Shown piece after piece: positions 1 through 40,062 of a stretch of DNA of 40,062 nt. Position numbers and translations under genes: made by a program. The DNA is taken from positions 1-40,062 of IMG/VR virus record IMGVR_UViG_3300046507_000315; one strand, written 5' to 3'. Below the pieces are notes generated by a model. It searched no databases, had not been told where the DNA came from, and saw nothing but the letters and a program-made list of their open reading frames with translations. Source of the DNA: a virus. Every line of letters starts with the position of its first letter. Positions within the stretch are counted from its first letter, which is position 1.

Positions 1-609
1 CGAGATAAAGAGACTAACCTGCCGTGCCCGATCTGCAATGGCGTCGAAGGGTGTGACCACACCGTGCCAGAACGTGCCCGCGCCGCATCAACTTCCGCCA
101 ATGTGGCGCAGGGTGCGGAGGCGGTGAGCGAGCGAATCGCGCGTGCTCTGCACTACCCGGCATGTTGGGACACCGCTGCATATCCGACGCTTGAAAGCGC
201 GGTATGGGAAGCAATTGCGTGCGCCAAACTCGGATGCAGCACATGCGAGCCAGCACAGACAGCGCTCGCGGATGCTGCGCGCGATGTGTTGGCAGAGCGT
301 CAGCGTCAGGTGACAGCGGAAGGCTGGACGCCTGAGCATGACGATGCGCACGACAGCGGCCAACTCGCGGGCGCGGCGTCGTGCTACGCGGCGCACGTCA
401 ATGGGCGGCAATGGGTGTTCTTCGCTGGCTGCGCAGACGACTACAAGTCCGAGCCGACGCCGGATTACTGGCCGTGGGATGAAAGCTGGTGGAAGCCGAC
501 CACGCCGCGCCGTGACCTCATCAAAGCCGCCGCGCTGATCCTCGCCGAAATCGAGCGCTTGGACCGCACCCTGACCGCAGATCAATCCGCAAGCGGAGAC
601 ACGAAGTGA
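1..609 (+). CDS. Phage protein with N-proximal zinc knuckle, 5' part beyond window edge
   Basis: The frame is open from the first base, so the start lies outside the window or, if the molecule is circular, at 39901. Residues encoded from base 19 carry a CPIC-x5-C-x-H pattern that looks like a zinc knuckle. The C-terminal half has the run ERQRQVTAEGWTPEHDD followed by an Ala-rich helix, a WPWDESWWKP motif and a closing LIKAAALILAEIERLDR helix. This pattern is familiar from short phage proteins of unknown function. It ends in a GTGA overlap with the XRE regulator gene, so the two are probably co-translated. The biochemical role is unknown. Confidence is high that it is coding and low for any function. 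Confidence 0.85.
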   Translation, partial: RDKETNLPCPICNGVEGCDHTVPERARAASTSANVAQGAEAVSERIARALHYPACWDTAAYPTLESAVWEAIACAKLGCSTCEPAQTALADAARDVLAERQRQVTAEGWTPEHDDAHDSGQLAGAASCYAAHVNGRQWVFFAGCADDYKSEPTPDYWPWDESWWKPTTPRRDLIKAAALILAEIERLDRTLTADQSASGDTK

Positions 610-896
610 GCGATACCGCCCAAGGCCCGCTCGGCTTCAGTGCCCGCCTGCGGGGCCTGCGCGAAGCCCGGTCGATAACACAGGCAGCACTCGCCCACGC
701 TATCGGCTCCAACCCCTCATCTGTCAGCCAGTGGGAGTTGGGCACTGCGTACCCGGCATTCTGGAATCTGGTCGAACTGACGCGCTACTTTGGCGTCGAC
801 ATGGACTGGTTCACCGGCATGCCTTACGTACGCAACGAGTTGCAGCAGCGCACAAAGGTCCGTGAAATCGTGTCTGCGTCGCAATCGCGCGCATAG
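606..896 (+). CDS. XRE-family helix-turn-helix transcriptional regulator
   Basis: This 96-residue protein starts at a GTG that overlaps the stop of the upstream gene (GTGA). Residues 11-70 form a Cro/C1-type HTH: an RLRGLREARSITQAALA helix pair, the recognition helix around SNPSSVSQWELG (35-46), and a YFGVDMDWFTGM tail typical of the family. There is no peptidase or dimerisation domain, so it is Cro-sized. It lies directly upstream of the partition/replication operon on the same strand. A role in controlling that operon or the early genes, possibly as the prophage-state repressor, is inferred from position only. Confidence 0.9.
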   Translation: MSDTAQGPLGFSARLRGLREARSITQAALAHAIGSNPSSVSQWELGTAYPAFWNLVELTRYFGVDMDWFTGMPYVRNELQQRTKVREIVSASQSRA

Positions 897-977
897 GCGC
901 ATACGTATATACAGCCGCCCATATGGCCCGCGCCCAGTGTGCGGCGCCGAACTGTTATCTGTCTTGCCTTTCCTCTA

Positions 978-1018
978 TACTCCAACCAGACCCGTTTCCC
1001 CCACAACGTGTTGGAGTA
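978..1018 (+). promoter_or_regulatory. Inverted repeat overlapping the par promoter (operator/parS candidate)
   Basis: The 9-bp arms TACTCCAAC (978-986) and GTTGGAGTA (1010-1018) are perfect inverted repeats separated by 23 nt. They end 8 nt before the ParA start codon. The left arm overlaps a -10-like TATACT hexamer (976-981); no good -35 hexamer was seen at the right spacing. In type Ib partition systems the ribbon-helix-helix partner binds a site upstream of parA to autoregulate it and to act as centromere. That role here is inference. Confidence 0.45.
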
Positions 1019-1025
1019 GAAAATC

Positions 1026-1673
1026 ATGCTTATTGCTGTTGCCACCCGTAAAGGCGGGGTCGGCAAGACCACGCTCGCCACCAACCTCGCCGCGCGTAGA
1101 GTTCGCGACACCACCAGCGTTAAATTTGTTGACGCTGACCGTGACGAGTACGGCTACATGTGGGGAATGTCCCGCAGGGAAAAGGGCGTCGAGCCCAACA
1201 TCATCCTGTCCAAGGCCACCGGCAATATCACCAGTGACCTTGTGGCCGACCGCGCATCCAACGATACGGTTATCGTGGACGTCGGCGGCAAGTACTCGCC
1301 TGAGATCGTCTATGCGGTGGGCGTGTGTGACGTGCTCGTGCTGCCGGTGCGGCCGGGTCAGTTCGATGCGTGGTCGCTGCAGGCGATGGCCAACATGATC
1401 AACGAGATGCGCGCGGCCGGTAGGAGTTTCCGCGTCGTCCCGGTGATGAGCGCGATCCCCGCGCAGGAGAACAGCACCCTGACGGCCAACATCTCGGCCG
1501 CGCTCAAGAACTTCCCCGACGAGTTTCCGGACCCCCTGAAGATACCTGAACGCGTCGCATACGTGAACGCCGCGATGACGGGCAAGGGCGTGTGCGAACT
1601 GCCGCGCAACCGCGACAACGCGCCCGCGATCGACGAGTTAGAAGTGCTCTACCGGAGGGTGTTCAATGTCTAA
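1026..1673 (+). CDS. parA: ParA-type partition ATPase
   Basis: This 215-residue protein starts with MLIAVATRKGGVGKTT, the deviant Walker A box (K9 signature lysine, K14-T15-T16). It then has an A'-type strand FVDADRDEYG (D36, D38) and a Walker B-like strand TVIVDVGGKY (D85). The short length without an N-terminal HTH matches type Ib plasmid ParA/ParF and the orphan ParAs of phage-plasmids. Such ATPases bind the nucleoid and position plasmid copies with a DNA-binding partner. Its stop overlaps the start of the RHH gene by 8 nt, and the replication gene follows, so the three genes form one operon for low-copy plasmid maintenance. Confidence 0.93.
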   Translation: MLIAVATRKGGVGKTTLATNLAARRVRDTTSVKFVDADRDEYGYMWGMSRREKGVEPNIILSKATGNITSDLVADRASNDTVIVDVGGKYSPEIVYAVGVCDVLVLPVRPGQFDAWSLQAMANMINEMRAAGRSFRVVPVMSAIPAQENSTLTANISAALKNFPDEFPDPLKIPERVAYVNAAMTGKGVCELPRNRDNAPAIDELEVLYRRVFNV

Positions 1674-1938
1674 GTCCGGATTCAGCGTCACCCCACCGAC
1701 GGCGCCCGTCGATCCGATCGAACGTATGGCGCGCGAAGCCGCCGGGACGCCCCTAGAAACGCGCAGGCCGCTCCCGGTGAAGGAGGCGACTAAAACCATG
1801 AGCCTGAACGTCCCCAAGTCGTTCTACGACGATCTGCGCAACTTCATGAAGCTCACCGACATCACCATGACCGATGTGCTGGTGGCCGGGGGCCGCAAGG
1901 AACTTGAACGGCTGAAGAAACACTATGGAATCGACTGA
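1666..1938 (+). CDS. Ribbon-helix-helix centromere-binding protein candidate (ParG/ParB-like)
   Basis: This 90-residue protein has a flexible, Pro-rich, basic N-terminus (1-40) and a C-terminal ribbon-helix-helix fold. The fold consists of a strand TMSLNVP (44-50), helix KSFYDDLRNFMKLTD and helix TMTDVLVAGGRKELERLKKHY. This is the architecture of ParG-like partners of short ParA ATPases: the RHH binds the centromere/operator and the N-terminal tail stimulates ATPase activity. It overlaps parA by 8 nt and the replication gene by 14 nt. The centromere role is inferred from fold and position. Confidence 0.8.
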   Translation: MSKSGFSVTPPTAPVDPIERMAREAAGTPLETRRPLPVKEATKTMSLNVPKSFYDDLRNFMKLTDITMTDVLVAGGRKELERLKKHYGID

Positions 1939-2509
1939 CGAAGACCCGCAGTACGACCTGTTCCGAGCCGAGACAACATGGTTCCACGTCTTCCACTCGA
2001 TGATATGGGGCGGCGACGTGGCAAAGATGGGGCCGTACGCGTTCACGGTGTACGCGACGATCAAGGCTTACACCAACTTCAAGAGCGGCAGCGCGCACCC
2101 GGGCATCCCCGAGATCATGGAAAAGTCCGGAATCTCTAAAAGTCAGGTGCTGCGCGCTCTCGAGAAACTGGAGGAATTTGGCTACATCACGCGCGACAGG
2201 AAAGGCCGCAGCAACCGCTACACGCTGCGCGAGAAGGTGGGCATTTCTGACACCCACGGCAGGCCCATCGCATCGGCCACGTGGGACTACGTACCGGACG
2301 GCGTGAGGGGTGCGGTGGCAGACCTGAAAAACGTATTGATGACCGGCGACTTTGCGGGCGCCAAGATCGTCACCATTGAAAATCTGACGGTGAACATCTT
2401 CCGTGACTCGGCTACGCAGAACAACATCAACGTCCAGAACCTTCTGGAAAACATGGACAAGCTGTCGCCCGAGACGCGCGCAATCCTGCTCAAGCGGCTG
2501 GCCGGCTAA
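1925..2509 (+). CDS. Winged-helix replication initiator candidate
   Basis: This protein has 194 residues. An N-terminal domain (18-55, TTWFHVFHSMIWGG...GPYAFTVYATIKAYTNF) leads into a winged HTH (about 58-103). The HTH includes HPGIPEIMEKSGISKSQVLRALE (recognition helix around SKSQVLRAL) and a wing RKGRSNRYTL. This is the style of helix-turn-helix replication proteins of plasmids and phages (DnaD/RepA-like). It is the last gene of the parA-RHH operon and is followed directly by iteron-like repeats and DnaA boxes, as plasmid initiators often are. A purely transcriptional regulator remains possible. The fold is clear; the initiator function is inferred from context. Confidence 0.72.
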   Translation: MESTDEDPQYDLFRAETTWFHVFHSMIWGGDVAKMGPYAFTVYATIKAYTNFKSGSAHPGIPEIMEKSGISKSQVLRALEKLEEFGYITRDRKGRSNRYTLREKVGISDTHGRPIASATWDYVPDGVRGAVADLKNVLMTGDFAGAKIVTIENLTVNIFRDSATQNNINVQNLLENMDKLSPETRAILLKRLAG

Positions 2510-2545
2510 CCTGCGTATCGTTATAAATAAAATCTACATCGTTAG

Positions 2546-2562
2546 GGTGTCTCACAGACACC
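2546..2562. repeat. Iteron 1 (17-bp palindrome)
   Basis: The site is GGTGTCTCACAGACACC: perfect 7-bp arms around a CAC centre. It is read in the opposite orientation to copies 2 and 3, whose centre is GTG. Confidence 0.75.
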
Positions 2563-2588
2563 AATCAGCCCGAATCGAGGGGGTAACA

Positions 2589-2605
2589 GGTGTCTGTGAG
2601 AAACC
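2589..2605. repeat. Iteron 2 (17 bp)
   Basis: The site is GGTGTCTGTGAGAAACC. It differs from the palindromic consensus at one position in the right arm. It starts 43 nt after copy 1. Confidence 0.7.
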
Positions 2606-2636
2606 TTTAGCACGGCCGTTCGGTACCTGCCAGATA

Positions 2637-2653
2637 CGTGTCTGTGAGACACC
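2637..2653. repeat. Iteron 3 (17 bp)
   Basis: The site is CGTGTCTGTGAGACACC. It differs at the first base only and starts 48 nt after copy 2. Confidence 0.72.
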
Positions 2654-2663
2654 AATCTGAAAA

Positions 2664-2680
2664 GGTATCCACCAGACACC
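2664..2680. repeat. Iteron 4 (17 bp, degenerate left arm)
   Basis: The site is GGTATCCACCAGACACC. The right arm AGACACC is perfect and the left arm has two changes. It is the copy nearest the DnaA box and starts 27 nt after copy 3. Confidence 0.55.
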
Positions 2681-2762
2681 TATCACCGAAGTTATCCACA
2701 GAAAATGGGGATAACCTTGTGGAGCGATTCGTCAGCCCAAAAAGTTGATCATATTCATTATG

Positions 2763-3320
2763 TCAATTCGGCTGCGTGATGCCCGGCAGCGATCCGTTGC
2801 AGATCAGCCGGTCCTGCTCGATCACCTGTTGTGCTGCCGTCAGGTTCACTGCGAGCTTGTCGGCTTCGTAGAACTGGTTTGTGAGCCACCCAGTAAATTG
2901 TTGTAGTCCGACTGGAAGTGCGGCGCCACCGGCTGCATGATCAACGGGTCCACCGGCTGCAGACGCGGACACTGAAGCTGGGCGCTTGCCGGCGTTGAGA
3001 TACTTCCACAGCTTGCCAGACAGATCAGCATTGGCAGCAGTAAGAGCATCATTGCGCTTCTTGATTTCATTGCGGGACTCCTGTGCGTCGGCCGCTATCC
3101 TGCGAAGCCCTGCCGCCTCGGAGGCAGAGAGCGCCGCCGCGGCGTCGTGGTTGGTGGTGACTTGCTTCTGCGCTGCGACGGCCTGCTGCGCCTTGTACGC
3201 GTCGAACGCGAGCGCTTCGTGATGGTGGCCTTCGTAGTAGGCACCGCCGGCAACGATGAGCAGCGCGGCGAGGGCACCAATGATCTTCCATACGACTGGC
3301 GGCAATACGGGCATGCTCAT
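2763..3320 (-). CDS. Rz: Inner-membrane spanin subunit (Rz-like)
   Basis: From the ATG at 3320 this is a 185-residue protein. It has an N-terminal transmembrane anchor (about 10-27, VWKIIGALAALLIVAGGAYY) and then a long charged/Ala-rich coiled-coil segment facing the periplasm. This is the Rz i-spanin layout. The start at 3320 is chosen because it makes an ATGA overlap with the endolysin stop and has AGGGG upstream; an upstream in-frame ATG at 3374 lies inside the endolysin gene. The o-spanin gene is nested inside it in another frame. The i-spanin and o-spanin join inner and outer membranes for the last step of Gram-negative lysis. Confidence 0.88.
   Translation of the reverse strand: MSMPVLPPVVWKIIGALAALLIVAGGAYYEGHHHEALAFDAYKAQQAVAAQKQVTTNHDAAAALSASEAAGLRRIAADAQESRNEIKKRNDALTAANADLSGKLWKYLNAGKRPASVSASAAGGPVDHAAGGAALPVGLQQFTGWLTNQFYEADKLAVNLTAAQQVIEQDRLICNGSLPGITQPN
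2846..3070 (-). CDS. Rz1: Outer-membrane spanin lipoprotein (Rz1-like), nested in Rz
   Basis: This 74-residue protein lies entirely inside the Rz gene in a different frame, the classic Rz/Rz1 arrangement. The signal peptide MKSRSAMMLLLLPMLICLAS ends in a lipobox L18-A19-S20-C21, predicting a mature lipoprotein of 54 residues with a Pro-containing middle (TPAS, CPRLQP, DPL, APHF). An AGGAG Shine-Dalgarno sits just upstream of the ATG at 3070. The mature lipoprotein would sit in the outer membrane and bind the Rz periplasmic domain. Confidence 0.88.
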   Translation of the reverse strand: MKSRSAMMLLLLPMLICLASCGSISTPASAQLQCPRLQPVDPLIMQPVAPHFQSDYNNLLGGSQTSSTKPTSSQ

Positions 3321-3826
3321 TCCCCTAGACAGAGTTTTTCGGCTTTCTCCCGCCGCTTCATGGTCCCTGGACAACCGCTGGACACCAGCTTGCAGTCCTT
3401 ACCATTGACGAAGCGCCAGCGCATGAACTGGTAGCAGGCAGCGGGGAACTGGTTGGCCACGTACAGCCTGCGCAACGTCGAGCCGTCATAGTTGCCCATG
3501 CCGATGTTGTAGGCCGTGTCGACCACCGCTACTTTCTGCCCCGGCGTGAGACTGTCAAAGTTCGGCGTCGAGCGCTTCACCTGACGGGTGAACGTGGCCA
3601 ACCTGTTGTACAGAAGATCGTCGCACTCGGGCTTTGTGTAGTTGCGCATCTCGGCCTGCGTGTCGCCGTAGCAGACCGTCATGATGTTGCGCGCGAGCCG
3701 GTCCTGATACGGTGTGAGGGCGAGCCCTTCGCCGCCGGATACACAGCAGAACAGCGTATAGGCGGCCGATGCGCCCACCGTAGCGACGAGCGCGGCCTTA
3801 CCCTTTGGCGCTGTCGTTTGCGGCAT
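3317..3826 (-). CDS. GH24 phage lysozyme, probable SAR endolysin
   Basis: This 169-residue protein has a weakly hydrophobic Ala/Gly/Ser-rich N-terminal segment (about 10-31, KAALVATVGASAAYTLFCCV). It looks like a signal-anchor-release domain rather than a cleavable signal. The lysozyme motif follows: GGEGLALTPYQD with E33 and D42, then T50 in IMTVCYGDT, matching the Glu-Asp-Thr triad spacing of T4-type lysozymes with a two-residue insertion. The usual GHT is GDT here. C27/C28 near the anchor and C52 beside the catalytic Thr could form regulatory disulfides as in P1 Lyz (inference). It would cleave peptidoglycan in the periplasm. Confidence 0.9.
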   Translation of the reverse strand: MPQTTAPKGKAALVATVGASAAYTLFCCVSGGEGLALTPYQDRLARNIMTVCYGDTQAEMRNYTKPECDDLLYNRLATFTRQVKRSTPNFDSLTPGQKVAVVDTAYNIGMGNYDGSTLRRLYVANQFPAACYQFMRWRFVNGKDCKLVSSGCPGTMKRREKAEKLCLGE

Positions 3827-4070
3827 TGCTCGGCTCCGGAGCGGCGGGCACTGTGGTCGTGGCTCGCGCGAACAGCAGCGCGGCGAAGATGATCACGAGC
3901 GGCATTGCGGCCTTCCACGTGTCGGGCATGAATGCCTTGGCGGCGTCAGGGATCGCATCCCACGCCTGAAGCATCGGCGAGGCGGCAGAGATAGCCAGCC
4001 CGACGGTGGCGAGCCGCGACGTGCCGAAGTGCCAGAACTTGTCGATCTCGTCTATGAAACGGATAGCCAT
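3798..4070 (-). CDS. Holin candidate (two hydrophobic segments)
   Basis: From the ATG at 4070 (GGGGG ribosome-binding stretch 8 nt upstream) this is a 90-residue protein. It has a moderate hydrophobic segment (about 19-35, RLATVGLAISAASPML), a stronger one (about 55-69, AAMPLVIIFAALLFA) and a polar, Pro/Ala-rich tail. Size, topology and position immediately upstream of the endolysin, with a 29-nt overlap, fit a phage holin. Holins have little sequence conservation, so the call rests on context. The adjacent one-TM protein could instead be the holin, or the two could be a holin/antiholin pair. Confidence 0.65.
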   Translation of the reverse strand: MAIRFIDEIDKFWHFGTSRLATVGLAISAASPMLQAWDAIPDAAKAFMPDTWKAAMPLVIIFAALLFARATTTVPAAPEPSNAANDSAKG

Positions 4071-4081
4071 ACAACCCCCGC

Positions 4082-4465
4082 TTACTGGATGAGTGTTTTT
4101 ATATGTTCCTTGAACCACCAGTAGAGCCCCACCCCGATAGCGAACCCCACGGCGTATAGCCCCTTCTTTGCGAGGTCGTTGCGCAGATCGTTGTAGAACG
4201 CTGTACGGGCGAGATTCTTGGCGATCAATGCCTCGTGCTGTCTGCGGTGGGCGTCCACATCCCCATTGGGGAAAGCCATGTGCAGAGCATCCACGCGGCG
4301 TATCACTTCGTCGAGCTTGAGGCTCTGTTCTTGGCTGGCGCTGGTGTTTTCAACGTGCCGCTGCGCGATCTCGTCGCGCAGTGAGTCGATCGCCGCAACG
4401 ATCGGGTTCGGCTGGGCTTCGTCCGTGCGAGGTGCCGCCTCGTGGTATCTCACGCTTGGTCCCAT
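4082..4465 (-). CDS. Lysis-cassette membrane protein with one C-terminal TM segment
   Basis: From the ATG at 4465 (GGGGAAG upstream) this is a 127-residue protein. A polar, helical N-terminal region (EIAQRHVEN...LKLDEVIRRVDAL, then DAHRRQHEALIAKN) is followed by a single transmembrane helix at about 103-118 (LYAVGFAIGVGLYWWF) and a basic tail. It is the first gene of the lysis cassette and precedes the holin candidate by 11 nt. An antiholin or pinholin-type role is possible but not shown by sequence. An ATG at 4507 would add 14 residues but lacks a better ribosome-binding site. Confidence 0.7.
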   Translation of the reverse strand: MGPSVRYHEAAPRTDEAQPNPIVAAIDSLRDEIAQRHVENTSASQEQSLKLDEVIRRVDALHMAFPNGDVDAHRRQHEALIAKNLARTAFYNDLRNDLAKKGLYAVGFAIGVGLYWWFKEHIKTLIQ

Positions 4466-4582
4466 CCGCTTCCCCGGTCTGTGCGTTATACGACGTATTT
4501 GCCGCAAGTTTACACATAATATTCTTCATACGTGCACTTGCTACAAAATTTCATCTACGCCAAACACCTGCGCGAGCAGAAT
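4466..4582. other. Non-coding gap upstream of the lysis cassette
   Basis: This AT-rich 117-nt spacer separates the repeat protein gene from the lysis genes. It is a plausible place for a lysis promoter on the minus strand, but no hexamer pair with good spacing stands out. I see no terminator. Confidence 0.3.
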
Positions 4583-6024
4583 TTACTCTGGAGCCGCGAA
4601 CGCCTCGGGCTCGCCGACGGTGGTCAGATAGCTGCCCTGATATGTCTTGCAGAACACGTTGTCAGGACCAGTGAGGTGCATCGCGGTCTGCACACTGGTC
4701 GCGATGAAAACGGAGCCTTCGCCTTCCCCTACGCGCACGCGCCCTGCGCGCCCCATGCCCCGCACGCCCGCAAGCGCGAGCGTGATCTGCGTTCCGATTG
4801 TGCCGGTGTGGCCATACGCTTGCGCGCCCACGATGCCGGTGCGCAGGGCCATGTAGCCTGCACGGCCCGTCGCTGCATTGCCGCTGAGTGCCAGGGCGAT
4901 ATGCTGCCAGACTTGCCCTGCGCGCTGCTGCCCACAAGTGTGCCGGTGGCCCGAAACGCCAGCGTGCCAACTGCGCCATGTGCTGCGTTACCCGCGGTCG
5001 CGGTCCCGGCAGCGGTGCCGAACGCGTGAGCCTTGCCGGCTGCCCGGTTGCCGCTGATCGTGACAGTAGTGCCGCTCACAGGTACGCCAGCGCGCGCATT
5101 GCCCTGTGAGCCAAGCAACGCGCGCCGCGAGGCAACCCCGAGCGCGCCGGTGTTACTTGACGACTTGTTGCCCAAGAGTGCGAACGTGCCGGCGGCCCGC
5201 ACCACGCCCACCTTGCCGGCGCCCTTGTTGCCCGTGATCTGGACAGTGGACGCGTTGAATCCGCCCACCTTGCCCGTGGCCTGTGTGCCAGCAAGCGCGG
5301 CAGAAAGCCCTGTGGCGGGCGTGCCGGGCGTGCCGTGTGCGGCGTTACCCGTAAGCGCGACGGAGACGACTGAGCCGGCTGTGATGTTGCCTACCTGCCC
5401 CGTAGCCACATTGCCGGCGAGCACGTAGGCGAGCCCCGTGGCGCTGCTGGCCGTGACGGTGCCTGCGTTGCCGGTGGCTGCATTGCCCCCGAGCGCTGCG
5501 CTAGGTGTCGAAGTGATCGCGCCGGTCTTGCTGGTGGACTTGTTGCCCTTGAGCGCCGCCACCACGCCTGCATAGGCGGTCAGGCTGCCCACGTTGCCGG
5601 TGGCGTGATTGCCTGCGAGCCCTACCACCGATGAGACTGTCAGGCTGCCCACCTTGCCCGAGCCCCTGACGCCGGTCAGCGCGTAGAAAAGCCGCCCCGC
5701 CTTGGCGTGTGCGGCATTGCCGGGGAGCGGTACCTTGTAGGTGACGCCGGGGGTGCCGACCTTCCCTGTCGACGCGTTGCGCAGGATTGCCGCCGAGCCG
5801 ACATACTTGGGCGACCCAGCTCGACCCGTTGCATTGTTGCCATTCAGCCCGATGACAACGACGACGGCCGTGCCGGATACAGGTGCAAGGTTGAACGGGT
5901 TGCCATCCAGACCCCAGCCGAGCCCGGTGGTGTCGACAGAAGGCGATGGCGCCTGCCAGTTGAACGCTTCGCCATCGGTGCCCCAGCCGAGCCCGATAAG
6001 GTCGCCGGAAAGGGGCAGACTCAT
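4583..6024 (-). pseudogene. Repeat-rich tail/fibre protein with an apparent -1 frameshift near 4900
   Basis: The protein opens with two GLGWG-x-DG-x-x-FN repeats. It continues with about 19 units of roughly 20 residues built on L-x-GN-x-A-x-G-x-x-G (e.g. LAGNHATGNVGSL, ALTGNAAHGTPGT). The reading frame from 6024 keeps this pattern until GKSGSI near 4900. It then turns into Arg/Ala-rich sequence that stops at 4729. In the -1 frame the pattern resumes at once (ALALSGNAATGRAG, then TLALAGVRGMGRAG) and runs to a stop at 4583-4585. The unit at the joint is about 3 residues short, consistent with a small deletion. The intact product would be near 480 residues. The gene starts in an ATGA overlap with the fibre gene, so it is probably a virion or fibre-associated protein. 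Confidence 0.72.
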
Positions 6025-7997
6025 GTGGACGTCACCGTGCTGTCGCCGAAGTACACCAGCGTGCCATTGGCCGATGCAGTCTGCTGGGTTGCCAGCGTGC
6101 CGTAGAACGTCACTACGCCGTCCTCAGTGGGGCTGATGGTCAGCGACAGTTGCTCCCATGTGCCTGCGGCAGCGCTGCCCGAGACGGACGCATCATCCAC
6201 CCCGGCCACTGAGCCGCCGCGCACGGCCAACCCCCCGACTGCGAAAGTCGTGCTGCGCTGAGTCCACACCCGCACCGTGATGGACTTGCCCGCGAGCACC
6301 GCGACGCGCATCAGTTCGGCGCCGTACGGCTGGATCGAACGTGCGTAATCATTGACCAGCAACTTGATACTCTGCGCGGTCGCGCCGTGCACCGTCGTCT
6401 GGTCGACTGTCTGCGTGACGCCGTAGGTGTACACCCGGTTATCCCACCGATTCCCGTTGACGGCAGTGCAGCGCACCGTCGTGTGTCCCACAGAGTTAAA
6501 ACTGTTGACCACTGCGTCGCCGAGTATCGGGCGATCGAGCAGCAGGGTGCCGCCGGTGGCATCGAGCACTGAACCGTTCGTGTTGTTCTTGAACGTCGTG
6601 CCGCGCACCCGCGCGCGCCCGGTGCATGCGATCCCCGTCAAGCAGTTGTCGATCTGGCTGATCAGGAGGTCGGCAAACATGTCGTCGTGCGTCTGCGGGA
6701 ATGTGATGCCGCTCGAACGCGAGCCGGTGATGCGCCGTATCCGTAGCTTGTATCCACTGAACGCCTGCCAGTCGAGTTCGAGCGCCTGATCGTTGTCGAC
6801 CAGATTGCCAAGGTCGTAATCGCCGACCCCGTAGTTGGCATAGCTGGCCGTACTGACGCTGATCCCGGTGTAGCAGTTCACGATGCCAAGCACATGGAAC
6901 TTGCGCCCGCTCGACTGCGAAAAAGGCGTAGCGCCTTGGAAGTAGTGCGCAAACCCGATCGTCGAGTCAGGCAGATACAGGTAGCCGAAGAGTATGGTGT
7001 ACAGCCCGTAGTTCTGGCATACCTCGCCACTCAGCCATGAGACACCCGTCTGCGACGCCATCGCGGTGCGATCCCAGCCCCCGGTCATTGTGATAGGGCT
7101 GGCGAGTGTGCCGGCGGCTGTCGGTATAGACACGGTGTTGCGCGTGCGTAGCGGGCACACGGCATAGGTCGTAACCGACTCCGTGGTGCCGCGGTACGGC
7201 CGGGCTGGCGTGGACGAACCGGAGTCGTTCTGGTTGCCCAGCACGACGGTCGTGCCGTCGATCGACATGATCGGACGCCACTCAGGCTCGGCCACGTTGT
7301 TCTTGCCGATCAGGCACCCATGCGATAGGTGCCCCGCTGCGCCCCATGCCTTCGTGGCGATCACGTTGTCGATCGACAGGCTGCCCATCGGGCGGGCGCT
7401 CGCATAGAGTGCGATGGACTTGACCCCGCTCGGCAGCGCGGCCCCGCCGTTTTCGAACAGCACCGGCATCGGGCGGGTTGAGCCCCCGATGCCCTGCAAC
7501 CATGATGGCATCGTCAGCGTGACAATCGGCACCGCGCCCGCAGAATCCGAGCAGAGCGCCACATTGACCAGACTGCTGAAGTTGGACCCCGAGGTGTACA
7601 TCCACATCGAGATGCACGAGTACGCGCTGAGGTCGAGATTACTGACGGCCTTGTACCCGATCAGCCCGCCCGTGAAACCCGCGGCGATGGTGAACGTGTT
7701 CGAACTCGTGCCCTGCTTGCGCGAACTGCCCGTACTGAGCGCCGTCGTGACGTTGGTGCCCCCCGTCCACGTACTATCACAATTGTCGACCGTGAAGGTT
7801 TGCGCAGCGGCCAGCGCGACGGTGCCGCTGTTATCCGTCCACGTCGCCGCGCCCAGACTGATCGGGTCGGGCGAAGCAATTACCCGCACCGAATCGCCCG
7901 CTGCGAGTGACATCGTGAACGCGCGCTTGCGAGTGGCAAACGACTGCCCATCGTTCGCGTCGTTGCCCCCTTCCGGATCGACGTACCACGTGGTCAT
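6021..7997 (-). CDS. Beta-helix type tail fibre/spike protein
   Basis: This 658-residue protein starts with MTTWYVDPEGGNDANDGQSFATRKRAF. That opening is typical of right-handed beta-helix domains of secreted and phage surface proteins (YVD..GNDANDG). The middle (about 150-470) is rich in short strands with Gly/Asn/Ser turns, and the last 150 residues look like a jelly-roll type lectin module (TVRVWTQRSTTF...GTWEQLSLTISPTEDGVVTFYG). This suits a receptor-binding or polysaccharide-recognising fibre. No catalytic motif of a depolymerase is evident. It overlaps the repeat protein gene by 4 nt. The host receptor cannot be inferred. Confidence 0.78.
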   Translation of the reverse strand: MTTWYVDPEGGNDANDGQSFATRKRAFTMSLAAGDSVRVIASPDPISLGAATWTDNSGTVALAAAQTFTVDNCDSTWTGGTNVTTALSTGSSRKQGTSSNTFTIAAGFTGGLIGYKAVSNLDLSAYSCISMWMYTSGSNFSSLVNVALCSDSAGAVPIVTLTMPSWLQGIGGSTRPMPVLFENGGAALPSGVKSIALYASARPMGSLSIDNVIATKAWGAAGHLSHGCLIGKNNVAEPEWRPIMSIDGTTVVLGNQNDSGSSTPARPYRGTTESVTTYAVCPLRTRNTVSIPTAAGTLASPITMTGGWDRTAMASQTGVSWLSGEVCQNYGLYTILFGYLYLPDSTIGFAHYFQGATPFSQSSGRKFHVLGIVNCYTGISVSTASYANYGVGDYDLGNLVDNDQALELDWQAFSGYKLRIRRITGSRSSGITFPQTHDDMFADLLISQIDNCLTGIACTGRARVRGTTFKNNTNGSVLDATGGTLLLDRPILGDAVVNSFNSVGHTTVRCTAVNGNRWDNRVYTYGVTQTVDQTTVHGATAQSIKLLVNDYARSIQPYGAELMRVAVLAGKSITVRVWTQRSTTFAVGGLAVRGGSVAGVDDASVSGSAAAGTWEQLSLTISPTEDGVVTFYGTLATQQTASANGTLVYFGDSTVTST

Positions 7998-8007
7998 GGA
8001 CTAGCCC

Positions 8008-8457
8008 TTACGCAATTTCGATCAGTGCGCTGCCTGCTGCGTTCGCCGGCATCGTCAACGTCAACGTGCCTGCCGTGATCGTCTGTGCGCCGAACGTGTG
8101 GACGCTGACCGCATTCTTGCCGGTCGCCGTGGCGTTGTAGATCAGCGCGCAGTCGAACGCGGTGGTGAGCGTGACATTCGAGAAGACGATCGACGCCGAC
8201 GGCGTGACGACGCCCGACGTGCCCGAGGTCGACGGCGCAATGCCGAACGTGACGGGTACCCCGCCGGCAGCGTAGTTCGTGCCCGTGACTTCGCCCGTCG
8301 CCGAGTACGCCGACGTCGCCGGGCCTAGCGAACTGCCGGTCAGGTAGATCGCCGCCTTGAACGTATCGGCCGCACGGTACGCGGCGCTGAAGGCGTGCAC
8401 GCCGTTCAGCAGGTCGGACTTGAACGACGTGCACATCGCTTGCGTATTGGCTGCCAT
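8008..8457 (-). CDS. Conserved phage structural protein (149 aa)
   Basis: The N-terminus (CTSFKSDLLNGVHAF, then FKAAIYLTGSSLGPATSAYSA with GEVTGTNYAAGG) matches a pattern seen in a widespread family of small tail-region proteins of Pseudomonas and Burkholderia phages, whose exact place in the virion is unclear. The rest is beta-rich (VFSNVTLTTAFDCALIYNATATGKNAV, LTLTMPANAAGSALIEIA), suggesting a compact sandwich. It lies between the fibre gene and two other small structural genes, so a tail-tip or fibre-attachment role is plausible. Confidence 0.75.
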   Translation of the reverse strand: MAANTQAMCTSFKSDLLNGVHAFSAAYRAADTFKAAIYLTGSSLGPATSAYSATGEVTGTNYAAGGVPVTFGIAPSTSGTSGVVTPSASIVFSNVTLTTAFDCALIYNATATGKNAVSVHTFGAQTITAGTLTLTMPANAAGSALIEIA

Positions 8458-8470
8458 GACGGCTCCTTAT

Positions 8471-8686
8471 CTATCCAAAATTGGCGGTTTCCCCCGAGCC
8501 CGCGACCGTCTTCAATGTGACGTGCGCGCTGCGGTGAACCATATCGCCGGTTGTTTTCAGGTGGTACTGTACCCATAGGACGACTTCGTTTTCATCTTCG
8601 AACCCGCCTTCCAGCTTCAGAAGGTCCGATTCGTCCATCTGCGAGACTTCGGTAGCGCCCGGGAGCGCGACATTGATCAGTGCCAT
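8471..8686 (-). CDS. Small phage protein of unknown function (71 aa)
   Basis: I do not recognise this protein. It has an acidic N-terminal half (MDESDLLKLEGGFEDENEVVLWVQYHLK) and a beta-like C-terminal half (HVTLKTVAGSGETANFG). It is tightly packed between structural genes (13 nt from the next gene), which supports translation. Function is unknown; a small virion component is likely from position. Confidence 0.65.
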   Translation of the reverse strand: MALINVALPGATEVSQMDESDLLKLEGGFEDENEVVLWVQYHLKTTGDMVHRSAHVTLKTVAGSGETANFG

Positions 8687-8712
8687 GTGGGGGACTCGTT
8701 GGTTAAGAAAAG

Positions 8713-8991
8713 TTACTGGGACTTCATCATCTCGACCGGCGTTACGCTCAACGCCGCGCCGAATGCGCCGTAGTACGTTGCCGTGCCCGGGATCGCGACC
8801 GGCACCGCGGCGTTGGGCGGGATCGGCACCCCGAGCGCAGCCGCCGGCACGGTGTTGTTCGACTGCGCGGTGAAATACGCCATCGAGGCCGAGGCGTTGG
8901 CCACCAGCACGACGGATGACGGGGTTGTGACTGCTGCGACGCCGCCACTCGTGACAGCGACGGTTGAGCCGATCTGGCGAACTGGTTGCAT
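8713..8991 (-). CDS. Small structural protein (92 aa)
   Basis: The ATG at 8991 is chosen because GGAG lies 8 nt upstream and it begins right after the stop of the upstream gene. Longer readings would run into that gene. The protein is Ala/Val/Ser-rich and beta-like (TVAVTSGGVAAVTTPSSVVLVANASASMAYFTAQ, then PPNAAVPVAIPGTATYYGAFG), as in short phage decoration or tail-associated proteins. No specific family is recognised. Confidence 0.7.
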   Translation of the reverse strand: MQPVRQIGSTVAVTSGGVAAVTTPSSVVLVANASASMAYFTAQSNNTVPAAALGVPIPPNAAVPVAIPGTATYYGAFGAALSVTPVEMMKSQ

Positions 8992-8999
8992 GGTTGCTC

Positions 9000-9608
9000 C
9001 TACTGGATGGTGAGGGTGCCGGTGAACAGGTTGATCACGTCGCCGCTCGCGTCCGTCACATCGAGGTCGTAGTAGGCGGTCGTGGTGTTCCACGCCAGCC
9101 CGGCCGTCTGCAGCAGCGGAATGATGGTGAGCGCCGCCGAGTCCACGGTGATGCCGCTGCCGTTAGTCAGGACGGAGAGCGGTGCGCCGGCGTGGTTGGC
9201 GTCTGCCCAAAAAGTCATCTTGACCTGTACCCCGGCAAGCTGTTGTGGGGTGTTCCACACGACTGAGCCGCCCGAGAGGTAGGCAGGCAGCAGCGCGCTG
9301 CTGATGTCGTTCAGGGAAATCGTGTCCGCGTCGACGACCGTCGCATCGTGGAAATCCGCCGTGACGGGCGGGTAGCGGGTGGCATTGAGCGAGGACATGC
9401 CGCCGATGCCCACCAGCGCAACCGGCCATCCGTTTGGTACGCCATGCGCAGGCGCGGTGATCCGCACAGGGGTGCCTTGCGTGATGCCCGTGATCGCAGC
9501 GCTGGCGAGAACCTTCGAACCCCACCGGATAATGGGATTGAAGGTTGCCCCCGCTTTAACGAAAAAATTTTTCTGTTCAGCGCAGCCGGCCACGATAACC
9601 TCACTCAA
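9000..9608 (-). CDS. Phage structural protein with FCCH-like beta domain (202 aa)
   Basis: Residues about 36-100 read ITGITQGTPVRITAPAHGVPNG, then ALVGIGGMSSLNA, ending in ATVVDADTISL. This is the pattern of the small beta-barrel resembling the ubiquitin-activating-enzyme FCCH domain that recurs in phage tail proteins. A second beta-rich part follows and ends YYDLDVTDASGDVINLFTGTLTIQ. The gene lies between the giant ejection-type protein and small structural genes, so it is likely a virion component. The FCCH assignment is by motif memory. Confidence 0.75.
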   Translation of the reverse strand: MSEVIVAGCAEQKNFFVKAGATFNPIIRWGSKVLASAAITGITQGTPVRITAPAHGVPNGWPVALVGIGGMSSLNATRYPPVTADFHDATVVDADTISLNDISSALLPAYLSGGSVVWNTPQQLAGVQVKMTFWADANHAGAPLSVLTNGSGITVDSAALTIIPLLQTAGLAWNTTTAYYDLDVTDASGDVINLFTGTLTIQ

Positions 9609-9631
9609 AAGTTACCGAAGTCTACAACTAT

Positions 9632-12600
9632 TCACTCCCCCGGCATAGCAGCGTCAGGATCGCGCGCGAACGCAAGATTGGCCTTCAGCGACGGCAATTC
9701 GCGCCGCTGCACCCCGAACCCGAGCCCCGAATTCATCCCCAACATGTACTGCGCCATGCGGGTGCGAATCGCCGACGCCTCGCTGCGGATCGGCTGCGTC
9801 GGGTTGGCGGCGTTGAACTCCTGCAGCTTGCTGGTGGCTGAGCCGAGCGTGTCCTGATCGCCGGTCTGTGCCGCCTTGTAGAACTGGTCGGCGATGAGCC
9901 CCTTCTGATAGGACTGCCGGTCGCGCCGCGCTGAAGCGAACTGCTGCGCTTCCATCTCGGTGGCGCGCTCGCCGGAATTGAAGCCGACTGCCTGCCGTGC
10001 GATGTCCCACCCGGTCGGCTTGGCCATCGGCAGCGGGTTGCCCCTGCCGTCGGTGTAGCCATGCTGCGCGAGCTCGGCCGCCTTGAAATACGGCTTCAAC
10101 CCGCTCGGCAGCGCAGCCTCAATGCCCTTCGCCCAGTAGCCGTCGGAGATTTTGTCCATCGCCTGCGCGATGCCCACTGCCCCGTTCAGCGCCGGCCCCA
10201 TCAGCGCCATTGACTGATCCGACAGCCGGTCTTTCAGCAACTGGCGGCTGGCCAGAAAGTCACTGCCCGGCAGCAGGTTTTCGAGCCCGAAAGTGGACGA
10301 GTCGAAGTTCGCCGCGCGCGGCAGGCCGTGAGCGATGATGTCGCCCGCAGTATGTCCGAACGTCTTGGCTAGGAAGTTCTGCGCGTCGATCCGGATGTCG
10401 CGCGGGTCGTTGTTATCGTTCGTGAAAGTGTTGTACAGCCCCGCGAAGACGTTGGCGAACGGCAGCCCCATTGCGCCTGAAATCATCATCGTGGTGGCCA
10501 TCAGCCCGCCGAACTCCTTGCGGGCTTCCGACGCGCGCTGCAGCCCGGCAGGCGACTGGTCCTTGTTAAACATGCCGTCGTGCACCGTGCGCGCGATCTG
10601 CTGCATCGTCTGCAGGTTGTAGTTCATGAACGCGGTGAGCAGCGGCGTCACCTTGCCGGCGAACCCGTTCTTGCTGATCGCGCGAGCCGTGTTGGTCGGG
10701 TCGAAGTTGTCCATCGCGCGATCGACGGCTTGGATCGCATACTCGACGTTCGCGGCGTGCCCTTCCTGCGTGACGTTCTTCGATCCTTTTTCGGCGAGCC
10801 GGAACGCGGCGAGCCCGGTCGCGAGGCGGTTGGTCATTTCCGCGTACTGCGCGGTCATGGACGCCATGCGCTGCAAGTCCTGCTGGCGCTGCGTGCCACC
10901 AAGCGACATCATCTGAAGCTGGCGCGTCTGGCCAAGATTCAGGATGCCGCGGTCGTGAAGCTCCTGCACGAACGCTTCCTCAGTCGGCTTGAGCCCGAGC
11001 CCCTTGAACTGCATGCCCGTATCGAGCACGCCGCGCAGCCCGTCAGCCTGCCAGCCTTTTGCCAACGTGTTGGCCACGACTTTCAGCGACACGCCGGTGG
11101 CACCCGCGATTTCCTTGGCGCTGTTCACGAACCCGTAGCGCGAGCCCAGCAGCGGCAGCGCGCGGTGGAACGGTTGCGCGGTGGTGCGGATCAGGTAGGC
11201 TGGCGAGACTGCCAGATAGAACGCGTGGCCCAGCGAGTTGATCGTGTTGATCGTCGTGTTGTCCACCGACTTGTGGTCGTTCGCGTAGCGCTTGGTGATC
11301 TCGTCGAGCGTGTCGGTGGCGCGGATACGGCCCCCGGCGGTGCCTGTCCGGTTCAACTGGTCGACGCTCGCGCGCATCTGGTTGAGCGAATCATCGAAAG
11401 CGCGCTGCGTATAGATGCTTGCGGTATCGCGTACGCCGCCCATCGCCCGGCGCGAGTAGTTGCCGAGAAAGTCCGCATCGTAGCCAGGCACGCCTTGGCG
11501 ATTCATCTTCGCCGAGCGTGATGCTGTTTCCGGCAGGATCGAGAGCAGCGAGCGGGTCAGCGTCTCGCGCATCGCGTCGGCCGCCTGCTGCGGCAGCCCC
11601 GCGTTCTCTGTCGTCGAGTGCAGGCTGGCAAGCATCTGGCGCAGTGCCGGGGACGTGCCTGCCACGAACGACGGGTCGTTGTAGGCGAGCTTGCCCCACG
11701 CGTTAGAGTCCTTGACCATCGCCGTGCCGGCGGCGCCCACGAGCTTCTTGTGCAACGCTTCAGCCTGCTCCTGCGAGTTCACGCGGAAAAACACGTTGCC
11801 GTCGTTGCCGACGAGATTGCCCACCACCTTGTTGGTGCCCTTCAGCGCGTCCTGAATCCGCTGCTGCGCGAGCTCGTCCACGCCCTTGAGCGACGCCTTG
11901 ACGAAGTAATCGCCGCTGCGCCCGAGCGAAAAATATGGGTTCTGCGCCTGCGCGCGGTACATCTGCTCGAGCTCGTTCATGTGCCCACGTAGCATCGATC
12001 CTTCCGGCAGCTTGCGCGCGTCGGCAAACATGGCGTTTAGTCGTGCGTCGAGCGCCTGCGTCGCGCCGTCTGCGAACGTGTCGGGCTTCGTATTGCGGGC
12101 CGCCTCCAATGTCTTGTCCATGATGTCGAGCCGCCCGGCATGCGCGCGGGCCATCTCGTGCGCCGGCAGCGCGCCCTGCACTCGCGACTCCTGCGCGGCG
12201 CGCGCGGCGTCATCCGGCGCCATGCGCGTGAGGTCAGCCGCGAGCTTGGTGTACGAGCCCGAAGCAATTTCCATCAGGTTGCGCGCGATCGTCGAGGTGG
12301 TGTTTACCAGCAGCTTGTGGTTGAGCAACTGGCCATCCACGATCGCCTTGGCCGCCTCCGGATTGGAGCGCTGAAGCTGTGTGAACTGGCGGTGGATGTC
12401 GTCCACGTACGCCTTATTGTGCGCAGGGATGTCGCGCCCGGCCTTCACGTTGTCCGCATAGTTCATGCGGTAATCGAAGCCCCCGCGCGATGCTTCGCCG
12501 CCGATGGTGGCCATCTGGCGGGACAGTTCCCGTTGCTGGTCGCCCGGCAGCTTGTTGAGCATCTTCTGCACGCCGTCGGCGAATGCGCTTACCGGCTTCG

Positions 12601-15600
12601 TGATGAACATGCTGGCGATGCGCTTGCTCTCGTGAGCCTGCTGGTAGGCGTCGAGCCCCTTGGCAAAACCGGACTCCACCATCTCTGGCAGCGCGCGGAT
12701 ACGATCAGCCAGATATTGCACGGTCTTCCACGACGCGAGCGCGCGGTACGCCGCCGGTTCAAGCGCCGCAATGTTGAGCTTTTCGCCCACCTTGTCGGCG
12801 AGCCCGCCCAGCTTGCTGTACTGATCGTCCGTCACCTTCGCGGCATCAGCCGGCGACTTGCGGAACTCCAAGTCCTTGAGCGAGCCTTCCGGCAGCGGGA
12901 ACCCTACCGGCTCGCCCTGCTGCCGGAAAAAGCGATCGTTCACGGCCAGCGCGCGCTCCAGAAAATCGGGTTTGGCTGTCGCCGGCATCCCAAGCAGCTT
13001 GCGCACAGCGCTAACCACGCGCGCCCACAGTGTCGGCTTGTCCTTGCCCACCAGCGACGCGTCTTTGAGCGTCTTCTGGAATTCCGGGTTGCTGTTCAAC
13101 TCCGCGATGAACTCGTGCGGGCTCGTGAAACCGTACGCCCATGCGCGGGGGTCTGAACTGCCGAACGCCTTCGCCGCCTCGTTTGCGATGGCGACGATCT
13201 CGCGATAGCCCTGCAAGAGTTTCGCTTCCGCCTGAGTCTTCGGCTTACCGCCACTGCCTTCAATCGCTGCAGCCGCATTGATCCGGTCGGCGGTCGCCGC
13301 GTGGACGGCTTCGTGCAACACGTTGTGCTCGTTTTCGCCGCCGGGGTAGATGTCGACGCGGTTATCGATCGTGTCGTAGTTGCCGGTGACGCCTTCGCGG
13401 CGCGCGAGTGGCTTCTGCGCGATGGTCGTGCCGCTATCAATTGCGGCGAGCCGCGTGGCCAGTGCTCGCGCTTCAGGCGTCGCGCCCGTCTGCGCGATAT
13501 GGTTAAGCGTGTCGACGAGCTTGTCCGAGCGCTGCACCTGCGCCACCAGACGCGGGTTCTCGCCATACACGTCAGACGACGCCACGTTGCGATATGACTC
13601 TGTGTACGGCTTCGTCGCGGCTTCGCGGGCGATGTCGCTGATCGACTGCGCAAATGCCTCGCTGTTGGTCTTGCCGCTCACGACGTCGGCCAACTGGTTG
13701 CGGAAACCTTGCAGGTCTTCGTAGCGCTCCTGTTCGAGCGGCGTCAGTTTCTCGCCGTCGCGAATCCGCTGATTGAAGCTCGCGAGCGACGCGTCCACCA
13801 TGTCGGCCGTGTCCTGCGCGTGCGAGCGCGGGCTTTGGGTGAGGTTTTCCGGGAGCGCGGCATCATGGCCCGGCGCGCTGGTCTGTGCCGGCGCCATGTT
13901 CCCTTCCGGCAGTGCGGCGTTCGTCGCGGCGGGCGCTTGCGTCTCCACCGATGCCGGGATGTTCTCGGGCAACGTGTCGGCCTGTGTGGGGGCTTCGGGC
14001 AAGGCACGGGCAGCAGCCAGATTGTTCTGTTGTTCAGCGATGTCTGCCGCTTTCTGCGCAGCGCGTGCAGCAATCTCACCACGGTTCTGGTGATCCGCCA
14101 GTTGCTGTTGCGCCTCTACCAGTGACTCACTTAGCGCATTGTGGCTATCCACTTGCGACTGGTGGACCCGTTGTGCTTCGGCGAGCGCAGTCTGCGCCGC
14201 TTCGAGTCGGGTGTTGGCCTTAGCCAAGCGCGCGCCCCCGAACGGTGCCGAGGCTGAAGCCTGCAACTGGGCGCCGTCCGCTTCCTGCTGGGCTTTGAAA
14301 GCCGCATCTGCAGCGGCCTGTCGCCCTGCGGCTGCGGTGTCGACCTGCTTCTGCAAACTATCCGCCGTACCTTGCAAAGCCTTGCCTAGCGTATCTTCCT
14401 GCGGCTCCTGCGGAGTCTCACCTTTCCACTTGTCGAGCAACGCCTGCATGCGATCGCGCGTGACGCCCTGCCCCAGCTTCTTGTCCTGCAACGCGTTGGT
14501 GAGCGCGTCGATCTGTTCCTGATGCGTGGCCAACTGCTCGAGCCCGAGCGCGTCCAGCTTCTTCTGGAAAGGCGTCATTGACTGCTGCTTGGTCGAGAAG
14601 TCGTTCGCCTGATTCACAGCATCGATATCGGCCTTGATCGCGTCCACCGGCTTGGCCGCGCCGGCGAGCGCTGGCGCGGCTTCCGGGGAAATAGTTGCGT
14701 TTCCGGACGGCTCTGCCGGCGGTGTAACTATTCCATTTTCCGGGGCCGGCTGCGCAGTGGGCTGATTACGCAGATCGTAAAGCTCGCCCATCGATAGCTC
14801 GCGCTCGATGCCGGTATCTGCTGCGCTCACACGTACGCCAGACGGCTCGCCGAGCGCAGCCTTGGCATCGGCGCGGCGCTTGGCCTGCTGCGACTTCGTG
14901 AGGCTGTCGTTGTCCGCGCCGGTGATCTTGTTGATCATGTCCTGCGCTGAGATGCCGGGCTCCGGACGCATCGCGGCCTGAAGCATGGACTGCACGGCGC
15001 TCGCGCGCGTGGTCGTGTATTCCTGCGCAAGCTGTTCCGGAGTCTTCGGGGCGTTCTGTGCATTCAGGAACTCCTGCACCACGCTCACGTCTTTCGTCGA
15101 CGAGCCATCCGGGAAGGTGTACGAGTCGCCTGCGCGCTGCACCAGCCCGTTGCTGTTCGCGATCATCTGATCGATCTGCGGCGCCGTCGGGTTGTTCGGC
15201 AGTTGCAGCGGGGCCGCGGCGGGCGCAGGTTCCACCGGCTGCGCGCCCAGCCCGAGCAGTTTTGCGCGTGCTGCGGCCTGTTCGTTTTCTGGCAAGCCGT
15301 TGATGTAGTCGTCAACTTCCTGATGACTGCGCGCCACGGTCCCGTCGGGGAACACAATGTTGGGTGACGGGTTGTTGGTGAGCAGCGGTGTGGCCGCGGC
15401 GGGCGTCTCAGCAACCGGCGTCTCAGCAACCGGCGCCTGCACCGCACCCGGATCGAACAGGCCCGTATCCACCTTCAGCGGCAGCCCGTGATCGATCGCG
15501 GTCTTTGCGTTCTGGATGAACGCCAACTGCGCTTCAGATGTCGGCAGCGCCTGTGCATACTGATCCGCGAGTTGCTGGCGCAGCGCAGGCTCTGTCTTTT

Positions 15601-16519
15601 CGCTGGCGAGCGTCGCCGTACGTGCGGAAGCTGAGCGCACCTGCAGCGCGCGTGAAGCGAGCCCGAGCGGCGTCAGCACGGCACTTAGCGCGAGCGCCTG
15701 TGGGATCGACGCGACAGCCGCCGCCAGCGGGTCTTGGTCATCGATACCGTACGCATTGTTCACGCCCGCGGTCACGCTCGACTGCGCGGCCATGAGGGTG
15801 GTGTTCTCAACCGCGCCCGTTGCACCCGCCTGCAGCCCGGCTTTCAGCCAGCCACCACTGCCCGTCAACTGGCCGAGCACCTGATTGGCGAGCGGTACCG
15901 CTTCCGTACCGACAGCTTTGCCGAATGCGTCGCCGACCGCGCCGAGTACCTTGCCGCCCACCATGCCCGCCCCAACCTGCGTGGCGAATGTCGTTGCCGC
16001 ATTCAGGCGCGACGCGGATTGTGCAGCTTCTGGCGAGAGCCCCTTGGCCTGCGCGGCTTCCAGCGTCTGCTGCCCCGCCTGCCCCGCCGCGAGCGCGCCG
16101 ATGCCCGCCGCCCCGATGGCTGCAGAAACCGCAGTGGGTACCGCCACTGGGAGTGCTGCCGCCGCGAGCATGCCGCCGCCCACCGCGCCTGCGATGGTGG
16201 GCAACTGCTCGGCGCCAGACGCCAGAAAATTAGTGACGCCGCCGTGCTGGTCTGGCTGCATGGTGAGCCATGACTGCTTGCCCATCCCCTCACCAAAGCC
16301 GCGCACCGCTGCGCCTGCGTTATCCGCGCCCGCAAATTGCAGCGCCTGCCCGGCCATCGTTGGCAGATCAGCCAGGGCGCCGCGCGCAAGGCCGGTGCCG
16401 ACTTCAGCGATGTTGCCGCGCGCGGGGGCAGGCGGCCGGATACCTGTTACGTCGCCATCCGTGGAGGGCGCAGGCGACTGGATGTTGGTGACTTCCCCGG
16501 TAGCGTCGTTAGTTGCCAT
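9632..16519 (-). CDS. Giant virion/ejection protein with HEXXH metalloprotease motif (2295 aa)
   Basis: This is one uninterrupted frame of 2295 codons. An N-terminal Ala/Gly-rich hydrophobic stretch (about 107-147) could insert in membrane. Residues roughly 640-880 are Gln/Ala-rich and predicted coiled coil. A zincin-type motif H1069-E-A-V-H1073 (NVLHEAVHAAT) lies at 1066-1076 after a YDTIDNRVDIYPGG strand. A long helical region follows, with moderately hydrophobic patches near the C-terminus (e.g. GGLMATTMMISGAMGLPF). The size, position among tail genes and mixed enzyme/linker make-up match the very large internal virion proteins of podoviruses and the polyvalent proteins of mobile elements. 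These are packed in the particle and ejected with DNA. A role in envelope passage or in disarming host proteins on entry is inference. Confidence 0.85.
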   Translation of the reverse strand: MATNDATGEVTNIQSPAPSTDGDVTGIRPPAPARGNIAEVGTGLARGALADLPTMAGQALQFAGADNAGAAVRGFGEGMGKQSWLTMQPDQHGGVTNFLASGAEQLPTIAGAVGGGMLAAAALPVAVPTAVSAAIGAAGIGALAAGQAGQQTLEAAQAKGLSPEAAQSASRLNAATTFATQVGAGMVGGKVLGAVGDAFGKAVGTEAVPLANQVLGQLTGSGGWLKAGLQAGATGAVENTTLMAAQSSVTAGVNNAYGIDDQDPLAAAVASIPQALALSAVLTPLGLASRALQVRSASARTATLASEKTEPALRQQLADQYAQALPTSEAQLAFIQNAKTAIDHGLPLKVDTGLFDPGAVQAPVAETPVAETPAAATPLLTNNPSPNIVFPDGTVARSHQEVDDYINGLPENEQAAARAKLLGLGAQPVEPAPAAAPLQLPNNPTAPQIDQMIANSNGLVQRAGDSYTFPDGSSTKDVSVVQEFLNAQNAPKTPEQLAQEYTTTRASAVQSMLQAAMRPEPGISAQDMINKITGADNDSLTKSQQAKRRADAKAALGEPSGVRVSAADTGIERELSMGELYDLRNQPTAQPAPENGIVTPPAEPSGNATISPEAAPALAGAAKPVDAIKADIDAVNQANDFSTKQQSMTPFQKKLDALGLEQLATHQEQIDALTNALQDKKLGQGVTRDRMQALLDKWKGETPQEPQEDTLGKALQGTADSLQKQVDTAAAGRQAAADAAFKAQQEADGAQLQASASAPFGGARLAKANTRLEAAQTALAEAQRVHQSQVDSHNALSESLVEAQQQLADHQNRGEIAARAAQKAADIAEQQNNLAAARALPEAPTQADTLPENIPASVETQAPAATNAALPEGNMAPAQTSAPGHDAALPENLTQSPRSHAQDTADMVDASLASFNQRIRDGEKLTPLEQERYEDLQGFRNQLADVVSGKTNSEAFAQSISDIAREAATKPYTESYRNVASSDVYGENPRLVAQVQRSDKLVDTLNHIAQTGATPEARALATRLAAIDSGTTIAQKPLARREGVTGNYDTIDNRVDIYPGGENEHNVLHEAVHAATADRINAAAAIEGSGGKPKTQAEAKLLQGYREIVAIANEAAKAFGSSDPRAWAYGFTSPHEFIAELNSNPEFQKTLKDASLVGKDKPTLWARVVSAVRKLLGMPATAKPDFLERALAVNDRFFRQQGEPVGFPLPEGSLKDLEFRKSPADAAKVTDDQYSKLGGLADKVGEKLNIAALEPAAYRALASWKTVQYLADRIRALPEMVESGFAKGLDAYQQAHESKRIASMFITKPVSAFADGVQKMLNKLPGDQQRELSRQMATIGGEASRGGFDYRMNYADNVKAGRDIPAHNKAYVDDIHRQFTQLQRSNPEAAKAIVDGQLLNHKLLVNTTSTIARNLMEIASGSYTKLAADLTRMAPDDAARAAQESRVQGALPAHEMARAHAGRLDIMDKTLEAARNTKPDTFADGATQALDARLNAMFADARKLPEGSMLRGHMNELEQMYRAQAQNPYFSLGRSGDYFVKASLKGVDELAQQRIQDALKGTNKVVGNLVGNDGNVFFRVNSQEQAEALHKKLVGAAGTAMVKDSNAWGKLAYNDPSFVAGTSPALRQMLASLHSTTENAGLPQQAADAMRETLTRSLLSILPETASRSAKMNRQGVPGYDADFLGNYSRRAMGGVRDTASIYTQRAFDDSLNQMRASVDQLNRTGTAGGRIRATDTLDEITKRYANDHKSVDNTTINTINSLGHAFYLAVSPAYLIRTTAQPFHRALPLLGSRYGFVNSAKEIAGATGVSLKVVANTLAKGWQADGLRGVLDTGMQFKGLGLKPTEEAFVQELHDRGILNLGQTRQLQMMSLGGTQRQQDLQRMASMTAQYAEMTNRLATGLAAFRLAEKGSKNVTQEGHAANVEYAIQAVDRAMDNFDPTNTARAISKNGFAGKVTPLLTAFMNYNLQTMQQIARTVHDGMFNKDQSPAGLQRASEARKEFGGLMATTMMISGAMGLPFANVFAGLYNTFTNDNNDPRDIRIDAQNFLAKTFGHTAGDIIAHGLPRAANFDSSTFGLENLLPGSDFLASRQLLKDRLSDQSMALMGPALNGAVGIAQAMDKISDGYWAKGIEAALPSGLKPYFKAAELAQHGYTDGRGNPLPMAKPTGWDIARQAVGFNSGERATEMEAQQFASARRDRQSYQKGLIADQFYKAAQTGDQDTLGSATSKLQEFNAANPTQPIRSEASAIRTRMAQYMLGMNSGLGFGVQRRELPSLKANLAFARDPDAAMPGE

Positions 16520-16521
16520 TG

Positions 16522-17484
16522 TTATTTTTGATCATCCCATTGACCGTTGCGATATACCACCGGCTTGCCGTTGCGCACGCCCGTCGAACCTTCCACGATG
16601 CTCGGCTTGGCGGCCGGCGGTGTGGTCGGACTCAACGGTTGCCCAACCATGCCGCCAACGGGCAGTGCGTAGCGTGGAGCGGGCATCGGCCCGAACGGCG
16701 TCTGTACGATGTCGGAGCCCACTGCGCGCGGCGTGTTCTGGTACTGGTAGTGCTGCTCGCCAATTTCAGCCTGCCGTGCTGCCAGTGAGTTGTCCGAGCC
16801 ATACATCTGCGCCCCGGCCATCGTGCCCGCGTTCGCGATACCGGCGACTGCACTGTTAAGGCCGTTGGCGCCCTGTGCCTGCGCGGACCCTTCGTTGTTC
16901 TGCCCCGCCACCGCATGCAGAATGCCGCCGATTGCCCGGCCGCGTGTCGCGCGCTCGAAGATGTCGCCGCCGCCTTGGATGTAGTTGAGCGCCTGATCCA
17001 GAAAATTCTGCGCATACGCCTGCTGGCGCTCATACCCACCACTGATCGTGCTCGACGGGTTCTGCAGTCCTGCGGTGATCGGCGTGGCTGCGACAGGCAT
17101 GCTGTTGGCCACCGGCGGCGTACCTGCTGACGGCAGATTCACGAGCCGGCCGCCATCCGGTACATCTGCCATGCGTGCGGCAAGCGTCGGGTCGGCGCTG
17201 GTCGTCGCTGCAGCCGCCGCGGCGGGCGCGGCTGCCGGCACTGCGGCAGCCGGTGCTGCGGGTGTGACAGGCGCGACAGCGGGGCCGCCGGGCACGCCGT
17301 ACGGCGTCGGACCACGTGGCACGAAGCCGTTTACGGCCGGGGGCACCACGACCGGCGGCTGCAGGTTTTGCGGTGTCTGCTGCGCGAGCGCCGGCAGGTT
17401 CGGCTGAACCTTCGGGATCGGGTTAATCGTCGGCGGGAGCCCCGGGATCGCGAGCGCCGGCAAGGTATCGGTTGGATTCGCCAT
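16522..17484 (-). CDS. Pro/Ala-rich internal virion protein candidate (320 aa)
   Basis: Residues 1-95 are a low-complexity Pro/Ala/Val linker (e.g. APAAAVPAAAPAAAAAATT). A more ordered, Gly/Gln/Asn-rich helical region follows (YERQQAYAQNFLDQALNYIQGG, then NSAVAGIANAGTMAGAQMYGSDNSLAARQAEIG), with a Pro-rich tail. A good AAGGAG site precedes the ATG. It lies 2 nt upstream of the giant protein gene and 10 nt after the coiled-coil protein gene, so the three probably make up the ejection apparatus. No family is recognised by sequence. Confidence 0.72.
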   Translation of the reverse strand: MANPTDTLPALAIPGLPPTINPIPKVQPNLPALAQQTPQNLQPPVVVPPAVNGFVPRGPTPYGVPGGPAVAPVTPAAPAAAVPAAAPAAAAAATTSADPTLAARMADVPDGGRLVNLPSAGTPPVANSMPVAATPITAGLQNPSSTISGGYERQQAYAQNFLDQALNYIQGGGDIFERATRGRAIGGILHAVAGQNNEGSAQAQGANGLNSAVAGIANAGTMAGAQMYGSDNSLAARQAEIGEQHYQYQNTPRAVGSDIVQTPFGPMPAPRYALPVGGMVGQPLSPTTPPAAKPSIVEGSTGVRNGKPVVYRNGQWDDQK

Positions 17485-17494
17485 TACGGGCTCC

Positions 17495-19453
17495 TTAGTT
17501 GCTGTAGTTGTAGTTCGTGTTCGTGTTGTTGCCGGTGCTCGTGCTATCGACCGTGGTGCTCGACGTGCTCGTGCTGTTGGATGTTACCTGCGAACTGCTG
17601 CTGGAAGTGCTGTTCGCCGTGCTGACCGAATCACTTTGATGGAAGCCGACTTGGCCCGACAGGTTCACAGACGACAGCGACGCGGCGGCGAGTTGCGCGG
17701 CGACCTGCGCCCCGCCCCGGATCGACTCGATCAGCAGATTCACCTGCTGGATGAGCGTCTGCACGTTCGCTTTCGCCGCCTCGATCCGCAGGTTGCCTTC
17801 AGCCACGGCCAGATCAGTCTCCGCACGGAACACCGACACGTCGCCACTCAGGCGCGAGGCTTCGCCTGACACGGCTGCCGTGTATGCGCCCGTCTGCGCG
17901 GAGTAGACCTTGGCCACGGCGTCAACGCGTGAGGTTTCGGCCCCGACCTGATCGCGGTACACCTCAGTGCGCGCCTTGAACAGTTCGAGCGGAACTTCCT
18001 GCCCAACACGGATCGCAAGATTGGCCTGCGCCGTCACCGCGTCCACCGTCGCGCGGAAGCCCGCCACCTGACTGCTGTAGGCGTCAGCCTGTGCCTTGAA
18101 CACGTCGGCCTTGGCCACCTGTGCGCGGATGAGCGTCGCATAGCCGTCGTATTCAGCCGTCTTTGCGCGCACCGTTTCAGCGTAGGCGCCCACCTGTGCC
18201 GCGAAACCGTCGATCGTCGTTTTGTTGATGCTCGCCTGCACGTTGGCTGCATCCACCTGCGTCTTGAAAATCTCGATCACTGCCTTGGCGGCTTCGACGC
18301 GCGCGGTGTAGACCTGCACGGCCTGCATGTTCAGCTCGCCGATGAGTTTCTGCCCGTCGAGCTGCGCGCGGTAAATCTCGAGCTTCGCCAGTTCAGCCTG
18401 CACCGCGGCCTTGTATTCGTCGACCTGCGCGGCATACAACTGGATGTCGGCTGCGTAAGCGGCGACCGTCTCATGGTAAATGTCGATCGCAACCTGTTGC
18501 GTGTACTTGGCCGTCTCGAATGCCCGCTGCGCGATCTGGTTTTGATACGTGATCAGCCCTTCCTCGACCTTCCACGCCTGATCGAACGCGAAGCGCCGGT
18601 TCGACTGCTCGAGATCGGCCTGCTTGATCGCGATGTCGCGCGAGAGCCCCGACAGCGTTCTGTTGGAATCCTGCATTGCCTGCTGGATGTCCATATCGAG
18701 TGCGCCCGGCGGCTTGGAAAAACCGCGCGACGCAAACATGCGGTACGACTCGCCGATCTTGCGGCTAAGCTGCACGTTTTCGCGCGTACGTGCCTGATCC
18801 CAAATGGCCTGTTCAACTTCCGGAGACAGGCCCGTAGCCGCCCCATTGATCCATGTATCGAGCACACTGCGCAGGTCGGTGAGCAGCGACGACGTGTAAG
18901 TGGGCTCGGCGAAGCTGAAGATGTATTGCGGCGCGAGCGGGTGGTCCGGTGTGACAGCCGTGAAAGTCGGCAGGCTCAGCAGCGGCGCCACGGGTACGTC
19001 GATCCCGAGCAGGCTCGGCACATCCGGCAGCACGATGTCCGGAGACGCGGGCATGGCGATGGCGGGTAGCTGCGGCGCGAGCGGCACCGTTGTCGTGAGC
19101 GGCGCGGGCACGGTCTGGTCGAGATCGAGCACGGGCATCTGCGCATTGAACTGCGGCGCCACGCCCACGTCGGGTACCGCCACGCTGGTGAGCGCGGGTT
19201 CGACAGGTGCCGCCGGCAGGTTAAGCGCGAGCCCGGTGGGTGCCGTCGGCGCCGTCGGCGCAGCAAATGCTGCGATAGCCTCGCCCACGGCCGGCAGCGT
19301 GCCGTCGACCTGCGGGATTGCCTCGATCTGAGCCGCTGCCTGCGCAAGTTCATTCAGGAAACCCGTCGCCTCGTTGAATGCGAGCGACGCGTACTGCTGC
19401 GCGTTGTTAAACCCTGCGGTGACGAGTTCGTTTGCGGAGAGCGTGTCTGACAT
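17495..19453 (-). CDS. Long helical/coiled-coil structural protein (652 aa)
   Basis: The N-terminal third is Ala/Pro-rich with many VP/AP strands. From about 230 to 590 the protein is a nearly continuous amphipathic helix with Ala/Gln/Val heptads (RAFETAKYTQQVAIDIYHE, YAAQVDEYKAAVQAELAK, FKTQVDAANVQAS). The last 50 residues are a Ser/Thr/Asn low-complexity tail. A GAGG site precedes the ATG. This layout suits an extended ejection or tail protein of a podovirus. It is not a tape measure by context, since no tail-tube genes are present. The exact role is unknown. Confidence 0.78.
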   Translation of the reverse strand: MSDTLSANELVTAGFNNAQQYASLAFNEATGFLNELAQAAAQIEAIPQVDGTLPAVGEAIAAFAAPTAPTAPTGLALNLPAAPVEPALTSVAVPDVGVAPQFNAQMPVLDLDQTVPAPLTTTVPLAPQLPAIAMPASPDIVLPDVPSLLGIDVPVAPLLSLPTFTAVTPDHPLAPQYIFSFAEPTYTSSLLTDLRSVLDTWINGAATGLSPEVEQAIWDQARTRENVQLSRKIGESYRMFASRGFSKPPGALDMDIQQAMQDSNRTLSGLSRDIAIKQADLEQSNRRFAFDQAWKVEEGLITYQNQIAQRAFETAKYTQQVAIDIYHETVAAYAADIQLYAAQVDEYKAAVQAELAKLEIYRAQLDGQKLIGELNMQAVQVYTARVEAAKAVIEIFKTQVDAANVQASINKTTIDGFAAQVGAYAETVRAKTAEYDGYATLIRAQVAKADVFKAQADAYSSQVAGFRATVDAVTAQANLAIRVGQEVPLELFKARTEVYRDQVGAETSRVDAVAKVYSAQTGAYTAAVSGEASRLSGDVSVFRAETDLAVAEGNLRIEAAKANVQTLIQQVNLLIESIRGGAQVAAQLAAASLSSVNLSGQVGFHQSDSVSTANSTSSSSSQVTSNSTSTSSTTVDSTSTGNNTNTNYNYSN

Positions 19454-19462
19454 GCTGGTTCC

Positions 19463-21352
19463 TCACTGTTTCAGGGCGCCAATATCGTAGCGGCCAATTA
19501 TCCATTGCACAGGGTCTATCGAGCCATCGGCCGCGCCGTTGGGTGTCGGCAGCCAGTTGCCGCCGAGCGCGCCGTCAGTCTGCACGATGCCAGCCTGCCC
19601 CAGTTGCGCCCGCCATGCGGTCGGACGTTGCGTATCGGCGTAGTAGTGGGCGCCCATCGCGCGCTGCGCAGCGAGCCCCGCCGCCGGTATCCCTGACCAC
19701 GTGTTGCTGCCGTTGGTTTCCGCGTAGACGAACGTCTGCCCGGTCGAGCCGCGTGCGCCGTCCCACGGCAACGCGTAGGTGATCAGCAGCGTGCCGTTGA
19801 TGAACTGCTGCGGATAGATGCGGGTCCGGTCGGCCACCGGGGGGCTGCGAAACCGCACCTTGAACGGCGCTATCACTGTGCCGTTACGCGACTTGCCGTT
19901 GAATATCCACACGCCACTTGCGTCGGCCATGACGATCGCGACAGCATCTGTCACGACGTCATGCAGCACGGCAAGCGGTGCGCCATCTAGCGCGAGCGGT
20001 ACCCAACGGTTAGTGCGCAGGGTGTAATTGAATGCCCCGCCCGTCGTAATCCCGAACGCCTGCGCGTCCGCGTGCGTAAAGGCGATATCGATAATGCCCG
20101 GCGGCGGCGAGCCGATCGAGAAGGCACCCCCGCCCAACTGCACAGGTGCGAGCACCCCGCCCACCGAGAACACCGCGTTGCCCGTCGGGGTGACGTGTGC
20201 CCACGGGTCGAATTTGACGCTGGTCGTCCACTGCCCGTATCCGCCGGTGTCGTCGGTGCCCCGGAAATTGCCCAGGCCGTTGCCGCGCCACACGATCTGC
20301 TGGCTGCTTGTGCTCCACAGGAACGCATAGCCCATCCAGTCGGCCTGATTGCTCCACTGCGGCCCATAGACTGACGAGTTGCCCATGCCCTGAAACATGG
20401 CCGCGATCAGCCCCGACGTCGACGGCTGCGAGAGCGGGAACACCTGCGATGTCCGATGCGAGCCGTACGTCCCGTAGCCCCCCATCGTGTCGACACCGAA
20501 CCCGAAAACGGTATATGCGCCCTCATTGGATGAGCCGGCGCGCACCGCTGTGTAGCCCTGCACGAACGTGGTATTGCCCCACGTAGTGTTGGGGTAAGTC
20601 TCGCCCGACAGGTTGATATCCGGGTCCGTCACTTCCTGCTGCGCGCCGTCTTTGCCGATCAGCAGCAGACTGCGGTGCGGCGCGAAGTTAGGCGTTGGGT
20701 GGCCCTTATAGCCCGTATCTGATCCAAACGGGTTAAACCAGCTTTGGGAGCGGTCATCGGTTGCTGTGAACGCGTTCATGAAAAACTGGTCGGTCACGGC
20801 GTCGTACGTCAACTGGCCGCCCCAATCGGGCTGCGCGACCAGCGTGCGGCCCAGTTCTTTCATGTTGGCGTCCAGCCGCACAAGCTGGCTGCTGTTCGGC
20901 ACGGGCGCGACATAGAAAGCGAATTGCTGGTCGTAGTTCGGCGCCGCATAGGCAAACATCACCGTGGTGGCCGTCTTGTCCGTCACGGCGCCGAGCAGGA
21001 TCGCACTCGAATAAGGCTGCGAGTACTTCTCGCCGTTAGCCGCCGGCACCTCGACGACGGGCAGTTCCACATCCACCGCCGGCAACTCGATCACTTCGGG
21101 CTCAGCGGGCGCGGGCGTGGCCGGTGCGCCTACCACGGTGATCGAATCCTGCCCGTGGATAGAAGACACGCGCATCTGCGTGCCGTCTTCGAAATTCAGC
21201 GTGCGCGTGGCCATCGGCAGGCCGCCCAGCTTCATGGTGTTTTTCATGATGCCAAGCTGCACGCGCGCCGCGCCCATCTGCGCAATGGCCGCTTCGTCGT
21301 CGCCGTCTACCTGCTTGCGGACTGGGCCTGTCTCACGCATCGCCGCCACCAA
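19463..21352 (-). CDS. Beta-rich tail protein (629 aa)
   Basis: Residues 1-105 are a variable N-terminus with an acidic EVIELPAVDVELPVVEVP linker. From about 110 to the end the sequence is strand-rich with repeated aromatic/Gly blades (TTVMFAYAAPNYDQQFAFYVAP, YAFLWSTSSQQIVWRGNGLGNFRG, ADASGVWIFNGKSRNGTVIA), suggestive of a beta-propeller. It overlaps the upstream repeat gene by 20 nt; an alternative ATG at 21340 reduces the overlap to 8 nt. Its place between other tail genes supports a virion role. No enzyme motif is seen. Confidence 0.75.
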   Translation of the reverse strand: MVAAMRETGPVRKQVDGDDEAAIAQMGAARVQLGIMKNTMKLGGLPMATRTLNFEDGTQMRVSSIHGQDSITVVGAPATPAPAEPEVIELPAVDVELPVVEVPAANGEKYSQPYSSAILLGAVTDKTATTVMFAYAAPNYDQQFAFYVAPVPNSSQLVRLDANMKELGRTLVAQPDWGGQLTYDAVTDQFFMNAFTATDDRSQSWFNPFGSDTGYKGHPTPNFAPHRSLLLIGKDGAQQEVTDPDINLSGETYPNTTWGNTTFVQGYTAVRAGSSNEGAYTVFGFGVDTMGGYGTYGSHRTSQVFPLSQPSTSGLIAAMFQGMGNSSVYGPQWSNQADWMGYAFLWSTSSQQIVWRGNGLGNFRGTDDTGGYGQWTTSVKFDPWAHVTPTGNAVFSVGGVLAPVQLGGGAFSIGSPPPGIIDIAFTHADAQAFGITTGGAFNYTLRTNRWVPLALDGAPLAVLHDVVTDAVAIVMADASGVWIFNGKSRNGTVIAPFKVRFRSPPVADRTRIYPQQFINGTLLITYALPWDGARGSTGQTFVYAETNGSNTWSGIPAAGLAAQRAMGAHYYADTQRPTAWRAQLGQAGIVQTDGALGGNWLPTPNGAADGSIDPVQWIIGRYDIGALKQ

Positions 21353-22529
21353 CGCGTCGGCGCAGTTGGGTCGGCTTCAGTTCGATCGAGTTGAGAGTGA
21401 AGTCCGCGCCGTTCTGGTTCTGGATTTCAAACTGCCAGTAACGCGCACGCAGCCCCTTGCCAATGCGGAAGTGGTTGCCGTGCAATCCTGCCCGACCTGT
21501 TGCGGAGAGCAGGTAATCGCGCGAGTCCACCTCGTCGGTGTAGACGCGGATCACAAGATTGCCGTCGGTGCGGTAGCCGACATACGAACGGTCCACGCGC
21601 TTGAGGAACGACGTGCCGAAATCCGTCATGCCGATGCGCGCTGCCGCCTGAATGATCGCGCCATTGTCCCGATCGCCGCCGATCGCAAAGAGCCCTTCCG
21701 CGCTTGCCGCGAGGTACAGACTTCCGAACCGGGCGAAGCTGTTGAACGGGAAATTGGTGTATTGCGTGAGCGCCATCGTCTCGGTGTGCATCACGATCGC
21801 GGGCCGTGCGCCCCCATCCGGGTCCGCGCCGGTGGCGGCCGACGTGGTGCCTGTCGCCTGCAGGATCAGCAGCGGCAGGGTGAGTGTGACAGTCGCGGGG
21901 GCGCTGTAGTATCCGGCCGCCTCGAGCTTCGCAACCGGCAGCGTGAGCGAGACTTCGCCAACCGTGCCGGCGAATCCCTTGATCGCGAGCGCGAGCCGCG
22001 GCAACGTCAAATGGACGCTGGACGCCACCCCGGGCGTGGCGCTCGCCGCGATCACGGGCATCGGCAGCCGTAGATTGACGCCGCCCGCTATCGGCGATGC
22101 GCCAGACGTGGCCAGTGCCGGTGTCGGCAGCGCGAGCGTGACGCGCCCAGCGACGCCCGCTGCGCCCACGATGCTAAGGGACGGCGCCGGCAGCGCGAGC
22201 GCGATGCTATTCGCCTGGCTGATCGAGAGCGTCGGCGCCGGCAGCGTGAGTGCAACGCTTGCGCCGCTTGCTGTGCTGCCAGCGGCCGAGAGTGCCGGTG
22301 CTGGCAGCGTCAGGCTTACCTGCCCGCCGGTGGCCGTGACGCCCGCGCTGGCGAGCGCTGGGGTAGGCAGCACGAGCGCAACCGTCCCCGTTACGCCCTG
22401 AATCCCCCGGGATACGACGTAAGGCGTCGGCAATTTGAGCGCGACCGTGCCCGTCACATTGATGTTCCCCGCGGCAACCACGGGGGCAGGCAATGTGAGT
22501 GCGGCTGTTCCGGTAACGGTCGTCGGCAT
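21333..22529 (-). CDS. Tandem-repeat structural protein with about 11 repeats of 21 residues (398 aa)
   Basis: Residues 1 to about 230 are about 11 tandem units of the form V-x-G-x-V-x-L-x-LP-x-P-x-L-x-x-x-G (VTGTVALKLPTPYVV, VTGTVALVLPTPALASAG, ATGGQVSLTLPAPALSAAG and so on). This predicts a beta-solenoid or stacked sandwich rod. Residues 233-398 form a unique domain (YTNFPFNSFARFGSLYLAASAEGLFAIGG, then RYWQFEIQNQNGADFTLNSIELKPTQLRRR) of a type found at the end of phage tail proteins. The rod-plus-cap layout suits a fibre or tail appendage. It lies 3 nt downstream of the next structural gene. Confidence 0.78.
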   Translation of the reverse strand: MPTTVTGTAALTLPAPVVAAGNINVTGTVALKLPTPYVVSRGIQGVTGTVALVLPTPALASAGVTATGGQVSLTLPAPALSAAGSTASGASVALTLPAPTLSISQANSIALALPAPSLSIVGAAGVAGRVTLALPTPALATSGASPIAGGVNLRLPMPVIAASATPGVASSVHLTLPRLALAIKGFAGTVGEVSLTLPVAKLEAAGYYSAPATVTLTLPLLILQATGTTSAATGADPDGGARPAIVMHTETMALTQYTNFPFNSFARFGSLYLAASAEGLFAIGGDRDNGAIIQAAARIGMTDFGTSFLKRVDRSYVGYRTDGNLVIRVYTDEVDSRDYLLSATGRAGLHGNHFRIGKGLRARYWQFEIQNQNGADFTLNSIELKPTQLRRRVGGGDA

Positions 22530-22532
22530 GCT

Positions 22533-23309
22533 TTATTGTGCCGGTACAGTCATCGCCCAGTTCTGGATCAGGGTGACTGCCCCTGCCACGAACGATGTGT
22601 TGGACAGATTCATCTCTGCACCCGAAGTCGCGATGGCGCCGTCGATACGGAAATACTTCGCCGTGCTGTCGAGCGCGCTCGCGTCAACGTAGCAGCCATA
22701 CTGCCGGAACCAGCCCGCCACGCCTGCCGCTACGTTCGTGCCGCTCCACACGCCCGAACTGGACACGATGCCGTTGGCCGGCGCGGTGAACTGCAAGCCG
22801 TTGACGGCAGCACTGCCCGCTATGCTTGCGCCCATGTTCGTGGGCGACGCTGCCAGCCCCCCCGCGACCGTCGCAGCCACCGCCAGACCGTTCGGCGCGG
22901 CTGCTGCCCCCGGCGCCGCTGCGATCGTGATGATCGTGCCATTGGTCGACGCAAAATACTCCGGGTACGATGCGCCGCTATTGATCATGGCCACCACATC
23001 AGCCATCGTCTGCGCGAGCGTGCTATTGAACGGCACGGGTGCCGGCAGGATATTCACGCCACCGACCGTGATCGTGTTCACGGTGCCTGACGAGCCGGTG
23101 AGTTGCACCGCGCCGAGCGAGGCGACTTCCGGCGTGTACGCCTGCCCGTTATTCGTGATCGTACACAGCCGCGTGCCAGTCGCGAGCGCGTCAGCAGACG
23201 ACGGCTGCGTGCCAGTGAAAATGTCCATCTTGCCGTTGCGCAGTGCCTGTGCAATCGATCCGCCGTTTGCCAGATAGTTGCGCAGCCCGGTCGAGAGTCG
23301 CATCGTCAT
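22533..23309 (-). CDS. Conserved phage structural protein (258 aa)
   Basis: The N-terminus (LSTGLRNYLANGGSIAQALRNG, then FTGTQPSSADALATGTRLCTITNNG) is a pattern I recognise from a widespread family of phage structural proteins of unresolved function. An inserted beta domain (about 78-165) has TVGGVNILPAPVPF with MADVVAMINSG, as in small tail modules. The C-terminal WFRQYGCYVDASALDSTAKYFRIDGAIATSGAEMNLSN completes the family pattern. AAAGGGG precedes the start. The neighbours are all tail/connector genes. Confidence 0.8.
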   Translation of the reverse strand: MTMRLSTGLRNYLANGGSIAQALRNGKMDIFTGTQPSSADALATGTRLCTITNNGQAYTPEVASLGAVQLTGSSGTVNTITVGGVNILPAPVPFNSTLAQTMADVVAMINSGASYPEYFASTNGTIITIAAAPGAAAAPNGLAVAATVAGGLAASPTNMGASIAGSAAVNGLQFTAPANGIVSSSGVWSGTNVAAGVAGWFRQYGCYVDASALDSTAKYFRIDGAIATSGAEMNLSNTSFVAGAVTLIQNWAMTVPAQ

Positions 23310-23320
23310 ACAGTTCCCCT

Positions 23321-24565
23321 TTAAGTTTTGCTTGTCGCAATGAATCGGTTCGGCCCCGGTATGAACAGCGCCGCGCCCTGCCCCCCGACGTCGAAACTGA
23401 AACGCGACCGCGTAAGATTTTTCACGGTCAAGTCAGGCATGCCTACGCAGATGCCCTGCGTCGTCAGGAACATCGGCAACTCGCGCATGCCTGCCGAGCC
23501 GTCCTGAAACATCGTGCCGTCCACCATCGTCATCGCGCCATACACCGCGCCATAGCTCGCCTTGGGCACGTACTGAAAATCTGCGGGCGTTGAACCAACC
23601 AGCACGCCGCATGAGCGATCCGTGCCGATGAAAAAGCCGCTGCTCTTGCCCGAGTCGTAAAGCTCGCGATCGATGATCGGCGCCATCATCGTGATCCGGC
23701 CATCAGCCGGGATGTATCGGCGCGGATCGAAAAGCTCATAGGCGAACTCATCGGACGGGTAGATCACGTCCCCCTGTGCGACGAACATATGTCCGCGATA
23801 AAACGCAACTACCTGTCCAGCCGGTGGCGCCTGCCGGAACTGGGTGTCGAGCGGTAAATTCAGTTCGGTGGTGGCGCCCGCGTAGCTACCAGACGTTTGG
23901 GTATTGGCGAACACGCCGGCAAGGAACATTTCCTCGCCGTTGGGCGGGCTCAGATACAGCTTTTTAGCGACCACGCGGGGGTCAGCAGATACTGGCAACG
24001 TGTTGAACAGGAGTCCACCGCCGGCAGGCACCTGCACGAGCGCCGCGCCGGGCGCCCCCGACTCCTGCCCGTCGTTCATCGCCCACGTCAGCGTGAACTG
24101 GTAGGTGCCTGCGGGCATGTTGCCCACGCCTACCTGCACACCGGGCAGAGTTGGCGGTGCGGCCCCCCACGAGCGCACCGCCCCCTGCTCAATAACGCCC
24201 GTGTCGACTCCATTGGAGAAGTACGTGCGCCCATTGACCTGTATGAAGCTGACCGGCGCAGCGGCCTTCAGCGTGGCGAGCGTTGTGGCCGACATATCGG
24301 CATTCAACTGCTTCAGCACGCTGCCCTGCATGAAATAGCAGACGTCTCCCTGCGGATTGCTCCACACGGAGTGCGCGCTGCCGGCCGCGACCGTCGAATA
24401 TCCATCGCGGCGCGAGAGCGCGCCCGACTTATCCAGATCGACGTTGTTCGCAACCGCGAGATCGCCCTGGCCGAAACGGTCGGGCGTCACGTCATTGCGC
24501 AGCCCTGAAAACGACGAGTAGGAAACGACGTCCTGATCGCGCTGGGGGGTCTGGTTGTCGGCCAT
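23321..24565 (-). CDS. Tail hub/nozzle protein, beta-propeller type (414 aa)
   Basis: The N-terminus has the signature VVSYSSFSGLRNDVTPDRF, then NNVDLDKSGALSRRDGYS. The NN-x-x-x-x-x-x-G-x-LSRR-x-G pattern is typical of the nozzle/packaged-DNA stabilisation proteins of short-tailed phages (T7 gp12 / P22 gp10-like role). Blades follow, e.g. YFMQGSVLKQLNADM, GRTYFSNGVDTGVIE, FYRGHMFVAQGDVIYPSDE. It is encoded just after the adaptor (1-nt overlap), the usual order. In the virion it would extend the portal-adaptor channel. The role is inferred from motif and gene order. Confidence 0.82.
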   Translation of the reverse strand: MADNQTPQRDQDVVSYSSFSGLRNDVTPDRFGQGDLAVANNVDLDKSGALSRRDGYSTVAAGSAHSVWSNPQGDVCYFMQGSVLKQLNADMSATTLATLKAAAPVSFIQVNGRTYFSNGVDTGVIEQGAVRSWGAAPPTLPGVQVGVGNMPAGTYQFTLTWAMNDGQESGAPGAALVQVPAGGGLLFNTLPVSADPRVVAKKLYLSPPNGEEMFLAGVFANTQTSGSYAGATTELNLPLDTQFRQAPPAGQVVAFYRGHMFVAQGDVIYPSDEFAYELFDPRRYIPADGRITMMAPIIDRELYDSGKSSGFFIGTDRSCGVLVGSTPADFQYVPKASYGAVYGAMTMVDGTMFQDGSAGMRELPMFLTTQGICVGMPDLTVKNLTRSRFSFDVGGQGAALFIPGPNRFIATSKT

Positions 24566-25323
24566 CAGCGCACCCAGCTAAAGCCGTTCTGGCCGTACTT
24601 GAACCCGATATTCTGGAACATCTTGCGCTTGGCTTCCATGATCGCGGCGTCCACCGCGTCATCGAACGCTTTCTTGTGATCCGCGGCCGAAGTCGGCGCC
24701 CCCGCGTCTGCGTCGAACGTGCGCTGTGCACGGTACGCGGCCCACTCCAGCACATCGAGCTGGTAGCCCGAGGGGATTTCCGAGCGCCGATCCATGTCGC
24801 GCGCGTCGTAGCATGTGAGCGGCGTGCGCGCGACACGCATGGTGATGATCTTGCCGTCCTGATCCGGACCCGGGACCGGATAAATCGTCATCGTCACCCG
24901 CCCCTCGTGGTCATACACCAACGTCTCGTCGGTGTAGTACGCGATCGGGTTGCCCGGCGGAAGCTGGTACGGCGCGTTCGGGTTGAAGACCATGAAGCCC
25001 GGCGACGGCGCAGCCACCACCATCGCGTGCCCCGAGCGCAGCAGATCGCTCGGGTTATTGTCGTAGTTAGCCGAGAGCACAGACATGATGCTCTGGTGCA
25101 CCGGGTACGTTTTCACGCCATTGCGCAGTCGCAACTGCACAACCTCCGGTGAGGTGCTGTCGCGCAGGATCAGCGTGCGACGCGCAAAACGGGTTTCCGC
25201 GTCACCGATATAGCGCACCAGCGTCTCGTCCGACCACAGCGAATCGCGATCCCCCGCGATGATGTCACTCGTATCGCGGAGAATGTTGAAACGCAGTTCG
25301 CTGAGTTGGTCGGCGAGATTCAT
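24565..25323 (-). CDS. Head-tail connector/adaptor protein (252 aa)
   Basis: The N-terminal half has ILRDTSDIIAGDRDSLWSDETLVRYIGDAETRFARRT, the (W/F)SD-x-x-L-x-x-Y-x-x-DA signature of adaptor proteins that bind under the portal. A central beta part follows. The C-terminal IPSGYQLDVLEWAAYRAQRTFDADAG helix matches the second conserved block of the family. It sits directly upstream of the nozzle gene. Together with the portal this defines a podovirus-type neck. Confidence 0.85.
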   Translation of the reverse strand: MNLADQLSELRFNILRDTSDIIAGDRDSLWSDETLVRYIGDAETRFARRTLILRDSTSPEVVQLRLRNGVKTYPVHQSIMSVLSANYDNNPSDLLRSGHAMVVAAPSPGFMVFNPNAPYQLPPGNPIAYYTDETLVYDHEGRVTMTIYPVPGPDQDGKIITMRVARTPLTCYDARDMDRRSEIPSGYQLDVLEWAAYRAQRTFDADAGAPTSAADHKKAFDDAVDAAIMEAKRKMFQNIGFKYGQNGFSWVR

Positions 25324-25326
25324 GGC

Positions 25327-25797
25327 TTATTTCGGCTTTACCCAGCCCGCAGGGGCCGGCTTGTTGCGTACGATGCGGTACGGGAAACGCAGGCGGTCTT
25401 TCCAGCCCGTGATCTGGCGCGTCACTTCGTCCTGCACCGGCACAGACTTCACGGCGGCGTCGAGCACTTCAGTCAGGCCCACCGGCACCCATGCTTCGAT
25501 GCCCGGGATCAGCTTGAACGCCGCGCCGTCGACCCCGATGAACTGGCCGCCCGGGGGAATGTCGTCGTTGTCTTCGAGCACAATCCACAGCCGGTCCTGC
25601 GTCTTGACCGCGAACTCGGGCGGGACGTCTTTTTTCTGCTTGACGTGTTTCGCAGTCGTCACAACCGGCGTGTCAGGCGGCAGTTCTTCCGAGCGGAATT
25701 CGCTCGGCACGTCTTCGCCAAGATTGGAGCCAAGCACGTCGGAGACGGCTGTGGCTTCGGGAGAGGGTCGGTTTTTGCGGGGGGTCGTCATGGTCAA
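25327..25797 (-). CDS. Phage structural protein (156 aa)
   Basis: The first 60 residues are polar and likely flexible (KNRPSPEATAVSDVLGSNLGEDVPSEF). The rest (ELPPDTPVVTTAK...RLWIVLEDNDDIPPGGQFIGVDGAAFKLIPGIEAWVPVGLTEVLDAAVKS, then ITGWKDRLRFPYRIV) resembles small proteins found between capsid and adaptor genes in related phages. It starts in an ATGA overlap with the 81-aa gene; an in-frame second ATG at 25791 is also possible. It is probably a head or neck component. Function is unknown. Confidence 0.75.
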   Translation of the reverse strand: MTMTTPRKNRPSPEATAVSDVLGSNLGEDVPSEFRSEELPPDTPVVTTAKHVKQKKDVPPEFAVKTQDRLWIVLEDNDDIPPGGQFIGVDGAAFKLIPGIEAWVPVGLTEVLDAAVKSVPVQDEVTRQITGWKDRLRFPYRIVRNKPAPAGWVKPK

Positions 25798-26039
25798 TCG
25801 TCCTTGGCTGCTGCGTTAAACGACGATGCAAACTCCATGTCTGCATCGGGGGGCGGTTTCAGGTTATCGAGGTGCTTGCCCACGAAGTCTTTAACCTCTG
25901 CGGCGGTCGAAAACGCGTACGTCTTCCACGGGTCTTGCCAGTTGGATTTCGGTTTCTTGTTTTCTTCGTCGATCTTGGGATCACGCACCTCAACGGTGTA
26001 GCCGTTCTCCAGCACTTCAATCCGTACGGAACAGTCCAT
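25794..26039 (-). CDS. Small head-region protein (81 aa)
   Basis: The ATG at 26039 is chosen for the AAAGGAG site just upstream. The longer frame from 26186 would run through the terminator and into the preceding gene. The protein has a beta-like start (DCSVRIEVLENGYTVEVRDPK), a basic/acidic linker and a helical end (TYAFSTAAEVKDFVGKHLDNL, FASSFNAAAKDD). It is the first gene after the capsid terminator. I do not recognise a family. Confidence 0.72.
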   Translation of the reverse strand: MDCSVRIEVLENGYTVEVRDPKIDEENKKPKSNWQDPWKTYAFSTAAEVKDFVGKHLDNLKPPPDADMEFASSFNAAAKDD

Positions 26040-26061
26040 CACCGTGGGCTCCTTTACTTGG

Positions 26062-26095
26062 AAAAAAGCCCCGGAGCGCGTGCGCGCGGCCGGGG
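26062..26095 (-). terminator. Rho-independent terminator after the capsid genes
   Basis: On the minus strand the stem CCCCGG/CCGGGG (26090-26095 with 26069-26074) continues with an inner GCGCG/CGCGC pair and is followed by six T residues (26062-26067). It lies 24 nt after the stop of the 111-aa head gene and would end, or attenuate, capsid transcription before the tail genes. Confidence 0.85.
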
Positions 26096-26118
26096 ACTCC
26101 TGTGGCGCGGCGAGAAAC

Positions 26119-26454
26119 TTAGCCTTGCGCTTCGTAGACGTAGGTGGCGCTGGCGAGCAGCACGGATGCCGGGATCGTGATGCCACGGTCGCCGATCACG
26201 AAGCCCGTTGCGTCGACCGTCTGCGTGCCGGCCGCGATCGACTTCACGCTGTTCGCGCCCATGCCGTCCGACCATTCCCACGTGATCGGCGAGCCGGTGC
26301 CGACGATCTGCGTGAGCTTGAAGCGGCGGGCCTGAAAGCCGAGCGGCAACTGGTAGGCGACCGGGGTGCCGGCGTCGCCGGTGATCGAGCCCGAGGCGAA
26401 GTTCGCCACGCTGCTCGTATCGTTCTGTGTGAGTGCAACCACTTGGTTAGGCAT
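26119..26454 (-). CDS. Small head protein, possible capsid decoration (111 aa)
   Basis: This 111-residue beta-rich protein includes SSVANFASGSITGDAGTPVAYQLPLGF, RRFKLTQIVGTGSPITWEWSDGM and a closing GITIPASVLLASATYVYEAQ strand pair. It has an AGGAG site before the ATG. It is encoded directly downstream of the major capsid protein and before a strong terminator. This is the usual place for a cement or decoration protein, made in near-capsid amounts. The decoration role is inference. Confidence 0.78.
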   Translation of the reverse strand: MPNQVVALTQNDTSSVANFASGSITGDAGTPVAYQLPLGFQARRFKLTQIVGTGSPITWEWSDGMGANSVKSIAAGTQTVDATGFVIGDRGITIPASVLLASATYVYEAQG

Positions 26455-26488
26455 GAATGACTCCTGCTGGATACGTTGAGGTGTGAGC

Positions 26489-26520
26489 CTATGCGCCCAT
26501 ATATAGGTATGGGCGCATAG
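26489..26520. repeat. Perfect 13-bp hairpin between capsid and downstream gene
   Basis: The arms CTATGCGCCCATA (26489-26501) and TATGGGCGCATAG (26508-26520) enclose a 6-nt loop. It begins 7 nt after the capsid stop on the minus strand and has no T tract, so it is more likely an mRNA-stabilising or processing hairpin, or a protein site, than a terminator. Confidence 0.75.
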
Positions 26521-26526
26521 TCAGCC

Positions 26527-27576
26527 TTATGCCGTTGCGGCCACTTCCAAACGCGCCATCCATGCGTCGTTCAGGATGACTGCGGTGGTCATGGCCTTCC
26601 AGCCGACCGTGCCGCGCTGTGCGAGCGGGTCGCCCGGCGCCGGCTTCGGATTCACCACCATCGGCACCAGCGAGTCCTTGCCCTTCAGCGGCACGATACC
26701 GAACGCGTCGCGGCCGAGGAACAGCACCGGATACACGTCAGCGTTCACGCCGGTGGTCGAGCGCATCGCGGTGCCCGAACCGGCATATGCGCCGCCTGCA
26801 TCGGGGAACGGTGCAAAGACCGTCGAGGTCAGGTAACGGACCTGCTCGACCGCGCCGATTTCCATTTCCCACGGCGTCGTCGAACCGTACTGCTTGGTCG
26901 GGATGAAGCCCGTCATGCTACGGACGTCGGTTTCGCAGTCCGGGTGGACCAGCGCGACGTACGATGCTTCGACCGGCTCCGTGCGGAAATCGGGCGTCGA
27001 CTTGACGATGCTCGTGATCTTCTTCGCGTTCTGGCGGGTGAGTGCCGTGGTCACGCGACGCTGCATCGCGAGGCTGATCGGCGAGTTCACCGCCGAGCGT
27101 GCGCCGCCGTTCGCCCAAAAGACGTTCAGGCCAGCCTTCAGGATGTTGTAGCGGATCGTCTCGATGGTCTGCGCGGCCGATTCGCCGAGCGCTTCGGTCG
27201 CCTGCTGCAGCACCTGATCCTCAGCCGTGTCGAGCACCTGATCGGTGATCGTCACGTAGTCGCCGTACTGCACGAGCGTAACGGTGTAATCCTGATTGGA
27301 CAGTTGCTTGCCCGTCGGCGTCACACCTTCGACCAGCGGATTGAGCGCGAGCGGCGTGCTGAAGGCGTTTGCCGGGTTGCCGTCACCAGCCGCGCCCGTT
27401 GCGCCGAGCAGGAAGTAGCGGCGGAACTTGGCGACCTTCGTCGAATTCGTCGGGATCGGATAGGTCTGGCCGAACTTTTCCAGCACGAGATACGGCAGGC
27501 CGCGCTTGAGCAGTTGCGAAACGGCATACGCCGCCACCCGCGGGGAGATGTCCCCGTAATGCGTTGTTGCAGCCAT
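26527..27576 (-). CDS. Major capsid protein, N4-gp56 family
   Basis: This 349-residue protein has the HK97-fold features of the N4-gp56 capsid family. The N-terminus (MAATTHYGDISPRVAAYAVSQLLKRGLPYLVLEKFGQ, then STKVAKFRRYF) leads to VEGVTPTGKQLSNQDYTVTLVQYGDYVTITDQVLDTAEDQVLQQATEALGESA. A CxVHPD-like site (YVALVHPDCETDVRSM) and late strands (VYPVLFLGRDAFGIVPLKG) follow. GGGAG precedes the start. It follows the scaffold gene and has its own promoter about 95 nt upstream, consistent with high expression. It forms the icosahedral shell. Confidence 0.92.
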   Translation of the reverse strand: MAATTHYGDISPRVAAYAVSQLLKRGLPYLVLEKFGQTYPIPTNSTKVAKFRRYFLLGATGAAGDGNPANAFSTPLALNPLVEGVTPTGKQLSNQDYTVTLVQYGDYVTITDQVLDTAEDQVLQQATEALGESAAQTIETIRYNILKAGLNVFWANGGARSAVNSPISLAMQRRVTTALTRQNAKKITSIVKSTPDFRTEPVEASYVALVHPDCETDVRSMTGFIPTKQYGSTTPWEMEIGAVEQVRYLTSTVFAPFPDAGGAYAGSGTAMRSTTGVNADVYPVLFLGRDAFGIVPLKGKDSLVPMVVNPKPAPGDPLAQRGTVGWKAMTTAVILNDAWMARLEVAATA

Positions 27577-27670
27577 GTGTGGCTCCCATAAAGGTCGAAA
27601 TCTACGTTTCGGAGACTTTTACAGTGCCCCACAGCCCGTCTTGATTGGGTGCGTGCAGTGTGTTGCGAGG

Positions 27671-27699
27671 AATATAATTCTTGCGTATGCAGTTGTAAA
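27671..27699 (-). promoter_or_regulatory. Sigma70-type promoter for the capsid gene
   Basis: Read on the minus strand: -35 TTTACA (27694-27699), exactly 17 nt spacer, -10 TATATT (27671-27676). Each hexamer is one mismatch from consensus. It leaves a leader of roughly 90 nt before the capsid ATG. It lies in the only long gap between scaffold and capsid. Confidence 0.72.
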
Positions 27700-27732
27700 G
27701 GGGAAAGTCTCTCAACTCGCCCCTTTGTCTAG

Positions 27733-27757
27733 GAAAAAATAGCGCACGTTATGGCGC
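27733..27757 (-). terminator. Weak terminator candidate at the end of the scaffold gene
   Basis: On the minus strand a short GCGC-8 nt-GCGC stem overlaps the scaffold stop and is followed within 3 nt by six T residues (27733-27738). The stem is only 4 bp, so termination would be partial at best. It precedes the capsid promoter. Confidence 0.35.
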
Positions 27758-28738
27758 GGCGGAAAATTCCTTGAATGCCCCGTCAAAATCGTTGGGGTCT
27801 TCCGCCTTCGACGGCGCCGTGCCTGTTCCCTTCACCGGCTTCAGCGCGGCCACGGCTGCCGTGGGCAGCGCGGCGTTGGGCTTGGGTGCCGCCGCGGGCG
27901 GCGCAGCAGGCGCAGGAGCCGCAGCCGGTGCAGGAGCCGCCGCGGCCGGCGCCGTCCAACCTGTTTCCTTGCGGAACCGATCGACCAGATCGGCGATGTC
28001 TTCCGGCGTGCCCTTGGCCGTCACCTGCTCGTACGCGGCCTTCAGGTATGCGGGCTGTTTCTGCACCCAGTCGAGCACCGGCTGGCGCACCACGTTGTAA
28101 TCGGGGATCGCCTCGATCAGTTCACGGTATTGGGTCGACGACTCCAGACGCGGCACGACATCCATCAGCGGCTGAACCATCTTCGTGACTTCGCCGAAGA
28201 TGTGCGTGACAAGCGTGTGGTATTCAGCGCGGCGCTTGAGCGCTTCGCCAGCGGCCACATCCGGCCATTCCTTGTCATACGCGGCGATCAGCGCCTGCTC
28301 ATCGGCCGTGTAGATCGGCGCCGGGGCTTCGGCGGCAGGTGCGGGGGCTGGTGCAGGTGCCGGGGCGGCTGCCGGCGCCGGGCGGCTGCGCAGTTCCGCC
28401 AGTTCGGCCTGCAGGCGCTGATACTCGTCCGCGCTCGGCGGGGTATAAGCCGCCGGTGCCGGGCTGGGGGCTGGCGCTTCGGCTGCTGGCGCGGCCGGTG
28501 TCGGGGTGGGCGTGGGGGCTTGACCGTTAGTTGCGTCTGCAACTTCTTCCGATGCGGCCGGTGCCGGGGTGGGCGCGGGAGCGGGTGCCGGCGCGGCAGC
28601 CGGTTTCGGGTTGCTCAGTTCCGCGAACGCTGCCGAAAAATCATCTTCCGTCTGCTCCACCGACGCGACAGGGGCGGCAGCCGGCGTCGGGGTCGCTGCG
28701 GGCGTCGGGGCTTGGATCGTTTCTTCTACCGGGTCCAT
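27749..28738 (-). CDS. Scaffolding protein candidate (329 aa, Pro/Ala-rich)
   Basis: The sequence is dominated by Pro/Ala linkers. An ordered central helical region (about 145-265) runs from YTADEQALIAAYDKEWPDVAAGEAL to KQPAYLKAAYEQVTAKGTPEDIADLVDRFRKETGW. Short acidic/aromatic motifs occur near both ends: DDFSAAFAELS (about 32-42) and NDFDGAFKEFS (about 316-326). GAGGT precedes the ATG. Position between portal and capsid, acidic character and linker-rich make-up match scaffolding proteins of N4-gp56-type phages. The twin motifs may be the capsid-binding ends (inference). Confidence 0.8.
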   Translation of the reverse strand: MDPVEETIQAPTPAATPTPAAAPVASVEQTEDDFSAAFAELSNPKPAAAPAPAPAPTPAPAASEEVADATNGQAPTPTPTPAAPAAEAPAPSPAPAAYTPPSADEYQRLQAELAELRSRPAPAAAPAPAPAPAPAAEAPAPIYTADEQALIAAYDKEWPDVAAGEALKRRAEYHTLVTHIFGEVTKMVQPLMDVVPRLESSTQYRELIEAIPDYNVVRQPVLDWVQKQPAYLKAAYEQVTAKGTPEDIADLVDRFRKETGWTAPAAAAPAPAAAPAPAAPPAAAPKPNAALPTAAVAALKPVKGTGTAPSKAEDPNDFDGAFKEFSAAP

Positions 28739-28756
28739 AGTTTTACCTCGTGGGGG

Positions 28757-29014
28757 TTAAGCACCTGTCGGCGCGTTGTCAGAGAAAAAATCCTGAATCA
28801 GGTCGTGCAGTACGCGGGCTCGCGCCTGCGCGGCTGGCAGTTCAGCCTGCGGGCATCGCAGCAGAGTCGACTGGGCTTCCACCAATCTGCGCTCCAATAG
28901 TCGCTGGAGCGCTGATAGCCCCGGTTCCCCCCGGTACCGGCGCACCTGCTCCGTCAGTTCCTTGAGGCGTTCCCGTTCCGCCAGCATCTGCTGGCTGGTT
29001 ACTGGCTGAGTCAT
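28757..29014 (-). CDS. Small helical head protein overlapping the portal C-terminus (85 aa)
   Basis: This protein is almost all helix: MLAERERLKELTEQVRRYRGEPGLSALQRLLERRLVEAQSTLL, then AAQARARVLHDLIQDFFSD. It fits a pattern of small proteins encoded between portal and scaffold in related phages (pG-x-x-L-x-x-x-L followed by Arg-rich helix). AAGGA lies upstream of the ATG at 29014. The first 173 nt overlap the 3' end of the portal gene in another frame. Composition, motif style and the ribosome-binding site all suggest that it is real rather than a shadow. Confidence 0.72.
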   Translation of the reverse strand: MTQPVTSQQMLAERERLKELTEQVRRYRGEPGLSALQRLLERRLVEAQSTLLRCPQAELPAAQARARVLHDLIQDFFSDNAPTGA

Positions 29015-31178
29015 CTGTCTGTCCTTGTGGGGTGAGGGAGTCGGGGTTCAGCCCTTTTTCGAGGGCACTGAGGATAACGTTGGCCGTCTGCGCCTGCCCG
29101 GCGGCGGTGTTCTTGCCGGCCTGCGAGATGTCCTTGAGCGCTGCCGCGAGGATTTCCCGCACCTGCGCCTGCGCAAGCTGCTGCGCCTGCTGCTGCTGTT
29201 CCTGCTGCTGCTGCGCTACCTGCGCGTCCACCGCATCGCATTCCTTGTCGGTCATCACCAGATCGTCGACCTCCAGATCGCGTACGCGCACCTTCGCACG
29301 CAGCAGGTTGCGCGGCTTCAGATACTTCTTTTCCTCGTCGGTCAGCGTCTGCGACATCGAGTCCAGCTGGATGCCCAGCACTTCCTTGGCGATCAGGCTC
29401 GTGGCGCCGCGGGCGATCGGCGTAAAGTCGCCCTTGATCTGCTCGTTGCCGCTGTTGAAAATCTTGTTGAACAGCAGGATCGAGTTGATCACCGAGATGG
29501 TGAACATGTCGAAGTTGCGCACCACGTCCTTGAACGGCAGCGCCGCGTCGCCGCGCAGCATGGAAGCGCCGGCCGCGGTGCGGAATGGCTCGCTCGGGCC
29601 TTTCTGCATGTCACCGCCGGTGCCGACGTTCACGAACGTCTCGTTGTCCGCAAAGTCCATGAACGTCTTGATCATCGACTGCAGTTCGTTGACGTGAAAC
29701 GGCAGATCGATGGAGCGCACCGCCGGCACGTTGACGGTGGCCGGTTCTGTGTCCTCGCGGTACCACACCTTGTCGGGCTGGACGCTGCTGATGTCCTGAT
29801 AGATGCCGAGCAGCTTCGTGTTGACTTCCACGTTGCGCTGCACCGACGCGTTATCGAGCATCATCCGAACCGACGCGCAGATCGACAACTGGCTGTCGCG
29901 CACGATCTGCGGCAACCCGTTGCCAAGAATGAACGACTCGTTTTCCTCGAAAATGAAGTGGTGGTAAAGCTGCATGGTCGCGTCGACCTTGGCGCCCTTC
30001 AGCAACTGGGTCCACGGGTCGAGCATCGCCTTGATCACCACGTCGTCGACCACCCACACTACCGCGTGCAGGTCCGACTGCAGATCGGCCTCGCTCACGG
30101 TGACACCCAGTTCCGCCATCTCGCTGCCCTGCAGATAGCCCGTCCAGACGTACGCCTCGTACTTGTTCTTGGCAACGTGCTGTGTGTTAAGCGTCGGCCC
30201 GAGCGCGAGAATTTCCGTCTCGTACGCGCGGCGCTTATAGTTGCCGTTCGGCCAGCGTTTGAGCGCCTGATCGATCTGATCGGGCAGGAAGTCGGGCCGG
30301 TTTTTGAGCTTCACAAGCTCGTGTCGCGAGAGCACCACGCGCTCGAATTGCCCATCCATCTGGTGCAGCGTCTTGGCCGACAGGTCAGGGTAGTAGTCCC
30401 ACAGCGGCACGAACTCGAAGCGCGGCCGATAGCTCATGATCGGCGTGGCCATCAACCGGCCGTTGCCGTCCATCTGCCACGTACGCTGCTGCTGTTCCTC
30501 GACGAACGGCCCCTTGAGCACGCCCGCGCCGTATTTGATGCCTGACGCCAGCACCTTGCGGCACAGCGCCGTGTAGCTGATTTTCTTGGCGCCGCCGAGT
30601 TCGTCGAGCTGGTCCTCAATCTCGAGTTCCATCCGGCTGCAGCGCTTTCGCGCGAAGTCGCGGATTGCTGCCTCGATGTCCTCGTCGTCGGGCTGCTGCG
30701 GCGGGGTGCCCGGTGCAGCGCCTGGCATCGCGGACCCCGGGCCACCATCGGGCGCGGCTGCCTGCGGCGGCACCAGCATGTCGAGAATCTTCTGCAAGTC
30801 CTCGTCGTCCAGATCGGGCAGCGGGCTCGGCGAGATGGTCCAGTTCTTGTCGTCGACCGGGAACAGCAGGTTCATGAGCCGCGAGAGCATCGAGACGCAC
30901 TTCCACCGCGTCACCTTCGGATAGGCGCGCGAGCGGTTGATGTCCATGTTCTGCTCGATGTCCGGATCGTAGACGCCGAGATACTGCCGTGCGTTGCGCT
31001 CCCACTGAAGTTCGGCAACGCGCCGCTCCCACTCATACTGCTTGAAGCGCCCCGTGAGCATGCTCCCGAGCTTGGCAAGCCCTTCCGGACGCAGTTCGAC
31101 CGATGCCTGCTGCAGCATGGTCGTCGCGTCGGGCTGGATCGCGCTCGGGTCCGCGGTGTCGCGCTGCGGCGTGGACAT
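28842..31178 (-). CDS. Portal protein (778 aa)
   Basis: This long portal follows the large terminase. The N-terminal region reads GRFKQYEWERRVAELQWERNARQYLGVYDPDIEQNMDINRSRAYPKVTRWKCVSMLSRLMNLLFPVDDKNW. Later parts include LPFHVNELQSMIKTFMDFADNETFVNVGTGGDMQKGPSEPFRTAAGASMLRGDAALPFKDVVRNFDMF, typical of podovirus portals. A Gln-rich crown-like helix (about 670-690) and a Gly/Pro/Thr low-complexity tail end the protein. The length (near N4 gp59 size) fits N4-gp56-type phages. It forms the dodecameric DNA channel at one capsid vertex. GAGGGG precedes the start. Confidence 0.9.
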   Translation of the reverse strand: MSTPQRDTADPSAIQPDATTMLQQASVELRPEGLAKLGSMLTGRFKQYEWERRVAELQWERNARQYLGVYDPDIEQNMDINRSRAYPKVTRWKCVSMLSRLMNLLFPVDDKNWTISPSPLPDLDDEDLQKILDMLVPPQAAAPDGGPGSAMPGAAPGTPPQQPDDEDIEAAIRDFARKRCSRMELEIEDQLDELGGAKKISYTALCRKVLASGIKYGAGVLKGPFVEEQQQRTWQMDGNGRLMATPIMSYRPRFEFVPLWDYYPDLSAKTLHQMDGQFERVVLSRHELVKLKNRPDFLPDQIDQALKRWPNGNYKRRAYETEILALGPTLNTQHVAKNKYEAYVWTGYLQGSEMAELGVTVSEADLQSDLHAVVWVVDDVVIKAMLDPWTQLLKGAKVDATMQLYHHFIFEENESFILGNGLPQIVRDSQLSICASVRMMLDNASVQRNVEVNTKLLGIYQDISSVQPDKVWYREDTEPATVNVPAVRSIDLPFHVNELQSMIKTFMDFADNETFVNVGTGGDMQKGPSEPFRTAAGASMLRGDAALPFKDVVRNFDMFTISVINSILLFNKIFNSGNEQIKGDFTPIARGATSLIAKEVLGIQLDSMSQTLTDEEKKYLKPRNLLRAKVRVRDLEVDDLVMTDKECDAVDAQVAQQQQEQQQQAQQLAQAQVREILAAALKDISQAGKNTAAGQAQTANVILSALEKGLNPDSLTPQGQTDDSASNQPADAGGTGTPQGTDGAGAPVPGGTGAISAPATIGAQIGGSPVDSAAMPAG

Positions 31179-31215
31179 GTGGTTTTCCCCTCGTTATTGG
31201 TGTGCGCCTATGTGT

Positions 31216-31239
31216 CCATACGCACATATATACGCATGG
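31216..31239. repeat. AT-rich hairpin between terminase and portal genes
   Basis: The arms CCATACG (31216-31222) and CGCATGG (31233-31239) pair with one G-T wobble around a cacatatata loop. The sequence resembles the hairpins at 26489-26520 and 38247-38278. It lies in the 69-nt gap after the terminase stop on the minus strand. Confidence 0.6.
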
Positions 31240-31247
31240 TCGGCATG

Positions 31248-32708
31248 CTAACGCATTGCGTAGCCGTTGCGTACCGGGCGCACGTTGCGCGGCGGGGCGG
31301 CTTTCTTCTCGCCGGCTTTCACCTCGGCGGTCTTGGCGTTCTGTGTCAGGTACGAAAACCCGTCGGCGACGTGCGAGTGCTTGTTCTTCGCGGGCGCCTC
31401 GGCCTTGTCGCCTTCCTTGCTCACGTTGTAGCGGTACCCCGACTGCAGCGCGCGCTTGAGCTTCACGCACGACGGGTCGAGAATCAGCGCCGGGCCTTCG
31501 CCGGTGAGCCGCATCATGTAGTGCTGCGCGCTGCCGATACGCGAGTCGATCGAGTTGTCCTTGCTTTCCTCGACCTGAAAGTGCTTTTTCAACTCCTTCC
31601 GCACGCTCGCGCCGGTCTGCCCCTGCGAACGGTTCTGGCTCGCGGGGTCCGGACAGATGATCACGTCGGCGTTGGGGAACTGCGCGGCCAGCATCGGTTT
31701 CAGCTTCTCGCTGATCGCGCGGTCGGTCGCGTAGTCTTCCATCACGATCTCGCGCAGCACCGCGACGCGCCCCACACTGTCGTCGTACTGCCCGATCACG
31801 AATGCGCTGCCGGCGAGCCCGGGGTCATAGCCCACGAGCAGCGGGCGGCGAGGGTTCCACTGCAACGGCTTGCGCGAGACGTGAAGCTCGGCATTGAACT
31901 GCGGGTACACGGGCTTCCCTGAGAGCGAGTAGCCCCATGCCACCTCGATAAACTGCTTGACCCAGTGCTCGGTTTTGCCCTTGGACAGGTTCTCGTAATA
32001 CTTGTCCTTGCCCGGCAGGTTGGCGAGGTTTTCCGCGAACTTGCCGCCGTACTTCTTCATGTCGCCGTCGGCATAGCCGCTTGGCTGCTTGAAGTACATC
32101 CAGTTGCTCGGGTCCTGTCCGGCTTCGAGCAGGTCCTGATCCTCCAGAAACGCATACCACCAGTCCGACTCCTGCCCCGGGTTCGATGCGCCCCACATGC
32201 CCCAGTTGGTAGCTCCCCCCTCGATCTCCGGCGGGTACCGGCCGCAGCGCGCGGAGAGCGCTTCTACCAGTTCCTGCGGAATCTGCACGAACTCGTCAAT
32301 GATCGCGAACGTGACTTCGAGCGAGAGCACGCGGTCCACGTCGTCTGGCGTATCGAGAGGGCGGAACAGCACCTCGCACTCGACGTCGCCAAAGCGCAGG
32401 ATGAAGTTCTTTTCGGTCGCGAGCCACTTGCCGGCCTGCCCGTCCTTGAACCAGTAGTTGAACGACTTGATGGTGGTGTCGCGCAACTGCGGCATGGTCG
32501 AGCGTACGATCACGCAGCGCGAGCGGCGGATGCCGTCGATCGGCGACTTCGCCTGCAGGCCCGCCATATAGGCGAGCTTGAAGAAAATGCCCGTCGTCTT
32601 GCCCGAACCCACTGGCCCGACGATCCAGTCCATGAACAGTTCGCCCGGCCGGTAGTGCTTGATGAACTCCTTGACCGTGGGCGGCGGGGTGTACTGGATC
32701 AGTGCCAT
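31248..32708 (-). CDS. terL: Terminase large subunit
   Basis: This 486-residue protein carries both terminase modules. ATPase: Walker A GPVGSGKTTG (31-40, K37) and Walker B VTFAIIDEF with D138-E139. RNase H-like nuclease: acidic residues D295 (LVGYDPGLAG), D354 (ICPDPAS) and D449 (HSHVADGFSYL). It translocates DNA into the prohead through the portal and makes the headful or site-specific cut. It follows the small terminase by three genes and precedes the portal, the standard order. Confidence 0.95.
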   Translation of the reverse strand: MALIQYTPPPTVKEFIKHYRPGELFMDWIVGPVGSGKTTGIFFKLAYMAGLQAKSPIDGIRRSRCVIVRSTMPQLRDTTIKSFNYWFKDGQAGKWLATEKNFILRFGDVECEVLFRPLDTPDDVDRVLSLEVTFAIIDEFVQIPQELVEALSARCGRYPPEIEGGATNWGMWGASNPGQESDWWYAFLEDQDLLEAGQDPSNWMYFKQPSGYADGDMKKYGGKFAENLANLPGKDKYYENLSKGKTEHWVKQFIEVAWGYSLSGKPVYPQFNAELHVSRKPLQWNPRRPLLVGYDPGLAGSAFVIGQYDDSVGRVAVLREIVMEDYATDRAISEKLKPMLAAQFPNADVIICPDPASQNRSQGQTGASVRKELKKHFQVEESKDNSIDSRIGSAQHYMMRLTGEGPALILDPSCVKLKRALQSGYRYNVSKEGDKAEAPAKNKHSHVADGFSYLTQNAKTAEVKAGEKKAAPPRNVRPVRNGYAMR

Positions 32709-32714
32709 GTGGGC

Positions 32715-33008
32715 TTACAGCGTCTTCGCCATCGTGTGACCTGCGCTGATGCTCACGCCTGCGGACGAAAGTTCGACGGGGGCGCCTGCCGGATACACGT
32801 AGCTGACCGAGCCGTGCATCGACACATAGACGTCCTTGGTCGGGTCGTCCTTGAGCACGTCTATGTAGGCATGCGCCGCGGCGATGGCCGCCGGCATGTC
32901 GGTTGCGTGTTCGACGCCGTAGTTTGCGACAACCTTCGCCATTTCCTCAGTGACGCGCACTTTTGCGTGGGCCTTGGTCGCGGCGGTGAAGTTGAACGAA
33001 AAGCTCAT
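32715..33008 (-). CDS. Small phage protein of unknown function (97 aa)
   Basis: This protein has an AAGGAG site before the ATG. A helical first half (AKVRVTEEMAKVVANYGVEHATDMPAAIAAAHAYIDVL) is followed by short strands (KDVYVSMHGSVSYVYPAGAPVELSSAGVSISAGHT). The second half looks like a small beta-sheet. It is encoded between the DUF2829-like protein and the large terminase. I do not recognise the family. Confidence 0.7.
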   Translation of the reverse strand: MSFSFNFTAATKAHAKVRVTEEMAKVVANYGVEHATDMPAAIAAAHAYIDVLKDDPTKDVYVSMHGSVSYVYPAGAPVELSSAGVSISAGHTMAKTL

Positions 33009-33077
33009 GAAATTCTCCTTAAACGCGTTGGTATGTGCTACGCGCGCTCGCGGGCGCGGTGCGGTTTGTAACAGCGG

Positions 33078-33464
33078 TCAGTCCAGCAGTTCCCAGTCCT
33101 CTGCCAGCAAAGAATCCATCCCCGGCACGAACACGCCCACCTCACCGCCTGCCTGCTTGATTGCGAGATACGCCTTGTAGGGCACCAGTGCGCTTTCGCC
33201 AAAGTGCGCTTTCGCCACGCCTGTCTGTGCTGGGTATGCCGCCGCCGGGACGTAGTAGACAAAGACGCCCCGCGGCCAAGCTGCGCGCTTCATCCGCTCG
33301 CCGGTCTTCAGTGCGCGCAGCGCGTCCCCAAAATCGAACAGCGTCGCTTCATAGGACGCCGGGTGCGGCACCTTGTTGTCGTGGCAATAGCCGTTGCATG
33401 CGTCGGTGCCGCGCTGGCATGTGACGCCGCAGATGTGTGAGCGCGTGATGGTTCGAGTTGTCAT
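33078..33464 (-). CDS. Tad2/DUF2829-domain protein with N-terminal Cys cluster
   Basis: Residues about 43-127 match the DUF2829 pattern: FDFGDALRALKTGERMKRAAW (start helix and conserved Trp63), a VFVYYVPAAAYP strand, VPYKAYLAIKQAGGEV and the closing SLLAEDWELLD. DUF2829 includes Tad2, an anti-Thoeris protein that sequesters the gcADPR immune signal. Residues 10-28 add an HICGVTCQRGTDACNGYCH cluster (C12, C16, C23, C27) that looks metal-binding and is unusual for this domain. The gene sits in the packaging operon between small and large terminase genes. Anti-defence activity is inferred from the domain and not shown. Confidence 0.78.
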   Translation of the reverse strand: MTTRTITRSHICGVTCQRGTDACNGYCHDNKVPHPASYEATLFDFGDALRALKTGERMKRAAWPRGVFVYYVPAAAYPAQTGVAKAHFGESALVPYKAYLAIKQAGGEVGVFVPGMDSLLAEDWELLD

Positions 33465-33471
33465 GTGCGGG

Positions 33472-33948
33472 TTATCCGAGGTTGATCATGATGTTGAAGC
33501 CATTGCTTGCGCCCTGCGCTTCGTCGGCCTTCTTGTCGTAGCCGGCCCAGCGCACGGTGTTCTTGATCAGGTCGGCGCGCACGCTGTCGCTGATGTTCGG
33601 GTTCTTGACCATTGCGAACGCGGTGCCGAGATAGTCTTCGGCCTGCATGCGGGCCTTCACCTTGAAGCTCATCCCCTCGACCTTCAGCATCTCCACGGCT
33701 TCCTGCCACGCCTTCACGAACACCGGGTGTTGCACGAGTGCGGTGAACTGCTCCTTCGAGATGTCGTATGCCTTGCAGATGTTCTGCGGAGTGTCCACGC
33801 GCATGGCCAGTTCGAGCGGCAGCATCGGCGGGAACATCACCGTTGACGGGTCGCTCGCCGCGCGCTCCAGCAGACGCACAAGCATGGCTTCCTGATCTTC
33901 AGGCTCCATGTCTTCGACTCTCTGGCGGATGGCGACGGCGGTTGTCAT
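33472..33948 (-). CDS. terS: Terminase small subunit
   Basis: This 158-residue, helical, acidic-to-basic protein contains ICKAYDISKEQFTALVQHPVFVKAWQEAVEMLKVEGMSFKVKARMQAEDYLGTAFAMVKNPNISDSVRADLIKNTVRWAGYDKK. This is the common form of small terminases in N4-gp56-type podoviruses: an HTH-like N-terminal part, a central oligomerisation helix and a C-terminal tail ending NGFNIMINLG. It is the first gene of the late block. It would recognise the packaging site and hand DNA to TerL. No strong Shine-Dalgarno precedes the ATG. Confidence 0.85.
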   Translation of the reverse strand: MTTAVAIRQRVEDMEPEDQEAMLVRLLERAASDPSTVMFPPMLPLELAMRVDTPQNICKAYDISKEQFTALVQHPVFVKAWQEAVEMLKVEGMSFKVKARMQAEDYLGTAFAMVKNPNISDSVRADLIKNTVRWAGYDKKADEAQGASNGFNIMINLG

Positions 33949-34289
33949 GGTTCGGCTAGATATTGGCGGGAGTGAAACTATCTCGAAGTGTAGCGAATAC
34001 GGGAAAATTTTGCTGGAATTTTTTGAGGTCGCGTGCTATATGCCCGCTTGTTGTGAAGAAACGGGGAATTCTGCTCTACCGGGGCAGTAATTTTCTGGCT
34101 GGATGGTTCTGGAAGAAATGCCGGGCGGATGATTGCTGGAATAAATAGTTTCAATTGCAACTTGCTGGAAAAACTGGAAGTTTTATATATGGTTGCATGG
34201 AGAAAGCAGCCCCCCACCCTCCCTCGAAACCCCCTTGGCCCCCCTTGCCTGCCAGAAAAGAATTACTTGCCGACGTGTGAGAGCGTCGA

Positions 34290-34317
34290 GACATCAGGTC
34301 GTGGCAACCAGTTGTCG
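34290..34317 (+). repeat. 28-nt intergenic element, copy 1
   Basis: This is the most diverged copy: GACATCAGGT, a changed centre, then GCAACCAGTTGTC. It ends 5 nt before the -35-like hexamer of the promoter candidate for the 205-aa gene. Confidence 0.6.
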
Positions 34318-34321
34318 CGGT

Positions 34322-34350
34322 TTGCGTTTAGTTGCATATGTGAGTAATAT
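34322..34350 (+). promoter_or_regulatory. Possible sigma70 promoter for the first early gene
   Basis: TTGCGT (34322-34327), a 17-nt spacer and TAATAT (34345-34350). The hexamers are only 3/6 and 4/6 matches, so this is a tentative call supported by position. Confidence 0.35.
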
Positions 34351-34441
34351 TCGTTCTGCAGTAACGCAACACGTTGTAAAGAAAGCCCTGCGAATAGTTC
34401 GCCCGGCAAATCCCATTTGATTACTTGTTAGGAGATTCACC

Positions 34442-35059
34442 ATGACGCAAACGAACGCTCAAGCCGTTGCTACGAAAGGCATTGAAGTCACTGCATTCCA
34501 TAAGGACGTGTATGCAGCGATCAACACTGCGCGCACGGCAGTAGACAAGGCGCAAGGTACGATGCAGCAAAAGCTGGCTAACTTGCTGCGCAGCAAGTAC
34601 GCCGCAGTCATGCCGACGTTTGAACAGTTCCGCGCAGATCGCGCCGCGCTCAAAGAGCTTGCCAAGCAAAAGGGTCTGGCCGACGACCAATGGCTGCGCA
34701 AGCCGTATAACGCGGCTGTGCATCTGCTGTATGGCGCATTGCCTGAAGCGCAGACCGCTGCAGCCATTGCCAAGCGCAAGTTGCGCGAAGCGAATGAGGC
34801 GGCCGGTATCACGACCGTTAAAGATGGAAAGAAAGTCGCAGCTAAGCCTGCTGTGTCCGGTGCCAAGCCAGGCGCCATCAAGGGCAACACTACGCAACGT
34901 GTTGCCGATGAATCGGAAACTATCGAGCAATACATTGCTCGCGTCGGATTGTGGAAAGTGATGGACGCATGCGCGCGGTTGCTCAATGCCGATCAATCGA
35001 CGTCAGAAGCGGCAAAGGTACTGCAACCGATTGTGAAGAAATACGCCAAAGCCGCTTAA
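34442..35059 (+). CDS. Early protein of unknown function (205 aa)
   Basis: This is the first gene of the early block, preceded by TTAGGAGA and followed by a strong terminator, so it is probably monocistronic and well expressed. It is largely helical and basic: VYAAINTARTAVDKAQGTMQQKLANLLRSKYAAVMPTFEQFRADRAALKELA, then ADDQWLRKPYNAAVHLLYGALPEAQTAAAIAKRKLREANEAAG. A flexible Lys/Ala linker leads to a C-terminal helix pair (ETIEQYIARVGLWKVMDACARLLNADQSTSEAAKVLQPIVKKYAKAA). A DNA-binding or nucleoid-type role would fit the composition, but no family is recognised. Codon use is less GC-rich than in the late genes. Confidence 0.82.
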   Translation: MTQTNAQAVATKGIEVTAFHKDVYAAINTARTAVDKAQGTMQQKLANLLRSKYAAVMPTFEQFRADRAALKELAKQKGLADDQWLRKPYNAAVHLLYGALPEAQTAAAIAKRKLREANEAAGITTVKDGKKVAAKPAVSGAKPGAIKGNTTQRVADESETIEQYIARVGLWKVMDACARLLNADQSTSEAAKVLQPIVKKYAKAA

Positions 35060-35085
35060 CGTTTCTTTCTCAACGTATTGCACAG

Positions 35086-35111
35086 AGCCCCGCATGCGCG
35101 GGGCTTTTCTT
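35086..35111 (+). terminator. Rho-independent terminator of the 205-aa gene
   Basis: The perfect 8-bp stem AGCCCCGC/GCGGGGCT with loop ATGC is followed by a TTTTCTT tract. It lies 26 nt after the stop codon. Confidence 0.93.
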
Positions 35112-35284
35112 CGCCTACTTACTGTGAGGTATGCCGTGCTAGTTCGCAAAACGTCCCTTATCGCTCGCGCAGCAATGGCGCTCCCATTCCGTTTCTATGC
35201 GGTCGAATCCGCGCGAGTGCAGTATGACTGCGCAACGTACGTTCGAATATTTCTAGTCTGGTAATCCTACGCAACGTGTTTTTT
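35112..35284 (+). ncRNA. Possible small RNA between two terminators
   Basis: No convincing frame exists here, yet the stretch lies between two intrinsic terminators, so something transcribed should end at the second. It can fold: GCTCGCG (35163-35169) pairs with CGCGAGT (35212-35218) around a GCGG-TCGAAT-CCGC hairpin, and GCAGT-ATG-ACTGC follows. The TCGAATCC loop is tRNA-like, but the closed unit is only about 56 nt, with no D arm or anticodon arm. No clear promoter was found. Transcription is inferred. Confidence 0.35.
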
Positions 35285-35315
35285 AAGAGCCGCCATTGTG
35301 CGGCTCTTTTTGTTT
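35285..35315 (+). terminator. Rho-independent terminator
   Basis: The perfect 9-bp stem AAGAGCCGC/GCGGCTCTT (35285-35293 with 35300-35308) has loop CATTGT and a TTTTTGTTT tract. The nearest upstream gene already has its own terminator. Confidence 0.9.
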
Positions 35316-35416
35316 CTATTTCCGGCTGAATAGTTTCGCTCAATGCAACTATAGTTGTAAGGTTGAATAGTTGCACGGTTTCCGGAAATAGAAACGCGTT
35401 TTCCAGAATAGAAACG
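35312..35416. repeat. Nested inverted and direct repeats
   Basis: GTTTCTATTTCCGG (35312-35325) is matched by CCGGAAATAGAAAC (35382-35395), a perfect 14-bp inverted repeat. A degenerate third copy, TTTTCCAGAATAGAAACG, follows at 35399-35416. Inside the loop lies the 12-bp palindrome CAACTATAGTTG (35346-35357) and an ATAGTTGC octamer. No gene lies here; the structure looks like a protein-binding array. Confidence 0.7.
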
Positions 35417-35605
35417 AGTCCCTACAGATAGCAGGGTTTCTGTGCTTAAACTATTCAGGGGTATGCAGTCAGGCACGACAAGGGTTTGCGCGATGTTAGT
35501 CCACGTAAAAAGCAGAACACTAAGCAATAGGTTTGCGCTATGGCGTTTGCTTACATTTGTACAACGTATTGTGGGCGCGGGTTCCAGCCGGTTAGTTGTA
35601 TCCAG

Positions 35606-35837
35606 TTTCAGCGAAAAAGCAATAAAACAGAAAAAGCAGAAAAAATTAGGGTGTCGAATTGTCTCCAGAAAAAAACGCAAGTCAGTAGTCAGTGCGGGCC
35701 AAACCGACCTAAGCTCTCAACACCGATTGTTACTATTCCATGAATTGACTACTGACTTGCGTTTTTTTCTCTCTTAGCCCCACATACCCTACTGATACCT
35801 GCTTTATTGCTTTTTTGGCGCGCAACTATCGCTGAAA
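35606..35837. repeat. Long nested inverted repeat with a perfect 25-bp core
   Basis: The core arms at 35668-35692 and 35746-35770 are perfect 25-bp inverted repeats (AGAAAAAAACGCAAG... and its complement) around a 53-nt centre. Outward, AAAAAGCAATAAA (35614-35626) pairs with TTTATTGCTTTTT (35803-35815), and TTTCAGCG (35606-35613) with CGCTGAAA (35830-35837). GCGCTATG (35535-35542) and CATAGCGC (35854-35861) may extend it. The T7 tracts at each arm could terminate transcription in both directions. An origin or packaging role is speculative. Confidence 0.8.
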
Positions 35838-35916
35838 GCCAATACCAGTAAGGCATAGCGCCCGCACTGACTAGCAGCGATTCTGCTTTTTGCCCGGTGC
35901 AACTATCCGCATTTAA

Positions 35917-35944
35917 GACTTCTGGTTGCCGCAACCAATTGTCC
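35917..35944 (+). repeat. 28-nt intergenic element, copy 2
   Basis: GACTTCTGGTTGCCGCAACC followed by AATTGTCC. GGTTG and CAACC form a 5-bp inverted repeat around CCG. No gene starts within 350 nt downstream. Confidence 0.75.
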
Positions 35945-36129
35945 AAGCCTTACTGGATAAGGGCGCCGCGCCAATCATTACAAAAGCATTATGCTTATTA
36001 CAGAGCTTACAAGCGCGCTTATTTTTGGGGTGCATGTTTCTATCGGCACGGCATGTAACGATAGTTGCGCGTTTTCAGGGGCGCCAAGTGCGTTGCCCCG
36101 CGCACTACGCACCCATACACTGACTTACT

Positions 36130-36158
36130 ACTGACTACTGCATAGCGCGGTAGTCAGT
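36130..36158. promoter_or_regulatory. Operator-like palindrome 1
   Basis: ACTGACTA (36130-36137), 13 nt, TAGTCAGT (36151-36158). A half-site ACTGACT lies just upstream at 36119-36125. It shares exact arm and spacer length with the site at 36222-36250. Confidence 0.65.
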
Positions 36159-36221
36159 GCCGTTTTTCGCAGTGATTGTTTCTATCCGCTCTCGATAGTT
36201 ACATAATCAGTGGGCCAAATG

Positions 36222-36250
36222 ACTGACTAATGCAACTGGCAGTAGTCAGT
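36222..36250. promoter_or_regulatory. Operator-like palindrome 2
   Basis: ACTGACTA (36222-36229), 13 nt, TAGTCAGT (36243-36250). It starts 92 nt after palindrome 1 and ends 61 nt before the zinc-ribbon protein gene, where a regulator would control its promoter. Confidence 0.65.
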
Positions 36251-36311
36251 AGATGTGCAATAATGGCTCGGCACTAAACATTTTCAACCTTACAGCGAGG
36301 CAAACTTCAAA

Positions 36312-37103
36312 ATGGGAAAAGCGGCTGACTTGGCAGGCACACGCTATGGCTCACTAACGGCGATCGAGCGCAACGGCACGAACGCGTCAGGCAAGGCGCA
36401 ATGGCTCTGCCTGTGTGACTGCGGCGCGCAGGTGTCAGCGCTCGCGCAGAATCTGAAAGCGGGCAACACGCGTTCATGCGGCACACATGGGCAAGGCGCT
36501 GGCCCCGCGGCTAACCAGCAGCCGGAGCGTTACCGGATAGTCGCGATTGACGGCCCAAAGCTCGGCATGCAGCCAAGCGCGTATGGCTTCTGTGAGGTGT
36601 TCGACGCCGAGTCAAAGGAACTGCTATTCAGGAACGAGCCGCTAAGCCGCCTTGAAACTGCAGGTGAGCCGAGCCCGAACGGCGCGCGCGGCATGACATG
36701 GCTCCAGCAGCAAACACTGATCGAGCCAAAGCGCAACATGACGTGGAGGCAATGGCTTATTGCGGCGCGCGTAACAGTGGACCATCGAACGGTGTCGGAC
36801 GCCGCCGCCGTTGAGGCCGCATGGGAGTCGAGCGCGGGGCGCGCGCTGCGCGATAAGCAATCAGGCGAACAGCCGTCATTCTTGCCCACTATTCAGCAGA
36901 TACCGGACGTCACGCCGGCTCAAAAATACGCCGTTGATGTATTTCTTTCCGACGACACGGACGGCGCCGAGCACATGCGGCGTTACCCACTGTCAGACGA
37001 GGCGCAGCGTGAGCTAATGCTGAAAGCCGCGCGCAAGGGCGGACAGGCGGCGCTCGATGTTGCGATAGCCACAGCAAAACGCGAACTTCAGAGCGGCCAG
37101 TAA
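36312..37103 (+). CDS. Zinc-ribbon DNA-binding protein (263 aa)
   Basis: Residues 8-60 read LAGTRYGSLTAIERNGTNASGKAQWLCLCDCGAQVSALAQNLKAGNTRSCGTHG. This is the G-x-RYG-x-LT...W-x-C-x-CDCG...L-x-x-G-x-T-x-SCG pattern of small zinc-ribbon modules often found in phage regulators and beside HNH/AP2 domains. The middle (70-150) is unrecognised. The C-terminal part is helical (MTWRQWLIAARVTVDHRTVSDAAAVEAAWESSAGRAL, then TPAQKYAVDVFLSD). An AGCGAGG stretch precedes the ATG. Two palindromes with identical geometry lie just upstream and may be its own or another regulator's sites. A transcription-control role is inferred. Confidence 0.78.
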   Translation: MGKAADLAGTRYGSLTAIERNGTNASGKAQWLCLCDCGAQVSALAQNLKAGNTRSCGTHGQGAGPAANQQPERYRIVAIDGPKLGMQPSAYGFCEVFDAESKELLFRNEPLSRLETAGEPSPNGARGMTWLQQQTLIEPKRNMTWRQWLIAARVTVDHRTVSDAAAVEAAWESSAGRALRDKQSGEQPSFLPTIQQIPDVTPAQKYAVDVFLSDDTDGAEHMRRYPLSDEAQRELMLKAARKGGQAALDVAIATAKRELQSGQ

Positions 37104-37192
37104 GATTGACCGATCAACGCGTTGTCAGGATAATAGAAACAGATGTAAGAAATTTGATTGAAACGGCGGGGCGGCAGACAACTGGTTACACA

Positions 37193-37220
37193 GACATCTG
37201 GTTGCCCCAACCAACTTTCC
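37193..37220 (+). repeat. 28-nt intergenic element, copy 3
   Basis: GACATCTGGTTGCCCCAACC followed by AACTTTCC. It ends 11 nt before the ATG at 37232. A partial direct repeat of its first half (GACAACTGGTTACACA, about 37177-37192) abuts it. Confidence 0.72.
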
Positions 37221-37231
37221 AAAGGACTGCG

Positions 37232-37513
37232 ATGATCACCGCCACATTCGAACAAGCTGCAACGTTCGGCAAGAAAGTCGCAGTCGAACAGCCTGACCAC
37301 TCGCTAGGAGAAACCCTGATGACTGAACTGGATGAAGTAGCAGCCGCGATGCTGCCTGCATACCTGCACTGGATCGAAGGCACGCCGCGCGGCAACTGCA
37401 TGGCAGCGTCCCGTGAATATGTGCGCCAGCAGATGAGCGACGAAGGCGAGACGCTGCGCGATAACGTGGCTTACTCACTGTTCCGCATGGCCTGCCCGAT
37501 GGTGAACGTATGA
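37232..37513 (+). CDS. Small early protein with two possible starts (93 or 64 aa)
   Basis: Two in-frame ATGs both have good ribosome-binding sites: 37232 (AAAGGA) gives 93 residues, and 37319 (CTAGGAGA) gives 64. The block before the second start, CACTCGCTAGGAGAAACCC, is nearly the same as the one before the gene at 37817, so the shorter form is likely made. The shared C-terminal part reads TELDEVAAAMLPAYLHWIEGTPRGNCMAASREYVRQQMSDEGETLRDNVAYSLFRMACPMVNV, a compact helical protein that I do not recognise. It overlaps the next gene by ATGA. Confidence 0.68.
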   Translation: MITATFEQAATFGKKVAVEQPDHSLGETLMTELDEVAAAMLPAYLHWIEGTPRGNCMAASREYVRQQMSDEGETLRDNVAYSLFRMACPMVNV

Positions 37514-37761
37514 GCGTATTCGCAGACACGCACGCCACGATCAAACAACTGGCGGCTGAAGGCGGCATGAACGAGCGGGCCGCCGAGATTCTGGTAACGG
37601 CGATCAATACCGGCATGGGCGATAACGTGGCAACAAAAAGCGACATCGCCCTGGTGCGCGCCGACATGGCCGGGATCGAAACGCGACTTAGCAATAAGCT
37701 CTACGCGGTGGGCTTGGCGATGGTCGGGCTCATCGTAACGATCCAGCACATCTGGAAGTAA
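37510..37761 (+). CDS. Small membrane protein with coiled-coil (DUF1640-like)
   Basis: In this 83-residue protein a helical N-terminal half (THATIKQLAAEGGMNERAAEILVTAINTGM) leads to VATKSDIALVRADMAGIETRLSNKL, then a single TM segment YAVGLAMVGLIVTIQHIW at the end. The VATKxD...L...M..LE.RL pattern followed by a C-terminal TM is common in small coiled-coil membrane proteins (DUF1640-type). It begins in an ATGA overlap. The role in the phage is unknown. Confidence 0.75.
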   Translation: MSVFADTHATIKQLAAEGGMNERAAEILVTAINTGMGDNVATKSDIALVRADMAGIETRLSNKLYAVGLAMVGLIVTIQHIWK

Positions 37762-37764
37762 CGC

Positions 37765-37792
37765 GACTTCTGGTTGGCGCAACCAACTGTCT
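37765..37792 (+). repeat. 28-nt intergenic element, copy 4
   Basis: GACTTCTGGTTGGCGCAACC followed by AACTGTCT. It lies immediately after the membrane-protein stop and only 24 nt before the next ATG, so here it must be in or next to the mRNA leader. Confidence 0.75.
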
Positions 37793-37816
37793 CACCACTT
37801 GTTAGGAGAAACCCCG

Positions 37817-38101
37817 ATGAAAAGCATGAAGCCTCAGGCCAACGTGCCCAACCTCGACGCCGAGGAAGGCGATGCACTCATGGCTTTTTGGGCGCGGCAT
37901 CAGCGCGGCCGACACGCCAAGGTGCTGTTTCCCGAGGGCGGCCGTGGCACGGTCAGCGCGACCGCCGCTCTGGCCAACTACGCCAGCAACAAAGCGACGG
38001 CCATTAGCTGCCGCGAGCGCGGTGACATTCTGGCCGCGCAGTTGTATGAGGGTATCGCTGACCGTATCTATGCCAGCCTGCCCGACTTCGCACGCTGGTA
38101 A
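37817..38101 (+). CDS. Small early protein of unknown function (94 aa)
   Basis: The ATG at 37817 is chosen because CACTTGTTAGGAGAAACCCC lies directly upstream. The longer frame from 37799 starts inside that site. The sequence DAEEGDALMAFWARHQRGRHAKVLFPEG, then TVSATAALANYASNKATAISCRERGDILAAQLYEGIADRIYASLPDFARW looks like a compact helical protein. The closing YE-x-x-x-D-x-IY-x-x-LP-x-x-ARW pattern is one I associate with small phage proteins. Function is unknown. Confidence 0.75.
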   Translation: MKSMKPQANVPNLDAEEGDALMAFWARHQRGRHAKVLFPEGGRGTVSATAALANYASNKATAISCRERGDILAAQLYEGIADRIYASLPDFARW

Positions 38102-38114
38102 CGCAATCGGGGTG

Positions 38115-38219
38115 ATGATGCCGATGCGTACGCACGGTCGGGCTGAACCGAAGCCGACGCCGCCGAGCACGCTGTGGGCTCGCGCCCCGCTCGCTGTGCC
38201 GCAGGCCGAAGCCGCCTAA
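38115..38219 (+). CDS. Possible very small protein (34 aa)
   Basis: A short frame starts at an ATG 14 nt after the preceding stop and ends at the edge of the fifth 28-nt element. It is Pro/Arg/Ala-rich (RAEPKPTPPSTLWARAPLAVPQAEAA). The ribosome-binding site is weak (CGGGG, 3 nt away). It may be a real leader-type peptide or a chance frame. Confidence 0.3.
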   Translation: MMPMRTHGRAEPKPTPPSTLWARAPLAVPQAEAA

Positions 38220-38246
38220 ACTTCTGGTTGCAACAACCAACTGTCC
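38219..38246 (+). repeat. 28-nt intergenic element, copy 5
   Basis: AACTTCTGGTTGCAACAACC followed by AACTGTCC. It is followed at once by the AT-rich hairpin at 38247-38278 and then by the gene at 38307. Confidence 0.75.
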
Positions 38247-38278
38247 ATCCATACGTATATACATATATGCGTATGGAT
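38247..38278. repeat. AT-rich hairpin upstream of an early gene
   Basis: Perfect 9-bp arms ATCCATACG (38247-38255) and CGTATGGAT (38270-38278) surround a tatatacatatatg loop. It is related to the hairpins at 26489-26520 and 31216-31239. Confidence 0.7.
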
Positions 38279-38306
38279 AAGCCAACATAAAGCCGTGAGG
38301 ATGACC

Positions 38307-38549
38307 ATGTTTAAAGTTAATATTGCGAAGTGGCTGGCGAAAGAAATCCACTCGACCGAGCTCGAACTGCTGCGCGCCGAAGATGATCTGGCAAGCGCCA
38401 AGCTGCGCGTCGCTGCACTGCAGGAGCGTGTCGTGCGTTTGAAGGGCAAGGCAGTGGCGCCGGCCGCGCCCGTTGTCTCGCCGGCAGTGGCGGCGTACGA
38501 CCGTGCTCGCATGGCCTTTAACCAGTCGTTTCAGGCGGTGACGGAATGA
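38307..38549 (+). CDS. Small coiled-coil protein (80 aa)
   Basis: The ATG at 38307 has GTGAGG six nt upstream; in-frame ATGs at 38295 and 38301 are possible but placed worse. An N-terminal coiled coil (KWLAKEIHSTELELLRAEDDLASAKLRVAALQERVVRLKG) is followed by an Ala/Pro linker and a short helix (AAYDRARMAFNQSFQAV). It overlaps the next gene by ATGA. No family is recognised; a small oligomer is likely. Confidence 0.75.
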   Translation: MFKVNIAKWLAKEIHSTELELLRAEDDLASAKLRVAALQERVVRLKGKAVAPAAPVVSPAVAAYDRARMAFNQSFQAVTE

Positions 38550-38692
38550 CCGACCCGCACAACAACGATCTGCTCAAGCGCTGCCCGAAGCAGGCGCCCA
38601 CGTGGAAGGTGTTCGGGCTCATCACGCTTGGCTGGGCCGCGGCGATCGCGCTGGCCACGATGGGTTCGGTTTCGTTTCTCTCCGTCAACTAA
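38546..38692 (+). CDS. Very small single-TM membrane protein (48 aa)
   Basis: The gene starts in an ATGA overlap with the coiled-coil gene and ends 11 nt before the next ATG. A polar N-terminus (TDPHNNDLLKRCPKQAPTW) leads to one strong transmembrane segment (about 21-46, VFGLITLGWAAAIALATMGSVSF). Translation coupling and the clear TM make it a believable gene. Function is unknown. Confidence 0.7.
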   Translation: MTDPHNNDLLKRCPKQAPTWKVFGLITLGWAAAIALATMGSVSFLSVN

Positions 38693-38703
38693 GGGGACTG
38701 GAC

Positions 38704-38964
38704 ATGCGGAAGGTCTATAGCTATCGCCTTGAGATGCGAGTCAAAGACCCGCGCCCGATGCGCGAGTACGACGAGCGTTACCAGTTCACACCCGAAGGCA
38801 AGGGCATCGCATGGTGCGTAGGCATCGCATGGCCTGCGATCGAAGACGGATTGATGGGCCGCGTGCCGAACAGCTTTGCTATCCACGCTGCGGCTGCGGC
38901 TGACAGGCTCATCGCGACCGTCATGCTCAACGTCCGTGCCGAGTGGGAGAAACGTCATGGTTGA
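38704..38964 (+). CDS. Small early protein of unknown function (86 aa)
   Basis: The ATG at 38704 has AAGGGGACTGG upstream; a longer frame from 38602 would overlap the TM gene. The sequence runs RKVYSYRLEMRVKDPRPMREYDERYQFTPEGKGIAWCVGIAW, then helical AIHAAAAADRLIATVMLNVRAEWEKRHG. It overlaps the next gene by 8 nt. A small alpha/beta domain is likely. Not recognised. Confidence 0.75.
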   Translation: MRKVYSYRLEMRVKDPRPMREYDERYQFTPEGKGIAWCVGIAWPAIEDGLMGRVPNSFAIHAAAAADRLIATVMLNVRAEWEKRHG

Positions 38965-39904
38965 AACTGAACAACGCGTTGCGCAGGAAAGCGAACTGAC
39001 CGACTGCCCCGGGTGCAGCGAGCGGCTGGCCGACTGCTGCTGCGACGAGCCGTGGCAAGGGCCGTTCAAGTTCTCGCAGTTGGGTGAGCGGGCACAGGAT
39101 CGCGCCGTTGACTGGATGTCGACGTGCAACTGCGAGAGCTTCGACCCGCTCGACTGCATGGACTACAACATGTCGATCATCCGGGGGATGGGCTTTGAGA
39201 TTGGCACGCGTCAGGTCAAGACAATGGGCCGCAAGTTTCGTGATGAGCCCGACATCGGATATTCGCTTGGCGACCATCGCGAGCACGTAGTCTTTCCTGC
39301 CAACTGGTCGGCCGAGAGACTGGACACGAACGCCGTGCTGTCCGAGGCGCCGATTGATCAGACGCTGATCGAGTTGTGCATTCGCCTGGCCAGTTTGCGC
39401 ATGCAGTATCCGACGAGCGAGGCGCACATTACTTTGAGCCGCTACGCCCATAGCGACACGATGAACGGCGAGTTCTGGCCGTACGGCAGCGCGAACGCAG
39501 GCATTGACGATGCGATCGATGGGCATGAGGAAGACGAAACGATCACTGCGATTGCTCGCGACACTGCAAGCTGGCTGCTTGCCCAGTTCCGTAGCGAGTG
39601 GGAGAACTGTTCTGACCGTGAGCGATGCGAGGAAGACATCGAGTCGGGCGAGCACCTGTTCGATAGCAACGGGGATCGCGCTCATCACCGGGACGACGCG
39701 GAAATTCCTGCCGCCGAGCGCAATCTGGAGCGTGACGCCGCACTGTTGCACGCTGTGCAGTTGCTTACTTCGTGCCGGCCGGATGACTGGCGCATGCTCA
39801 ATGCGTCGATCTTCCCGCGGCTAACCACGCGTGAGATACAGCGTGTGAGCAAGGGCATTGACTTCGTGTGTGGGCTGGTGCCCGAGCCGCCGAGGTACCC
39901 ATGA
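38957..39904 (+). CDS. Cys-rich phage protein (315 aa)
   Basis: The ATG at 38957 overlaps the previous gene by 8 nt. The N-terminus has a Cys cluster (CPGCSERLADCCCDEPW) and a second one (STCNCESFDPLDC). The middle carries motifs I associate with a recurrent phage family of unknown function: TMGRKFRDEPDIGYSLGDHREHVVFPANW, then ITLSRYAHSDTMNGEFW and ITAIARDTASWLLAQFRSEWE, comparable to the family's SGF-x-x-QGD...F, RY-H...M and late-helix blocks. In this copy the QGD segment is changed. The C-terminus is helical (LLHAVQLLTSCRPDDWRMLNASIFPRLTTREIQRVSKGIDFVCGLV). The role is unknown. Confidence 0.7.
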   Translation: MVETEQRVAQESELTDCPGCSERLADCCCDEPWQGPFKFSQLGERAQDRAVDWMSTCNCESFDPLDCMDYNMSIIRGMGFEIGTRQVKTMGRKFRDEPDIGYSLGDHREHVVFPANWSAERLDTNAVLSEAPIDQTLIELCIRLASLRMQYPTSEAHITLSRYAHSDTMNGEFWPYGSANAGIDDAIDGHEEDETITAIARDTASWLLAQFRSEWENCSDRERCEEDIESGEHLFDSNGDRAHHRDDAEIPAAERNLERDAALLHAVQLLTSCRPDDWRMLNASIFPRLTTREIQRVSKGIDFVCGLVPEPPRYP

Positions 39905-40062
39905 TTACTACGGTCACGCGCAAAATCTGGCGCAACTCGCACAAAGGCACGCCCAATGGCCCGTACTTTGACGCCGTGCATTTCGACGCGCGCAGTCAGG
40001 TGCACAGCGGCTTGATGCGTGCCAACGAAACGATCGGCTATCTCTGCGAATACGTGGAAGAC
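39901..40062 (+). CDS. 5' part of an early gene running off the right edge
   Basis: The frame starts at an ATG in an ATGA overlap with the Cys-rich gene and is open for exactly 54 codons to the last base (MITTVTRKIWRNSHKGTPNG...NETIGYLCEYVED). Joined to base 1 it continues in frame (RDKETNLPCPICNG...) to the stop at 609, giving a 256-residue protein whose zinc knuckle follows this segment. That join assumes a circular molecule. The N-terminal part resembles a small beta/alpha module and is not recognised. Confidence 0.75.
   Translation, partial: MITTVTRKIWRNSHKGTPNGPYFDAVHFDARSQVHSGLMRANETIGYLCEYVED

Follow-up and report, generated by a model that had tools for sequence, protein, structure and literature searches.

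The five copies of a short element found in the early block of a 40,062-base virus record, analyzed here over its full length (hereafter, the window), raise the question of whether they constitute a set of control sites and, if so, which protein might read them. The window has no end repeats. Its late genes, which are of the podovirus type and lie on the minus strand, encode a terminase, portal/adaptor and capsid proteins and a giant protein of 2295 aa, and its early block, on the plus strand, begins at around 34.3 kb. Relatives of the window were recovered from viral metagenomes through capsid-based searching, and the full-length ones span approximately 61-65 kb. The record is hence probably a fragment, with some 20 kb of the genome of this phage lying outside of it. 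Searches of deposited phages with the window DNA returned no near DNA match, and the nearest deposited phage, according to its portal and capsid proteins, is Pseudomonas phage Rollin (39-46% protein identity), in which a de novo dyad scan detected no GACA-type dyad set. In this analysis, the phage lineage of the window is known mainly from metagenomes.

Comparison with the relatives outlined the unit of the element as a 27-bp dyad with two-fold symmetry, GACA-NN-TGGTYG-NNN-CRACCA-NN-TGTC, made up of a symmetric pair of 12-bp half-sites. The first-pass annotation had described a 28-nt unit, always in plus orientation and with a TGTCC-like end. The unit is corrected to 27 bp, and the end that it noted is present but had been misread, since it constitutes the outer right arm of the palindrome and matches the left GAC(A); small deviations aside, orientation is meaningless for such a symmetric site. 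The five copies themselves are present where that annotation had located them, with 1, 1, 1, 1 and 2 mismatches to the consensus over 20 scored positions, whereas 100 dinucleotide shuffles of the window gave top matches with 4-7 mismatches. The runner-up within the window, with 6 mismatches, overlaps copy 3, and the first copy is an ordinary member of the set (1 mismatch) under the consensus drawn from the relatives. As had been annotated, all five dyads are intergenic, falling between 34.29 and 38.25 kb, and none occurs elsewhere in the 40-kb record, to which their confinement to the early block applies. The distance to the start codon is indeed variable, ranging from 12 nt for site 3 and 25 nt for site 4 to approximately 368 nt for site 2. 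The non-coding stretch around site 2 is repeat-rich. The additional half-site next to site 3 (Table 1) belongs to a partial match that overlaps this site and has a degenerate right arm.

Table 1. Coordinates of the dyads, predicted promoters and early genes in the window.
Feature	Sequence	Position	Strand	Remarks
Dyad site 1	GACATCAGGTCGTGGCAACCAGTTGTC	34290..34316		Precedes the candidate regulator gene by 125 bp
Weak predicted promoter of the regulator gene		34320..34350	+	Just downstream of site 1; consensus match only
Candidate site-binding protein, 205 aa		34442..35059	+	Predicted helical DNA-binding domain and C-terminal helices
Codons of residues 83-97, predicted recognition helix		34688..34732	+	Its start, QWLRKPY, holds the specificity signal
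Dyad site 2	GACTTCTGGTTGCCGCAACCAATTGTC	35917..35943		Within a 1.25-kb non-coding stretch
Early gene downstream of site 2		36312..37103	+	263-aa protein with N-terminal CDCG zinc-type domain
Predicted sigma70-type promoter	TTGACC-17-GATAAT	37104..37134	+	Consensus match only
Extra left half-site	GACAACTGGTTA	37177..37188	+	Starts 16 bp upstream of site 3
Dyad site 3	GACATCTGGTTGCCCCAACCAACTTTC	37193..37219		ATG 12 nt further on
Small early gene		37232..37513	+	Directly follows site 3
Small early gene		37510..37761	+	Directly precedes site 4
Dyad site 4	GACTTCTGGTTGGCGCAACCAACTGTC	37765..37791		Stop codon on one side, next ribosome-binding site on the other
Small early gene		37817..38101	+	Directly follows site 4
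Dyad site 5	AACTTCTGGTTGCAACAACCAACTGTC	38219..38245		
Small early gene		38307..38549	+	Follows site 5

Readable dyad sets were identified in 10 relatives, with 4-11 dyads each. In G+C-rich genomes, the de novo search for dyads produces noise, with clusters appearing in shuffled controls too, and site sets were hence accepted only if they preserved the GACA/TGTC frame and held up against reversed-pattern controls; the records with sites presented zero matches to the reversed pattern. The outer GACA/TGTC arms are constant among the relatives, and the inner arm varies by phage or phage group, encompassing the types TGGTYG, TGGTA, TGGTG, CGGAG, CCGG, CCGA and GCCGCG. The inner arm of the window recurs with a spacer of 3 in G001, G005, G012 and G015, and G006 combines the same half-sites with a spacer of 4, once 5. 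Other inner arms are TGGTA in G002, AACGGAG in G018, TTCCGG in G010, TGGTG in L159, AAAGCCGCG in G011 and, in a weaker set, AACCGA in G016. Spacer length differs by 1-3 bp between genomes, and sometimes within one, with dyads measuring 27-30 bp across the relatives. In six genomes, approximately 53 half-sites were found against some 2.7 expected, and nearly all of them were paired. The first-pass annotation had named a lack of conservation in relatives, or equal numbers of copies at random positions, as outcomes that would speak against the element; the comparison was carried out and neither was observed.

The placement of the dyads with respect to genes and promoters was analyzed for 78 sites from eleven genomes. 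In 47 cases, the distance to a start codon equipped with a ribosome-binding site is at most 60 nt, which holds for 22% of positions drawn at random from the blocks concerned (p = 4e-13), and the usual order is stop codon, dyad, ribosome-binding site and ATG. Strong sigma70-type consensus matches were detected 40-90 nt upstream of 12 of the 78 sites (2.0 expected), and strong promoters predicted by the same kind of match overlapped none of them (2.1 expected). In the window, site 3 likewise falls downstream of the start point expected from the predicted promoter that precedes it. In addition, many dyads occupy operon-internal gaps of about 25-50 bp without a promoter match. This arrangement renders unlikely a set of classical operators, in which the protein would cover promoters and block initiation as lambda CI does, even though the symmetric sites are of the type bound by dimers. 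The exception is the site of the regulator's own gene. In most relatives, as in the window, a dyad precedes the candidate regulator gene, and here the promoter match tends to come after the dyad, which in several relatives lies just upstream of the predicted -35 element, as a classical operator might. The corresponding promoter in the window has a score of 9.4, under the cut-off used in the promoter-versus-site analysis. The same site would also suit an activator that, from an upstream position, brings RNA polymerase to early or middle promoters, given that the predicted start of this gene is located some 54 bp downstream of the dyad centre, the usual activator distance. For most other sites, however, transcription activated in this way would start at the start codon or past it, as the ATG often stands 15-35 nt after the dyad, and activation is a distinctly improbable function for the set.

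Most dyads fall in the predicted transcribed leader, just ahead of the ribosome-binding site, and their inner arms could pair into a 6-bp stem closed by a 3-nt loop. Both features are compatible with a hairpin in the RNA of early leaders, recognized by a protein, as the first-pass annotation had also put forward, or serving as a substrate for a nuclease. Covariation was assessed in 40 TGGTYG-type sites, each oriented to the early block. The pairs observed at position 11 were C.A (15), T.A (15), T.G (6) and C.G (3). Of these, 18 were Watson-Crick pairs, where independence would give 21.2, indicating that the halves vary independently, and the two-base spacers also pair less than expected (6 and 7 versus 10.8 and 12.7). 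In a transcript hairpin, C.A would be avoided and C.G would be found alongside T.A, and the observed pairs hence disfavour it. Furthermore, an Rfam search returned no match, and in several relatives the dyad of the regulator's own gene is upstream of the predicted promoter. The hairpin reading is therefore very improbable, and the lack of compensatory pairing between independently varying halves argues for a DNA site for a dimer. Together with the near-exclusive pairing of half-sites, this independence fits a protein dimer putatively bound to DNA. Small DNA hairpins, such as those read as early promoters by the virion RNA polymerase of phage N4, could in principle share the 6-bp stem, the 3-nt centre and the position just ahead of early genes, and the structural cassette does encode a giant protein. 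The centre nevertheless varies in both length and sequence, the arms are not kept paired and the giant protein shows no sequence match to a solved polymerase, making this the least probable explanation. A search with PF00940 found nothing, nor did it in any control.

If the dyads are bound by a phage protein, changes in their spelling might be mirrored in its sequence. Among 21 protein families common to TGGTYG-type phages and to phages of other types, only the family of the 205-aa protein encoded downstream of site 1 was clearly more similar within site types than between them (identity of 0.43 versus 0.35), with a within-across difference of 0.03 for the next-best family. The family of the zinc CDCG protein gave a difference of -0.01, and this protein was discarded as the binder, its identity not following site type; an HTH protein encoded upstream of primase (G006 220-567) was also discarded, as it is present in only five genomes. 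The correlation between protein and site similarity is highest at residues 74-94 (r = 0.84, Mantel p = 2e-4), the 14-residue peak being the best among many windows tried, and falls to near zero toward both protein ends. The helix retained a partial correlation of 0.73 once the other residues were controlled for, and those residues contributed nothing beyond the helix (-0.05). The sample comprises fifteen proteins with only eight site types, one of them common to eight proteins, and the correlation rests therefore on few independent changes; the site type is based on one copy in G004 and on two in L159. The pairing is legible in the sequences, with QWVRKPY or QWLRKPY accompanying TGGTYG in eight members, QYYRKAY accompanying TGGTA, MIRKHV accompanying TGGTG and EWLRKCY accompanying CGGAG. 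In terminase and structural-protein trees, the window is sister to G002 (97-99% support), from which it differs in both dyad type and helix, and G015 likewise clusters with phages of other site types, either G011 (terminase tree) or both G011 and G016, so common ancestry alone is insufficient to explain the match between helix and site. The sole full-length relative read without the candidate protein, G037, also lacks GACA dyads and carries instead eight to nine copies of GTTGATAGCTATCAAC.

AlphaFold2 places helices at residues 60-76 and 83-97, with a short turn between them (pLDDT around 90), and the isolated domain yields the same result. The co-varying residues are hence predicted to lie at the start of the second helix in a pair resembling a helix-turn-helix. 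Pfam and PHROGs contain no family for the 205-aa protein, and a profile search of solved structures with this candidate matched no repressor, an absence of match that constitutes weak evidence. Structure searches returned weak matches and no clear relative among the folds that they list. The sole recurrent DNA-binding fold among them was the core-binding domain of Cre (Z 4-5, rmsd of about 3 over 60-63 residues), with scores within the chance range for helical proteins. The full 11-member alignment yielded no usable stretch in viral contigs, single-protein and subset searches added a few more family members, and no relatives were found in genome contigs, deposited phages or plasmids. Given that the spelling of the dyad changes together with one short helix, the 205-aa protein is probably the DNA-binding switch that controls the early genes.

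Partition provides another context in which dispersed dyads might be expected. The window, G010, G016 and G018 encode a ParA-type ATPase, some members may persist as plasmids and site 2 lies within a repeat-rich non-coding stretch, all of which would be in line with parS-like centromere, replication or genome-organising sites used for partition or packaging. No ParA match was obtained, however, in the full-length G002, G006, G011, G012 and G015, though they keep the dyads, and the dyads are tied to the start codons of the early block, leaving such a role quite improbable.

The explanation that we favour, and regard as reasonably probable, is that the five dyads are dispersed operators of a DNA-binding protein encoded by the phage. 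The 205-aa product, the most likely candidate, would act as a putative roadblock repressor. This protein would bind the dyad as a dimer. Its variable helix would contact the inner arms, which follow each other at approximately one helical turn, in consecutive major grooves, and GACA would be recognized by a conserved region of the protein. Bound in early-gene gaps downstream of promoters, it would block elongating RNA polymerase and thereby turn down the early block, and the dyad upstream of its own gene would provide autoregulation. We infer a roadblock because the dyads sit between genes and downstream of promoters, and because an activator or a promoter-covering repressor fits most placements poorly. 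The spacer variation of 1-3 bp is unusual for a rigid dimer and counts against it, and the use of a roadblock is less obvious for the dyads found after terminators or within a gene. In temperate members, the same circuit could confer superinfection immunity, and the ParA genes, the TrfA-type replication protein of G010 and the integrase of G011 make a role in lysogeny or immunity plausible in some members. Since the dyad system is also kept by members for which searches detected no ParA and no tyrosine integrase, its core role is probably the timing or shut-off of early genes.

The stoperators of Cluster A mycobacteriophages (L5, TipsytheTRex) offer what is, by analogy, the best parallel for the dyads, which are not members of that system. 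Stoperators are numerous, dispersed in short intergenic spaces and mostly off promoters, and their motif changes from one related phage to another in step with the repressor, next to whose gene a binding site is located (PMC6550527, PMC9283540). They are asymmetric sites of 13-14 bp, oriented with transcription and present in 20-30 copies per genome, and the repressor binds them as a monomer that has two DNA-binding domains, halting transcription elongation. The dyads similarly occupy short intergenic spaces and none is centred on a strong promoter match, but they are symmetric and span 27-30 bp, number 4-11 per genome and are associated with an orphan protein whose sequence matched no solved repressor, a weak indication as to whether it is homologous to L5 Rep. 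Multiple dispersed early-region sites are also a feature of other phages. The c repressor of phiC31 binds conserved inverted repeats (CIRs), and phage P1 has dispersed c1 operators. As with the CIRs, the dyads are confirmed inverted repeats, and their co-variation points to one putative binder, whereas hosts, lengths and sequences differ from those of phiC31 and P1. With respect to Cre, which contacts the inverted half-sites of loxP, the resemblance of its core-binding domain to residues 35-103 is weak (Z of about 4.8, rmsd of 3.0 over 63 residues; Z of 4.5 for the domain model). Unlike Cre, the system has neither a catalytic domain nor an 8-bp crossover spacer, and the Pfam integrase search gave no match for the 205-aa protein or its relatives. 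That the family represents a new type of regulator, with a Cre-like DNA-gripping fold devoid of the catalytic part, which silences early operons by roadblock and whose helix/site pairs set immunity or incompatibility groups, is a tentative and rather unlikely proposal.

On the strength of the sequence comparisons, the dyads are a real, conserved and phage-specific set of probable operators with a strong candidate regulator. The reading of the element as an operator or control site in the first-pass annotation is supported by symmetric half-sites that are kept in relatives and linked to early genes, and by a DNA-binding candidate that co-varies with them. An unannotated repeat hence becomes a testable regulator-site pair involving an orphan protein family, and the fifteen relatives provide natural variants of helix and site for the study of protein-DNA specificity and of how phage control or immunity groups evolve. 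Should the new-family proposal hold, these proteins would form a natural series of protein-helix/DNA-site pairs, and, if the roadblock reading is correct, stoperator-like control would extend beyond the actinobacteriophages.

The dyad, a 27-bp two-fold-symmetric site with GACA...TGTC outer arms, often lies 25 nt or less ahead of a recurring leader spanning the ribosome-binding site, ACYTGYTAGGAG, which occurs at about 37797-37809 of the window and in several relatives. This leader is present in G000, G006, G010, G011 and G015, and is confined to the early-block strand. In five relatives, a gene encoding a 115-aa HTH protein sits 5' of the primase-helicase gene, and in relative G018 it immediately follows the dyad site at 2906. 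Given this position directly 3' of the site, the 115-aa HTH protein may belong to the dyad regulon. The full-length relative G037 encodes no candidate regulator and carries no GACA dyads; it presents instead a perfect dyad of a different type, GTTGATAGCTATCAAC, in 8-9 copies (L128-L131), most of them concentrated at 52-62 kb.

The non-coding stretch, which harbors a perfect 25-nt inverted-repeat pair (35667-35691 and 35746-35770), may serve as an origin of replication or in control. Among the late genes, the C-terminus of the giant protein showed weak relatedness to giant phage proteins, both DarB-like and unknown ones, and no solved relative of this protein was found.

Features of the window and its relatives
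Feature	Source	Coordinates
Cro/CI-type HTH protein	window	606-896
ParA-type ATPase	window	1026-1673
Winged-helix protein	window	1925-2509
Giant protein, 2295 aa, closing the structural cassette	window	9632-16519
Non-coding stretch, 1.25 kb, long inverted repeats	window	35060-36312
HTH protein, 115 aa	G006 (L112)	220-567
TrfA-type replication initiator, alongside ParA	G010 (L147)	5755-6558
Tyrosine integrase, in place of the G010 TrfA-type initiator and ParA	G011 (L118)	10587-11816

Close relatives, as illustrated by G010 and G011, seem to exchange their maintenance module. In the window, the successive genes at 606-2509, with a 90-aa ORF between those for the ParA-type ATPase and the winged-helix protein, look like a plasmid-maintenance module, suggesting that this virus is a phage-plasmid.
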